Positions 1 to 64,000 of a stretch of 64,000 nt of DNA are shown here, in pieces. Location of the stretch: contig JAUJYZ010001365.1 in assembly GCA_033675265.1 (NCBI GenBank), forward strand, positions 1 through 64,000, in the 5' to 3' direction. Numbering within the stretch: position 1 is the first letter of the stretch; each line of letters opens with the position of its first letter. The notes beneath the pieces were generated by a model, which was not told the DNA's origin, searched no databases, and was given only the letters and a program-made list of their open reading frames with translations. Source of the DNA: Actinostola sp. cb2023 (Eukaryota > Cnidaria > Anthozoa > Actiniaria > Actinostolidae). Made by a program: the position numbers and the translations under genes.

Positions 1-672
1 CTGTCCACGTATTCTTCGTGTGAAGGTCTCAAGTTGAACAAAACGAATTTTTTCAGTCATAATTGTTTTATCCTTTCGGAGAGTAGAAAAAAACTTTGAA
101 ACATTTTTCATTCACAAGAGCAATCGTAGCAAGCGTCTTGTCGCTGAAAAAGCCAATTGAATGCTAGAGGAACTTTCACGCGGCCTCTGATTGGACGTAT
201 CATTTTTCTCACACGTGAACAAACACGATACGCGGGGGCTTCTGATTGGACGTATCGTTTTTCTCACACGTGAAGAAAACGATACGCGACATTCTGATTT
301 GGCCTTTAACAATAGCGAGCGAACGAAAATTTACTACACGGAATTTTAGTGGGAGTAAAATCTCAGAATGTAATAATAATAAGGTATATTTAGACTTCTA
401 ATCTTCTTCATTGTCAACTTGTAGCAGAGAGAAACTTAAACTAACATAGCTTTTTTGACAGCAAACAAACCAATAATGCACATTGTTTTTGCTTAATTTC
501 ACTATAGGACATTGAATGCGAAGCAACAGGTATGATTTAATATGCTTTGTAAATTATCTTCAGCTTAATTGTTTAGCTTTCGGTCTACACCAACAACCAT
601 CGTTAGGATGGATCTGACCTGTAAAGGTGACCATTTATATATTATCTGTATTTTTCCCCGTTCCACCAACAG
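1..672. other. Left flank, no gene found
   Basis: No coding exon can be supported here. The reading frame that runs into the Roco exon at 673 from 569 is intron up to the acceptor CCACCAACAG at 663-672. The stretch holds the short duplication at 181-306 and otherwise AT-rich DNA. Upstream exons of the Roco gene presumably lie left of the window, because the first exon seen starts in the middle of a codon. Confidence 0.5.
181..306. repeat. Two-copy tandem duplication, about 54 bp
   Basis: CTGATTGGACGTATC followed by TTTTTCTCACACGTGAA occurs twice about 54 bp apart, and a third partial copy (CTGATTTGGCC) follows. The open frame on the minus strand across it is a by-product of the repeat. CTGATTGG contains the CCAAT-box core ATTGG, but there is no gene start nearby that would make this a promoter. 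Confidence 0.7.
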
Positions 673-825
673 TACCCCCCCTGAAATCCTTGCTCGTGGT
701 CCAGATGCTCTGCGAGCTTATAGGAAGGCACTTACAAGTGGATCAACCAAGAACAATCAAGTACTTTTGATGTGTTCTTGGACAATCGAGAGTTGGAAAA
801 ACTAGTTTATTGAGATCTTTGAAAG
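673..825 (+). pseudogene. Roco GTPase exon, start of ROC domain (one frameshift)
   Basis: The exon starts after the pyrimidine-rich acceptor CCACCAACAG and reads PPEILARGPDALRAYRKAL, a linker I associate with invertebrate Roco (Ras-of-complex/COR) proteins just before the GTPase. One base is extra near 773-777. After it the frame reads LGQSRVGKTSLLRSL, a clear Walker A/P-loop (GxxxxGKT, with GQSRVGKTS at about 780-806). A donor follows at 826 (AAAG|GTACAT). The P-loop binds the GTP phosphates; in Roco proteins the ROC domain is the GTP-dependent switch working with COR. The frameshift could be a sequencing error or decay: there is no in-frame stop on either side of it within the proper frames. 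The exit phase (1) does not fit the next exon without another single-base change. Confidence 0.72.
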
Positions 826-984
826 GTACATTAGTTCCTGATGAAGCATGCGAAGGAAGTACTAAACTAAAACAATATGCTGTCCCTCAGCTGTCTGCAT
901 GCTAATTATCAGTTTTCAGTCTCGATTCAGTTCAGTCTCGAGTTCACTTCAGTTGAGTTATTTCTTCTTTTCTCCACTTTTAAG

Positions 985-2651
985 GACAAACAGTTCAACC
1001 CCGATGAAGATAGCACCCCTGGAGTCAAAGTTGAAAGGTCCTTGTCAAAGCATAAAGGCGATCAATGGATTGAAGAAGGGAATGACGAATTATTCTACAT
1101 CAGTACAGCCAATGAGATAGCTGGATATTTGAACCCAAACGAAAAACAACGGAGTGTCGTCAGAGAAGGCATTAGTACATCAAGAAAGTGAAGAGAAATT
1201 CTTCAGAGATGATAATTTTAGAGAGGACAACAATGAATACAGTGCAAATAGTATACCAAGCATTGCAAAATCTGCAACCCACGACGAAGCTGAACTGCTG
1301 AATACTGGAATAGAAGATTGTATAGCTGTTCCACTTGAAAAAGAAGAGAAGTTACAGCCGAAATACACTGAAACAATGTCAGAAATTCAGGTGCCTCTAA
1401 ATGTTACAGAGACTGTAACCAAAATCTTACGAAACGACAGAATGGAGGACGATAACTATTCGTACATCACATTTGATTTCGCAGGGCAGCCCGTGTACAG
1501 TGCTACCCATCCAGTGTTCTTTTCCTCAAAGGCCATCTACATATTGGTTTACAGTTTGGAGGATAAGTTAGATGACCAAGCACATCCAATTTATAAAGAA
1601 GGTTGTTATGAAAAGAAAACTCGTCGACCGTTGTCCCATGACAAACATGGATCACATAGAATTCTGGTTGTCCTTTGTACAATCAGCGTCCCGTCCAACA
1701 AGAACACGATGGCTCTCTTAACACCAATGGAGATATCAACTGCCACCGTCATTTTCAACCTGTTTTCTTGGTTGGCACCCATGCAGACAAACCCTTCGAT
1801 AGTGATAACCCAGCAAATCTTGCTCAAAAAGTTCTTCATCGCCTGGGAGGAAAAGCCAACGCAGACAGCCAGTGTTTGGTACGTAAGAGTTATACTGTCA
1901 ACAATCAAGTTTCAGGCAGCGGACAAGAAGACGAAGACGTCAAGAAATTAAGAGATGATATCTTGGAAGAGGTAGAGAAGCTACCATACATAAATGAAGA
2001 CATTCCGATTCGCTGGTTAAGATTTAAAAGCGAATTGTCCTCTCTTTGAAAAGTTCAAATAAAAGATATATGTCTCTTGTGGAAGCCAAAGAAATCGCAT
2101 CAAAATGCACTATTGGGGAAGATGAGTTTGACACACTTCTAAACTATTTGCATGATTTGAAGAGTATCATATACTTTGAAGATACCAAACTGGTAATCAT
2201 TGACATCCAGTGGTTGCTTGACGTGTTTGTGAAAGTCATCACAGTCTCCGCCCCCGCTCTACACACACTGGGAAGACAAATACGAAAAAAGCTTTAGAAA
2301 ACTCGAAGAGGATGGAATCTTAGAGAAATCTCTTGTAGAGCATATGTGGCATGATCTTGTAGACGAAGTGAACACCATTGATTCTCTACTACTGATAATG
2401 GAACGGTTTTCTATTATTTGCCAATGGAACGACGTTTACCTTGTACCATCAATGATGAACTGTAATGCAAGAGGCACTGGTGATTTGGTGGAGCAGAAAT
2501 TTAAGTCACCGCTTGTGATTTTGTTCAAAAGTCCACACCTTCCTCTTGGTATCTTTCCAAGGTTGTTGGTGAAAATGGTGGAAATGTGCAAAGACAAATT
2601 ATGGTGTCATACACCACAAACGCAACCACAGTTTCTCCATAACTTTTGCAG
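985..2651 (+). pseudogene. Roco gene exon: rest of ROC plus COR domain (several frameshifts)
   Basis: The acceptor is TTTTAAG at 984. The protein-like signal is continuous but hops between frames: KQFNPDEDST (switch I side), ITFDFAGQPVYSATHPVFF at about 1470-1525 (DFAGQ is the G3/switch II motif), MTNMDHIEFWLS, PVFLVGTHADKPFD at about 1760-1800 (THADKP is the G4 base-recognition motif), then the COR segments RWLRF, VEAKEIASKC, IIDIQWLLDVF and HWEDKYEKSFRKLEEDGIL. The last frame ends NFC+AG at the donor TTTTGCAG|GTACAC (2651), phase 2, which matches the next exon. Frame changes fall near 1147 (A run), 1615-1637, 1680-1700 (two), 2045 and 2255 (C run). COR mediates dimerisation in this family. 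As written the reading frame is broken, so the entry is marked as a pseudogene; a local sequence-quality problem is the main alternative. Confidence 0.75.
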
Positions 2652-2665
2652 GTACACTTCAAGTT

Positions 2666-2668
<3 letters not shown>

Positions 2669-2704
<36 letters not shown>
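2669..2704 (+). repeat. Poly-C tract, 36 bases
   Basis: This uninterrupted C run lies just inside the intron, about 17 bases after the donor at 2652. Reading through it would add a polyproline tail, which is not believable as protein. Confidence 0.9.
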
Positions 2705-2929
2705 AGTAATTTCATTGCAAATAACAGTTTTGTTCACAACATTGAAATTTATTTAACATAATCTTGTAATTGCAGCCAGGATGCATTATATCCTGGCATT
2801 CCACAAAAGACCAGAAATCAAATAATTACTATGTCAGGATTCCAGATCAGAAATATATAGAACTCTCATAGACCGGTCTATCACTAGCGCGCTAGTAGGT
2901 TTATAAATAACATACGCATTACAACAAGA

Positions 2930-2966
2930 TCGTTAGGCTGAAGAAGATCCGAGGAAGGATCGAAAT
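2930..2966 (+). mobile_element. Penelope-type 3' tail remnant
   Basis: CTGAAGAAGATCC, a short loop, then GGATCGAAAT forms the hairpin plus CGAAA motif that also ends the Penelope-like copies elsewhere in the window (43608, 44763). No coding part is attached. Identification rests on this motif alone. Confidence 0.4.
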
Positions 2967-2983
2967 AGATAAGCCAGAGACTA

Positions 2984-3151
2984 AATAAATAAATAAATAT
3001 TTTCTCAGTAGATCCACGAAGTGGCTATTCTTCTACTGGCACTCACACTCACTACCAGTAGTCAATTCACATATGACCCGAGCAGGGAATTGAACCCGGG
3101 CCGCAGTGATGAAAGACCAGCGCTCTCACCGCTCGGCCAGCCATGCCACCC
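2984..3151 (-). mobile_element. tRNA-derived SINE (Leu/Ser-type head)
   Basis: On the minus strand this reads as a tRNA-like head. The A box TGGCCGAGCGGT lies at 3139-3128, and the B box GGTTCAATTCC sits within 3100-3086. A short body and an (AAAT)n-type tail follow at about 2984-3000. The A box and the spacing resemble tRNA-Leu/Ser. An RNA polymerase III promoter is thus present in form, but this is a SINE and not a tRNA gene: the clover-leaf 3' half is not followed by an acceptor stem. Confidence 0.7.
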
Positions 3152-3349
3152 AACCAGAGACAACCAATATTTTTAACTTCTTTAACATAATTACAACATA
3201 TTCGGTAATTACAATTGCAATTACAATTACAATTTTAATTGTTTGTACTTTCTTACAACTAGAAAAAATAAGCTGTTTTATTATTGAATTGATACACTTA
3301 AATACTTACAGTTACTTTCATTCTTATCATAATGCTTTTGTTGTGCTAG

Positions 3350-3767
3350 ATTCTTTGATGTTGGGCCAAATGGCTGTTATGACTTAGTCTTCACTTCCGA
3401 CATGAGAACGATAACAGTAGATGTCATCGAGGAGGAAGACGTCGACAAAAACTTTGACTCGTTGAAAACTTTCTGTCAGTCGATAATACAATTCCTCACT
3501 GAAACCCTGACCAACATGAAGCAGAAATTTCCTTGGAAGGGCTGTGAAGAATATCAGTTTTGCATTCGCTGTCCTATCTGTATCGAAGCATCAGAGTCGT
3601 GCGGAATTCATAAAGAGAAAATATGTAGCCGTGACTCGTGTCAACACTTGATCAGCGAAAGTGAATTGAGTGGTGGTAGGACGCCTCGTTGCTACAAAAA
3701 CCCAACCAAGAAAAATGTGTCAATCAAACAACACGTTTACTCTAAATGGTTCCCCCACACAAACAAG
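3350..3767 (+). CDS. Roco gene exon: C-terminal COR part with Cys/His cluster
   Basis: The acceptor is TTGTGCTAG at 3349 and the first base A completes the AG left by the previous exon (Arg). The reading then goes FFDVGPNGCYDLVFTSDM and on without a break to the donor AACAAG|GTAATT at 3768, ending in phase 0. Residues from about 3550 form a Cys/His cluster: CxRCPxC, then SCGIHKEKICSRDSCQH. This is the pattern I know from invertebrate Roco proteins after COR, probably a zinc-binding element. Length is 418 nt (139 codons plus one base) and there is no indel. It is likely a cytoplasmic signalling protein part; the exact ligand is unknown. Confidence 0.8.
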
Positions 3768-3859
3768 GTAATTGATAACTTTTAAAGTTATATATTATAT
3801 ATCAAGATAAACCCTGTTGTATGGTTCCAATTCCAATTCTTACAACGATATATTGTATC

Positions 3860-4305
3860 TGAACCTATAATAATAAATTATTAAATAGCGCATTTCACAT
3901 TGTCTCAATGCGCTTTACATCCGATGGAGGACGTGTTTTGGGATGCATAAATGCGCCCATGGCAGCCGAACAGCTTACGACCATGAGGAGTTACTATGTT
4001 AGTATGTTATGCCTCCAATTTTGAAGTAGGCAGTTGAACGTCCGGGTAACAAATCCCTACTAGTACTCTTTTCGAAGAGTTCAACAGGTGCTTGTAATGG
4101 CCTCATGTACAGGTTATATTAGGATCGGGAGGCAGAACCTACGGTTTAACGTCCTTATCCAAGAAGACGTGAATGTCTAACCATTTGCAGATGTAATTAC
4201 AAAGCTATCACCTTTTGCTCAGTTTATTTTTAAGACCCTGTGATTTTGGTCCAGGGATCGAACCCACGACCTCCCGCACAACAGACCGGTGCTCTACCAA
4301 CTGTA
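3860..4305 (-). mobile_element. tRNA-derived SINE with AAT-rich tail
   Basis: Read on the minus strand, the head has the A box TTGGTAGAGCACCGG (4300-4286) and the B box GGTTCGATCCC (about 4265-4254). A body of about 330 bp follows, and the tail around 3868-3885 is rich in AATAAT. The body segments (AGCGCATTTCACAT, CAATGCGCTTTACA, GTCTAACCATTTGCAG) match a SINE body I recognise from hexacoral genomes. A tail fragment of the same kind is at 20745-20815. Confidence 0.8.
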
Positions 4306-4392
4306 TATGTGCCAATGACTAATTGGTAATTGTGGATGGATGTTGAATGATATGTTGACTGATCCATATTTCTTGCTCTGTGTTTATCGTAG

Positions 4393-4435
4393 AGTGCCAC
4401 GAAACAAATCCAGCTTCAGGAGACGTCTTTAACAA
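4393..4435 (+). CDS. Roco gene micro-exon, 43 nt
   Basis: This exon is inferred from splice sites and phase rather than from homology. The acceptor is TTTATCGTAG at 4392 and the donor is ACAA|GTAATT at 4436. Read in the incoming phase 0 it gives SATKQIQLQETSLT plus one base. That base with the AT at the start of the next exon makes AAT, so all three phases agree. The residues are polar and carry no domain. An RNA-seq junction from 3767 to 4393 would settle it. Confidence 0.55.
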
Positions 4436-4671
4436 GTAATTCACATGAAGGTCAGTCAGTGAAATATCATTCTTCGTTTGCAGCCACGTGGTATTTGGCT
4501 GTTCTTAAAATTCGAAATATTATTTCCTTTGCCAAATAAAATAACATGTTTATGAGCTTGTAGAGCTATCAAAATAACACCTCTAGGCCAAATTTTGGAG
4601 CACTAGAGCATTTATTTACAGAGCTATGGGCGAATGAAGTTTCCAAATATTCCAGTGTTTGTATAGCAGCG

Positions 4672-4707
4672 CCATGTTGGAGGATAAGTTGATGTCCTCC
4701 AACATGG
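4672..4707. repeat. Short palindrome (stem about 14 bp)
   Basis: CCATGTTGGAGGA and its inverted copy TCCTCCAACATGG are separated by a few bases. The sequence is intronic within the Roco gene and could form a hairpin. Confidence 0.7.
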
Positions 4708-5345
4708 TGGCCAAAAAATTCAAAAAATAAATTAGAGCTTAGAGTTGATATACATCGCTTAATTTCACTATAAATACAACTTCTAAAAATGTATAAAACT
4801 AAAAACATTTAATTTGGTACAACTTTGTTGTTTTCCACGACTGTTCAGATTTGGTAAGAGTTGCGTGACACAATTCAAACTTCGAAAACTCAGCCACAAA
4901 ACATCGAGCCCATCTGAAAATTTCTACAATAATTAATATCACAATTCTATAAAACACTGCAAAATATCAAGTTGTTAGGATTCATAACTAAATTTTTTTT
5001 TTATTTTGTTTGTGGTATGTGACGTCACTTGCAATCATGCCCTTCCACAATGTTGTTTTATTATGGAAGAGCAAACGTTTTCTTGATCTGTTTGACTAAT
5101 TAATTCCACTAGCTACCGATTAATCTCACTAATCTCTCAGTCCGTATATATTATTATGAACTTTCTGGCTGCTTAACCATATTCAGGTCACAAGGATACC
5201 AATTAGTGTTCTGACTTGCTAAGGAACATGAGATTGGGTTCCAGTTATTGGAAAACTAGTTAAATGCGAGAGGAAGAGCCTTCATGGTACACTGATGTAG
5301 CTATATTGATAACAATTAAACTACTCTGTTTCTGCCATTACTTAG

Positions 5346-5545
5346 ATTATCTTGAAATCGTCCCCTCCATTAGTGAAAATCAACTGTCATCTATTCCTGC
5401 GAGTGAAGCAGCAAATAAGGTAGCTGAAATGCTGAAGTTAGATAAAGCGGCAATGGATGATCCCCCAAACGACATTAAGAAAATGGTTCGTATTCTATGC
5501 CGCCAATGTATCAAACATGACAGAGTTGACATCGTGAAAGAACAG
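5346..5545 (+). CDS. Roco gene exon: helical linker or death-fold start
   Basis: A strong polypyrimidine tract and the acceptor CCATTACTTAG precede 5346. The exon reads YLEIVPSISENQLSSIPASE, then a charged, probably helical stretch to VDIVKEQ. I do not recognise a named domain with confidence; the alternation and its place upstream of the death-fold exons suggest a helical adaptor fold. The 3' end is uncertain. The phase-0 exit needed by the next exon would fall at CAG|TGAAAT (no GT) or at ATC|GTGAAA (5532), and the only other donor, CA|GTGAAA, gives the wrong phase. The exon abuts a 55-bp tandem array whose units repeat this boundary sequence. Confidence 0.65.
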
Positions 5546-5950
5546 TGAAATACGGTCTCTTGTGCTTGCGCTTATGCTTGCGTCAGGCTCGTTTTCACGG
5601 TGAAATAAGGTCTCTTGCGCTTATGCTTGCGTCAGGCTCGTTTTCACAGTGAAATAAGGTCTCTTGTGCTTGCGCTTATGCTTGCGTCAGCCTCGTTTTC
5701 ACAGTGAAATAAGGTATCTTGTACTTGTGCTTATGCTTGCGTCATGCTCGTTTTCACAGTGAAATAAGGTATCTTGTACTGCTTATGCTTGCGTCATGCT
5801 CGTTTTCACAGTGAAATAAGGTATCTTGTACTTGGTACTTGTGCTTAAGCTTGCGTCAGGCTCGTTTTTACAGTGAAATAAGGTATCTTGTACTTGCGCT
5901 TATGCATGCGCCAGGCTCGTTTTCACAGTGAAATAAGGCCGTCTCTTGTA
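5543..5950 (+). repeat. Tandem array, about 55-bp unit, 8 copies
   Basis: Copies start at CAGTGAAATAAGG near 5543, 5598, 5647, 5702, 5757, 5809, 5870 and 5925, a spacing of 49-61 bp. Each holds CTTATGCTTGCGTCA and GGCTCGTTTTCACAG. The first copy begins exactly at the end of the coding exon. Confidence 0.9.
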
Positions 5951-6456
5951 CTTGCGTCGCTAGTGGAAGCAAGCTTCTCTGACCAGCAACTGTGACAGCG
6001 AAGACAATAAATACGTAGAAATAGACGAGCATTCAAAAACACTCCAGCAAACATAACGACAAAAATAGATAAGAGAAACACAAGCAAATAATGTAGAGCA
6101 CAGTCAAGAAGTAATGCTTTGTTTATGGTAAATAAAACTGCAAATCAAATTATCTTCCAGGAAATAACTCGTGAACAAACATCTTCGGTAAGTTTTATCA
6201 GACGGCGATATGCTTGTGTTTTGAAAGTATTAGTGTATGAAGAGCTTCTCAAGGGAGGGAAGGGGAATGCTTGGGTGACCGAGGGGTAGGAGGTAAATTG
6301 GGAGAGTGCAGCCCTGAAGGAGTGTTGAGTGGGAAAGTATAGAGGTGACGTTTTTCCCCTTTCCTCCCCTCCCTCCCCTTCTCCCTCCCCTCCTCTTTTG
6401 AGAGTCCGTTCACAAGCTACAAATTCACCATCACAATATATCTTTTTTGTCTTCAG

Positions 6457-6712
6457 ATCTGGGTTGAATACTGCGGCATTGATTTCCAAACCCTCAGAGA
6501 TTTACCAGAAGACATTGTCAATACCTTAATCAATTGCTGCAAAGTGAATGCAGATATTATTACTGGCTATCGTGGAAGGTGGTATGACGATTACGGGGCG
6601 GAGAAATTCTTTACTCAGTTTCCAAGAGAGTTCTATCATAAACTGGTTGAAACTTTGTGTCTGAAAGATTTCGAAGACAACTCGAAACACATTTTAAGGC
6701 TGCTTCAATACG
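6457..6712 (+). CDS. Roco gene exon: first part of the C-terminal death-fold region
   Basis: The acceptor is TTTTTTGTCTTCAG at 6456. The frame IWVEYCGIDFQTLRDLPEDI runs clean to LLQYG at the consensus donor ACG|GTAAGAAA (6713), leaving phase 1. The single G joins GT of the next exon to give Gly, an exact match. The sequence alternates helix-like blocks with conserved W and F positions, consistent with a death-superfamily bundle, though no catalytic residue marks it. If the intron were retained the frame would run on into the 13/15-bp satellite. Confidence 0.75.
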
Positions 6713-6734
6713 GTAAGAAATGGGAAGAAAACTA

Positions 6735-9722
6735 TTGTACACCTTTCACTTCTCACTCGTACACCTGTCACTCGTACACCTGTCACTCGTACACCTCACT
6801 CGTATACCTCACTCGTACACCCTCACTCGTACACCTCACTCGTACCTCACCGTACACCTGTCACTCGTACACCTGTCACTCGTACACCTGTCACTCGTAC
6901 ACCTGTCACTCGTACACCTGTCACTCGTACACTGTCACTCGTACACCTGTCACTCGTACACCTCACTCGTACACCTCACTCGTACACCTCACTCGTACAC
7001 CACTCACTCGTACACCACTCACACCTCACTCGTACACCTGTCACTCGTACACCTCACTCGTCACTCGTACACCTCACTCGTACACCTCACCGTACTCCTG
7101 TCACTCGTACACCTGTCACTCGTATACCTGTCACTCGTACACTGTCACTCGTACACCTGTCACTCGTACACCTGTCACTCGTACACCTCACTCGTACACC
7201 TGTCACTCGTACACCTCACTCGTACACCTCACTCGTACACCTGTCACTCGTACACCTCACTCGTATACCTCGTCACTCACTCGTACACCTCTCACTCGTA
7301 CACCTCACTCGTACACCTCTCACTCGTACACGTCCCACTCGTACATTTCTCACTCGTACACCTCTTACTCGTACACCTCTCACTCGTACACCACTTGTCA
7401 TTCGTCACTCGTACACCTGTCACTCGTACACCACTCACTCGTACACCTCTCACTCGTACACCGTTCACCTCTCACTCGTACCTCTCACTCGTCACTCGTC
7501 ACTCGTACACCTCTCACTCGTACACCTCTCACTCGTACACCTGTCACTCGTACACCTGTCACTCGTACACTTGTCATTCGTACACCACTCATTCGTACAC
7601 CTGTCACTCGTACACCTGTCACTCACTCGTACACCTTGTCACCTCTCGTACACCTCACTCGTACACTTGTCACTCGTACACCTGTCACTCGTACACACCT
7701 CACTCGTGTCACTCGTACACCACTCACTCGTACACTCTCACTCGTACACCTCTCACTCGTACACCTCTCACTCGTACACCTCTCACTCGTACACACTCGT
7801 ACACGTCACTCGTCCCACGTACACGTCTCACTCGTACACCTCGTCACTCGTACACCTCTCACTCGTACACCTCTCACTCGTACACCTCTCACTCGTACAC
7901 CTCTCACTCGTACACGTCCCACTCGTACACTTGTCGTACACTCGTCACTCGTACACACTCGTACACCTCTCACTCGTACACCTGTCACTCGTCACTCGTA
8001 CACCTGTCACTCGTACACACTCGTACACACCTCACTCGTACACCTGTCACTCGTACACCTGTCACTCGTACACCTCACTCGTACACCTCACTCGTACACC
8101 TGTCACTCGTACACCTGTCACTCGTACACCTGTCACTCGTACACCTCGTACACCTCACTCGTACACCTGTCACTCGTACACCTGTCACTCGTACACCTGT
8201 CACTCGTACACCTCACTCGTACACCTCACTCGTACCTGTCACTCGTACACCACTCACTCGTACACCACTCACTCGTACACCTGTCACTCGTACACCACTC
8301 ACTCGTACACCACTCACTCGTACACCTACACCACTCACTCGTACACCACTCACTCGTACACCTGTCACTCGTACACACTCGTACACACTCACTCGTACAC
8401 CTCGTACACCTGTCACTCGTACACCTGTCACTCGTACACCTGTCACTCGTACACCTGTCACTCGTACACCACCTCACTCGTACACCTGTCACTCGTACAC
8501 CTGTCACTCGTACACCTGTCACTCGTACACCTCACTCGTACACACTTGTCACTCGTACACTCTCACTCGTACACCTCTCACTCGTTCACCTCTCACTCGT
8601 ACACCTCTCACTCGTACACCTCTCACTCGTACACCTCTCACTCGTACACGTCCCACTCGTACACACTCTCACTCGTACACCTCTCACTCGTACACGTTCC
8701 ACTCGTACACATTCGTACACCACTCATTCGTACACTGTCACTCGTACACTCACTCGTCACTCGTACACACTCTCACTCGTACACCTCTCACTCTCGTACA
8801 CCTCTCACTCGTACACCTCTCACTCGTACACCTCTCACTCGTACACGTCCCACTCGTCACTCGTACACCTCTCACTCCTACACCTCTCACTCGTACACTT
8901 GTCATTCGTACACCTCATTCTCACTCGTACTCGTACCTCTCACTCGTACACCTCTTACTCATACACCTCGCACTCGTACACCTTTCACTCGTACACGTCC
9001 CACTCGTACACTTGTCACTCATACACCACTCACTCGTACACCACTCACTCGTACACATGTCACTCGTACACCACTCACTCGTACACCTCTCACTCGTACA
9101 CTCACTCGTACACCTCTCACTCGTACACCTCTCCTCGTACACCTCTCACTCGTACACCTCTCACTCGTACACGTCCCACTCGTACACGTCCCACTGGTAC
9201 ACGTCCCACTCGTACACGTCCCACTCGTACACCACTCACTCGTACACCTGTCACTCGTACACCACTCACTCGTACACCTCTCACTCGTACACCTCTCACT
9301 CGTACACCTCTCACTCGTACACCTCTCACTCGTACACGTCCCACTCGTACACTTGTCACTCGTACACCACTCACTCGTACACCACTCACTCGTACACTTG
9401 TCAATCGTACACCACTCACTCGTACACCTCTCACTCGTACACCTCTCACTCGTACACCTCTCACTCGTACACCTGTCACTCGTACACCTGTCACTCGTAC
9501 ACCTGTCACTCGTACACCTGTCACTCGTACACCTGTCACTCGTACCTCTCACTCGTACACCTCTCACTCGTACACCTCTCACTCGTACACCTCTCACTCG
9601 TACACCTCTCACTCGTACACCACTCACTCGTACACCTCTCACTCGTACACCTCTCACTCGTACACTTCTCACTCGTACACCTCTCACTCGTGTACACCTC
9701 TCACTCGTACACCTCTCACACT
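6735..9722 (+). repeat. 3-kb satellite, CACTCGTACACCT with 15-bp variants
   Basis: Over 200 tandem copies of CACTCGTACACCT and the longer forms ending CTCT or CTGT fill this intron. The plus strand contains almost no TAA, TAG or TGA, so all three frames are open for hundreds of codons (HSYTC, SLVHL and TRTPV type repeats). These frames are a consequence of the unit, not evidence of a gene. Subtypes come in blocks (CTGT type early and late, CTCT type in the middle and end), showing local homogenisation. Confidence 0.95.
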
Positions 9723-9894
9723 TTACCCTCCAAGCAAACTAAAACACCCATCATCAGCTTCGCAGTTTTTCAATATAGGCTTCAGGTTGAATACACAGCA
9801 GTGTAAAAGTTATGAATTATCCAACCTTCAAACTACATTAAAGAAAACAATCATCTACAGCTCCTTATAGAGACTTTGGATGGCTGTAGCTTTA

Positions 9895-10711
9895 GGGACC
9901 GGTCATTATTATTGTAGGGGGGTGGGGGGACAATTTTTCTCCGGATGATAAAGTTTGCCAAGGCCCTCCCCTTAACTCACGAAAATGGCGAGCAGCCCCC
10001 CCCCCCCCCCCCCCTCATAATCCACATTTTAGTGATGACCCCCCCCCCCCCCCCCTCCCCGTACCTAAAAGTGGACAACCTCTTCATGTCGTCTTGACCA
10101 GTGTCGTGCGTCCACTTCTGGATGTTTTTTGGGGAGCATTCTCGTCCCCAGACCCTTCTCAGCTTTCTAACGAAAAATCGATTTTTCGTTAGAAAGCTTA
10201 GAAGGGTCTGGGGACGAGAATGGTTTGGGGAGTAGGTGGGCTCATTATATTCTAACTAGTAATATAAGGGTGCTTTGCACTTGATTCATATGAGCTGATT
10301 GGAAACACTCTGGAAAGACTGATATATGATTTGAAAGTATGCAGTATATGATGAAGCAAAATGTTAAAATATCAATCTAGATCTTTCCATAGTGTTTCCA
10401 ATAATTATATAATTAAGCCATGGATTTGTTTAATTACTTTTACTCTGGTTTTATTATGCCAGTGGCCTGTGTTATTCTCTTTTAGAATCAATTAATCATT
10501 CTAATATACTTGTTTGTTCCTCAGTGGCTTTGTTCACATTAAATAAAGGCTCAAGGAAAACTTAATACCCCCCCCCCCCCCCCCCCCTTCTGATAGTTAT
10601 TTTAATCATGACCCACCCCCTGTCCTATTTGAAAAATCACCTGACCCCCCCTATGATTTCTCCCCCCCCCCCCCCCCCCCCCACCCCCCTACATTAATAA
10701 TGACCGGTCCC
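9895..10711. mobile_element. Non-autonomous TIR element (817 bp), TA target duplication
   Basis: The left end GGGACCGGTCATTATT and the right end AATAATGACCGGTCCC are inverted copies, and the match extends to about 31 bases with one mismatch. TA flanks both sides (9893-9894, 10712-10713). The inside is dominated by C runs (three longer than 15 bases) and a long palindrome; no transposase frame is present. The TA duplication suits a Tc1/mariner-like mover, but the family is not shown. Confidence 0.8.
10138..10222. repeat. Near-perfect 85-bp palindrome
   Basis: Left arm CATTCTCGTCCCCAGACCC to AAAAATCG and right arm ATTTTTCG to GGGTCTGGGGACGAGAATG pair almost without mismatch around the centre at about 10180. 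It lies inside the TIR element at 9895-10711. Confidence 0.9.
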
Positions 10712-10721
10712 TAACCTGCAG

Positions 10722-10754
10722 AACAAATAAACTATGTATGTATGTATGTATGTA
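10722..10754 (+). repeat. (TATG)n microsatellite
   Basis: TATGTATGTATGTATG follows ACAAATAAAC directly after the TIR element, a typical retroelement 3' tail form, but nothing else of such an element is visible. Confidence 0.7.
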
Positions 10755-10852
10755 TTAGTTTTAGTATGCTCCTTCTAGTTATGATATCTTTGATGATGGT
10801 CTTGGATGACAGGTGTTACAAGCTCATAGAACGTAAACAAATCTTGTTCCAG

Positions 10853-11169
10853 GTCACCATCTGGTTGTTGAGACTACACTGAGTGAAGTACCTCGTGAGG
10901 TACTGGAGCAAACAATATCCATTGTCACCGAGCACTTCCAAGGTTCTTCGGCCTTGAAGTTGGGACGAAATTTGGGACTCAGCGAAGAATACTTTTGCAA
11001 TGGAAAATCACCTCGTGACGTCATTACGTTCTGGACGGAGAACTACATAAGCAGCAATCTTGCGCACTTGTTTGACGCTCTAAGAATTTGTGGAAGTTTA
11101 GAAGCAGCAAAAACACTTACAGAATTTATAACTGTCAAGGCAAAAAGAGAAACGGGTGTCTTATTATGA
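10853..11169 (+). CDS. Roco gene last exon: death-domain-like C terminus
   Basis: The acceptor is AATCTTGTTCCAG at 10852; GT completes the Gly begun at 6712. The frame is clean for 105 codons to TGA at 11167. It reads GHHLVVETTLSEVPREVL and later LKLGRNLGLSEEYF, VITFWTENYISSNLAHLFDA and LRICGSLEAAKTLTEFI. This order (LGL helix, tryptophan helix, hydrophobic helix, LEAA helix) fits a death domain, which recruits partners by homotypic contacts. Roco proteins with C-terminal death domains are known in invertebrates and, as MASL1/DAPK-like relatives, in vertebrates. The 29-bp array starts within about 20 bases of the stop. Confidence 0.8.
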
Positions 11170-11184
11170 AGGGACCCACTTGTC

Positions 11185-11722
11185 GTGCGCAGAAACATCA
11201 AGTTCCAATGGTCATGCGCAGAAACATCAAGACGCAATGGTCATGCGCAGAAACATCAAGACGCAATGGACATGCTCAGACCCACTGGACATGCGTAGAA
11301 ACATCAAGTTCCAATGGTCATGCGCAGAAACATCAAGACCCAATGGTCATGCGTAGAAACATCAAGACGCAATGGTCATGCGCAGAAACATCAAGACCCA
11401 CTGGACATGCTCAGAAACATCAAGACCCAATGGTCATGCGTAGAAACATCAAGACGTAATGGTCATGCGTCGAAACATCACGACCCAATGGTCATGCGTA
11501 GAAACATCAAGACGTATTGGTCATGCCAGAAACATCAAGACCCTATGGTCATGCGCAGAAACATCACGACCCAATGGTCATGCGTAGAAACATCAAGACG
11601 TATTGGTCATGCGCAGAAATATCAAGACCCAATGGTCATGCGTAGAAACATCAAGACCCAATGGTCATGCGCAGAAACATCAAGACGCAATGGTTATGCG
11701 CAGAAACATCAAGTGATTTATG
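11185..11722 (+). repeat. 29-bp tandem array, about 18 copies, 3' of the Roco stop
   Basis: The unit is CATGCGCAGAAACATCAAGA plus about nine more bases (CGCAATGGT or CCCAATGGT). Copies vary at a few positions (GCGC or GCGT; GACGC, GACCC or GACGT). The array begins just after the stop at 11169, so it would lie in the 3' UTR. Frames over it are open because the unit lacks stops in some frames. Confidence 0.9.
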
Positions 11723-11754
11723 GGTCAAATGCAACTGCAGCAATCCATAATTAA

Positions 11755-12165
11755 AGAGTCGACGACGCCTGACCATGCGTTATATGCTCATTAAACACAG
11801 CCGTGGTTGTCCCATAAGTTTGAACGTATTTGTTTGCCACTTATGCTCAATGGTATGTAAATACTAGCTTAGGGTGAATAAGTAAGTATCAGACTAACGT
11901 ATTTTATAGGAATTCTAAAACAATATATTTTTTAATTTATATATTTTTTGCTCAAAGCAAAAGTGTATTTTCAATGATATTGTCATCCTACCATAGGTAG
12001 CTTACAACTATGTAATAGTTCTGCCATATATAGATTATTTTTGTATTATAATAGTGATGGTTGTCCAATACGCGAACATATATATGCGTTTCGGCAAACC
12101 GTATTGCGGTCCGATACCATCGGTAGAAGTATTAAAGGCAGTTAACGTTATTGGGATATAGAGAC
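11755..12165. other. AT-rich stretch, no gene seen
   Basis: No exon, repeat family or clear polyadenylation signal for the Roco gene can be assigned here. A weak TTAATTTATATATTTTTTG segment is the only notable low-complexity part. Confidence 0.5.
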
Positions 12166-12575
12166 TTGTGTTTGGGACTTGTTGTATTTCCAACCTATAC
12201 CCCTCGTAAATTTCGCCGGATCGACTCGGTTCGCCAATTTCGCCGGATCGACTCGGTCCGAGAATCGGTTCGCACCGTTCCGAGAACTTCAATGTTTGGG
12301 TTACCTGTGTTTGGGACTTGTTGTATTTCCGACCTATACCCCTCGTAAATTTCGCCAGATCGACTCGGTTCGCCAGTGTCGCCGGATCGACTCGATCCGA
12401 GAACTTCCATGTTTGGGTTACCTGTGTTTGGGACTTGTTGGATGTCCAACCTATACCCCTTGTAAATTTCGCCGGATCGACTCGGTTCGCCAGTTTCGCC
12501 GGATCGACTCGGTCCGAGAATCGCCGGTTCGCATCGATCCGAGAACTTCCATGTTTGGGTTACCTGTGTTTGGAT
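12166..12575 (+). repeat. Tandem array, unit 117-142 bp, about 3.5 copies
   Basis: GTGTTTGGGACTTGTTG recurs at about 12168, 12307 and 12424, with a partial copy at 12566. Each unit carries TATACCCCTCGTAAATTTCG and one or two sub-repeats CGCCGGATCGACTCGGT. The change in unit length comes from the number of sub-repeats. Confidence 0.85.
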
Positions 12576-12702
12576 GTACTGCGTTGGATGTACTGTTATT
12601 TGCTGTTTTCAAACATGAAATTACTTCAATCTAATGACGGCCCGAATCGTAAATCCTTTTCACCAAAGCGCTTTTGGTTTCGGTATGTTACGGTTTAAGT
12701 AA

Positions 12703-12850
12703 GGGTTAGATAATAACGCGAGTGCTTTATGGGATTTAGAGCTCTGAGCAGAAGATAGAAGGCCACGAGGCGCGTAGCGCCGAGTGGCCCTTCTATCAAT
12801 GCGAGGCGCTCTAAATTCCATAAAGCACGAGTGTTTATTCTCTAACCGTT
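12703..12850. mobile_element. Palindromic MITE, copy 1
   Basis: GGTTAGATAATAACGCGAGT and CACGAGTGTTTATTCTCTAACC pair as ends, and the interior folds around GGCGCGTAGCGCCGA. Copy 2 is at 13859-14006. The reading frame across it on the minus strand is not a gene. Confidence 0.75.
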
Positions 12851-12851
12851 T

Positions 12852-13853
12852 TAGAATATAGTCATACTCACGAGAGTATTCTTTGGCTGCATGTCTGTTG
12901 CTTTCCCAAAGGAATACTGATTTCAAATGCACATACGCTTATGCAAAGCTGTTCAGTTGTGTGTGACTTCAGTGGAGTGAAGATGAATATCCGAAGCTTG
13001 AGGCTTTAAATACGAAGCTTGCAAAGCTAGAAATTGCCGATATTTGTTGTGGAAATGAAGACAGAAATCTCAAAGTTTCTTCAAAGCAGTTAGAACGGAC
13101 GAAATTGAAAAACGAGAGAAATAATGCACACCAAAGAAAACTCAAGCACGATGTGGACATTTAATATATTGAAAGATTGGGCTACCTATATCGCAATAAT
13201 CATACGGAGAACTACATCTACACTTCTTGCAGAACATGGAGAAACTCGTTTGTGATTTCATTGTGAAGAGTAAGTGACTCGCTACGTTTCTTTAGTGTTT
13301 AGTATAATTATGATCTGTATTTCTGTATCAGTATTCATGTATTAAATCTAGCTGCTTTAACGAATCCAAATAACTGTCGATTTATTGGATTATGATTATA
13401 ATATTTGAGTAGTATTTGAAGATTAAACTAAGATTGTATTATAATATTTTTTGTATATAGTTTTTCTTAGTACACGTTATATATTAGAGTGCAAATATTA
13501 TATCCGTGAAATAAGCGCTAACATTTAGTACTAATTAACATTTTACTAGTTTTACTACTGAGTAGACAACAATGATAAAGCATTTGGTGCTATTTATTAG
13601 TACTATTTAGTTAGTTAACTATTTCATGGATATAATATTTGCACTCTAGTATTCTCTAAGTTAGTCATTAGTATTCCCTATATAGAGAATACTAATAAGG
13701 CTTTGTAACAAAAGAAAACAAAGAGCTTTATTAGTATTCTCTATATAGAGAATACTAATGAGTCCATTGTTAAAGCCCTATTAGTTACTTTATGAGATAT
13801 AGAGCGCACAAATGCTGGGCGCTGATTGGTCGAGTGAGTATGACTATATTCTA
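12852..13853. mobile_element. TIR element about 1 kb, copy 1
   Basis: The 21-bp ends TTAGAATATAGTCATACTCA(C) and (G)TGAGTATGACTATATTCTAA are perfect inverted copies. Copy 2 lies at 14007-15053. It contains a nested element at 13486-13647 with ends AGAGTGCAAATATTATATCC and its inverse, and a foldback around TATTCTCTATATAGAGAATA. No transposase frame is present. Confidence 0.8.
13486..13647. mobile_element. Small TIR MITE (162 bp), ends AGAGTGCAAATATTATATCC
   Basis: The ends are inverted over about 27 bases with one mismatch. It has a second copy at 14683-14844 and relatives at 40609-40745 and, partly, at 63940-64000 (TTTAGTACTA/ATTTAG motifs). Confidence 0.75.
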
Positions 13854-15054
13854 AGTAAGGGTTAGATAATAACGCGAGTGCTTTATGGGATTTAGAGCTC
13901 TGAGCAGAAGATAGAAGGCCACGAGGCGCGTAGCGCCGAGTGGCCCTTCTATCAATGCGAGGCGCTCTAAATTCCATAAAGCACGAGTGTTTATTCTCTA
14001 ACCGTTTTAGAATATAGTCATACTCACGAGAGTATTCTTTGGCTGCATGTCTGTTGCTTTCCCAAAGGAATACTGATTTCAAATGCACATACGCTTATGC
14101 AAAGCTGTTCAGTTGTGTGTGACTTCAGTGGAGTGAAGATGAATATCCGAAGCATGAGGCTTTTAAATACGAAGCTTGTAAAGCTAGAAATTGCCGATAT
14201 TTGTTGTGGAAATGAAGAGCAGAAATCTCAACGTTTCTTCAAAGCAGTTAGAACGGACGAAATTGAAAAACGAGAGAAATAATGAACACCAAAGAAAACT
14301 CAAGCACGATGTGGACATTTAATATATTGAAAGATTGTGCTACCTATATCTTAATAATCGTACGGAGAACTTGAATGACTGATGAATATCCGTACATCTA
14401 CACTTCTTATAGAACATGGAGAAACTCGTTTGTGATTTCATTTTGAAGAGTAAGTGACTCGCTACCCCCTCGCTACGTTTCTTTAGTGTTTAGAATAGTT
14501 ATTATCTGTATTTCTGTATCAGTATTCATGTATTTTAAAAATATAGCTGCTTAACGAATCCAAATAACTGTCGATTTATTGGATTATGATATAATATTTT
14601 AATAGTATTTGAAGATTAAACTAAGATTGTATTATAATATTTTTTGTATATAGTTTTTCTTGGTACACGTTATATATATATTAGAGTGCAAATATTATAT
14701 CCGTGAAATAAGCGCTAACATTTAGTACTAATTAACATTTTACTAGTTTTACTACTGAGTAGACAACAATGATAAAGCATTTGGTGCTATTTATTAGTAT
14801 TATTTAGTTAGTTAACTATTTCATGGATATAATATTTGCACTCTATAGTATTCTCTAAGTTAGTCATTATTATTCCCTATATAGAGAATACTAATAAGGC
14901 TTTGTAACAAAAGAAAACAAAGAGCTTTATTAGTATTCTCTATATAGAGAATACTAATGAGTCCATTGTTAAAGCCCTATTAGTTACTTTATGAGATATA
15001 GAGCGCACAAATGCTGGGCGCTGATTGGTCGAGTGAGTATGACTATATTCTAAG

Positions 15055-16265
15055 AAATCTTAACATATTATTCATTTCAGTTATCATGGATAGTGATATC
15101 CATGGTGTTATCAATCATAGGCCTACCTTTATAATTTCGTTTGATTAGGAAATAATAGGTCCGTTTATACGAACGAAAATAAGTTGTGTCTTATCTAGGC
15201 GTCGCGACTAAAATAAGACGCCAACTAATCGTATAAATGACACAAATTCCTGTATTTATACAAGCTACTTTTCCGTTTACCCATCACACGCCAATTGACG
15301 GAGAAAACCGGGCAGTCTCTAAAATGTGGGTCGTCCGATTCACTTTATATTTACACCATTTAATCCTCATCGGTAAATATTACGAACCGTGAAGTATGAC
15401 GAAAATCGGGCTTTTCGTTTCCGAGATGACCACCCCCCCTCAGGTTTTGGCCTCTGAAGGCCGTAAAATTGACTTGATTCTGGACCAAAATTGAGAGGCT
15501 TAAACATTTACTTCGCGAAATAAATGAACTCTCCAATTGCTTCTACATATTTTTGATTGTCGAAATAAGATATTCACGGCGACAGATTTTCATTTGGAAA
15601 AATCCGTACTTTTATGCAGGCCGTTAAATATCGTTGATCGTCATTTTGGTCAAATTTTGGTCAACTTTAAATGCCCAATTTCTCAAAAGTGCGGCAGTTT
15701 ATTGAAGACTTACTCCGTTTCGTAGTAGTACACGTGTTTCGTGTTAGATTTAAGCAAACTCATGATTGGTATCTTTAATTGCGGAAACGCAACGTGTGTT
15801 TGAAGTTCGACTAAATTGCTTCTTTTCCACTAGCCGATTTCCCGCCAAAATTAGTAGTCTCGCCTCAAGTGAAGCCGTAAATGTCTCTGAGGCTATCGAG
15901 AAATAAGTCAGAAGATATTGTATCTCAGCTCTAGATTATTTTGTACATATAATCAAATCATTGGGTTCATAGGGCATCACTAATGAGGTGTTGACAACTT
16001 TTAGTGGAAGCCGAGACTGTACAATTTTGGCGCAAAATGTGATCGGTCCCGCTTGAGGAGTCACGCTAGGGAAAAATGGCAAAAATAATGTTAACAATAA
16101 CGAAACAATGCAAACATTCAAGTTGTAAGTGCTTTATTTAATTAGTATATGGTGAAACTGCGAGGTTGGTTTTATTTTATATCAACTGTATCACGAAAAC
16201 TTCAACCTTGTTTTCAACAGCTAGAGACGTGACTGGTGTTCTTTGAAATTCGTTTATTCGCGAAT
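15055..16265. other. No gene found; weak foldback at 15165-15240
   Basis: The stretch 15165-15240 (TCCGTTTATACGAACGAAAA and AAGACGCCAACTAATCGTAT) resembles the TA-flanked MITE at 45985. The remainder is unassigned, with only short chance frames on both strands. Confidence 0.4.
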
Positions 16266-18320
16266 AGTATGCTATTCGCGGCAGTCCCTTTCATGCTCGT
16301 AGTAAGGAATGGAGATAATTCCGACCGCGACAAGGGCAAGTTCCATTCCCAAGACAACTAGTACGCCAATACTCAAACTACGAGACCACACCTCTATACG
16401 GAGCCGCCAATACTCAAACCATGCCGGACACCACACCTCTAAGGGGCCGCCAAAACTCAAACAAAAGGAGCGCCAAAACTCAACAAACACTTACTATAGC
16501 GTACACCTATAACTATAACTCACGGAACTCCGGACGTCGGCCAAGTTCGTACTTAATAAGTCCAAACCTCGTCGGGTGCCGACGTAGAACGATTTAGCTT
16601 TATTATCATCACTCAAGCTCAAGAATGGTGAGATTAGGGCGGAAAGGCAGGTGTGTATAACATGCCAACCTATACCAAGATGTTCAACACTTTCGCAAAC
16701 TCCTTGACTGCAAGGATGGCTAAAAAGTAAGCTTTAGGCTGCTTCTTGGGAGAGTGCAACTTATCCGAGAGAGTGACGTCAGAGTACGGGGGATGCAGCC
16801 ATGCGTTCAAATATAGCCAGGGCTTCGTATATCGAAATTCTCTTCTCTACGAAAACCATATTGGTTTGTGGAGTATACAAGGGGCGGATCACAATAGGGG
16901 CATGAACAAGTAATACATCATATGCTAAGGAAAATGATGGAATATAATGCAATCACGACAATAATACTATTGTAAAAGGGACAAAGCAAAGAAAGTGGTC
17001 TGTGCTATCAAGGACAAACATTATATTTTAAAAACACAGTCGTAAAGAAAACAACGAGCTTCCGAATAATTTAGAAACGTGAATGATACAACTAACGTAA
17101 CAGAGTGACGCTCAAAACTTCGAAGAATAACATAATTAGAACAATGTATCACGCCCAGCTACCATCCCTTGGGTAGTCATGATAAATAAGGGATCCAAAA
17201 AGAAAACGATAAAGAGCCTTATGTAAGGATTAGCCTCATAATTGTTATGATGAAGCAAAAGGACCCACCCAAGGGATGGCAGCCTGAGCGTCAGTAATCC
17301 GACTAGGGCATTAGACACCCTTTGAGCCCAGTCATGCAGGACCGGAAAATGAACTCAAAACTGAAAGTATGCATGGACAAGTTAAATCATTAAAACAGAA
17401 ATTTGAGCAAATATAACGTCTTCTCCTACCACTGTCTAGTACTGGCTGCTCATCCCTCGGGGAAAATTAACTGCATAACACACAAAATCAATAATGAAAA
17501 CGTGTATGGGAAAATAGATCGTCTTCTCAGCCTACTGGCTCCTCAGCCCTCGGAGAAGCTGATTAACTCAGAAGAGTTTGCATGGACAATTCAATTAATA
17601 AAACAGGAAACAATGTAAATATCAATGACAACAGGTGCAATAACGAAAGGTTTCTGGATATGGGGCTTGTAGGGACAGGCCTCAGTCAATGGACGCAATA
17701 TGCAAGTAATGGCAAAAGAATGAAGCGATTTAAATACATTATAGTTATGAACTCTTGTCAAAATAAACACAAAATCAACAAGTGCAGCAAGCTAAACTTG
17801 ACTTTCCAAAAATACTAATCAGCAATAACATGCTAAACTGGGGTATACGTATGGAACAGATTCGTGCAGTATACGTTGACTGAAGATGAATAAACGGACA
17901 CTATAACAAATAATCAGGGAAACAAATTAAATAAAGGACCTGGACTTAAATTCACGGTTCCAGGACGTACAAACAATGGGAGCTCACAAAAAGCACAGCA
18001 AATGATATACGGCCAACAAAGATCATTCCCGGCCAACAAATAGGAGGGAGTGGCATTCATTAAAACCGGGCTACCAAGGGAATAACTGACACTAAAAACA
18101 ATGGTAGGAAATAAAATGAGTATTGGGGCGTAAAGAGCACGGCTAATATATGCAAAACACTAGCAAACTATGAATATGCGCGGCATAACAAAAACACACG
18201 AAATATATGAGCCTAATGAAAGAAAAGTTGGCAATAAGGAAAACTGATAAATACTACGACTATGAAAAGAAACTAATAAAACAGTTTAGGAAGTTTAAAG
18301 CTTTATCTGACGTACAATAT
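16266..18320. other. No gene found; A-rich on the plus strand
   Basis: CGCCAATACTCAAAC-type short repeats lie at 16360-16480. A foldback at about 17104-17298 carries CCATCCCTTGGGT and ACCCAAGGGATGG. From about 16900 the plus strand is markedly A-rich, as in the body of some retroelements, but neither long terminal repeats nor a reverse transcriptase frame could be found, so no element is claimed. Confidence 0.45.
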
Positions 18321-18394
18321 CGACATACATGTACATCAGTTGAAAACCTCAATTACTACCAATATACACTGTATACTGGGGGCATAGTTGTCTT

Positions 18395-18910
18395 AGAAGA
18401 CCTCAATTACAACCCGCAATGTCTTCGCAGACCTCAAAGCAATCACAACCGAAACAGGGACGTATCGTTTGTCTACACAGACCTCAATTAATACACCGAT
18501 ACAGGGTCATAACATTGTCTTCTCAGACCTCAACTGTATACTGGGGCATAGGTGTCTACACATACCTCAATTTGTCTTCTCAGACCTCAACTATCGATAT
18601 ATACTGGGGCATAGGTGTCTACACATACCTCAATTCGTCTTCTCAGACTTCAACTATCGATATATACTGGGGCATAGGTGTCTACACAGACCTCAATTCG
18701 TCTTCTCAGACCTCAACTATCGATATATACTGGGGCATAGGTGTCTACACAGACCTCAATTCGTCTTCTCAGACCTCAACTATCGATATACTGGGGCATA
18801 GGTGTCTACACATACCTCAATTCGTCTTCTCAGACCTCAACTATCGATATACTGGGGCATAGGTGTCTACACAGACCTAAATTATTACACCGCATATAGT
18901 TGTCTTACAG
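18395..18910 (+). repeat. Tandem array, 61-64-bp unit, 6 to 7 copies
   Basis: TGGGGCATAGGTGTCTACAC recurs at 18542, 18604, 18668, 18731, 18792 and 18853. Between copies lie CTCAATTCGTCTTCTCAGAC and CTCAACTATCGATAT. More diverged copies extend to both sides. It has no unique spacers, so it is not a CRISPR. Confidence 0.9.
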
Positions 18911-19855
18911 ACCTCAATTACAACCGAAACAGGCCGGGGCATATAGTTTTAGTCGATACATAATAAAATTAGGGAAGAAACCGAGGGAGCAACGTTCTGT
19001 GAGCAAATTAAAATTCACTGGGAGTTAAAACGGCAACACAACCGGGTGAGCGAGAGGACGGGAAGGTTGACGACAATATTGAACGAACAGGACGAGGGAA
19101 GGGATTCTAATACCTCTAAGAGAAACATGAGCGGGATGGGAAAGGGTTCACATAGGAAGTTACCTATAACTGGGGAGCAGGAACTTCAAGAATTACCAAA
19201 GCTTGAGCCTACAACACGTTGATAGGAGCTTGTTCTTGCTCAGCCATGACGATGCGCACTGAACGCTAATTACTTGAATTGGGCAGAGTTGATTAGTGGG
19301 CGTTCCTTATATACTCGCTCTGCAAGGGACTGGTGCGAATAGAATACAAATGCCAGTGCATTCAAAGTCTTCTCATCAATAGATTGAAACCATTAATTAC
19401 TTTAATTTCATTCAATTGGCTTCCAAAACATGCGGTGATTTCTCAATCTTAATTTGCATCAATAATTAGTTTGTCGCTTTCTGTCGCCCGGTCTGTCGCA
19501 ATATCAATTCCTTCTTCTGTTCATAGTCATTTTGAACCCATCATGAGTGCGTCTATGAATTGTTCGTTTGGTTCAGAAAATGCAATATGTGGTTCGTTTG
19601 GTGGCAATTCTATAATTGTTCCATTGTTAAACTGTGACGAAGACATGACTATTAGTCTGGGTATAAGTTGGAACACGGGGTTGGAAACGAGGTCGCCGCA
19701 CGCGCAGCACATTGCAATCGACAGTTACAGAAACATAATTGATTATCAAGGACATGGAGTCCTTGAAGAGAGTGATATTCGAGCAATGACAAGTGACTGG
19801 CCAGGTCGTAAGAGGAATACCCGGGGGGGGGGGGAGGGGGAGGGTACTCCCGGAA
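18911..19855. other. No gene found; open frame at 19471-19866 not supported
   Basis: A 131-codon frame on the plus strand ends in a GGGGEGEG-like stretch over a G-rich tract. It has no recognised domain and no splice or promoter support. TTCCTTATATACTCGC at about 19305 is TATA-like but has no gene after it that I can support. Confidence 0.4.
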
Positions 19856-20575
19856 ATTTAGGATAGGGGTGTGCTCCCGGGATGTCGAAACCTTGACCCT
19901 ATTTAAGGATGAAGAATTGGAAAATTCGTACAGTGTGTCAGCTGTTCTTAAATTTTTCATTGGTCAATATGCCTGATTGCAATAAGATACACTGGGCATT
20001 AGATTGGGTTCCCTGTTGTTACAAAGTTATCCGTGTTACGCTCTCGCGCTCTCTTAGAGAAAAGGTCCCGGTTGTTTGAAGGGCGGTTAGTCTAAATCCT
20101 GGGTTAAAATCAATGGTTTTCTTAGGATTTAGTCGTGGATTAGCGCTAGTCGCCTTTCGAACACCGGGCTCAGAGATATAAAAACAATAACCTGTAGTAG
20201 CCAGAAAAAAATAAAAAATAAAGAGTTTTATTTTATTATTTCATACACGGCAAGCGAATTGCGCGGAATGATGTTTGGGATATGCTCGTGGCGCTAAATA
20301 TATTTTTAGTAACCGGAAGATGAGCACACTTGAGGATTCTGTTGTGCTTGTGAATAAAATTGTAGTCGTGCGCGCGCTACTGACGCCACTCACGCCATCG
20401 ATCGAGCACGCACTGCAAAAACAGTGTTACTAAAAATAGATTTATCGGCACGAGCATCGACCACACATCAGTACGAGATTCGCTCTCTTAGTATTACTAA
20501 TTTAGGATAGGGGTGTGTTCCCGGGAAGTCGAAACCCTGACCCTATATAAGAATGAAGAATTGGAAAATTCATAC
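19856..20575 (+). repeat. Direct repeat pair about 76 bp, 643 bp apart
   Basis: ATTTAGGATAGGGGTGTG to GAAGAATTGGAAAATTC occurs at 19856-19931 and again at 20499-20575, about 90 percent alike by eye. The pair flanks a unique segment with a foldback MITE. The repeats could be ends of an element or a local duplication. Confidence 0.7.
20068..20170. mobile_element. Foldback MITE (about 103 bp)
   Basis: CCCGGTTGTTTGAAGGGCG on the left and CGCCTTTCGAACACCGGGC on the right are inverted, continuing inward over CTAAATCC and GGATTTAG. There is no coding content. Confidence 0.75.
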
Positions 20576-20739
20576 CTTTTCCAATTTAGAATTTAGTATT
20601 TAGAATTAATCGTATTTGAAGTTTGTGCATATATTTATATTTATCATTGATGTCTCTTGATTTTGATTGCATTCTTAGGTACATACAAGCTCCGTACGCT
20701 TGAGAAGACACATCAGAGAATGTCTATAAGATACTGTCT

Positions 20740-20830
20740 ATAATAATAATAATAATAATAATTTAATTCTTGAAAAAGCGCATTACATATAAATCTCAAT
20801 GCTCTTTACAAGTGAGTAAGAAAATATAGA
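20740..20830 (-). mobile_element. SINE tail fragment with (AAT)n
   Basis: AATAATAATAATAATTTAAT is followed by AAAGCGCATTACATA and CTCAATGCTCTTTACA, matching the 3' part of the SINE at 3860-4305. The tRNA-like head is missing. Confidence 0.65.
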
Positions 20831-22055
20831 AAATAAAAAATATAGAAAATATATATAGAAGAATATAGACAAATATAGAACATTATCGGGACTCGTCAAA
20901 GGAGTAAGGTGACTAGTTTAAATTATTTAAGTGGTTCATTCTGTTTTCTTTCATCTGGTTTTGTTCGTCCTCTCTAGTAGCTCAACTTCGCAATATAACT
21001 GTGTTTACATTAATAATTCACTTTAGCTTGGCAACCTCGCTCGGTTGACGTCGGCTGTAATGAACATCATAAATAAATGCATAAGGGAATTATATTTCCC
21101 TAAAACTTGGAATATCGCACGAGAATCACGAATCCCTAAAGTAGCATAACGAGCCAGAGCCAAGTTCTAATGGTCACGATGGGGTAGTACGGTTGCTATG
21201 ATCGAATTACTATATGTCAACAGTGTTTTTCAAAGACCAATTAAGTTGTTTGCCTTATTTCCGCAGCAATACATTTCTGTGTACTCTCATCAAATGAGTT
21301 TTGACAAGCGAGAGCGATTTTGAAGTTGTAAATAAAGTAACTGAGCCGTGTAGATCGATGCGACCGTCACTAAACAGGGTATGATTCGAACAAAGGCTGG
21401 TAGGAACTGAACAGAAGAATTTGTGGGCAATCAACAAAATATTCCAAAGATCTACGTACGTTTGCTGTCTGTTTTCCTCTGCGACTGATCAAGACAATTT
21501 CGCTTGCATGATGTAAATGGCGCGCAAATAGATCATCGAGTGTTTGATGGAGGCGAGCGAGAAGAAGAGGTTTACATGTGTCCGAGCTATTGTGTCCTGG
21601 CTGGGATTCTTAGGCAGAAACCCTAAAACCTCGATCATGTGTTAACGACCAAGAGCTCCAGAATCACATGTCCGTGTAGCTAACTCGTTCGGCGATCTTA
21701 ATTATAATAAAGAATCGTCGCCATCTTTCCCGCCAAAATGTAGCGATTATCGATAACAAGGGAGTTCTTTCAGAAATTATCTCCAAAGATAAAGATGCCT
21801 ATCCAACAAAAGTACGTGTAATCATTTAGTACTACTGTATACGTATTTTAAGTTCCAGATATTTAGGATCCCTGATGAATGTTAAAATATATGTCAACCA
21901 TGTAAAATCTAACTTGCCTTCCGAAGGATAAGGTAAGTTTATTTGATGATCTGTGCATACATCCGATCACGCTTTCCCGCAATATTTTATTTCAATTCCC
22001 GATCGGCCTTGACACAGTCACAGGGATTGCACTGTAACCTACAATGCTAACATCT
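20831..22055. other. No gene found
   Basis: The stretch is AT-rich with only short frames. A 60-codon minus frame at 21255-21437 has no recognisable domain. No repeats stand out by eye except TATAGAAAATATATATAG near 20850. Confidence 0.4.
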
Positions 22056-22480
22056 GAATCAGTTTATACTGATAAATCTAACAATCATGTAACACTGCCA
22101 AACTGCATTTCTACTGAGCTGGGAATCAGTTTATACTGATAAATCAGCCTAATAATCATGTCAAACCAAACTGTATTTCTACTGAGCTGGGAATCAGTTT
22201 ATACTGATAAATCAGTCTAACAATCATGTCAAACCAAACTGTATCTCTACTGAGCTGGGAATCAGTTTATACTGATAAATCAGTCTAATAATCATGTCAA
22301 ACCAAACTGCATCTCTACTGAGCTGGGAATCAGTTTATACTGATAAATCAGTCTAATAATCATGTCAAACCAAACTGTATCTCTACTGAGCTGGGAATCA
22401 GTTTATACTGATAAATCAGTCTAATAATCATGTCAAACTAAACTGTATCTCTACTGAGCTGGGACTCAGTTTATACTCAG
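22056..22480 (+). repeat. 68-bp tandem array, about 6 copies
   Basis: GGGAATCAGTTTATACTGAT recurs every 68 bp (starts near 22122, 22190, 22258, 22326 and 22394), followed by AATCATGTCAAACCAAACTG and CTCTACTGAGCT. Each unit holds the hairpin ATCAGT-TTAT-ACTGAT. Confidence 0.9.
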
Positions 22481-23100
22481 ATGTAATAATACGGCCGAAA
22501 TTTACAATTTTCCTTTTATTATGTTTTTATGGACGAATAAAAATGACTTTGGAGTCATTGTTTGTATATCTACCACATTCAATAAACAATCAATCACTTG
22601 TCGCCATGTACTTAGGGAAGGTATCATATTAGTTGTGGTCATCTGTGGTGTCGAAAGGAATCTATGGTATGCCGGCAAAATTTCCTGCCTTTGGCTGGTA
22701 ACTAAGGAGTTGTGGCTCGTTATGCAAGCCAGTAAGCAGTGATCATTGCGACTGATTTTTTTTTTGCCAGAACGTTAACAGTTAAAACTGAATTACGTAA
22801 TTTACAATTGATTGAATTACCTCAAGAGCGAATAAAAGACATACAAATCTAGAAAAAAAAAAAAAATTCGCAAAGCATTCTGGTAGTTGTAGTCACATTT
22901 TAAAAGTCATTATGCATAATTCAAGGAAACACGGATACCATATACAGTAGTAACACCTTTGTTAGTTTGTGTTTTGAAACAAAGAAGTAATGTAGTCTTA
23001 GCTTTTAGTGATGTAAATAACTTCAGCAGAGCCGGTTGTCACATTGCTGATTTTATATCGCCATTTCTGATCTTCACTAAATGTTGCTATTCTAAGCAAT
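22481..23100. other. No gene found
   Basis: A 73-codon plus frame at 22521-22742 is hydrophobic but has neither homology nor splice support. T and A runs lie near 22757 and 22853. Confidence 0.4.
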
Positions 23101-23108
23101 AATACGCT

Positions 23109-23392
23109 TTATTATATAGACACGAGTGTTTTACTGGAAAATATCTCACTCGTAAAATTCGTACGAAACTACATCCGGGACCCGAGTGGCGTATTTTCCA
23201 TATCCTCACTAGTGAGGATATCGATGACGTCAGGCTCAGTACTTTTAGTCAAAAACTATATTTTTTCGTCAATTTGTTTTTGGTCTATATAATAAAAAAG
23301 AAAATTACACGGCGGTTTGAAGATATGAATTTTATTTTCTCTTTGCCACTCGAAAATAAAATTCATATCTTCGCGCCGCCGTGTAATATCCT
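23109..23392. mobile_element. Foldback MITE pair
   Basis: TTTATTATATAGACAC at 23109 pairs with GGTCTATATAATAAAA at 23282. An adjoining palindrome at 23304-23388 has arms ATTACACGGCGG...GAATTTTATTTTC and the inverse ending CGCCGTGTAAT. A related foldback is at 36230-36385. Confidence 0.75.
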
Positions 23393-23555
23393 CTATGTAA
23401 ATGTTGTATATTCCGAATAACTGCGAAAGCTAGCGCTGGACCGGAAAACACTTTCAAAACACAAACTTGAAAATTGGTAATTTTCAATTTTATGTTTTGA
23501 AAATGTTTGTAAACATCAAAGTTGGCGCATGCGCGTGTCTTGAGAGTGCCCCTTT

Positions 23556-24123
23556 AAAGTGCTACTTAGACGAAAATCGATCGAAGTTTAATTTAGCTGA
23601 AACTTCACACTGAAATAATCTCAAAGAGCCATACAATTACTGGTTAATGTGTTTTCTCAAAATTCCTATGGGAAGTATTACATTTTTATGAATCTTTAGA
23701 AGCGGTCAGCGAGGTCATCTACTCAACCCTAACAATCAACACAGCTTCGCTCCATACATTTCTTTGTGTTTATTTTCTTGAATTATTTTAATTCTATGAA
23801 GCTAAAAGTTTGGGTGAAGTAGTTTTCTTACATTATTTGTACTTAGGATTGATTGTCTGACCAGTTTTCTTCAATGCCGAGCTGTTATCTGAACAAAACA
23901 TTGAGATATTTTGACTAACTAAAATACAAAGAAATGTATGGAGCTGAATGTTGGGTTGAGTAGATGACGTCACTGACACCTCTAAAGATTCATAAAAATA
24001 TAGTACTTCCCTCTGGAATATCGAAAAAAGATTTGAACTGGTTATTATTAGACCCTTGAATAATTATTCAATGAAGTTTCAGCTAAATTAAACTTCGATC
24101 GATTTTCGTCTAAGTAGCACTTT
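23556..24123. mobile_element. Foldback TIR element (568 bp) with perfect ends of about 50 bp
   Basis: The left end AAAGTGCTACTTAGACGAAA runs inward to AGCTGAAACTTCA and is inverted without mismatch at 24072-24123. Inner parts are inverted too (AGGTCATCTACTCAACCC with GGGTTGAGTAGATGAC; CATACATTTCTTTGT with ACAAAGAAATGTATG), so the whole element folds back. There is no coding capacity. Confidence 0.85.
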
Positions 24124-24554
24124 TTAAAGTGCTAAAAAGTTAAAAAGTGGATATTTAATTACCTCTCTAATCGATATCAGTTCAAACAAGTGGATAATAG
24201 ACTGAACAAAGAAAGCCTTAAACTTTTGTTATTATGTACTTATATTGACTGAGTACGGACAGGAAACTATTTGGGTCGCTAGAGGTCTGCAAAGTTGATT
24301 ATTATTATTAACATTTCATGTTTCAAAATTTCAAAGTCACATGTTGCGTTGTTTTTGTGCATTTGGAAGTCTCTACAAAACTGACAAATCTCGAAAATAC
24401 AGTGTTAATATAATGAACTAAAGGAACTCGGACCGTTTAGTCCAAACAATAGCATCTTGAGAGGGTTTTGTCCAGTTAATTTCGATTATTTGCCTAAGAT
24501 ACATACATATATACCGGCATCATCTGACAATCGTGGAGCAAGATCTATCCACAT
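24124..24554. other. No gene or repeat seen
   Basis: AT-rich unique-looking sequence lies between two foldback elements. No frame is worth reporting. Confidence 0.4.
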
Positions 24555-25476
24555 TTAGCAGAAACCAACTAGCATACTATCACGATTGTATGTAATCTGA
24601 TTGGCTAACGTACTCACTATCTATTTAACAATTAGACAACGAGTCCGAGTTGGCTATGAACAGATAGTCAACGAGGCTCTGACTATCTTAGCTCATAGAC
24701 AACGAGGGCGAGTTGTCTAATTGTTTTAGTATAAACAAACTAGCATACTTAATTATTATACCAATATATCTTGTTTAATTTGCATAAGTAAGAAGAATAA
24801 GAATTTTATGCCAGTCATAACTACACATTTGGCTGAACTAAACGAGCTGTTTAGTTTTACCATCAACAAATGGAAAACTAAACCAGAAAAGTTGGTTCTT
24901 TTGTTGAAAAACTTTCATAAATCAAATAACAAATGAACAAAATACGAGTCAAGAGTGGTGTAGCCTTCGTTTATTACCTTTATCACTATCAGTATTCCCT
25001 TTGACTTTGTCTTCGCTAAAGTTGAAAAATCGGCCCAAATTCGAAAAATCTTCAACTTTAACGATCATTTCTCGCTCAGTTTCTGCAGTGCCAGCCAAAG
25101 AAAACTTGCTTGAATTGTCAATGAGATGTCTATATTTATGTGCTTTTTCCATTTCTTGTTCTTGAGATTTGTTTCTCGGTCTATTTTAGCTCTTTTTAGC
25201 GAGAAAACAACTATCGGGTTTGTCTGCCATCTTGCTTCATCGCCGTTCACGACAATGGTTACCATGGTGATTCGCTACTAGGGGACTATCACTATTAGAC
25301 CCCTAGTAGCGTAGCCAATCAGATTGCAGGATATGTGATAGACCACTAGTTTGTTTATACTAATGAGTGATAGATAGTGAGTAGCGAAAAAACCGGCGTT
25401 TTGCACAAAAACAAAGCGAAAAATCAATAAATATTGGAACAAATTCGAAGGTAGTATGCTAGTTGGTTTCTACTAA
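24555..25476. mobile_element. TIR element about 920 bp, with nested foldback
   Basis: TTAGCAGAAACCAACTAGCA at the left and GCTAGTTGGTTTCTACTAA at the right are inverted. Subterminal blocks (CTGATTGGCTAACG, CACTATCTATT) also recur inverted near 25310-25385. A nested foldback lies at about 24632-24730 (ACAATTAGACAACGAG and its inverse). A minus frame at 25065-25265 has a basic central stretch but no transposase motif. Confidence 0.7.
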
Positions 25477-25482
25477 AGCAAT

Positions 25483-25592
25483 TAGACTACTCGTTCTCGT
25501 TTTCTCTGAGTTCAAACAGTCAGTTCGACCCTACACGCCTCGTTGACTATTGACTCATAGAAAACTCGAACTCGTAGTCTAATTTTTAAATA
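25483..25592. mobile_element. Small foldback
   Basis: AATTAGACTACTCGTTCTCG and ACTCGAACTCGTAGTCTAATT are inverted and sit immediately right of the TIR element. The inner arms TTTTCTCTGAG and CTCATAGAAAA also pair. Confidence 0.7.
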
Positions 25593-26540
25593 TATACTAA
25601 GGTGTGTGGTCGTCTAACACCCGCGATGTCCGAGAATCTTTAATATTTTTAATCTTTAATCGTTGTTACTGCCATTTAGCTGTGGCTAATCCCGGCAGGA
25701 GGAGCAGCGGCCCCGAGATAACACAACAATGGTACAAAATAATCAAAATTGGCATACCGTGGTATACCGTATGTTATCTCATGCTTGTGATTTGTACATC
25801 TGCGAGACCGTACGTCGAAGTAAACATATTCGAACAATTCCCGGCTCCCTGTTGTCGATTACTTCAATGAAGATGGACACTTAGCCCGCAATGACCGCGT
25901 GGCGAAAGGGCTCAGGACCTGCGATGGGGCTTCAATAGGCCGGAAACGGATGGACATGGAATCGATCACAAATTCAAATCACTTCGTCCACGTGGACTCA
26001 ACATCAATTGTGATTATATTTGCTGACGTACTTTCTTTATAAGGGTTAGAGAATGGACGGCAGTGTTTTATGGAATTTAGAGCTTCAGCGTATCGTGTAC
26101 TGAATCCTGCGTGATGCCCTCGAGGCCGTTCTATCAATGCTCATGAATTCATGGTTCCGACACTCCATAGTTACTGTTGCTATGTACCACAAACTTTCAC
26201 ATTTCTTGTGAAAGTACACATGTACTTGTGACATCACTGTCATGCGCAGGATACACCGCAACTCATCCCACATTGGAGAGAGGTTTTGTATTCGTAAGTA
26301 GGAAGCCGTAAGGATAATCATAACTTGACGTCGGTGCCATGCAAAGGTCAATGATACGAGTAAATGAGACCTTTGCATGACCTGTGTTAAAGTCAATCAG
26401 ACTTTATCACTGATAAAGAACTGTTGAATAAAACACCAGTGTCTTTATGAGTCATATAGACTTATAGTTTTATCGGGCTATGAAGATCCATGCATGTGAC
26501 CGATTGGACAAACCTGATTGGACCAATTGCTCATGAATTA
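25593..26540. other. No gene found; partial MITE-like start at 26041
   Basis: AAGGGTTAGAGAATGGACGG followed by TTTATGGAATTTAGAGCTTC at 26041-26090 resembles the end of the MITE at 12703, without a matching right end. The frames at 25604-25870 and 26085-26396 have no recognised domain. Confidence 0.4.
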
Positions 26541-26665
26541 TTAATGAGTTTTAGAAAAGTCGTTTATAAAACTCGAGCCCATGTTTTTTCGGCCATATAG
26601 ATCCTCGCCTACGGCTCGGATCTTTATATGCCGATAAAACTCGATCTCTCGTTTTATAAACAGTA
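26541..26665. mobile_element. Foldback MITE
   Basis: TCGTTTATAAAACTCGAGCC on the left and CTCGATCTCTCGTTTTATAA on the right are near-inverted. The middle CGGCCATATAGATCC and GGATCTTTATATGCCG also pair. Confidence 0.65.
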
Positions 26666-27047
26666 CATTATATACCAAGGAAGCAAAGAAGAACATTCGC
26701 CACTTGTGCAATACTACACTACACAATTCTAGACACAGGGAGCCCAAGCTATGTTTTTGCTCACTTGGTGTTCACTTTTCCTTTGTAATAATCTCATAAT
26801 GCATTGCGCGCGTACCGGAAGTCTGGAACTCTTGATGCTTTTATAACATGGAGACACTTGATTACAATGTCCCTTTATTGTTAATGAATACTTGCGGCAG
26901 TGCATGTAGTTACATGGGGATGCACATGGAACGTGTAGACATCTAAGATTATATAGATTAATATTTGAACTGTTTGAGTATTTCAAATTGTACCTGGTGA
27001 ATTAAAAGTACATATAATATCATCTACGTACGTTAGTCATTAGCATA
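26666..27047. other. No gene found
   Basis: Only short chance frames are present (for example minus 26729-26986) and no domain is recognisable. Confidence 0.4.
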
Positions 27048-27431
27048 CACCGAATTCATAATGGCGTATTTTTATTTTGGCGATACGATACGTTTCTGGT
27101 ACAAATGATCACGTACTGTCATCTAAAACAGTACCTAGAAATAACCATATTTGGAAAGCTTCTTTGCTGTAGACAAAATATCATCGGAGTTATGACAAAT
27201 CATAAATAGAGAGTTTTGTATGAATTTTTCAAGTGAGTCCTAAAAAGCCTCGTTTTGGTGCAATTTCATAATTTCAAATGTTCATATCTTCTCAAGGATT
27301 TATTGTTTGGTTTTCAAAACACACACATAGTATTTAGATAATCACATGCTATCATACCAAACATTTCCTTTTCCCAAATGATATTTGTTGGCTTTTATGC
27401 AAATTAGAAGCAGCAATTATGAATTCGGTCT
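27048..27431. mobile_element. Possible TIR element (384 bp)
   Basis: ACCGAATTCATAAT at 27049 is inverted as ATTATGAATTCGGT at 27417-27430. The ends are short and no target duplication is clear, so this is a candidate only. Confidence 0.5.
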
Positions 27432-27469
27432 ATTCCCCATGTATATAAGATAATATTTTTTTAAATTTT

Positions 27470-27515
27470 GACATGTTTCGATGTGTCTCACACATCATCA
27501 TCAATGTGGGTAATG
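27470..27515 (-). mobile_element. Penelope-type tail remnant
   Basis: On the minus strand it reads ATTGATGATGATGTGTG, a loop, then CACATCGAAACATGT: the hairpin plus CGAAAC motif seen at the ends of the Penelope-like copies in this window. No coding part is attached. Confidence 0.4.
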
Positions 27516-27536
27516 AGATGTAGTAAGTTACAAGAT

Positions 27537-27823
27537 ACACTAATATAAATTGCAGAATCGTTGTCGGGTTCAAAATCATAGAACATAGAAGTAGACCGCA
27601 AGGGATACCTGGGAAAACGTAAATGAGTCAAATAACGTCCCTTATTCGTAATTTATTTCCCGAATATGTGTAGAATTTTGCTTAGAGAGATCGATAAACA
27701 CCAGCATTTTCCTCTGACTACATGAAACTTAGCTGATTTACCGCTTACTCATATATTCTAGCGGTCTCAGCTTCAATGTTCAACGATTTTGAACCCGACA
27801 ACGATTCTTCAATTTAGTGTATA
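27537..27823. mobile_element. Small TIR element (about 280 bp)
   Basis: GAATCGTTGTCGGGTTCAAA(ATC) at 27555-27577 and its exact inverse at 27785-27807 form the ends, with weaker pairing outward (ACTAATATAAATTG and AATTTAGTGT). The inside has no coding content. Confidence 0.75.
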
Positions 27824-28299
27824 TATGGTAAATGACATGCTAAGGAATGTAGGTGAACTTGTATAATTATATCAACTCCTCCATCTTTTATATCTATCTT
27901 TCTTTTGTTATTCAATTTTTCAGTAGGTTGCCAGAGACTTGTTTTAACCACCAGGGTTTGTCTCTTGCATCCTCCATCTTATCATTATTACAATTATTGT
28001 TTGTAATTCATGCTATGTGGAAATAAATGATTCTTTGAACCATGCAAAGTACAGTAATCGACCATATCGACACTAGATGTTTTAACATCTACCTTTAACA
28101 TCATCTTAAAATTAGTAAAGCAGTTGATTGAGTTTGTGTTTTTTCCCACTTGACATGCATAACTTCATTGAGTTTCACCTGGACTTTGGAGGTATAGCTG
28201 AATCTAGAATAGTAAAGCAATCCGAGGAGCAAGAGATGCGACATGCCTCAGAACTATTTAAATGTTTGAAAACGTGAGAAGAAGTGCTCACGAAAGTAT
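27824..28299. other. Unique-looking flank of the satellite, no gene found
   Basis: AT-rich sequence with no exon that can be supported. The first recognisable part of the 123-bp unit starts near 28300 (ATGTGGAAAAGTGTCGGCG). Confidence 0.5.
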
Positions 28300-31200
28300 G
28301 TGGAAAAGTGTCGGCGTGTCTCACCAACATAACTAGCATTCCAGCTTGCACGTGCAAATTGATAAACAACACGTGCTCGAAACTGTTCTGTGGTGTGCTC
28401 GAAAGTTGGCCAACGTTAGTGTGTGGAAAGTGTCGGCTGGTCTCACCAACCTAACTAGCATTCCAGCTTGCACGTGCAAATTGATAAACAACACGTGCTC
28501 GAAACTGTTCTGTGGTGTGCTCGAAAGTTGGCCAACGTTAGTGTGTGGAAAAGTGTCGGCGTGTCTCACCAACATAACTAGCATTCCAGCTTGCACGTGC
28601 AAATTGATAAACAACACGTGCTCGAAACTGTTCTGTGGTGTGCTCGAACGTTGGCCAACGTTAGTGTGTGGAAAAGTGTCGGCGTGTCTCACCAACATAA
28701 CTAGTATTCCATTGCACGTGCAAATTGATAAACAACACGCGCTCGAAACTGTTCTGTGGTGTGCTCGAACGTTGGCCAACGTTAGTGTGTGGAAAGTGTC
28801 GGCGTGTCTCACCAACATAACTAGCATTCCATTGCACGTGCAAATTGATAAACAACACGTGCTCGAAACTGTTCTGTGGTGTGCTCGAACGTTGGCCAAC
28901 GTTAGTGTGTGGAAAGTGTCGGCTGGTCTCACCAACATATCTACCATTACAGCTTGCACGTGCAAATTGATAAACAACACGTGCTCGAAACTGTTCTGTG
29001 CTGTGCTCGAAAGTTGGCCAACGTCAGTGTGTGGAAAAAGTGTCGGCTGGTCTCACCAACATAACTAGCATTCCAGCTTGCACGTGCAAATTGATAAACA
29101 ACACGTGCTCGAAACTGTTCTGTGGTGTGCTCGAACGTTGGCCAACGTTAGTGTGTGGAAAAGTGTCGGCTGGTCTCACCAACATAACTAGCATTCCAGC
29201 TTGCACATGCAAACTGATAAACAACACGTGCTCGAAACTGTTCTGTGGTGTGCTCGAACGTTGGCCAACGTTAGTGTGTGGAAAAGTGTCGGCGTGTCTC
29301 ACCAACATAACTAGCATTCCATTGCACGTGCAAATTGATAAACAACACGTGCTCGAAACTGTTCTGTGGTGTGCTCGAACGTTGGCCAACGTTAGTGTGT
29401 GGAAAGTGTCGGCGTGTCTCACCAACATAACTAGCATTCCATTGCACGTGCAAATTGATAAACAACACGTGCTCGAAACTGTTCTGTGGTGTGCTCGAAC
29501 GTTGGCCAACGTTAGTGTGTGGAAAGTGTCGGCGTGTCGTCGCACCAACATAACTAGCATTCCATTGCACGTGCAAATTGATAAACAACACGTGCTCGAA
29601 ACTGTTCTGTGGTGTGCTCGAACGTTGGCCAACGTTAGTGTGTGGAAAAGTGTCGGCTGGTCTCACCAACATAACTAGCATTCCAGCTTGCACATGCAAA
29701 CTGATAAACAACACGTGCTCGAAACTGTTCTGTGGTGTGCTCGAACGTTGGCCAACGTTAGTGTGTGGAAAAGTGTCGGCGTGTCTCACCAACATAACTA
29801 GCATTCCATTGCACGTGCAAATTGATAAACAACACGTGCTCGAAACTGTTCTGTGGTGTGCTCGAACGTTGGCCAACGTTAGTGTGTGGAAAGTGTCGGC
29901 GTGTCTCACCAACATAACTAGCATTCCATTGCACGTGCAAATTGATAAACAACACGTGCTCGAAACTGTTCTGTGGTGTGCTCGAAAGTTGGCCAACGTT
30001 TGTGTGTGGAAAGTGTCGGCGTGTCTCACCAACATAACTAGCATTCCAGCTTGCACATGCAAACTGATAAACAACACGTGCTCGAAACTGTTCTGTGCTG
30101 TGCTCGAACGTTGGCCAACGTTAGTGTGTGGACAAGTGTCGGCGTGTCTCACCAACATAACTAGCATTCCAGCTTGCACATGCAAACTGATAAACAACAC
30201 GTGCTCGAAACTGTTCTGCGCTGTGCTCGAAAGTTGGCCAACGTTAGTGTGTGGAAAAGTGTCGGCGTGTCTCACCAACATAACTAGCATTCCAGCTTGC
30301 ACGTGCAAACTGATAAACAACACGTGCTCGAAACTGTTCTGTGGTGTGCTCGAAAGTTGGCCAACGTTAGTGTGTGGAAAGTGTCGGCTGGTCTCACCAA
30401 CCTAACTAGCATTCCAGCTTGCACGTGCAAATTGATAAACAACACGTGCTCGAAACTGTTCTGTGGTGTGCTCGAAAGTTGGCCAACGTTAGTGTGTGGA
30501 AAAGTGTCGGCGTGTCTCACCAACATAACTAGCATTCCAGCTTGCACGTGCAAATTGATAAACAACACGTGCTCGAAACTGTTCTGCGCTGTGCTCGAAC
30601 GTTGGCCAACGTTAGTGTGTGGAAAAGTGTCGGCGTGTCTCACCAACATAACTAGCATTCCATTGCACGTGCAAATTGATAAACAACACGTGCTCGAAAC
30701 TGTTCTGTGGTGTGCTCGAACGTTGGCCAACGTTAGTGTGTGGAAAGTGTCGGCTGGTCTCACCAACATATCTACCATTACAGCTTGCACGTGCAAATTG
30801 ATAAACAACACGTGCTCGAAACTGTTCTGTGCTGTGCTCGAAAGTTGGCCAACGTCAGTGTGTGGAAAGTGTCGGCTGGTCTCACCAACATAACTAGCAT
30901 TCCAGCTTGCACGTGCAAATTGATAAACAACACGTGCTCGAAACTGTTCTGTGGTGTGCTCGAACGTTGGCCAACGTTAGTGTGTGGAAAAGTGTCGGCT
31001 GGTCTCACCAACATAACTAGCATTCCAGCTTGCACATGCAAACTGATAAACAACACGTGCTCGAAACTGTTCTGTGGTGTGCTCGAACGTTGGCCAACGT
31101 TAGTGTGTGGAAAAGTGTCGGCGTGTCTCACCAACATAACTAGCATTCCATTGCACGTGCAAATTGATAAACAACACGTGCTCGAAACTGTTCTGTGGTG

Positions 31201-34200
31201 TGCTCGAACGTTGGCCAACGTTAGTGTGTGGAAAGTGTCGGCGTGTCTCACCAACATAACTAGCATTCCATTGCACGTGCAAATTGATAAACAACACGTG
31301 CTCGAAACTGTTCTGTGGTGTGCTCGAACGTTGGCCAACGTTAGTGTGTGGAAAGTGTCGGCGTGTCGCACCAACATAACTAGCATTCCATTGCACGTGC
31401 AAATTGATAAACAACACGTGCTCGAAACTGTTCTGCGCTGTGCTCGAAAGTTGGCCAACGTTTGTGTGTGGAAAGTGTCGGCGTGTCTCACCAACATAAC
31501 TAGCATTCCAGCTTGCACATGCAAACTGATAAACAACACGTGCTCGAAACTGTTCTGTGCTGTGCTCGAACGTTGGCCAACGTTAGTGTGTGGACAAGTG
31601 TCGGCGTGTCTCACCAACATAACTAGCATTCCAGCTTGCACATGCAAACTGATAAACAACACGTGCTCGAAACTGTTCTGCGCTGTGCTCGAAAGTTGGC
31701 CAACGTTAGTGTGTGGAAAAATGTCGGCGTGTCTCACCAACATAACTAGCATTCCAGCTTGCACGTGCAAACTGATAAACAACACGTGCTCGAAACTGTT
31801 CTGTGGTGTGCTCGAAAGTTGGCCAACGTCAGTGTTTGGAAAGTGTCGGCTGGTCTCACCAACATAACTAGCATTCCAGCTTGCACGTGCAAATTGATAA
31901 ACAACACGTGCTCGAAACTGTTCTGTGGTGTGCTCGAACGTTGGCCAACGTTAGTGTGTGGAAAAGTGTCGGCTGGTCTCACCAACATAACTAGCATTCC
32001 ATTGCACGTGCAAACTGATAAACAACACGTGCTCGAAACTGTTCTGTGCTGTGCTCGAACGTTGGCCAACGTTAGTGTGTGGACAAGTGTCGGCGTGTCT
32101 CACCAACATAACTAGCAATCCAGCTTGCACATGCAAACTGATAAACAACACGTGCTCGAAACTGTTCTGCGCTGTGCTCGAAAGTTGGCCAACGTTAGTG
32201 TGTGGAAAAGTGTCGGCGTGTCTCACCAACATAACTAGCATTCCAGCTTGCACGTGCAAACTGATAAACAACACGTGCTCGAAACTGTTCTGTGGTGTGC
32301 TCGAACGTTGGCCAACGTTAGTGTGTGGAAAAGTGTCGGCGGGTCTCACCAACATAACTAGCATTCCAGCTTGCACGTGCAAATTGATTAACAACACGTG
32401 CTCGAAACTGTTCTGTGGTGTGCTCGAACGTTGGCCAACGTTAGTGTGTGGAAAAGTGTCGGCGTGTCTCACCAACATAACTAGCATTCCAGCTTGCACG
32501 TGCAAATTGATTAACAACACGTGCTCGAAACTGTTCTGTGGTGTGCTCGAACGTTGGCCAACGTTAGTGTGTGGAAAGTGTCGGCGTGTCTCACCAACAT
32601 AACTAGCATTCCATTGCACGTGCAAATTGATAAACAACACGTGCTCGAAACTGTTCTGTGGTGTGCTCGAACGTTGGCCAACGTTAGTGTGTGGAAAAGT
32701 GTCGGCGGGTCTCGCCAACATAACTAGCATTCCAGCTTGCACGTGCAAACTGATAAACAACACGTGCTCGAAACTGTTCTGTGGTGTGCTCGAACGTTGG
32801 CCAACGTTAGTGTGTGGAAAAGTGTCGGCGGGTCTCACCAACATAACTAGCATTCCAGCTTGCACGTGCAAATTGATTAACAACACGTGCTCGAAACTGT
32901 TCTGTGGTGTGCTCGAACGTTGGCCAACGTTAGTGTGTGGAAAAGTGTCGGCGTGTCTCACCAACGTAACTAGCATTCCAGCTTGCACGTGCAAATTGAT
33001 TAACAACACGTGCTCGAAACTGTTCTGTGGTGTGCTCGAACGTTGGCCAACGTTAGTGTGTGGAAAAGTGTCGGCGTGTCTCACCAACATAACTAGCATT
33101 CCAGCTTGCACGTGCAAATTGATTAACAACACGTGCTCGAAACTGTTCTGTGGTGTGCTCGAACGTTGGCCAACGTTAGTGTGTGGAAAAGTGTCGGCGT
33201 GTCTCACCAACGTAACTAGCATTCCAGCTTGCACGTGCAAATTGATTAACAACACGTGCTCGAAACTGTTCTGTGGTGTGCTCGAACGTTGGCCAACGTT
33301 AGTGTGTGGAAAAGTGTCGGCGTGTCTCACCAACATAACTAGCATTCCAGCTTGCACGTGCAAATTGATAAACAACACGTGCTCGAAACTGTTCTGTGGT
33401 GTGCTCGAACGTTGGCCAACGTTAGTGTGTGGAAAGTGTCGGCGTGTCTCACCAACATAACTAGCATTCCATTGCACGTGCAAATTGATAAACAACACGT
33501 GCTCGAAACTGTTCTGTGGTGTGCTCGAACGTTGGCCAACGTTAGTGTGTGGAAAAGTGTCGGCGGGTCTCACCAACATAACTAGCATTCCAGCTTGCAC
33601 GTGCAAACTGATAAACAACACGTGCTCGAAACTGTTCTGTGGTGTGCTCGAACGTTGGCCAACGTTAGTGTGTGGAAAAGTGTCGGCGGGTCTCACCAAC
33701 ATAACTAGCATTCCAGCTTGCACGTGCAAATTGATTAACAACACGTGCTCGAAACTGTTCTGTGGTGTGCTCGAACGTTGGCCAACGTTAGTGTGTGGAA
33801 AAGTGTCGGCGTGTCTCACCAACGTAACTAGCATTCCAGCTTGCACGTGCAAATTGATTAACAACACGTACTCGAAACTGTTCTGTGGTGTGCTCGAACG
33901 TTGGCCAACGTTAGTGTGTGGAAAGTGTCGGCGTGTCTCACCAACATAACTAGCATTCCATTGCACGTGCAAATTGATAAACAACACGTGCTCGAAACTG
34001 TTCTGCGCTGTGCTCGAAAGTTGGCCAACGTTAGTGTGTGGAAAGTGTCGGCGTGTCTCACCAACATAACTAGCATTCCAGCTTGCACGTGCAAATTGAT
34101 TAACAACACGTGCTCGAAACTGTTCTGTGGTGTGCTCGAACGTTGGCCAACGTTAGTGTGTGGAAAAGTGTCGGCGTGTCTCACCAACATAACTAGCATT

Positions 34201-35382
34201 CCAGCTTGCACGTGCAAATTGATTAACAACACGTGCTCGAAACTGTTCTGTGGTGTGCTCGAACGTTGGCCAACGTTAGTGTGTGGAAAGTGTCGGCGTG
34301 TCTCACCAACATAACTAGCATTCCATTGCACGTGCAAATTGATAAACAACACGTGCTCGAAACTGTTCTGCGCTGTGCTCGAAAGTTGGCCAACGTTAGT
34401 GTGTGGAAAAGTGTCGGCGGGTCTCACCAACATAACTAGCATTCCAGCTTGCACGTGCAAATTGATTAACAACACGTGCTCGAAACTGTTCTGTGGTGTG
34501 CTCGAACGTTGGCCAAACGTTAGTGTGTGGAAAAGTGTCGGCGTGTGTCTCACCAACATAACTAGCATTCCAGCTTGCACGTGCAAATTGATTAACAACA
34601 CGTGCTCGAAACTGTTCTGTGGTGTGCTCGAAATTTGGCCAACGTTAGTGTGTGGAAAGTGTCGGCGTGTCTCACCAACATAACTAGCATTCCATTGCAC
34701 GTGCAAATTGATAAACAACACGTGCTCGAAACTGTTCTGTGGTGTGCTCGAACGTTGGCCAACGTTAGTGTGTGGAAAGTGTCGGCGTGTCTCACCAACA
34801 TAACTAGCATTCCATTGCACGTGCAAATTGATAAACAACACGTGCTCGAAAACTGTTCTGCGCTGTGCTCGAAAGTTGGCCAACGTTAGTGTGTGGAAAG
34901 TGTCGGCGTGTCTCACCAACATAACTAGCATTCCAGCTTGCACGTGCAAATTGATTAACAACACGTGCTCGAAACTGTTCTGTGGTGTGCTCGAACGTTG
35001 GCCAACGTTAGTGTGTGGAAAAGTGTCGGCGTGTCTCACCAACATAACTAGCATTCCAGCTTGCACGTGCAAATTGATTAACAACACGTGCTCGAAACTG
35101 TTCTGTGGTGTGCTCGAACGTTGGCCAACGTTAGTGTGTGGAAAGTGTCGGCGTGTCTTACCAACATAACTAGCATTCCATTGCACGTGCAAATTGATAA
35201 ACAACACGTGCTCGAAACTGTTCTGCGCTGTGCTCGAAAGTTGGCCAACGTTAGTGTGTGGACAAGTGTCGGCGGATCTCACCAACATAACTAGCATTCC
35301 AGCTTGCACGTGCAAATTGATAAACAACACGTGCTCGAAACTGTTCTGTGCTGTGCTCGAAAGTTGGTCAACGTTAGGCAAC
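28300..35382. repeat. 7-kb satellite, 123-bp unit (120-bp variant), about 58 copies
   Basis: The unit runs GTGTGGAAAAGTGTCGGCGT, CTCACCAACATAACTAGC, ATTCCAGCTTGCACGTGCAA, ATTGATAAACAACACGTGCT, CGAAACTGTTCTGTGGTGTG, CTCGAACGTTGGCCAACGTT, AGT. Spacing measured at 33058 and 33181 is 123 bp, that is 41 codons. Variants lack one A (GGAAAGTG) and/or AG plus a base change (CCATTGC, two shorter); together they give 120 bp. Because both lengths are multiples of three, long frames stay open on both strands (up to 678 codons on the minus strand at 31951-33987). Sub-types (CTGGTCTC, GGGTCTC, ATTGATTAAC, GGACAAGTG) are grouped, and a higher-order block of about 1.83-1.95 kb repeats. No promoter or splice support makes these frames genes. 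Confidence 0.95.
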
Positions 35383-35558
35383 TTATAGAAATGTATTGGT
35401 GTTACCTGCGACCTCGAACTGATATCAGTAACTTTAGTGGACTTAAAGTCGTGGAAAGATAATGATTGATGGACTTGTCTATAATGTGATCTGGGAAATA
35501 TTTTTTTTGCAGAATGGCATGAAGCTACTGGAGATCGTTGTGAAAACCCGACCAAGTA

Positions 35559-35959
35559 TTAGCCATTACCAAAACGAGCAGGGGACTGGGACCCAGTCCG
35601 TAAAACTAATTCAATAAGAAACCATCATTTTCTGAGAGAGCAGATCAAACGTAGCTAGTCTGGAAAGTTTGATGAACTTCGGCTTAATATTGACGATGCT
35701 AGCTAGAAGGCTTCAAATATGTCTATTTTCCCATACAAACGCTGTAAATTTTTGACGTTGTCCAGCCAAACCATACATTCACTGTAAAAGTTTGGCTGGA
35801 CAACACAATTTCAAAAGTTTATAATTCCGCTCAAATCACATCATAATTTGCACAGATACTAATTTCAACATGCTGTTTCATGTCATAAACTTAATTTCGT
35901 AATTGCATTAATTATAATAAATTCGTTTCCAGTCCCCTGCTCGTTTAGGTAATGGCCAA
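35559..35959. mobile_element. TIR element (about 400 bp)
   Basis: TTAGCCATTACCAAAACGAG and the continuing CAGGGGACTGG are inverted at the right end (CCAGTCCCCTGCTCGTTTAG, GTAATGGCCAA) with about two mismatches. Inner arms around TTTGGCTGGACAAC also pair. Confidence 0.75.
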
Positions 35960-36229
35960 TTGTTAATCTTAAAAATCCATCTATTGAAGTCCTAACTAGA
36001 CCATTTTATAAGTAAAATGTGCGAATCTTTTAAAAGTAGTTAGTAAACTTGTAAGCCCGTTTATCATATACCAATCAGTGGTAAACTGGCTGACATCGTA
36101 AAATATATATCAACACCGCTAGCAGTGGCCAGTGGTGATATCATTGATATCTTCACATGGGAAAATATCGTAGTTTTTAAAAATCCATAAGAGAAAATCT
36201 GTGTTTTCTACCACTGATTGTTATATTAT

Positions 36230-36385
36230 GATAAAAAGTAAATTACATGGCCGTTTGGAGAAATAAAGTTGATATCTTCTCATGTCGAGAAATATTGCCC
36301 TTGTTCGGCGCTGCGCTCACTCGTGCGATATATTTCTCAACACTACAAGATAAATTCGGTATCTCCGCGCGGCCATGTTCTATAC
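36230..36385. mobile_element. Foldback MITE related to 23304-23388
   Basis: AAATTACATGGCCGTTTGGA on the left and CGCGCGGCCATGTTCTATAC on the right are inverted, with ATTTCTC and GAGAAATAT inside. It sits 50 bp downstream of the lectin stop codon. Confidence 0.6.
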
Positions 36386-36433
36386 ATGTTATAATACCGT
36401 TGCGCAAAAGGCGTAAATAAAAATCGTGTTACG

Positions 36434-36654
36434 TTATGGTTTCTGGCAAATGAATGGCCTCTTTTCATTGCACATTTTATTTATCCACTTCCCGTTTGTT
36501 CCCATTGCAACGCAGCTTGTAATCGTTGCTTCAACGTTGGGTTCATAGATAGGCAAAGGTATGTATTGACCAATAGTCGAACCGTCAGACCAACCAAACG
36601 TATTGTCGTCAGTCAGGTCACTCAAACCGATCCATGGTCCATATGCTGACCATT
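36434..36654 (-). CDS. PAN/lectin gene last exon: C-type lectin C-half
   Basis: The minus-strand acceptor is TTTGTTTAG just before 36654. Two bases complete a codon, then WSAYGPWIGLSDLTDD, GWSDGS, CVAMGTNGKWINKMC and RPFICQKP, with TAA at 36436-36434. WIGL, the WSDGS loop, and the C...W...C...FIC pattern are diagnostic of the second half of a C-type lectin-like domain. The usual EPN/QPD-WND calcium-binding set is not intact: IYEPNVE has EPN, but the WND position reads KWINK. Carbohydrate binding is therefore possible but not shown. Entry phase 1 fits both the laminin-G exon at 40034 and the lectin N-half at 55147. The matching N-half is not adjacent. Confidence 0.88.
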
Positions 36655-38085
36655 CTAAACAAATGAAATATGTGTAAATTTTGACTTATATTCTCCATGA
36701 TATGTGATTGTAAATATGGGCAAATGGTAGAGACAATATTCTTTTAAATAAAAATAAAAAAAGAGACAATAAAGTAAAGTAATACTTTGTCGCTTGGTAA
36801 TAGTTAGTAATGTAGTTCCTAATGTTTCATCAAACGTTTGCATGGGCTCCGTATTTTTTCCAAGTATTTGTTTCGCTTACCGAATCCTTACGAACTACAT
36901 TACTAATTGAAATATGGTTGGTATTTGTAATGAAAAATATATTTAAGAAAAAAAATCGAAAATATAATATAGGAGTCTTTCAGCTGAGTCCAAGAAAATA
37001 ATATTTCGTAGGCTGTTGTAAGGAATTCTCTCGTCACCCAATGAATTTTCCTATAGACTCCCATAGCGTTCTCTCTTTTTTTTAACACAAGGGATATCGT
37101 GCGTTCGGTTAATTAGTATTTGTAAGTGCTGGTAGCTCATGAAGGAGGGCTTTTTTCCTTAATCGAGAGCAGTTTTTAAATGTCTGCAGTTCATTTGCTG
37201 CTTGTCCAAACCATTTCAAATTTGTTTGTTCAGATAACAGCTCTGCATTGAAGAAAACTAGTCAAACAATCAAACCTAAGCACATATAAGGTAAAAAAAA
37301 CTGATTCACACAAATGTTTAGCTTCATAGAAATAAAATTAGACGCTTTAACAAGCGTTCACTCGTGCCCTGGTGCGATTGAGCACTGGGATGCGTTGTAC
37401 GTAGCATGAAAGACGTATACTTATGGGCCTCCACCTTCCATTCGTTCAGGGACTGAGCTGTGAAGAACGAAGAGATCAGGAACGAACTGAACTGACCGAG
37501 ACACACGTTCCCAGTCTCACCCCAGACAATACAAAATGGAAGTTAAACTGTTATAATATTTTTTCAGATTTTTCAGATATGATTTAGAGTCCGCGGAACG
37601 ATCTGGTCCGAAAACGCTTGACATCTTTTAGAGTAGGTCTACCGCTAACGGCGTGTGCATTTGTATGTGAGTTAAGCGTATTAGACATACTTCGTTCAAA
37701 TGTTTTTTTTCTCTGGCACTATCGCAAGACGACATAACCTTCCTCCAACAAGGTAATTTGTGAAGAAAGAGGTCAACTGTTGATAAAACCTCATAGACAT
37801 AGATCAGTTTTTAGTGGTCTCGTCTACAGTCACACTCGATTGCAGATTGTGCTTAGTCATCATAGCTGTATTCACGACTAAGCATTTTTCAATGTTTAGA
37901 TCTCAGATAACGATTATAGTGATCAAATCAGTGTTTGGTTACTTGTTGGGTAACTCGGTAGAACATACAGAATTTGGAATCGCCCGGCACTCAACAACAT
38001 AATACCGGCCAGCTCAGAATTTGTATAAACGACTAAAATCGAGAAAACACTTAGATTTTGGAGAACTAGTCAGCTAGATATCCAT
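36655..38085. other. Intron of the PAN/lectin gene, no exon seen
   Basis: I looked on the minus strand for a second C-type lectin N-half (CxxxGGxL near an acceptor and a phase-1 donor) and saw none. The closest resemblance, LNEWKVEAHKYTSF at about 37400-37450, lacks the cysteine and the GGxLV motif. Confidence 0.5.
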
Positions 38086-38089
38086 ATCA

Positions 38090-38985
38090 AACTTATGTCC
38101 TGCATCATTGAACATTTGCTCCTGTTGGGATCCAGTATCACGCGGACAACGTTTTTTGTTAATGCTTTGTTTACTAATGCACGTGAGGCCCGATTGATCC
38201 AGCAATTTGTTCACTATGACCGCTAAATAAAGCAGATTCGTACGTGACTGGTTTATCATTTCTGAATTCATATTTTTCCTTTGACAATGTGTAAATCAGG
38301 TAGCTAAAATATAAGAGAGGATGGAAAAGCTGCATATGTTTCCTCAACGGGAAAATATATCACAAATTCGAACTAACTTATTGATGTCGTGCGTGTTAAT
38401 ATTGGAAATTGCCTTCAAAAAACGTCCTTTCCGAGCCATAATTTATTTGCGAATTCGCCGGCCTATGTAGCTTCTACATACAGACCGAGATACAGAGCAC
38501 CAATATGATGTTCACAATTACCAAACAAAGAGTTTTAGATTTCATTTTGCAACCGCTTAATTAAGTTTAATATACATGTATTTTATATCAAAATGCGCGT
38601 ACAATTACAGAGCATTAGAATCCGGCGGTAGGTTTTTGATTGACACAATTCCCAAAGAATTCAGAGGGATTTTGTGTGCAGCGTATGTCACGCTCTCCTA
38701 TATCTCTTCAGAGATTTCAGTTCGATTGACTTTGAAGAAACGGAAAATGCCACCTTCAAACCTCTTTATTTGTGCTTGAATTGCCAGCTTATTCATTCCT
38801 TACATATTCATCTTTTATATTCCGTTGGTAGGTTTTTTGATTTGTATTTTAACAATGCAGTAAAAAGCAAAAATGTATCAAAATCATGCTGTTTTTCGCC
38901 TAAACAAGACTCGCCTCATCTGCATATGTTAAACAATGACCTTTTGTATAACATAAGTTTGATAAGTTACGTGAGAGATTTTGAC
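38090..38985 (+). repeat. Dispersed 0.9-kb repeat, copy A
   Basis: This matches 52846-53735 in the same orientation, diverged by small indels. Shared blocks include ATTGAACATTTGCTCC, TTGGGATCCAGTATCACGCG and TTCCTCAAC[A/G]GGGAAAATATA. The short protein-like frames inside (LLYLFRDFSSIDFEET) also occur in copy B. It is probably a transposable element of unknown type. Confidence 0.8.
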
Positions 38986-39239
38986 AGCTCAACTTGCCCC
39001 TTGACCTCCGGTGCTTTCTTATTGATTTGTCATTTGTAATCTCTCTTGTGGTCAGACTCGATTTCTCCGTCTCCACATTCTCGACGGTGACCAACAACAA
39101 CAAACAACAACAACAAAAAATATTATACTGTATTATACTTATAACAAGACGCTCAATGAGCGTACACTCGGGCTTATGACAAGGACAATGTCAGTTGCGT
39201 GAGGAGAGACCTGACAATGACTGACAGTTGCGTGACGAG

Positions 39240-39540
39240 GGAGACTATGTATATACATGTATGTGTCGAGTTCATTTGATTTGCCTTTGACTTTGAGTTC
39301 ATTTGATTACCTTTTGACTTTGAGTTCAATTGATTTGATTTTGATGAGTTCGTGTAAAGGCCCCCTCTCTAGCTTCAGATCCCGAAACGTCGAGTTTGGA
39401 ATCGAGTTCGAGTTCGGGTTCGAGTTACGGTTCGAACGTCGAATAAAACAAGGACATCTTCTTCAATACAATATCATTTCTCTGACGTCATGACAATCAG
39501 TGACAGTTGAGTGACGAGGGAGACCATGTGGCGGGTGAGT
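39240..39540 (+). repeat. Local duplications
   Basis: TGAGTTCATTTGATT-type units repeat at 39265-39345, and GTGACAGTTG-GTGACGAGGGAGAC occurs near 39224-39246 and 39500-39525. The G/C-containing FEFGFE-like frame over GAGTTCGAGTTCGGGTTCG is low complexity. Confidence 0.6.
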
Positions 39541-39875
39541 ATGTACATGATACGTCTTGAGGTTGCATAGGTCAGATGGTTCTGATAACGCCCTCACGTT
39601 TGTTTTTGTTAAATATATTTTAAGCGAGCTTCTATTCCTTCTACCACTTCTAGTCATTGAACGATGAACTAGAATCCTGACCTTTAATAGCTTGAAGATC
39701 TACAGCTGCTTTCAAAACTAAGATTCAAATCTACTTGAGTCCTGTTAGTCGTTTGTTTTTTTCTTATCTGCTGAGTAATCTTGAAACTCGATACGATTAA
39801 ATACGTCGCATACTTTCGTCATTCTTTGACCGGACTACGACGACGACGACTACCGAAAAACGCATTTTATAACTC

Positions 39876-39905
39876 GGGCTTCCTTCGGAAGTGCCCGAGT
39901 AAAAA
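39876..39905. repeat. Hairpin ACTCGGGCTTCC-GGAAGTGCCCGAGT
   Basis: A near-perfect short inverted repeat, found again at 49172-49200 (ACTCGGACACTTCC-GGAAGTCCGAGT) and in decayed form near 59285. Confidence 0.65.
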
Positions 39906-40033
39906 TATAATACTGTATTCTTACGACTCGTGCCCGGCCTTAGGCCTGGATACGAGTAATAATTCAAGACATAAATTAAACATGAAGACATGTATTGAAC
40001 GAAGCCGTGATAAATCTTCACGTCACTACTTAC

Positions 40034-40305
40034 CCATGACTGCCTTTATCTCTTCGATGTCTAGAGACCTATTAAACACCATCAGCTGTTTTATTAAACC
40101 GTTAAATGTGTTGTCCCCATTAATGTTTGCTAGATAACCAAGTCGATAGGTCTTGCTTAAGGTGTTTTGTATTTCTGCGTTGGCATATGGTTTGACCAAT
40201 AGGGCCATTTTTACGTACTCGTCATTAACAACAACGTTCGCTCGGTTTGTTGTTCTATTCCAAGTCAATATAATGTTTAACCACTCGAAAGGAGGAACGG
40301 AATCT
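40034..40305 (-). CDS. PAN/lectin gene exon: laminin-G-like domain, C-half
   Basis: The minus acceptor is ACAATTTTTAG and the first A joins CA of the previous exon (Gln). It reads DSVPPFEWLNIILTWNRTTN, then GYLANINGDNTFNGLIKQLM and VFNRSLDIEEIKAVM, ending at the donor ATGG|GTAAGTAG in phase 1. The G(x)LxNxNxxNxFNGLIxxLxVFNRxLxxxEI pattern is the classic end of a LamG/concanavalin-like sheet domain. Length is 272 nt, with no indel. NRT and NRS are N-glycosylation sequons, in keeping with secretion. Confidence 0.85.
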
Positions 40306-40380
40306 CTAAAAATTGTTCAAAAAATAAGATTGGTGATGTAGTAAATACATAGCTAATGATGGATGGGTATTGAATGGATA

Positions 40381-40503
<123 letters not shown>

Positions 40504-40608
40504 ATTCCTCAAAACAAATTACAAATAAGAGATAGAAAAATATATAAAAATCCTTATTTACAAAATTTAAAATGATCGCTTGGATTGTTCAATAACAATT
40601 AACTAATG

Positions 40609-41630
40609 ATAGAGTGCAAACCATATGTCCGTGAAACAATATTAACTAATTAGTACTAAATAGCACTGATGAAACAATAGAAAACAATGGAGATAACACT
40701 ATTTAGTACTATTTAGTAATAGTACTATTTCACGGACATCATCGCACAGAATTACCCATACAAATCGGTCATATCCTTAAAATAGGTTGCATTTGAAGAA
40801 ACGATACACGATCCTTATTTAAATCTCAGAGTTTCCCCCTAAAATAGAAAATGTATCGAAAATTTGGTGGGAAAAGCTTTTATTGGAAGCTTATAGTGAA
40901 TTTCGCGGGTCAATCTCTTAAACTAGAACCCAGTTCCTGCCCGGCCAAACGCTCGCTCCAATGTCATAAATTCCCCTTACTTCGCGGCTTATTTTATCCG
41001 TGGTAAAAAAGAAACTGGTGCTTAAATTTCTGTAGCTATAGCAATGGAGGCTAGGCTGCAAGGTCAAAGGAAAATGGCAGCCGATGGAAGTGCTTTGAAG
41101 CTAAAAATCGTCTCGTAATTTGACATTTTCGACTGCTTCGCTTCGTTGGTATGAAACAGAACTTCAAGAAAAGTCGCTAGTGAACATTGGTATGGAAGAA
41201 AGCTTGATATTGGAAGCAATCCAGCTATGTCGGGGCACCAAAATTCGATTGTTACAATTATTGTATTTCGCAAGGCTGAGCAACAGGAATCGATCGAACT
41301 GCTGGCATGATGAAATCCCATACATTTGAACACTACGGAGACCCGACATTCACCCTGAAAAAGTCGCAAGAAGACGAAAGGATATTTACAATCGATAACT
41401 TGGCAAGTAAACTTCAGTCGCAAGTATTTTGTATTCCGTTGTTACAATTTATCGTAGATCACTGGTTCATTTGTAAATGACAGCCTAAACATTGACTTTC
41501 TTCGATTTTACTGTAAATATTACGAAGATCGAGTGGCCGAGTGCCGTAATGGGAATGGGTCTAGCATATAATTAGGATAATATCCCGGATGTGACACAAA
41601 TTTCTGTGCGATGTATGGTTTGCACTCTAT
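40609..41630. mobile_element. Possible TIR element (about 1 kb)
   Basis: ATAGAGTGCAAACCATA at the left and TATGGTTTGCACTCTAT at the right are perfect inverted 17-mers. The left part also contains a smaller palindrome (TGTCCGTGAAACA...TATTTCACGGACAT, to 40740) related to the MITE at 13486. Interior frames have no known domain. Confidence 0.65.
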
Positions 41631-41714
41631 TAAAATACGAATTAAGAGAGACTTCTTAATAGATTTGATTATAAAATTTAGCGATAAAAAGGTAAAAAAC
41701 GACATTATTTACAC

Positions 41715-42600
41715 GGAGAACGACGACGTTTCGACGTTGGCTTAACGTCATTATCAAGGAAAAATATTTACAAACTATATATAGGAATGAGAATAATGAA
41801 AGAATTATAAACAATAAAACAATAAAACAATGATAAAATAAACAAAATTAAGAAACAAAGTCAAATGAAAAGTTTTGCACGGATGGAGTCCGTTTGTACA
41901 TTTAAACTAGGTTTGATGTTCTTGATAAAAAGCATTTCATAAACAAGGCAGTCCCATTTGTTTTTGCATTTCTTTCGAACTTGAACATTTCTGGCATTGA
42001 AGTCATCGAGGCCACCGTGCTGATTCTTGAAGTGTTTCCCAATAGAAGAGCTCTTAAACTTATGTTCATTGATGCGTTGGAAGAGGTTTCGGGTTGTAAA
42101 CCCAACATAGTCTGCATCACACACCACATTTAAACTTGTAAACAACGCAATGTTGATTAATGATAGTAGGCTTGCTTTCTTTCGGCATGAGAAACTGTTC
42201 GAGTTTACGGCTAGTGAAGACAGGTTGGAGGGGTATTCTAATTTTATTACTTAGATCGTTCATCTGCCTCCTTACTGTGTCAGCTGATCTCTGGTCTTTG
42301 AAAAGGAGGGAAACTCGCACAACTTGGTCATTGTTATCTCCACTTGTATCTGGGGGTGACTGGTTTCTACTTGTTATAACAGACTTGTTAATAGCGGAGT
42401 TGATGACATCCAATGGATAATTTAGACGAGTGAATATTGAACGCAATTTGTCGCACTCTTGATTAAAGAATTCCGATGTTGAAGACAAAGCTTGGGCGCG
42501 ATGCACCATAGTTTTCAGAAGACAGTTCTTATAACGTGCATCAACATGACCTATTATAGTGTAGTAATAACCCGGTATTGGTAGGTTTTCTATAGACTCT
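41715..42600 (-). mobile_element. Penelope-like retroelement, 5'-truncated, with GIY-YIG endonuclease
   Basis: Two minus frames, 42509-42117 and 42145-41861, form one protein joined by a frameshift at a GTGTGTG run near 42125. The first holds the end of the reverse transcriptase linker (IPLQPVFTSRKLEQFLMPKE). The second is a GIY-YIG nuclease: DADYVGFTTRNLFQRINEHK, then KHFKNQHGG, KKCKNKWDCLVYEMLFIKNI and PSLN. The Arg, His, Glu and Asn of the active centre are all visible. After the stop the 3' tail carries CCTTGATAATGACGTTAAGC and CGTCGAAACGTCG (41755-41722), the Penelope-type end. It is dead as written, since the RT core is missing and the frame is broken. Confidence 0.85.
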
Positions 42601-42734
42601 GGTCTCTAGTTTTGTCCCATTTTGAATTATGTCCAACCAAGAAAAGGGATTGTGTTGTCAACTGGTAATTCCATGGTGAAAATACAAACAATAAATATGA
42701 ATAATATAATATAAGCAATATATATAAAGGATAA

Positions 42735-42755
42735 AGATAAATAATAATAATAATA

Positions 42756-42837
<82 letters not shown>
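42735..42837. repeat. (AAT)n microsatellite
   Basis: A run of AAT of about 100 bp immediately joined to a Penelope-type tail at 42843. Confidence 0.95.
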
Positions 42838-42890
42838 TAAAAAGACCGACGTTTCGGAGTCAACATGACGCCATTATCAAGGTGAAGTGA
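42838..42890 (-). mobile_element. Penelope-type 3' tail
   Basis: On the minus strand: CACCTTGATAATGGCGTCAT, GTTGACTCCGAAACGTCGGT. This is nearly the same ending as the element at 41722, without coding sequence. Confidence 0.65.
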
Positions 42891-43224
42891 CGAGAAATTC
42901 ATTGAATAATATTCTTGAAGCGTTTGCAAATTAACATAAAAAAGTTATGACCACGCCGGGTCAGAAAAGGCCTAAAATGTATTTTGTCGGAATAACTTCT
43001 ACAGTTTTCATCCAATCAAGATGAACCTTTAGGCAATATGACAGTATATGTGAAGCTAACAAATCGTATGATTTTTTCTTCTTGATTTTTAATGTTTTTT
43101 TGGCGGGAAAATGACGTCATGAAGATGCCAACATTTTTCGAAATTCACAAATTCATTATTCTGAATATTACATTCGAAAGAACATGTTAAAGTAAAGTTG
43201 TAACTAAAACGGTTCTCCGATATC

Positions 43225-43645
43225 GCTATTCAATCCAAATATATTAATTTTTGAAAATTGAAATTCCGGCCATTTTATCCATTTCGTGCACCAAACAATC
43301 AAATTTGTTTTTGCACTTCTTAAGTACACGAAAGTGCTTATGAATGTCTCTGTGCGATGCAAGATATGTGGGCTACACACGCGGGCATTTGCATGAACGT
43401 GTGACACAAGCAACAAGCTTCTTCCATCTACAAACATTATTGCGCCAAGCATGACATTGCCCCAGGAGACATTCATAAGCACTTCATATAATATAGTTTA
43501 ATATGGTTACCGCGCGCAGAATTACATGCTCGCGCTTGGCTGTTATCTACGTCATAGCTTAGTGGAGTGATTTACAAGGTGTAGCGCGAGCCAACCGTTT
43601 TAGTTTAGCTGATGAAGGCTGAATGGCCGAAACGTCCTGAATAAA
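43225..43645. mobile_element. Penelope-like fragments in inverted arrangement
   Basis: Plus strand 43355-43490 encodes CDARYVGYTRGHLHERVTQ and, after a frame change, SIYKHYCAKHDIAPGDIHKH, a GIY-YIG nuclease N-part. Minus strand 43363-43260 encodes RDIHKHFRVLKKCKNKFDCL and VHEM, the part that should follow. A plus-strand 3' tail (CTGATGAAGGCTGAATGGCC, GAAACGTCC) lies at 43608-43636. The halves are thus oriented head to head and share the DIHKHF segment. Confidence 0.7.
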
Positions 43646-44760
43646 CAGCAACAAAGTAACACGTTCGTGTCTTGCTTTTAGTGCTACATTGTACTATATA
43701 CTCCTCCTACGGCCTACGGCCTACGGCTCGTGCTCTCCCTACACTTATTTCGTGCTCTCGTCACTTCCTTCGTGCTGTATTACTGAAGTTGTTCTATTTG
43801 TTTAAATATATTTTTACCACAACTAGTCAATTTCTCGCTCTCTCATTGGTCGATCAACCGTGGTCTATCAGAATACATACCACATAATACATAATTATAT
43901 ATTTTGTCATATATTCTCATCGTTTAAACGAAAAACATGTTTTTAGTTACATTTTTTTTACAGCGAGTAAGAGTACACACCGAGCTGACTATCGTAAATC
44001 ACAACCACAGTTCATAGCATTAGCAAGCCAAACTTTCCATAAGTTGGATGCAGCGCGTCTTCCACAGTTTGTTCTTTCATTCAAGTAAAAAACTCGATGC
44101 TATTCACGGGGAAAAAAGTTCATTTGTTAACTTTTGGACCCTCTGATGATAAATCCATGACTTGAGAAAATCCACAGACCATGAATATATACTCCGCTGA
44201 AGTGCTGTTCTCTAACTTTATTTCATATTTTTCAAGCGACCTCGTGCTTTTCTCCATTTGACTGCATTTTCCAGATTTTAGAGTATTCCTGCGGCTTTGT
44301 TGACTGTCAGAAAGGCATCTTTCAGATTTCACACAATGACCAGGCACAGGGTGAAGCTTTCCCCACTGATAATTAATTCTCTGAGAGTTTCTGTCAGACT
44401 TGAAAACTCTGATTTTGAACCAATTTTGGCTGATCCCCGAGCCAAGGCTGTTTGCCGATAAAATTGAAAACTGATTTGACAAGCTTGCAAGTAGCATTCA
44501 AATGGTTTGTTTACAAATTCCATCACCCAATGAAAAAGCGAGAAAATGATAGACCATGATCGCGCATCGCGTCTGCGATGTTTTTTGAGTAATAAGCAAA
44601 AGCTTTTCGTTGGTAACTTGCGGGATTTATTTTGTTTTTGTGGTACTGAAAAAAACAAATAACCAAATATTTTGTTGTGGTATGTCCTCCGATAGACCAC
44701 GGTTTGCGCCATCTCGTCATCACAATTGTTCAATTTTTTAGTTATTATTATGTTTTTATT
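43646..44760. other. Intron, no exon seen
   Basis: The minus frames at 44120-44497 and 44329-44733 overlap in different frames, lack recognisable domains, and have no supporting splice sites. GCCTACGGCCTACGGC at 43708 is a tiny repeat. Confidence 0.4.
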
Positions 44761-44762
44761 AC

Positions 44763-44800
44763 TGAAGAAGACCGAAGGTCGAAACGTTTAGTAAAGTTTT
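44763..44800 (+). mobile_element. Penelope-type 3' tail remnant
   Basis: CTGAAGAAGACCGAAGGTC followed by GAAACGTTTAG, the hairpin plus CGAAACG motif. No coding part is attached. Confidence 0.45.
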
Positions 44801-45007
44801 CAAGACATTAGAAGTTGCCTGCCTTCTTTTATATACTGCATTTGATAGTAGTAATTTCGAGCTCATGCAATCTTTGCACGAATTTGTTTTGAAAACTGGC
44901 TTCAAATATTCCTTCATAATATCACTTTTCTGCAATTAGACTACTCTACCTCGTTATATTTTGAATTTCCAACTTCAGTTAAATCTCCTCTCAGAAGCTT
45001 TCCTGAA

Positions 45008-45194
45008 GAAATAGAAAACGAGCGCGCGTGCTATGTGCAGATTTATAGCACGCGGGGACTGATCAGAACACGAGCGAAGTGTTAAGAAAAGCACGACGCG
45101 TAGCGGAGTGCTTCTCAACACTTCTCGAGTGTTCTGATCAGTCCGCAAGTGCTGTAAATCTGCACATAGCACAGCGGGCAAATTTTCTATTTCT
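45008..45194. mobile_element. Long imperfect palindrome / foldback MITE
   Basis: GAAATAGAAAA and TTTTCTATTTC form the outermost pair. Further in, TGCTATGTGCAGATTTA pairs with TAAATCTGCACATAGCA and GGACTGATCAGAACAC with GTGTTCTGATCAGTCC. Confidence 0.85.
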
Positions 45195-45323
45195 TTTATA
45201 AAATAAAATAATGATTTTAAGGCAAGTTTTCGCACGCTCACATCATCGGCATATCGCGCGCTCTGAAATCAATTGGAAAATAAAATTGCTTTATTTGAAT
45301 TTGCAGTGACTATGTTATAAAAG

Positions 45324-45429
45324 AAATGGTCAACTCTTCAGCGTGCGACTCTTATTCTTCTCTCGTGCTTAGCGGCTCCAGCGTGTATCCATAACTCGAT
45401 GGACGCACGCTGAGCGTTGACCATTCCTT
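45324..45429. mobile_element. Small foldback
   Basis: GAAATGGTCAACTCTTCAGC and GCTGAGCGTTGACCATTCC are near-inverted, with CGTGCG and CGCACG inside. It lies in the intron after the laminin-G exon. Confidence 0.7.
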
Positions 45430-45578
45430 CAAGGAGTCTCCACAGTTATGACTAAAAGTACTGGATAATAAATTATTACTTGCAACATGTGTTTACTGGA
45501 CAAATTTAACCTGCTTGTTATTATGTATTCAATTTAAATACCTAGTTTTGGTTCTACACAGTGTGTATATATACTTAC

Positions 45579-45890
45579 TGAACTGTCCTCATTGACAGAA
45601 ACGTACTTCGGGTTGAACTGAAAATCTCAAATTGGATATGTTGTTTTGTTGCCGTTACATGTCTCAGATAAAAGCCAGGATTGCCAGACGAAGGAATGTC
45701 ACTGTAAATGGTTCCAACATCCTGACTGTCCAGGGTATTAATTATAGTCTTGAAAGCTATGGTGAATCCCTCGGGATTGAACGGGACGGCGGGCAAATCG
45801 GCAGCGCTGTTGTCTTGTTTTAAGCTGAGACATGTTTCGCCTACGCAGTTCTGGTAGCTTGCTTTATTTTGATGTCCTTCGACGTGTAGC
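45579..45890 (-). CDS. PAN/lectin gene exon: laminin-G-like domain, N-half
   Basis: The minus acceptor is TTGCTTTCTAG; G completes AG from the previous exon (Arg). It reads RLHVEGHQNKASYQNCVGET, CLSLKQDNSAADLP, FNPEGFTIAFKTIIN and so on, ending at GTTCA|GTAAGTAT in phase 2. Length is 312 nt, clean. The GxCLxL...FTIAFxxxI strand pattern is that of LamG/pentraxin-like folds, and the two cysteines probably pair. Such domains bind sugars, steroids or matrix proteins; the ligand is unknown here. Confidence 0.85.
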
Positions 45891-45944
45891 CTAGAAAGCA
45901 ACATTTGTTTGATATCATTAACTTGGAATTTATGAAACGAAGAA

Positions 45945-45980
45945 ACCAAGCTTTCGGACTACGTGCTCTTCTTCAGGGTA
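45945..45980 (-). mobile_element. Penelope-type tail remnant
   Basis: On the minus strand CCCTGAAGAAGAGCACGTAG, TCCGAAAGCTTGG has the usual order of tail motifs. Its target side touches the TA-flanked MITE at 45985. Confidence 0.4.
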
Positions 45981-45984
45981 ACAA

Positions 45985-46180
45985 TAGGGCCATTTATACG
46001 AGACCAAATAAGCCGCGGCTTACATAAGACGAGAACTAACCCATTTATACGAGCGAGTCTGTCCGTGGCTTACGCTAGATGCGGCTTATATAAGACGCGA
46101 ACGAAGTTTTTGTATCATTTATACGCGTGTTCGCGTCTTATGTAAGCCGCGGCTTATTTGGTCTCGTATAATTGGCCCTA
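45985..46180. mobile_element. TA-flanked MITE with inverted ends of about 46 bp
   Basis: TAGGGCCATTTATACGAGAC with CAAATAAGCCGCGGCTTACA at the left, and the same inverted at the right (one or two mismatches). TA is at both edges. It lies 95 bp upstream, in minus sense, of the laminin-G exon acceptor. Confidence 0.85.
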
Positions 46181-46319
46181 ATGTGTGTATTGACGTCATT
46201 ACAACTTTGAAGAAACTAATGGGTGTGACGTTGTACAGCACAACTTACAAACAGTTAAGGATTGCTTATCTTTCTCCTTTCCTTTCTACGGCTAACACTT
46301 GGAAGGCTTTTATGTACAG

Positions 46320-46412
46320 TTTAATAAACGAGCAGGAGTGTTTTATCGGGATTAAAACCACGAGACGAAGCCGAGTGGTTTTAGAACCAATAAAACACGA
46401 TCTGCGAGGTTA
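46320..46412. mobile_element. Foldback MITE
   Basis: AGTGTTTTATCGGGATTAAA and TAGAACCAATAAAACAC form the arms around CCACGAGACGAAGCCGAGTGG. Confidence 0.65.
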
Positions 46413-47575
46413 TTGAATCGCTTACATACATACATATTGTTATGCCACGCTTTTCAAGCATTTTATATTTTTATTAATCAAGTAATTTTCAGTAACATCT
46501 TGTAAAGATCTATTTTTAATATTTGTCTTACAAGCTGATCACGTGTTATAGTATGTTTCAACGACAGTTAGGAAATCGGTATTCGATTGCGCCTAAGTAG
46601 TTGGAGTGGGATTAGGCAGGTCTCTGTAACAGGTATGACCTACGCGTTGCATACGCAATCTAAATTGAAGGCTACGGGATCGTACCGTTGCAGTATGACC
46701 GGTTCCCCCCACCAAGTACCTATGCAGAACAGTTATTCAAGTACATTAGTAATTGTAGGGAATAACAAAATGGAGTATGTAGAGTTTTTATGAAAAAGTT
46801 AGTTGTCACGTGGTCAGTCCGCACTTATTCTATTGGACAATAAAGTTGTAGTACTCTGTGAGCTAAAATACGATATAACCATGCAGGAACGCATTCCCTA
46901 CGGCTTCCTTAAATTGAGACAAAATATGCCAGTAACGGGTCCTTCATATGTCAGAAAAGTAACTGACTAAGGACCGGGGTACTGTCTGGTTGTATGGTAT
47001 AAAAAGCCACGAGAAACATTGTAAAATCAGAGAGAAGTTAGCGGTAAAATAAAGAAGCCAAGTACAGATCAACATTTGAGTAAGGTATGCTTCTACAACC
47101 TTGAGATCCTTTTAGTACGTAACAATACATACATACATACATCGTTTATTGTACCTCCCAAGCTTCAAAAACGATCTTCCAAAATAACTTTTATACATTT
47201 TCGAATGATTTCAGTAAACAACAGGAAGGTAAGCACAAACATAGCAGTATCGTGTTGCTTCTAACGCCTCACACATGCGCACCGATACTCTCAAAAAGTC
47301 CCACATTTGAACGATGGTCCGAAAGTATGACCTAGGAGGAATCTTTCCGGAAAACATTGATGTCGTCTCGTACAGGAAACTGGGAGGTCAATGATACGAC
47401 ACCAATATGAGACCTTCCCTTATTAGTATGGCCACTACTTTGATGGGCTTGGGCCTATTTGATCGGCCGTTGGAAAATAAAGGCGATATATGGTCGACAA
47501 TTCACTTCTAGAATTCTGTTCTTTTATATTTTCAATTGAAAATTGTTGCTTGGCTTATAGTTTTATATATAAATA
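46413..47575. other. Intron, no exon seen; (CATA)n at 47125-47142
   Basis: The frames at 46587-46793 and 47076-47264 have no domain. The CATACATACATACATC run followed by GTTTATTGTACCTCCCAAGC looks like a minus-strand retroelement tail. Confidence 0.4.
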
Positions 47576-47579
47576 GAAA

Positions 47580-47640
47580 AGCAAATGCTACACGAAGTTT
47601 CGATGTCACATACATCATTATCAAGAGAAACTAATGTACA
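47580..47640 (-). mobile_element. Penelope-type tail remnant
   Basis: The minus strand gives TCTTGATAATGATGTATGTG and ACATCGAAACTTCGTG, the tail motif with CGAAAC. Confidence 0.45.
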
Positions 47641-49990
47641 ATAATTTAAAATTGCTTTCTAACAAAACATTAACACATGGCGAACAATTTCATACAGTCA
47701 GCGGATGACATTGCTGGCGCGTAAATGACACGTTTTTATTCTAAGAAAACACTGGCCTTTTATCGTAAAATTAGAGCGATTGTGTGATATTACATTGCTT
47801 TTATTTTTGTCTATTGTTATTATAATACTGCAGATTAGCATATTTCGATATTTCGGAAGAGCGTTCGCAAGGTGGAATGCACAAGAGAAGGTGACAAACT
47901 AGAACAAAAGAGCTGCATATGATGAATCAACAACTTACAACTACTAAAACTGGTTGAAAAATGTTCTGATTTGAAGCTTATATTTGGCGGCCTTAAATTG
48001 TTTCAATGAGCTTGATTTTACAAGAACATCTCAGCTACAATCTAAATTTGAGCATAGTCAATTTTAAACAAAATTTACCGACGGTATTTTTAATTATGAC
48101 TTTTTTAGTAAAAATAGAACGAATGGTGGACAATAAATGCAAAATAAACACCTCATCGTGTATGACTTGAGCTCACATTTTCCGATATCATTGCAAGCGA
48201 TTTCTCTCAACTTTTCCAGAAAAGTAGTTCAATATCATTACAACAATTCAAGTCTAAAATTGAGTTTTGATGCGCCCGATTTACTTGGATTTCAGTTGAA
48301 TGATTTAATTACTTTATTTACGCTTGAATTATATACTCAAAACATTTCATCGAAGATATCTCACAAACGCTCTCACATAATTTGCTTGTATTCACTATAA
48401 CTAGAGACAATTATGCCCACTATAAGATCACAAGAACATTTCCCAAAAATAACCCCCTAGAATCTATAGAAATCGAGAATATGTAAAAAGAGGAATTCTC
48501 TCTCAGCGTTGCCATAGTAACGCCGATCTCCATAAAACATACTTCATCAGAAACTTTGATCATTCTGTAACAAGGTTGTAATACTCAATTTACCAATAGA
48601 TCGTTCACAAACGAACAATTGTGTTTCAAACGCAAGAGGTATCGCTACGGAAAAAAAAACAAAAGGACAACAATGGGATAATCACCGAAAAACTACCAAG
48701 TTGTAAACGATTTGGGAACAACCAAAGAGGACATTTTCAGCGATTTTAATATGGAGTTATTTGAAATGGACACTTGAACTTTCGAATCAGACTTGTGGAA
48801 AGAAGCTCGAACTCCTGAAAAATGTTCTGAACTACAATAACTGTACGGCATCTCGGGTCAGTTACAAAGACAGTATGGCGGATGCTTAGCTAATTATACC
48901 TATTTTTCAACGGACTTGGGAACAATGTTAGGCATATTCCACATGAGAGAAACACTAACCATGGGCGAGACGAAGTATGAAAGAATGATTTGGGACTTGT
49001 GGAGATTGAGGAACCGTAATGATATAAAGAGGTACGACAAATATTGAATGAAAATGCACTGTTTTCTCTGTAATTTTGAAGTGACCCGTAGTTGAATACG
49101 AGTGAGCATTGCGCATGCTCGCGGCCATGGTGTATGAAATTGTTCGCCATTCTTCTTTTTTTTATTTATTACTCGGACACTTCCGGAGGAAGTCCGAGTT
49201 ATAACATGCGCTTTCTTTTGTATTTATATTTTTCTTCGTAGTACACGGGCAAAATGCGAAGAATGTGATCGTATCGGTCAGGAATGTCTGTTTCACGGTT
49301 TCGATTGGCTGAAAACGGGGGTGATGATACCCGAACGCCTAATGAAGTAATTCTATGCTGAAACGGGTCAAATAATTTTCGAGCGTATATCAAACTAAAT
49401 CCGAAGTATTGTTCGCTCTAGGGTTATCGTTAATAGAAGTTATATATCATCGTTCCACGACTACCGACTAGAAGTGCTGTGTAGAAGCTCGTGCTGTATC
49501 ACTACGAAATTCGATCACTTGTCTGAAACTTCAGTTGTCTTGCTACGGGACGCGTCTTGGTTTAATTTGGTTATAACATTTAGGGATTAAGCCTACAGGC
49601 ATATCATTTCGGCTACTGCATTATCCTTTTTAATAATGGCCGAGTATACGTTCATTGATCGTCTTGTTACTATTATTATTGTACTTTTGTTTACAATATA
49701 TAATTTTTTTTTACAATGACACCGTTTAGTATTAAATATATAGATATGATATAATAATTACAATTGATAATAATTACATACACACACACAAAGAGAAATA
49801 GAGAAATAAAATAAAAATGTCTTTTTTTTATATATAGGGCGAGTAAAATAATTAATTAATAAAAACAAAAAGGAACAACAATTCATTCAAAGTTCATTTC
49901 TAGCCATTTTTCCTTATAACTATTCATGTCTCCATTTTTTGCAAAAATATTTGTTTCAGTATCTTGCGGCTTACATTGAACTATTTTACC
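47641..49990. other. Intron, no exon seen; hairpin at 49172-49200
   Basis: An 87-codon plus frame at 48137-48400 and short minus frames have no recognised domain. AT-rich sequence with a CACACACACA run near 49780. Confidence 0.4.
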
Positions 49991-49995
49991 ATTAA

Positions 49996-50925
49996 AGGGG
50001 CTATGTCATCCGTGGCGCATGCGCGGTCGATAAGCTCTATCTTGAAAACACTGGCCCAATGTTTTCAAGTTTCACCCGTGAGATAGCGTTGTTCATTAAA
50101 CCATGTAAATCTTTGTAATCTTTTGAACTGGCTGTGGAGTGACCGTTTCGAATTAGTCTTTGGACATCCTCCATTAGTCGGAGGATAATATTTTGAGTAT
50201 TATTGGACAATGAGGGATGATAATGAGAGTTGTTCAACAACCAAAACAAATTTCATGGCGGCCGTCGAAGCGGCAGTGGAAGGAGAAGACTCAGTATAAG
50301 TCAGTCAAAGAAAGAAATAGAGACTACCAGAAGACACACAGCCGTTGATGGTTACCTGCTGCGGTTTCTACATCCTGTAACAGAACTAAGTTTCGTACTG
50401 GATATCGTTCAGACGATTCATTTGCCCTTCATCTTCTTACGATAGAGGAGCGACTGATCTCGAAGGATAGTCTTGCATGGACAAACACGCGAACTCTCAG
50501 TCGTTCTGCGTGAACATATGTAGTTTTTCAGGTGCATGGTTCATTCGTCTATATAGTATGAAGGAAAAAAAACAACAAATAAAGGTCATCACCTGATAGT
50601 GACATAACTTACTGACCGGAATGTTGTTCGAAAGTAAGTCACAACATCGATCATTTCAATTGAAAATTATAAAAAATATCCTCACCTCAGTCTGTTCAGT
50701 TCCCGATGCAGTCTCCATTGCTTATAAAATCGTCTATATGAGACTGTTAGCAGGGAAGAAGCTTGCAGATAGGTTTTAGAATTCCGATAATCACGCTAAA
50801 CATTCACGGCGGCAAAACATCACGCTTCAACTGTCAAAGTTTTAATGTGACATCGCATGCTAATTTATGCTAATTTAAAAAAAATTGGCACTTAGTGCGC
50901 AGACTCCCCAGGTGACATAGCCCCT
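49996..50925. mobile_element. TIR element (930 bp), TTAA target duplication
   Basis: AGGGGCTATGTCA at the left and TGACATAGCCCCT at the right are perfect inverted 13-mers, each directly flanked by TTAA (49992-49995 and 50926-50929). TTAA duplications are typical of piggyBac and Kolobok superfamilies. A minus frame at 50249-50037 and a basic plus frame at 50230-50445 lie inside, but no transposase motif is visible, so it is non-autonomous. Confidence 0.8.
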
Positions 50926-51082
50926 TTAACATCTGCTTGAGTTCTATGTGTCATTTAATTTATTTGCCGATATTTTTTTTTCTGGAATCTACCCAATCGC
51001 AATATGTTTCTCTCCAGATCGAATTTGGTGCCGTATAGGGCCAATTCTCACTTATTATGAAAATATCTTAAAATCTACTGTA

Positions 51083-51265
51083 AAACTAGTACTTTACGGG
51101 ATCTTTCTGGATTGCCAACTCGTTTTATTAATCTTTGTACCAGTGTAGCTAATTACAAGCGTTGCCAGAGATCGTACACAGGCTGAGGCAGAGCCAAGTC
51201 GACCAGAAAGACTTTCCGGCTTAGTAGGTGTGGTTGTCAGAAGGAATTCCTTACTCCTCCACGTT
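51083..51265 (+). repeat. Dispersed repeat, copy 1 (empty site)
   Basis: ACTAGTACTTTACGGGATCT to GTTGTCAGAAGGAATTCCTT is shared with 55440-55675 in the same orientation. Here TAGGTGTGGTTGTCAGAAGG is uninterrupted, whereas the other copy carries a small insertion at that point. Confidence 0.8.
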
Positions 51266-52845
51266 CCTAACTTAGGTCTGTACTTTCAAGCACGACCTGA
51301 ACTACAACCTCAGTCTTGGTTCGTAACTAGTACAAGATATCTAGAGAGTGCGCGCAAGATATGTATAATCGACAGTCCTTATATTATAGCGAAACCTAAT
51401 CTTATCTTCTATTTATATTATATTATTATTATTTACATCACGTGCCTAGACAAAGATAAACCGTTGGTGGTCTATCCTAAATTATTTGGTTAAATAATAG
51501 GATTTATATCGTACAGGAAACTACTTGATGATCTCATGACTACAACAGTCTCGGTTACTAGCTTAATAATATAGATGCAAAAATGACTTGATGATGATTG
51601 GCTGAGAGCTGTGCAGTTCAAGTGTAACCGTACCAGTGCAAAAATCTGTAATACCAGTGCAAATTACAAAATTTTAAGGATCCTGATTAGCTAAAATACA
51701 ATGGAAAATGATATTAGCCAATCACGTTGTAGTAAATCACATCACATTGCAGTGGTTTCCATGGCAATAGAAAATTCACAGAAAATCAAGAAATTCAAGA
51801 TGGCGGACCTTTGCCGAAAAAGGGTTCAAAACCGCTGCCAAACTCACTGGACATATCAAACTCATTGTAACATTTGCCTCTAATTAGTTTCCATGCCCAG
51901 GCCCCCTCTCTGACATGCCGTATAAACAAAATCAAAATCACGTAAAATTTACAACATTTTGTGATTTTACTCGAAAAGTTCGTGAATGACAACCTTTTTA
52001 CCTGTGAATTCATAATATATATAATATCTTAGCTGTAATATAAGATAGTTTTGAAAGTGACAGCTTTACAATTTAATGGGTCAAAATAGATTTAGAAGAG
52101 CTCGGTTGTAGCGATTTTCACAAGAAAGCGTGCCTTGTCGTCACGGTCAGACGGGGATAACTGTGTTTAAACTCTAATACGTATGCTCCAAACGCATTTT
52201 TACCGCGAAAATCGGATTCAGCGATAAATTTCCTTTATTTTGGTATAATATTCACGTATATTACGATTAATTTCAATGGGGCAAACTTCCAAAGTCTATA
52301 GGTCTTTCCATGAATTGTTGATCGTCTTTTGTGTGTCGGTGGAGGCATTTGGAGCCGAGAGTTTCAAGGCGCAAATGGAGATTATTTGAGCAATACACGT
52401 AGCGTTGCACTCTATTCGTCGAAGCGATCGCTGTAACCAACACAGTGAAGTTTTACTCGATTGCCGGCTATTTCCACGACTGTGCGAGATACTGTACGCT
52501 AGCTAAAGCAAATGTTCAAATTTATGGGCAATGAGTTTGATATGATCCATTTTCTACAGTACAAAAGGCAGAAAGAAGGCGAAAGAAGGACTCGCTGCCT
52601 GTTATTCTGGAGTTAGTAAGCACCAAAAACAACATGTTTACCATTTTATAGACTCGACATGAAAGTTGACGGGGGAGCCTTGATTAGAAAGGAAAACTGT
52701 GATAAATGAAGAACATTGTTGGTCTTGTAAGCAAAAGGTTCTTCAAACTTCTACAAATTAATGAAATATTCAACTTGGGTTTGAGTGGTCAGGAAAGGAA
52801 TCATGAATATGCAGTGATTTACAGTAAGTTTAGTCGAATTGATCT
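51266..52845. other. Intron, no exon seen
   Basis: No domain-bearing frame is present. A duplicated AGTGCAAA motif lies near 51630-51665. The rest looks unique. Confidence 0.4.
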
Positions 52846-53735
52846 CCATATCAATATCATTGAACATTTGCTCCCGTTGGGATCCAGTATCACGCGGACA
52901 ACGTTTTTGTTAATGCGGTTGCGCAAAATGATTGAATTACAAAGGTGTTTTGTTTACTAAAGCACGTTTGAGGCCCGATTGATCCAACAATTTGTTCTGT
53001 GGCCGCTAAATAAAGCAGATTCGGACGTGACTGGTTTATCATTTCTCAATTCATCTTTTTCCTTTGACAATGTGTAAATCAGGTAGCTAAAATATAAAAG
53101 AGGATGGCCGTGGTAAGCTGCATATGTTTCCTCAACAGGGGAAAATATATCAAAAATTCGAACTTACTTATTGATCTCGTGTGTAAATATTGGAAATTGC
53201 CTTCAAAAAGCGTCCTTTCCGAGCCATAATTTATTTACGAATTTCCCTATGTAGCTTCTACATACAGATCCGGATACAGAGCACCAATATGATGTTCACT
53301 ATTACCAAAAAAATAATTTTAGATTTCATTTTGCCGCAGCTTAATTAAGTCAATATACATATATTTTATATCAAAATGCGCGTAAAATTATAGAGTATTA
53401 GAATCTGGTGGTAGGTTTTTGATTGACACAATTCCCAAGCGATTGAGAGGGATTTTGTGTGCAGCGTATGTCACTCTCTCCCATACCTCTTCAGATATTT
53501 CAGTTCGATCGATTTTGAAGAAACGAGAAATGCCGCGGTGAAACATATTAATTTTTGCTTGAATTTCCAGCGTACTGATTCCTTACATATTCATATTTTA
53601 TATTTTGCTGGTAGGTTTTTTGTTTTTATTTTAACAATGCAGTAAAAAGCAAAAATATATCAAAATCATGCTGTTTTTATAGATAGACCGCCGTCGCCTC
53701 ATCTCCATATGTGAAACAATGACCTTTTGTATAAC
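52846..53735 (+). repeat. Dispersed 0.9-kb repeat, copy B
   Basis: Same orientation as copy A at 38090-38985, with indels scattered along the length (for example TTGCGCAAAATGATTGAAT present only here). Both copies lie in introns of the same minus-strand gene. Confidence 0.8.
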
Positions 53736-54129
53736 ATAAGTTTGATATGCTGATTGCTTGAATGATTTCAGTCAATTAAAACTGAAGATCAAACTTTTGA
53801 GCTTTTGAGTTATGTACTCGTTTCAACTTTCTAAAATCGATGGACAGCCTTTGTACCTATTACTGTTTGTTGCTGTAATCAGTATGTAGGGATTGTTGTG
53901 TTTGTAGTGTCGATTAATTTACTGATAATTAATGTCAAATAAACGAGTACTTCGCTTGTACGTGCATACTTGTCAACATTTGTCTTTAGCTGTCTAATTT
54001 TCGCTAAATTTTTGCATCTATATTATTTTAATAAATAAAATAATTACTTATTTACCTCTACAAATTAATGCTTGTAAATAACTTGCAAAATCATTAAAAA
54101 ATACATCTATGATTAACAAGTGCACAATT

Positions 54130-54225
54130 CTTGGGTTGCGTCATAGCCGCCATGTTGGATGACAAAGCATTCCTCATTCTAACTTCTCTTGTTAGATATC
54201 ATCCATCATGGCGGCTGTTTCGAAT
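54130..54225. repeat. Short inverted repeat with CCGCCATGTTGGATG
   Basis: GCCGCCATGTTGGATGA and TCATCCATCATGGCGGC pair imperfectly, flanking AACTTCTCTTGTTAG. Confidence 0.55.
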
Positions 54226-54323
54226 TCATTGTTATTTATATCTCAAGATAGCATGCAACTTAGAGCCCAATTGGCGATTTGTATAAGAATAACAAGAACC
54301 TTTATTGTAGTTGTTGGACTCAC

Positions 54324-54372
54324 CTGATGTCTTTGTCGTGGCCATCTAGAGCCCAGTAAAAGTTGCCTGGTG
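54324..54372 (-). CDS. PAN/lectin gene micro-exon (49 nt) opening the laminin-G-like domain
   Basis: The minus acceptor is TTGCTTCAACAG and the donor is ATCAG|GTGAGTCC, both near consensus. With one base from 55147 it reads APGNFYWALDGHDKDI and leaves AG, completed by G at 45890. Phases 1 in and 2 out match both neighbours exactly. YWxLDG is the usual opening strand of LamG-like domains. The exon is too short to be seen by frame length alone; the phase agreement is the main evidence. Confidence 0.8.
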
Positions 54373-55146
54373 CTGTTGAAGCAAATAAGAACCATAAACG
54401 ACAACAAGAAAACTGCAAACTGTCAATCGTTATCATTAATTTATTTAGATTTAGCGGTTAAAATATGTACATTTGATGGGATTGATGTATTTCTCATTCA
54501 CATCAATGGCGGAAAGCCATTCCAGTCAGTCTATGGTTTTTGGCGCTCGATAAGCGCATTCTTATAAAACCTGATATCCTCTTTTAAGAGGATTGAAGGG
54601 GAACTGAAGATATAATTTATTTTCGCAACAAAGTTAGATATTTCTTGTACTAGCATTACTTGAGTATTATTTTTTGGGAATCTTTCTTAGATATCAACGT
54701 AATGTACGTTCAATATGGAATATCATCCGCCATTTTGCCGTTTTACCGTCGGCTCAGATCTGTTTGTTTGTGACATCGTTTTAGGGGAATATTAAAATCC
54801 GTTCACAACATTCTCTCGGGTACAAGAAAATACAATGCACTTATAATTACTCTACATTGTGATTGCACTTTCCCTTAGGATAGACGTCTATTATGGGGAA
54901 TAATTACTGAAGTGAGCCGCGATCATTTCAGCGGTAATCTATGTCATTTTACGATTAAAACTCAAGTTTCTTCTCCATAAAATTAACTACAATTGAAAAT
55001 TATTTTTCAGAAAATGAATGTACACAACATTATCTTTGTTTTTATCGAAATATAAATTTTGGCTACAGTTCTCCTTTAAAATTAAAATTCAGAACATATT
55101 TCCGCTTCCTAAAATCGGCAATTCCATAATGCGTTTGATATTTTAC

Positions 55147-55335
55147 CTCTGTTTTCTGTGTCCTGTAATTCCTTTGCCACCACTTCGTAGACAAAACCAT
55201 CTTTGTAGGCGCTGTTGATCGAAACAAGATTACCACCGATAGACTTACAGTGAGCCTCAGCTTCATTCCAGGTTTTATTTTCCTTGAAGAACTTAAGACT
55301 CGATGAGTCGAGACGGAACCATCCATCTTGCAAAA
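55147..55335 (-). CDS. PAN/lectin gene exon: C-type lectin N-half
   Basis: The minus acceptor is TCCATTGTTGTCAACAG and the donor is AGAG|GTAAAAT, phase 1 at both ends (189 nt). It reads DGWFRLDSSSLKFFKENKTW, NEAEAHCKSIGGNLVSINSA and ends KELQDTENR. W..A...C...GG.LVSI is the diagnostic first half of a C-type lectin-like domain. The split just before the WIGL strand is where the C-half at 36654 takes up. The PAN exon ends in phase 0, so a linking exon of length 3n+1 between 55336 and 56404 is missing from this model. Confidence 0.87.
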
Positions 55336-55439
55336 CTGTTGACAACAATGGAAAAGTTAAGCGTCTTCTACTTTTAAAGGATTCGCCACAGTTTAAGACT
55401 GAACTAGTAAGAGAATACTCGGATTCTCCACCAATGTAA

Positions 55440-55675
55440 GACTAGTACTTTACGGGATCTTTCTGGATTGCCAACTCGTTTATTAATCTTTGTACCAGTG
55501 TAGTTAATTACAAACTTTGCGAGAGATCGTACGCAAACTGAGGCGGAGCCAATAAATATTTTCCTTAGTAGGTGTGGGGAGTGGACATAACGCTGAACCC
55601 TAGTACATCGACTATAGGGGGTCAGCGGTATGTCCACTCCCAGTTGGTGTGGTTGTCAGAAGGAATTCCTTACTT
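55440..55675 (+). repeat. Dispersed repeat, copy 2 (with small insertion)
   Basis: It matches 51083-51265 and is interrupted at 55578-55645 by a small foldback. Elsewhere the copies differ by scattered substitutions and short indels. Confidence 0.8.
55578..55645. mobile_element. 68-bp foldback insertion with target duplication
   Basis: GGAGTGGACATA at the left and TATGTCCACTCC at the right are perfect inverted ends. GGTGTGG flanks both sides (55571-55577, 55646-55652), while copy 1 of the host repeat has it once (near 51227). This is a direct filled-site/empty-site pair. A 7- to 8-bp duplication suits a hAT-like mover. Confidence 0.8.
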
Positions 55676-56404
55676 GTCTATGTAAAGTATATCGGGTACA
55701 TATATGTTAGATTTAAGTAGCCGTGTGTCTTGTACAATTCATGATTAAACGAGGCAGATTATTATCGATTGCGGCTCGGTAAATATGCACCACTACTCAG
55801 CGACACTGAGGGGAATAATTGTTAACTGGTATCAGTGATTCATAACCGATAAGTTTTTTCTGGGATGTGACATGATATTCAGTTAGTTGTAGTAATTTGT
55901 AATGTGATACACACTGTCACGCAAGACACTAGTGATTCTACCTGTCATATGATCCCAATATAATATACGACACATATATAATATATAATATATGTACCCG
56001 ATGATCCTAATAAAGAACATAGGAATCATTACAGGAAGAATAATATATTTATAAATGTACTTCTGAAATGCAGCTGCTGCATATACTGTACATGTTGGCC
56101 TTCTGATTGGGTACGTATTTACCCATAATACTTTGCATACAGTGTCCATTCACCCCTGAACACAATGGCTACTTGTCTAACAAAAGGTTTCATTTAATCC
56201 GCCGTGTGAATAAACTGATAATTTAACTCGTACTTATCCATACATTGTTTGTTTCTACATTGGTTTGTTCTACAGTTTTCTTGACCGACCTCCTATCAGA
56301 ATTAATATTAATGTTATTAACATAATTAAAAAGGAAGACAACCGGGTCTCGGCAAAAATGAAAAACGTCAACTGAGATTATCTGTTTTCTTGCGAGTCAC
56401 TTAC

Positions 56405-56716
56405 CGCCATTTCATGGTAAACAGACCCAGCTCTATCTACCAGGCCCCCTGCTGCAAGCTTGGTCGAGTTATTCAGGTCACATTCATACGACATTCCATA
56501 AAGCATACGAACGTTGAGGGAGAAACATTTTGGAAGCCACACACACTCTTTCCAACACAGATCTTCTAAACCTTTGGTGACGGTCTTGATCACGTGGCTT
56601 GCTAGTTCCATGCCCTCTGTTTTGACAAACTTGTACGCATCACATGATTCCGAGAAAGAATGGGAGAGACTCAGTATCAAGAATGCTATGGATAAGGAGG
56701 CTCTTAGATGACCCAT
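56405..56716 (-). CDS. Secreted PAN/lectin/laminin-G protein, first exon: signal peptide and PAN/apple domain
   Basis: The start chosen is the ATG at 56716: MGHLRASLSIAFLILSLSHS is a good signal peptide (basic n-region, hydrophobic core, likely cut near SFSES). The upstream in-frame ATG at 56749 would place 11 residues ahead of it. Then comes a PAN/apple-like domain: C at SESCDAY, LCWKECVWLPKCFSLNV with three cysteines, YECDLNNSTK with one. This spacing (CxxxCxxxxxCxxxxx...YxCxLNN) is typical. PAN domains mediate protein or sugar binding outside the cell. The donor ATGGCG|GTAAGT (56404) gives phase 0. The gene then runs 20 kb leftward on the minus strand. Confidence 0.85.
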
Positions 56717-56783
56717 TCTTGGTCCTTTGTAAATAACAACAATAAACAAGCGAATGAGTAAAAATTAGTTACAAGCAATTATA

Positions 56784-56792
56784 CTTATATAT
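56784..56792 (-). promoter_or_regulatory. Possible TATA box of the PAN/lectin gene
   Basis: ATATATAAG on the minus strand lies about 70 bp before the chosen ATG at 56716. The position fits a TATA box with a short 5' UTR, but the region is AT-rich and the match could be chance. Confidence 0.3.
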
Positions 56793-56844
56793 CTTGACAC
56801 TCATTTATTTGTTTGGGTTTTGTTCGTTGATATATTTATTTAAT

Positions 56845-56847
56845 TGC

Positions 56848-56885
<38 letters not shown>

Positions 56886-57022
56886 AGTTTGTTCGAGTGA
56901 TTGATTGACTGATTGATTGATTGATTGATCCATTGATTGATATATTGTTCGAATTGATTGATTGATTGATTGACTGATTGATTGATTGATTGATTTTTTA
57001 TTGATTGATTGATTGATTGATT
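56845..57022. repeat. (GATT)n microsatellite with interruptions
   Basis: GATTGATTGATTGATT blocks broken by TAGTTTGTTCGAG and TATATTGTTCG segments that themselves recur once, so the array is a small compound repeat. It begins about 130 bp upstream of the PAN/lectin start codon. Confidence 0.95.
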
Positions 57023-57424
57023 TTGTTTCTTTGTTTCTTTGTTTGTTTATTTAAAACGTTACACAACCAGCTCTGACAACAACACAGTGAAGTGTTCGGG
57101 AGTTCTTAATTAGGGACTTTAAAGCATCGAGGACTGTGACGTGAGAACGACGAAGTTCGAATAAAGTGTTTTGTTGTCTATTGTTTTCATATTTGTTTCT
57201 TTTTTCGTGTTTTCACTAATTAAATTTGCGCCCTCTTTGATGATTGACATTGTCTTTTTGTGGTCCGGTTGACTAAAAACAACTATCTGCACAAATATCG
57301 AACTAAAGTTCTCGTTCTCTTTACAACGTCAAACATAGGCATTTCACGTTGTAGTTAAGCACTCGACGCCTGAAGTAAGACCAAATCGAGATCATATTTC
57401 AAACATTCCAACAAGAAGTTATTA

Positions 57425-57445
57425 ATAATAATAAACTTTATTTTA
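57425..57445 (-). terminator. Possible polyadenylation signal
   Basis: AATAAA on the minus strand lies within GTAAAATAAAGTTTATT. It is about 140 bp past the stop codon at 57581, as expected for a 3' UTR end. The neighbouring AATAATAATAA could equally be a retroelement tail. Confidence 0.3.
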
Positions 57446-57580
57446 CAAGGGAAAGACATATTACAGCTTCAGCTGAAAAACTTATGGCCCTTCTAATCTA
57501 AAAATAGAAATATAATCTTAAAAAATATATATATAAATATATATCCTAATATCTATCTATATTGAATGTTGTCATTAGCG

Positions 57581-57757
57581 TTATAGTTTCTCTGCCGTCG
57601 TCCTCACGTCCCCGTCCTCGATGCTTAAAGTCCCTATTAGCTCATTTATAACCACCGCAGTGCATTTCAGTCCTTCTTTTGTGTTCAGGGGTACGCGTAC
57701 GGAGAGGTGGTGGAAGGACAGTGCAGGAAAGGCATCCTTGGGAACACACTCTAAGAC
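57581..57757 (-). CDS. Possible 3' terminal exon of an unidentified minus-strand gene
   Basis: An acceptor-like TTGTTTTTTTTGGGGGAAATAG precedes it in minus sense. The frame then reads LECVPKDAFPALSFHHLSVR, VPLNTKEGLKCTAVVINELI and ends VRTTAEKL, stop at 57581. The composition looks protein-like and the codons are balanced, but I do not recognise the family. No upstream exon was found to the right. It could also be the 3' coding end of a retroelement, since AAT-rich sequence follows. Confidence 0.3.
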   Translation of the reverse strand, partial: VLECVPKDAFPALSFHHLSVRVPLNTKEGLKCTAVVINELIGTLSIEDGDVRTTAEKL

Positions 57758-57779
57758 TATTTCCCCCAAAAAAAACAAT

Positions 57780-60770
57780 TTAATCCAAATAGGATAGGTT
57801 TTAAAAGCTAGAGTGTTGTATTAGAACAGTATCCGGTACTGATATAAATTATCAAGACAGTAATTAAAAATAACGCGGATTGATTGTGTCGTTAAATTTG
57901 AAACTACGAAACTACCGACTTCAAGATGTTTTGAAATTGGAGAGATAACTATTTCATTCGCGTGTTTGATCTAGCGTTTGCAACCATTTAAAAATAATTA
58001 TTGGAGAAAGTTAAAGTTCACCAAGGATTCGAACTAATTGTGAGTACTTTGAAACCGCCCGGGAATTGGAGGCATTTGAACTTCTCATACTCATTAATTT
58101 TTTGTGAGGAATTTGTTTTTAATTATTGTACAAATGAATTACTAATTGTTTCAGGCATTCCATTACGTTGACTTTGTTTGTTAAGGTACTGTAGTCTGCT
58201 AAAATGCGTTTTAAAGAAGCTATTTTGAATTACAAATTTGTCATCTAAACGTTTGACCTCGAAGTCTAGTCGTCCGTTGAAACGCTTTCGTAAATATGTT
58301 TCTACTGAAGGGGAGCTAGAAAAACAAGTTATGCCAGGCTGTTCCTTTGACTCGCTACAAGAATCGGTGGGCGGTTAAACTGTTTGAAGATAAGAAGCGT
58401 GAACGAGAAAATACGACTCCGAGATCGGAACAAACAAGCTTTGATGTGAAGTTATAGAATCTAAAGAGATTCTCGACTCGGATTGGGAGAAAATGAGTAC
58501 CAAGTCACTGGATTTCAGGATAGGAACATTTCTACAGGTATTTTTCCAGGTAAGAGTACTTGGACTTTGAAAAGGATTTCAAAGTATTCTAGAGCAGACT
58601 TTCCGGGTGTCCAGGTGCATCCTGGAGGGCGGTAGGGATAGAAACATAGCTAGTCACGTATGTATCCACCTGGTTGGCTTGTTACATCGTGAATAATTAA
58701 TGAGTATGCCGAATACGGTTTCAAAGCCCAAGCAATTTAGTGAATACGTGTTATGATCGGAGTAGCCCTGATTTAGACAGTACTTGATACAAGAAGAGCA
58801 ACGATACTTAGCACAGACTGTGTACAGACTATAATAGGTAACTATAATAGTACAATAATAGTTTACATATTTTGTATATTATATATCATATATTTATTTT
58901 CTTTTTGAGTTTTTGTTAGGGCCACAAGTTTATCAGTTACTTCTATACTGTCACGTGTTACCCTCTTTAAATAAAGTCTTACTTACTTACTTACTTACTA
59001 TGTGATGACAACATCGATCATCGTTATACTGTGCTAAATTGCTTGATTTCATTTTCGGTCTCGTCAGGAATTTTCATCAACTGAATTGCACCTTTTCAAT
59101 AGAATACTCTCTGCTTGATAGCACATGGAGGGCAGTGTTTGCCCATCATATGAAGGCAAATTATGATATTCAAGGACTTTTAACAGCTGATTGAAACCAA
59201 GCAATAGCAGAATCACACCCTAAATAGCATAAACAGCTATTTAGCTGTACTACATACTGCTATTTAGCATTTATCATACTATTCTCGGGTTTCCTAAGAA
59301 AAGTCCGAGTTCGAGGCTTTAAAGGACTTCAAATATACATTAATTATTCATGTGTCAGTGAACGTGTTCAGTGGAACATTCAATTAAACTACAGTAATGG
59401 CGGGAAGAGGTTTGAATTTAGCATGAAAGAGTTTGTAAACATGATGTTTTACCCGCGGTCTTAAATTTAAATTAAAATCGCCGTTGGATTGCCATTGTTT
59501 ACTAGGAACTGAATGTGATAAGAAATAGATGGAATTTTGAATAGATTCCAATTGCGTATAACACTTCTTAATTTTAAAAGTTCTAATAGTGATTTCTTTG
59601 AAACAATATACATTGTACAGTAGCAGGGCGGTTATTTATATGTGTTCTAATGGGGATCGTTTTATTAAAGAAATGTTGAATTGTAAATCATTTAATTTTT
59701 CTAAGCGACATGTATTTCAAAGTTAGTTGTCAGTTTGCACTTCAAACCATGACCGATGGAGGAGCAATACGATTTTCAGCCAGCGAAAAAAAAATCGTGC
59801 AAGTCGAAGAAAAGCCGAAGATGAAACGAAAGTTCTACAAAATGATGTCCCTTTGGCTACAAGAACAAATGGGCACTGACTCTGTTCAATGACTGGAAGT
59901 CTTCTAGAAATAATAAATTGCCAAAGATTAACAAACAACATTGTCTGTCGACGTAGAGTATTTATAAAATCTAAGTTATAGTTTCCGGAAGTCGGAATCC
60001 CTAAAATTCTGGATTGGAAAGTATATTCAGGAATTAATTGGGAACTGTCTATTCCGCGGTGACCGTGAAATGGATAGACCATAATGGAACCCGATATCAA
60101 CAAATCCCCATTAAAATGTTCTGTTTGCTCGACCAGCGTTACTACTTCGATACTTGGGCATTGTACTTACCATATTTGGAATATCTGTAAATATTATTCG
60201 CTTAAATTAAAAGTACGCCAATTTTTATCGAAAAATCCATCCCAACTTACAGCAACTCGAGTAAATGAATGTAAACTTTGTCGGCCATTTAAAATAAAAT
60301 AAAAACAACGGGTCACCGCAGTAATAAATGACTTATGAGTTCGAGGGTTTTCATATATATTTCTACTCATTATAGGTATTCATTTTCTATATTGATTCAT
60401 ATTTGTGAAGAACAGTTGGTATCGTTATGGACAAACAGCTACAAAATCTTGAACACGTTCCAGAATGACTTCGGATATTCCAAAACCAAAATTTCAGCAA
60501 ATAACATTGAAAAATGAAATTCCTTGCCTAGAAAAGAGAAGATTTTGGCAAGCTTTAATAAAAAGAGGTCCAATCAGCTAACGGGTGTAGGACTGCAGGC
60601 AACGTTTGTTGTATCATCGAGAAATCTGCTAAAACCAGTCAAATTTGAAATTGAAAATGAAATTCAAATTTGCCAGCTTGACCATTTTTAATGGCAAGAA
60701 TTCAATTTGCTTATAACATGTTTGCCAAAGAGGAAAATATGGCATCATAAATAAGTGCAAGAAGCATTTA
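57780..60770. other. No gene found
   Basis: The frames at 59710-59892 (lysine-rich) and minus 59723-60103 overlap and lack domains. TTACTTACTTACTTAC at 58978-58999 after AAATAAAGTC is a retroelement-type tail. The foldback TAAATAGCATAAACAGCTATT lies at 59220-59275. The remainder is AT-rich and unassigned. Confidence 0.4.
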
Positions 60771-60789
60771 CTTGCTGAACCCAACAGTA

Positions 60790-61190
60790 TGTCGGCATTT
60801 GCCAACTTCCCTGCAACTCGGCATTTGCCAAACCAGAGAATTCCGGCATATGCCAGCTGAGAGGAAGTTGGCAAATGCCGACTTAGAGAATTCCGGCAAT
60901 TGCCAGCTGAGAGGAAGTTGGCATTTGCCAACTCAGAGAATTCCGGCATTTGCCAACTCAAAGGAAGTTGGCATTTGCCAACTCAGAGAATTCCGGCATT
61001 TGCCAACTCAGACGAAGTTGGCATTTGCCAACTCAGAGAATTCTGGCATTTGCCAACTCAGAGGAAGTTGGCATTTGCCAACTCAGAGGAAGTTGATTTG
61101 CCAACTCAGAGAATTCCGGCATTTGCCAACTCAGAGGAAGTTGGCATTTGCCAGCTCAGAGAATTCCGGCAATTGCCGACCAAAACTGCT
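60790..61190 (+). repeat. 25-bp tandem array in two alternating types
   Basis: GGCATTTGCCAACTCAGAG is followed either by AATTCC or by GAAGTT, and the two types mostly alternate, giving a 50-bp higher unit. About 16 copies; the left part is more diverged (CAGCTGAGAGG). Frames of 99-144 codons over it are repeat artefacts. Confidence 0.9.
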
Positions 61191-61649
61191 ACAATCTAGG
61201 CTTTAGGTTTCTGTTACCAATGAACAACATTCAATAATAACTTTTTATTTTCAATCATGGTCTTCCTTGAAAATATTTTTTTTACAAAGCAAGAAGTTTC
61301 TCAACGTAATGGATTTATCTTGTTGTACACACAATACTTTTCTTTTCTTTTACGTATAAAATCAATTTCGTCAGAAATTATACTGTAATTACGGTAACAA
61401 ATTGCAACCAAATATAATAAGACTGTCCTTGAATAACTTATCTATTTGAAATGACCAGTTATCGCTATTTTGAAATCGGTTGCATTCAAGTTATCACTTT
61501 AATAGCACACAATTGTCCTGACAAAATACATGTACTTGCCACAGCCACTGATTCTGAAATAAACAAACAAAACGTTAACAAAATACCGTACAGTTCCGAA
61601 AGTAGCGAGGTCGTTACTTTCGGATTGAGCAACCTTAAGTAACTGTTAC

Positions 61650-61651
61650 TT

Positions 61652-61693
<42 letters not shown>
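61650..61693 (+). repeat. Poly-G tract, about 42 bases
   Basis: An uninterrupted G run between CTGTTACTTTT and TTAGGGTCGCTACTTTC. CGTTACTTTCGG-like motifs recur on both sides (61611, 61700). Confidence 0.95.
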
Positions 61694-61696
<3 letters not shown>

Positions 61697-61754
61697 GGGT
61701 CGCTACTTTCGGGGTGCTAAAATCGTTAACTTTTAGGAGCCATACCGTGTACAG

Positions 61755-62170
61755 GGTTCCCACTGACCTTGAAAAGTCAGTGAATTTGATTTTTTTTTTC
61801 AATGTCAGGGAATTGTCAGGGAATTTTGATTTTGGTCAGGGAATGTTGTAATTTACCCAAAAGTCAGTGAAAAGTCAGGGAATTTATGTCAGCCTTCACA
61901 AAATCGATATGTACAGTGTAGCATAATTATGGGTAACATTTAGACAGATTGTGATCAATCATGATGAAAACTCACATAAAAGTTTAAAAGTTGTCATTGA
62001 CCTTATATGGTCCATGTAAATGTATTTCTTCATACATATTACTGTACATACAGTACATACATAAAAAGACTATAGTAAATGTAAGTCGCACTGCAGGATA
62101 TCATGTAGTAAAACAAGAGTACAGTATGGTCAGTGAAAAATGGTTTTTGGTCAGTGAGAAGTCAGGGAAA
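61755..62170 (+). repeat. GTCAGGGAA-rich dispersed repeat
   Basis: CAGGGTTCCCACTGACCTTG is followed by many copies of GTCAGGGAAT or GTCAGTGAAA, with further copies at 62130-62170. CAGGGTTCCC is a hAT-like terminal sequence, but no matching right end was found, so only a repeat is claimed. Confidence 0.55.
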
Positions 62171-62731
62171 AGCCAGATAATTTTATTTTACTACTTTGAA
62201 AAAGTGGATCACTGCGCACGATTTCGCGCATGACGTATACGCGCGTCATCAGTTAGGATCGACATATACGGCGAACTAAAAACCGGCGAAAAGCCATTTG
62301 TTTTGCAGTAATTTTTCACCTGACTTTGAAATGGTTTTCTAAAATAAAGATTTACGTGTTGTCTGAGGAAGGAAGACCTAAACAATAACAATTACGATGA
62401 CAGATGACTCGTTATATTATAGCAAATAAAACTCTTTCCCTACCTGAAACTTGTCAGTGTTGTTTGCCGAAATATTTTATAAGTAGATGTAAACAAAACG
62501 TGACCGCAAATCCCAGCCGTATTATTGTTTTAGATTTGGAAAATTTCAAGATACACTAAAACTCCTCTATTTCTTACTGCACTGTACTACTTTTAGCGCC
62601 GTAATATCGCAGAAGCTGAATGATGCGAGCAGGGCCGAGTTGCTGCATGCTCACGTGCGAGATTATATCGAGAGATCAACAAGTGGGGAGACGTCAAATT
62701 TTCTCGTCTAATTTTCCGTCTTTCCTGCACA
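62171..62731. other. Upstream flank of the Mutator-like gene
   Basis: No exon seen; TTTTCTCGTCTAATTTTCCG just before the start codon is pyrimidine-rich. No TATA box at a credible distance could be chosen. Confidence 0.4.
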
Positions 62732-63158
62732 ATGAAAAACAAAACTTCTTTCAAAACGAAAAAAAAATATTGCCAATTGAATAGTGTATCGAAAGCAGTC
62801 ACTGAAAGGTGGAAAATTGCTAAAACTAAACCAAAAACGATCGCTCATGATCACAGTTATCACGTCGCTTCAGCCAGAACTACACAGAGAAATACTTACC
62901 ACCAGGGATGGAAAGCTGGAAGGAGAATAGTTGATTTAGGCATCTTAGCAGAAGGATTACGCTGCTGCAAGTCATGTGGTAAAGAAAATATGAGCATGGA
63001 CAATATCATCAAAGAAACAAAATTTGGTTTGGGTGGACTTCTTCACATTTTGTGTAAAAACTGCGCTGCCGTAAATAAAGTCGCCTTGGGCAAGAGACAC
63101 GGGATCGCAAATCAGGATCATCAAAAAGTCTGGGATATCAACAGCAAAGCTGCAATAG
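62732..63158 (+). CDS. Mutator-like transposase-domain protein, first exon
   Basis: ATG at 62732 opens a lysine-rich N terminus (KTKKKY, KTKPKT; nuclear-localisation-like). GWKAGRRIVDLGILAEGLRC follows, with paired cysteines CCKSC and later ILCKNC that could hold zinc, and VWDINSKAAIG. The order 'RRIVxLGxLAxxL - C..C - GLGxxLxIxCxxC - DxNxKxAxG' is that of the Mutator-like transposase domain proteins common in cnidarians and molluscs. These are single-copy-looking genes of transposon origin, expected in the nucleus. The donor AATAG|GTAGGA gives phase 1. The frame-adjacent extension RNTLDIRS is intron read-through. Confidence 0.78.
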
Positions 63159-63686
63159 GTAGGAACACTTTAGATATCAGGTCATGATAATTTTATTTTT
63201 ATATTTATTATATTTTATTATTTATATTGTAGAAAAACATTAGTTGATAATTAGCACAATGACTATAGTACTCGCAACACTTTACTCGCACGATGAATTT
63301 AATTTCGTAATGGAAATACTTTCCCTTTTCTGTGAACTAAAAAAGTAATATCACGTTTATTCTGGCAATTAATTTTCAAAATGTGCCGGGTATGTTAGTT
63401 AGGAGTGACTAGGAGTGGCATGAAAACTATGTCAAAACGAAAACCTACACTGATATACGTATCTGATTGTTGATACATCTAGTAAAATAGACTACCAAAT
63501 AGGCATGAAAACTTCACCCATGTATTTTGATTTCACTTCAAATACTCATGCAGCCTTGCAGAAGCAATTTTGAGCAAATAATAATAATTATACATACACC
63601 ACATACACATTAACTTACCACTAATTTTATGTAAATTATATTTTACATTGTATATGTCTAATTTACATGTACATTGTAATTATAAG
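63159..63686 (+). other. Intron of the Mutator-like gene
   Basis: GT-AG intron of about 530 bp, AT-rich, with no features. No other acceptor with a correct phase is visible near the second exon. Confidence 0.6.
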
Positions 63687-63869
63687 AATGATACATACTG
63701 GTATTGGTGAAACCCAGCTCAATAATCTACTCACTACAATGAATTTACCTTCAATTACAAAAACAACCTTGAAGGCAAGAGAAAGGGAAATAGGAAAGGC
63801 AATAGAAAAAGTAACTCAGAAATCTGTGAAACAAGCACTGGAAGAGGAAATTCAAGCTACAATATCTAA
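63687..63869 (+). CDS. Mutator-like transposase-domain protein, second exon
   Basis: It reads MIHTGIGETQLNNLLTTMNL, PSITKTTLKAREREIGKAIE and KVTQKSVKQALEEEIQATI, the segment that follows directly in this family (GIGxxxxNxLLxxLxIPxxxxxxxKxRExExGxAIE). The donor is TCTAA|GTAAGAG at 63870. The acceptor ATTATAAG at 63686 leaves one base before ATG, while exon 1 ends in phase 1, so the junction is one base out of frame. Either a base is lost or the true junction differs. The rest of the gene lies right of the window. Confidence 0.7.
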
Positions 63870-64000
63870 GTAAGAGCATTGAAAACTAAATTCTGAAATA
63901 ATACATTCAGAGAGATATATTTAGAGAACAAACACTAAAAGCATGCAATACTTTACACTATTTAGAACTAAACAGCACTAATTAAACAATAAAAAACAAT

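Follow-up and report, generated by a model that had tools for sequence, protein, structure and literature searches.

Gene model at the locus

The DNA analysed here, hereafter the window, comprises bases 1-64000 of one contig (C387) of the assembly of the deep-sea anemone Actinostola sp. cb2023, which totals 424 Mb. The public gene at this locus is QZH41_010689. On the minus strand we recognise a gene of seven exons, in which a laminin-G-like (LamG) cassette lies between the two halves of a C-type lectin domain (CTLD):

56405..56716, minus strand: exon 1; ATG, signal peptide (called by eye) and PAN/apple-like domain; ends in phase 0
56244..56292, minus strand: exon 2; 49 nt, phase 0/1, two cysteines; found via the homologues P0004 and P0005
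55147..55335, minus strand: exon 3; CTLD N-half, phase 1/1, stopping directly ahead of the WIGL strand
54324..54372, minus strand: exon 4; start of the LamG cassette, phase 1/2, ALDGHD motif
45579..45890, minus strand: exon 5; middle part of LamG_3, phase 2/2
40034..40305, minus strand: exon 6; final part of LamG_3, phase 2/1
36434..36654, minus strand: exon 7; CTLD C-half with WIGL, an EPN-type loop, three cysteines and the stop codon; entered in phase 1

A preliminary description of this DNA had reported exons 3 to 7, and all five are present with AG/GT borders and the phases that it gave; the gene extends further than was described, since the first two exons (56405-56716 and 56244-56292) had been missed. 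Joined, the seven exons make a single open frame of 467 residues with LamG and 256 without it. The joined protein matches QZH41_010689 over its full length at 96%, the shortfall from full identity arising because the public model lacks exon 2 as well as the opening residues of the CTLD N-half. Counterparts of exon 1 in near copies of the gene show 87.5-99% protein identity, and the 49-nt exon is also present in five further copies. The Actinostola gene set is a homology-based prediction made without RNA-seq (PMC10803348).

Domain identity and motifs

The joined CTLD halves score 71.1 bits against Pfam Lectin_C (PF00059; E 1.5e-19), above the cut-off, and the match spans residues 19-134 of 135 and profile positions 2-107 of 107, so that by sequence an intact CTLD would form if the cassette were left out, as had been claimed. 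The three middle exons score 40.6 bits against Laminin_G_3 (PF13385; E 3.5e-10; cut-off 27.6), and the corresponding Actinia protein, taken here as a database record, scores 76.4 bits; the assignment of the cassette to LamG is thereby borne out. Exon 1 reached 13 bits against Pfam PAN_1, under the cut-off of 21.4. Its PAN-like part is 32% identical over 72 columns to the Pfam-recognised PAN of the Nematostella protein P0025, with which it has a C-[DE]-LNNST stretch in common.

The conserved disulfide of CTLDs pairs the N-half cysteine with the last cysteine. All four CTLD cysteines are kept in 11 of 11 aligned members, one before the insert and three after it; within the same alignment WIGL reads WIGM in C427 and C1280. 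Calcium-dependent sugar-binding CTLDs carry EPN or QPD together with WND. The window copy has EPN but WIN in place of WND, and since the motif is incomplete, ligand binding may be non-classical. Across the family the EPN position reads KPN, LPN or VPN in near paralogues and the motif is gone in distant ones, while the WND position reads WIN, WVD, WID, WFA or WFG; the loop adjoining the EPN motif is different in each of the distinct near copies. The long loop of CTLDs is the part that binds ligand, and the LamG insertion site, before the WIGL strand, lies apart from it.

One gene or two

The gene has long introns (8.4 and 5.3 kb), and among the public models P0003 and P0005 are incomplete, as might be seen if a PAN-CTLD gene without its C-half adjoined a LamG-CTLD gene without its N-half and the two had been mis-joined. 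Such an arrangement would leave CTLD halves to be accounted for, and none was found in the window. With a profile built from 64 homologous stretches, the known halves scored 80.9 and 57.0 bits; of the six-frame ORFs of 18 aa or more in the 64-kb window, 2288 in all, no other exceeded 4.4 bits. A second profile, from five family members, gave 128.2 and 105.1 bits for the known halves and 7.5 bits (E 0.47) for the next window match, and a Pfam read-through of the minus strand from 35.4 to 57.5 kb found no further half either. These results agree with the earlier search by eye, which had found neither a second N-half nor the C-half that would have gone missing. Since the same exon order also recurs in every readable family locus and in Actinia (see below), we regard the two-gene reading as highly improbable.

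Recurrence of the nested order in a gene family

The nested architecture is not confined to the gene first described but is shared by a family of genes. Searched with the public protein, the assembly yielded 72 exon-level matches, and the loci were fetched as stretches and scored by tblastn or with our own profiles. LamG exons lie between the CTLD halves on the same strand in 12 of the 12 loci in which both halves were placed and the intervening DNA was read (C387, C165, C1571, the 66-kb and 1-kb copies on C1334, C150, C767, C945, C678, C427 and two on C1280); all family loci came from a LamG-bearing query, and five of these (C945, C678, C427 and both C1280 loci) were chosen without a prior LamG match. 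Outside the 12 are a further C1334 copy (partly N, with no N-half seen), C1541 (parts seen by search matches only), C201 (no N-half match), C403, C204 and C970 (an N-half and then a LamG match, with no C-half match), a place on C1280 near 10-13 kb (PAN and N-half matches only) and contigs with PAN matches alone. C882, also outside the 12 and seen by search matches only, has PAN, CTLD-N and CTLD-C matches and no LamG match, and a LamG-free relative may thus exist.

CTLD identity to the window copy ranges from 39% (C150 and C767) through 60% (Actinia) to 85% (C1334). The region from 89 to 122 kb of C165 is a largely collinear second copy of the gene region, its pieces mostly 91-98% identical (lowest 84%) and some repeats out of order. 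It is perhaps the other allele left in the assembly, and is accordingly weak as an independent family member.

The proposed comparison with another anemone gave the same result: Actinia tenebrosa LOC116296022 has the same nested order. Two public models, Actinostola P0002 and Actinia P0004, extend across the entire cassette, and in both LamG stands between the CTLD halves.

The phases recur as well. The N-half ends in phase 1 in 11 of 11 inspected loci, LamG ends in phase 1 in 12 of 12 (C945 left out), and the C-half is entered in phase 1 in 13 of 13. The exon phases thus fit a symmetric 1-1 cassette nested in the CTLD, as first described. An origin by exon shuffling is likewise supported.

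LamG_3 exons abound in this genome (150 of 150 scored candidates matched), and C454 and similar contigs have PAN and LamG matches with no CTLD match in the searches. The LamG exons could on that account belong to a nested or independent gene within a CTLD intron, but their phases fit the CTLD borders in every inspected locus, the CTLD and LamG trees have groups in common, and the Actinia record joins LamG and CTLD in one protein. An independent LamG gene is therefore very hard to credit.

The CTLD and LamG trees agree on the pairs C387/C165, C427/C1280 and C678/C945 and on placing the last two pairs together; every other fork is either left open or resolved in just one of the trees, and the deep forks are weak, with long branches. 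Actinia groups with the window's group in the LamG tree (100/98), and the CTLD tree does not resolve that grouping. Given this placement and the identity levels, the subgroups, and hence the insertion, may predate the split of Actinostola and Actinia.

Is the cassette skipped?

The preliminary description had proposed that the cassette serves as a splice switch, being skipped in some tissues or copies to give an intact PAN-CTLD protein and included elsewhere. Its chief basis was phase symmetry, and phase-1 borders are indeed found wherever we inspected them, while the skipped form would hold an intact CTLD (71 bits). Symmetry of this kind is kept by any 1-1 module and is expected from a shuffling origin with no need for skipping, and we have rejected a switch deduced from phase alone since module shuffling itself leaves symmetric phases. 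The spanning public models of both anemones include LamG, 12 of 12 readable loci still carry the LamG exons, and a query with the skipped form gave 34 matches, none of them a skipped-form member of the family. Skipping would moreover have to bypass three exons over 18.5 kb. What speaks for skipping beyond the phases is the distribution of frame breaks, which occur in 6 of the 12 loci and, in five of these six, fall in LamG:

C1571: stops in LamG exons 4 and 6
C767: frame change in LamG exon 5
C427: frame change in LamG exon 6
C678: frame change in LamG exon 6
C945: stop and frame change in LamG exon 6
C1334, 1-kb copy: break in the CTLD N-half, the sole CTLD break

A rough binomial comparison of six LamG breaks in seven with the share of LamG in the length gave p 0.036; one more LamG break, in C945, was seen afterwards. 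Decay into pseudogenes, errors of assembly or a lost need for LamG could each account for the broken loci. The five LamG-broken loci count against constant inclusion of LamG in every member, and offer one hint for skipping in that some copies may do without the domain; for this reason the breaks in C427, C678 and C945 led us to weigh the main reading set out below lower, and both the splice switch and a dispensable insert higher, than we otherwise would have. With these points taken together the splice switch remains unlikely.

A related reading is that this is a fast-evolving anemone recognition family in which the LamG insert is variable and partly dispensable, and in which skipping of the cassette can also yield a LamG-free lectin. 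The hints in its favour are the LamG breaks in five of six broken loci, the varying loop beside EPN and an excess of replacement changes in LG2. Against the 66-kb C1334 copy, dN/dS was 0.78 (LG2) and 1.07 (LG3), with values of 0.45 (PAN), 0.52 (N-half) and 0.43 (C-half) elsewhere. In LG2, the C1571/C1334 subgroup shows about 30 replacement and about 3 silent changes (one-sided p 0.049), a weak result that includes a copy with stops. We consider this reading unlikely.

Four near paralogues carry an 86-bp tandem array made of approximately the last 60 bases of LamG exon 6 and its splice donor (C1571 16802-22690; C1334 31741-33198, 48831-49247 and 141312-141725; about 66, 17, 5 and 5 units). Through these arrays the 5' splice site is repeated in the following intron, up to dozens of times, and most units have a stop; no such array is reported in the window copy or C165.

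A probable lectin within a lectin

We consider it likely that the gene encodes a secreted sea anemone protein in which a complete LamG_3 (concanavalin-A-like, ConA-like) domain is nested in a CTLD before the WIGL strand, that the insertion is old, and that the LamG-included form is the main product. Since the nested order is found in related Actinostola genes and in another anemone, it has the look of a long-established protein design, not of an accident. A single old 1-1 exon-shuffling insertion followed by duplication fits best. We propose that a PAN and CTLD gene took up the 1-1 LamG cassette in a phase-1 intron, in the simplest case through a single event that preceded the radiation of the family, and that the cassette would have been retained through the later duplications, with the LamG-included form as the main product of the intact genes. 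The two CTLD halves would then co-fold, held by the conserved disulfide that links the N-half cysteine to the last one, with LamG forming a large side loop on the CTLD; the outcome would be a secreted recognition protein with two lectins.

Structure prediction, suggested earlier as a check, went part of the way. A weak AlphaFold model from a 25-row alignment places both halves in one CTLD fold, but its mean pLDDT is 50, with LamG mostly below 50, and it is usable for the CTLD only; intact fish CTLDs in the alignment bias it toward folding the halves together. With a 4-row alignment the mean pLDDT was 34. A toxin reading was considered and set aside: plain Foldseek matches were to jelly-roll structures at TM about 0.2 (sialidases, neurotoxin binding domains), and these, like a weak PF07953 match in the Actinia protein, were taken only as the ConA-like lectin fold, with no evidence of a toxin.

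The CTLD resembles those of the mannose receptor family in that its profile matches the CTLDs of the IgY receptor, the PLA2 receptor, lymphocyte antigen 75 and the mannose receptors across the junction, and in having the four canonical cysteines found there and in other CTLD proteins. It differs from them in being split by a whole LamG and in keeping the EPN/WND motif only in part. The profile of the three-exon LamG matches PTX3 and an S-layer protein by sequence, like Laminin_G_3/pentraxin-like ConA lectins, but the anemone LamG sits inside another domain. The Nematostella "nattectin" P0025 likewise has CTLD and PAN in one protein, although there the CTLD comes first, PAN second, and LamG is absent.

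In the accessible part of a published survey, which covers six medusozoans and nine anthozoans, the ConA-like lectin is the commonest CTLD partner in four and two of them, respectively; PAN is another CTLD partner in cnidarians (PMC8260672). The cnidarian CTLD and ConA-like proteins of that account have the same domain pairing, and its accessible part makes no mention of one domain inside the other. In fixed-word searches of one open-access paper collection we found no published account of a CTLD with a LamG or other ConA-like domain nested in it. Thus the pairing of CTLD and ConA-like domains in cnidarians is known, and what seems new is the nesting by way of a 1-1 exon cassette, a form of domain insertion. 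The usual outcome of exon shuffling is a row of whole domains. In this case it seems to have placed one complete domain within another, and the family retains the product, its exon phases still readable. The family is a good test case for how a domain tolerates a large insertion, whether two lectin sites in one unit cooperate and whether an inserted domain can later turn optional.

Other features of the window and genome

Several further features lie around the gene:

1133-2297, plus strand: ORFs from a ROCO-type GTPase gene, with Roc (27.3 bits, just over the cut-off) and COR-A (41.5 bits) domains
6349-9870: repeat tract, with overlapping ORFs of more than 1000 aa in all three plus-strand frames
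28299-35377: 123-bp minisatellite in 58 copies, situated downstream of the gene at a distance of about 1 kb; its long ORFs on both strands are repeat artefacts
41861-42250, minus strand: GIY-YIG fragment (20.4 bits, under the cut-off) in the intron between LamG exons 5 and 6
62624-63187, plus strand: Mutator-like transposase fragment (37 bits)

GIY-YIG domains occur in Penelope-type retroelements. Elsewhere in the assembly, contig C370 has a run of dozens of consecutive same-strand LamG_3 matches between 223 and 363 kb, a large tandem expansion.
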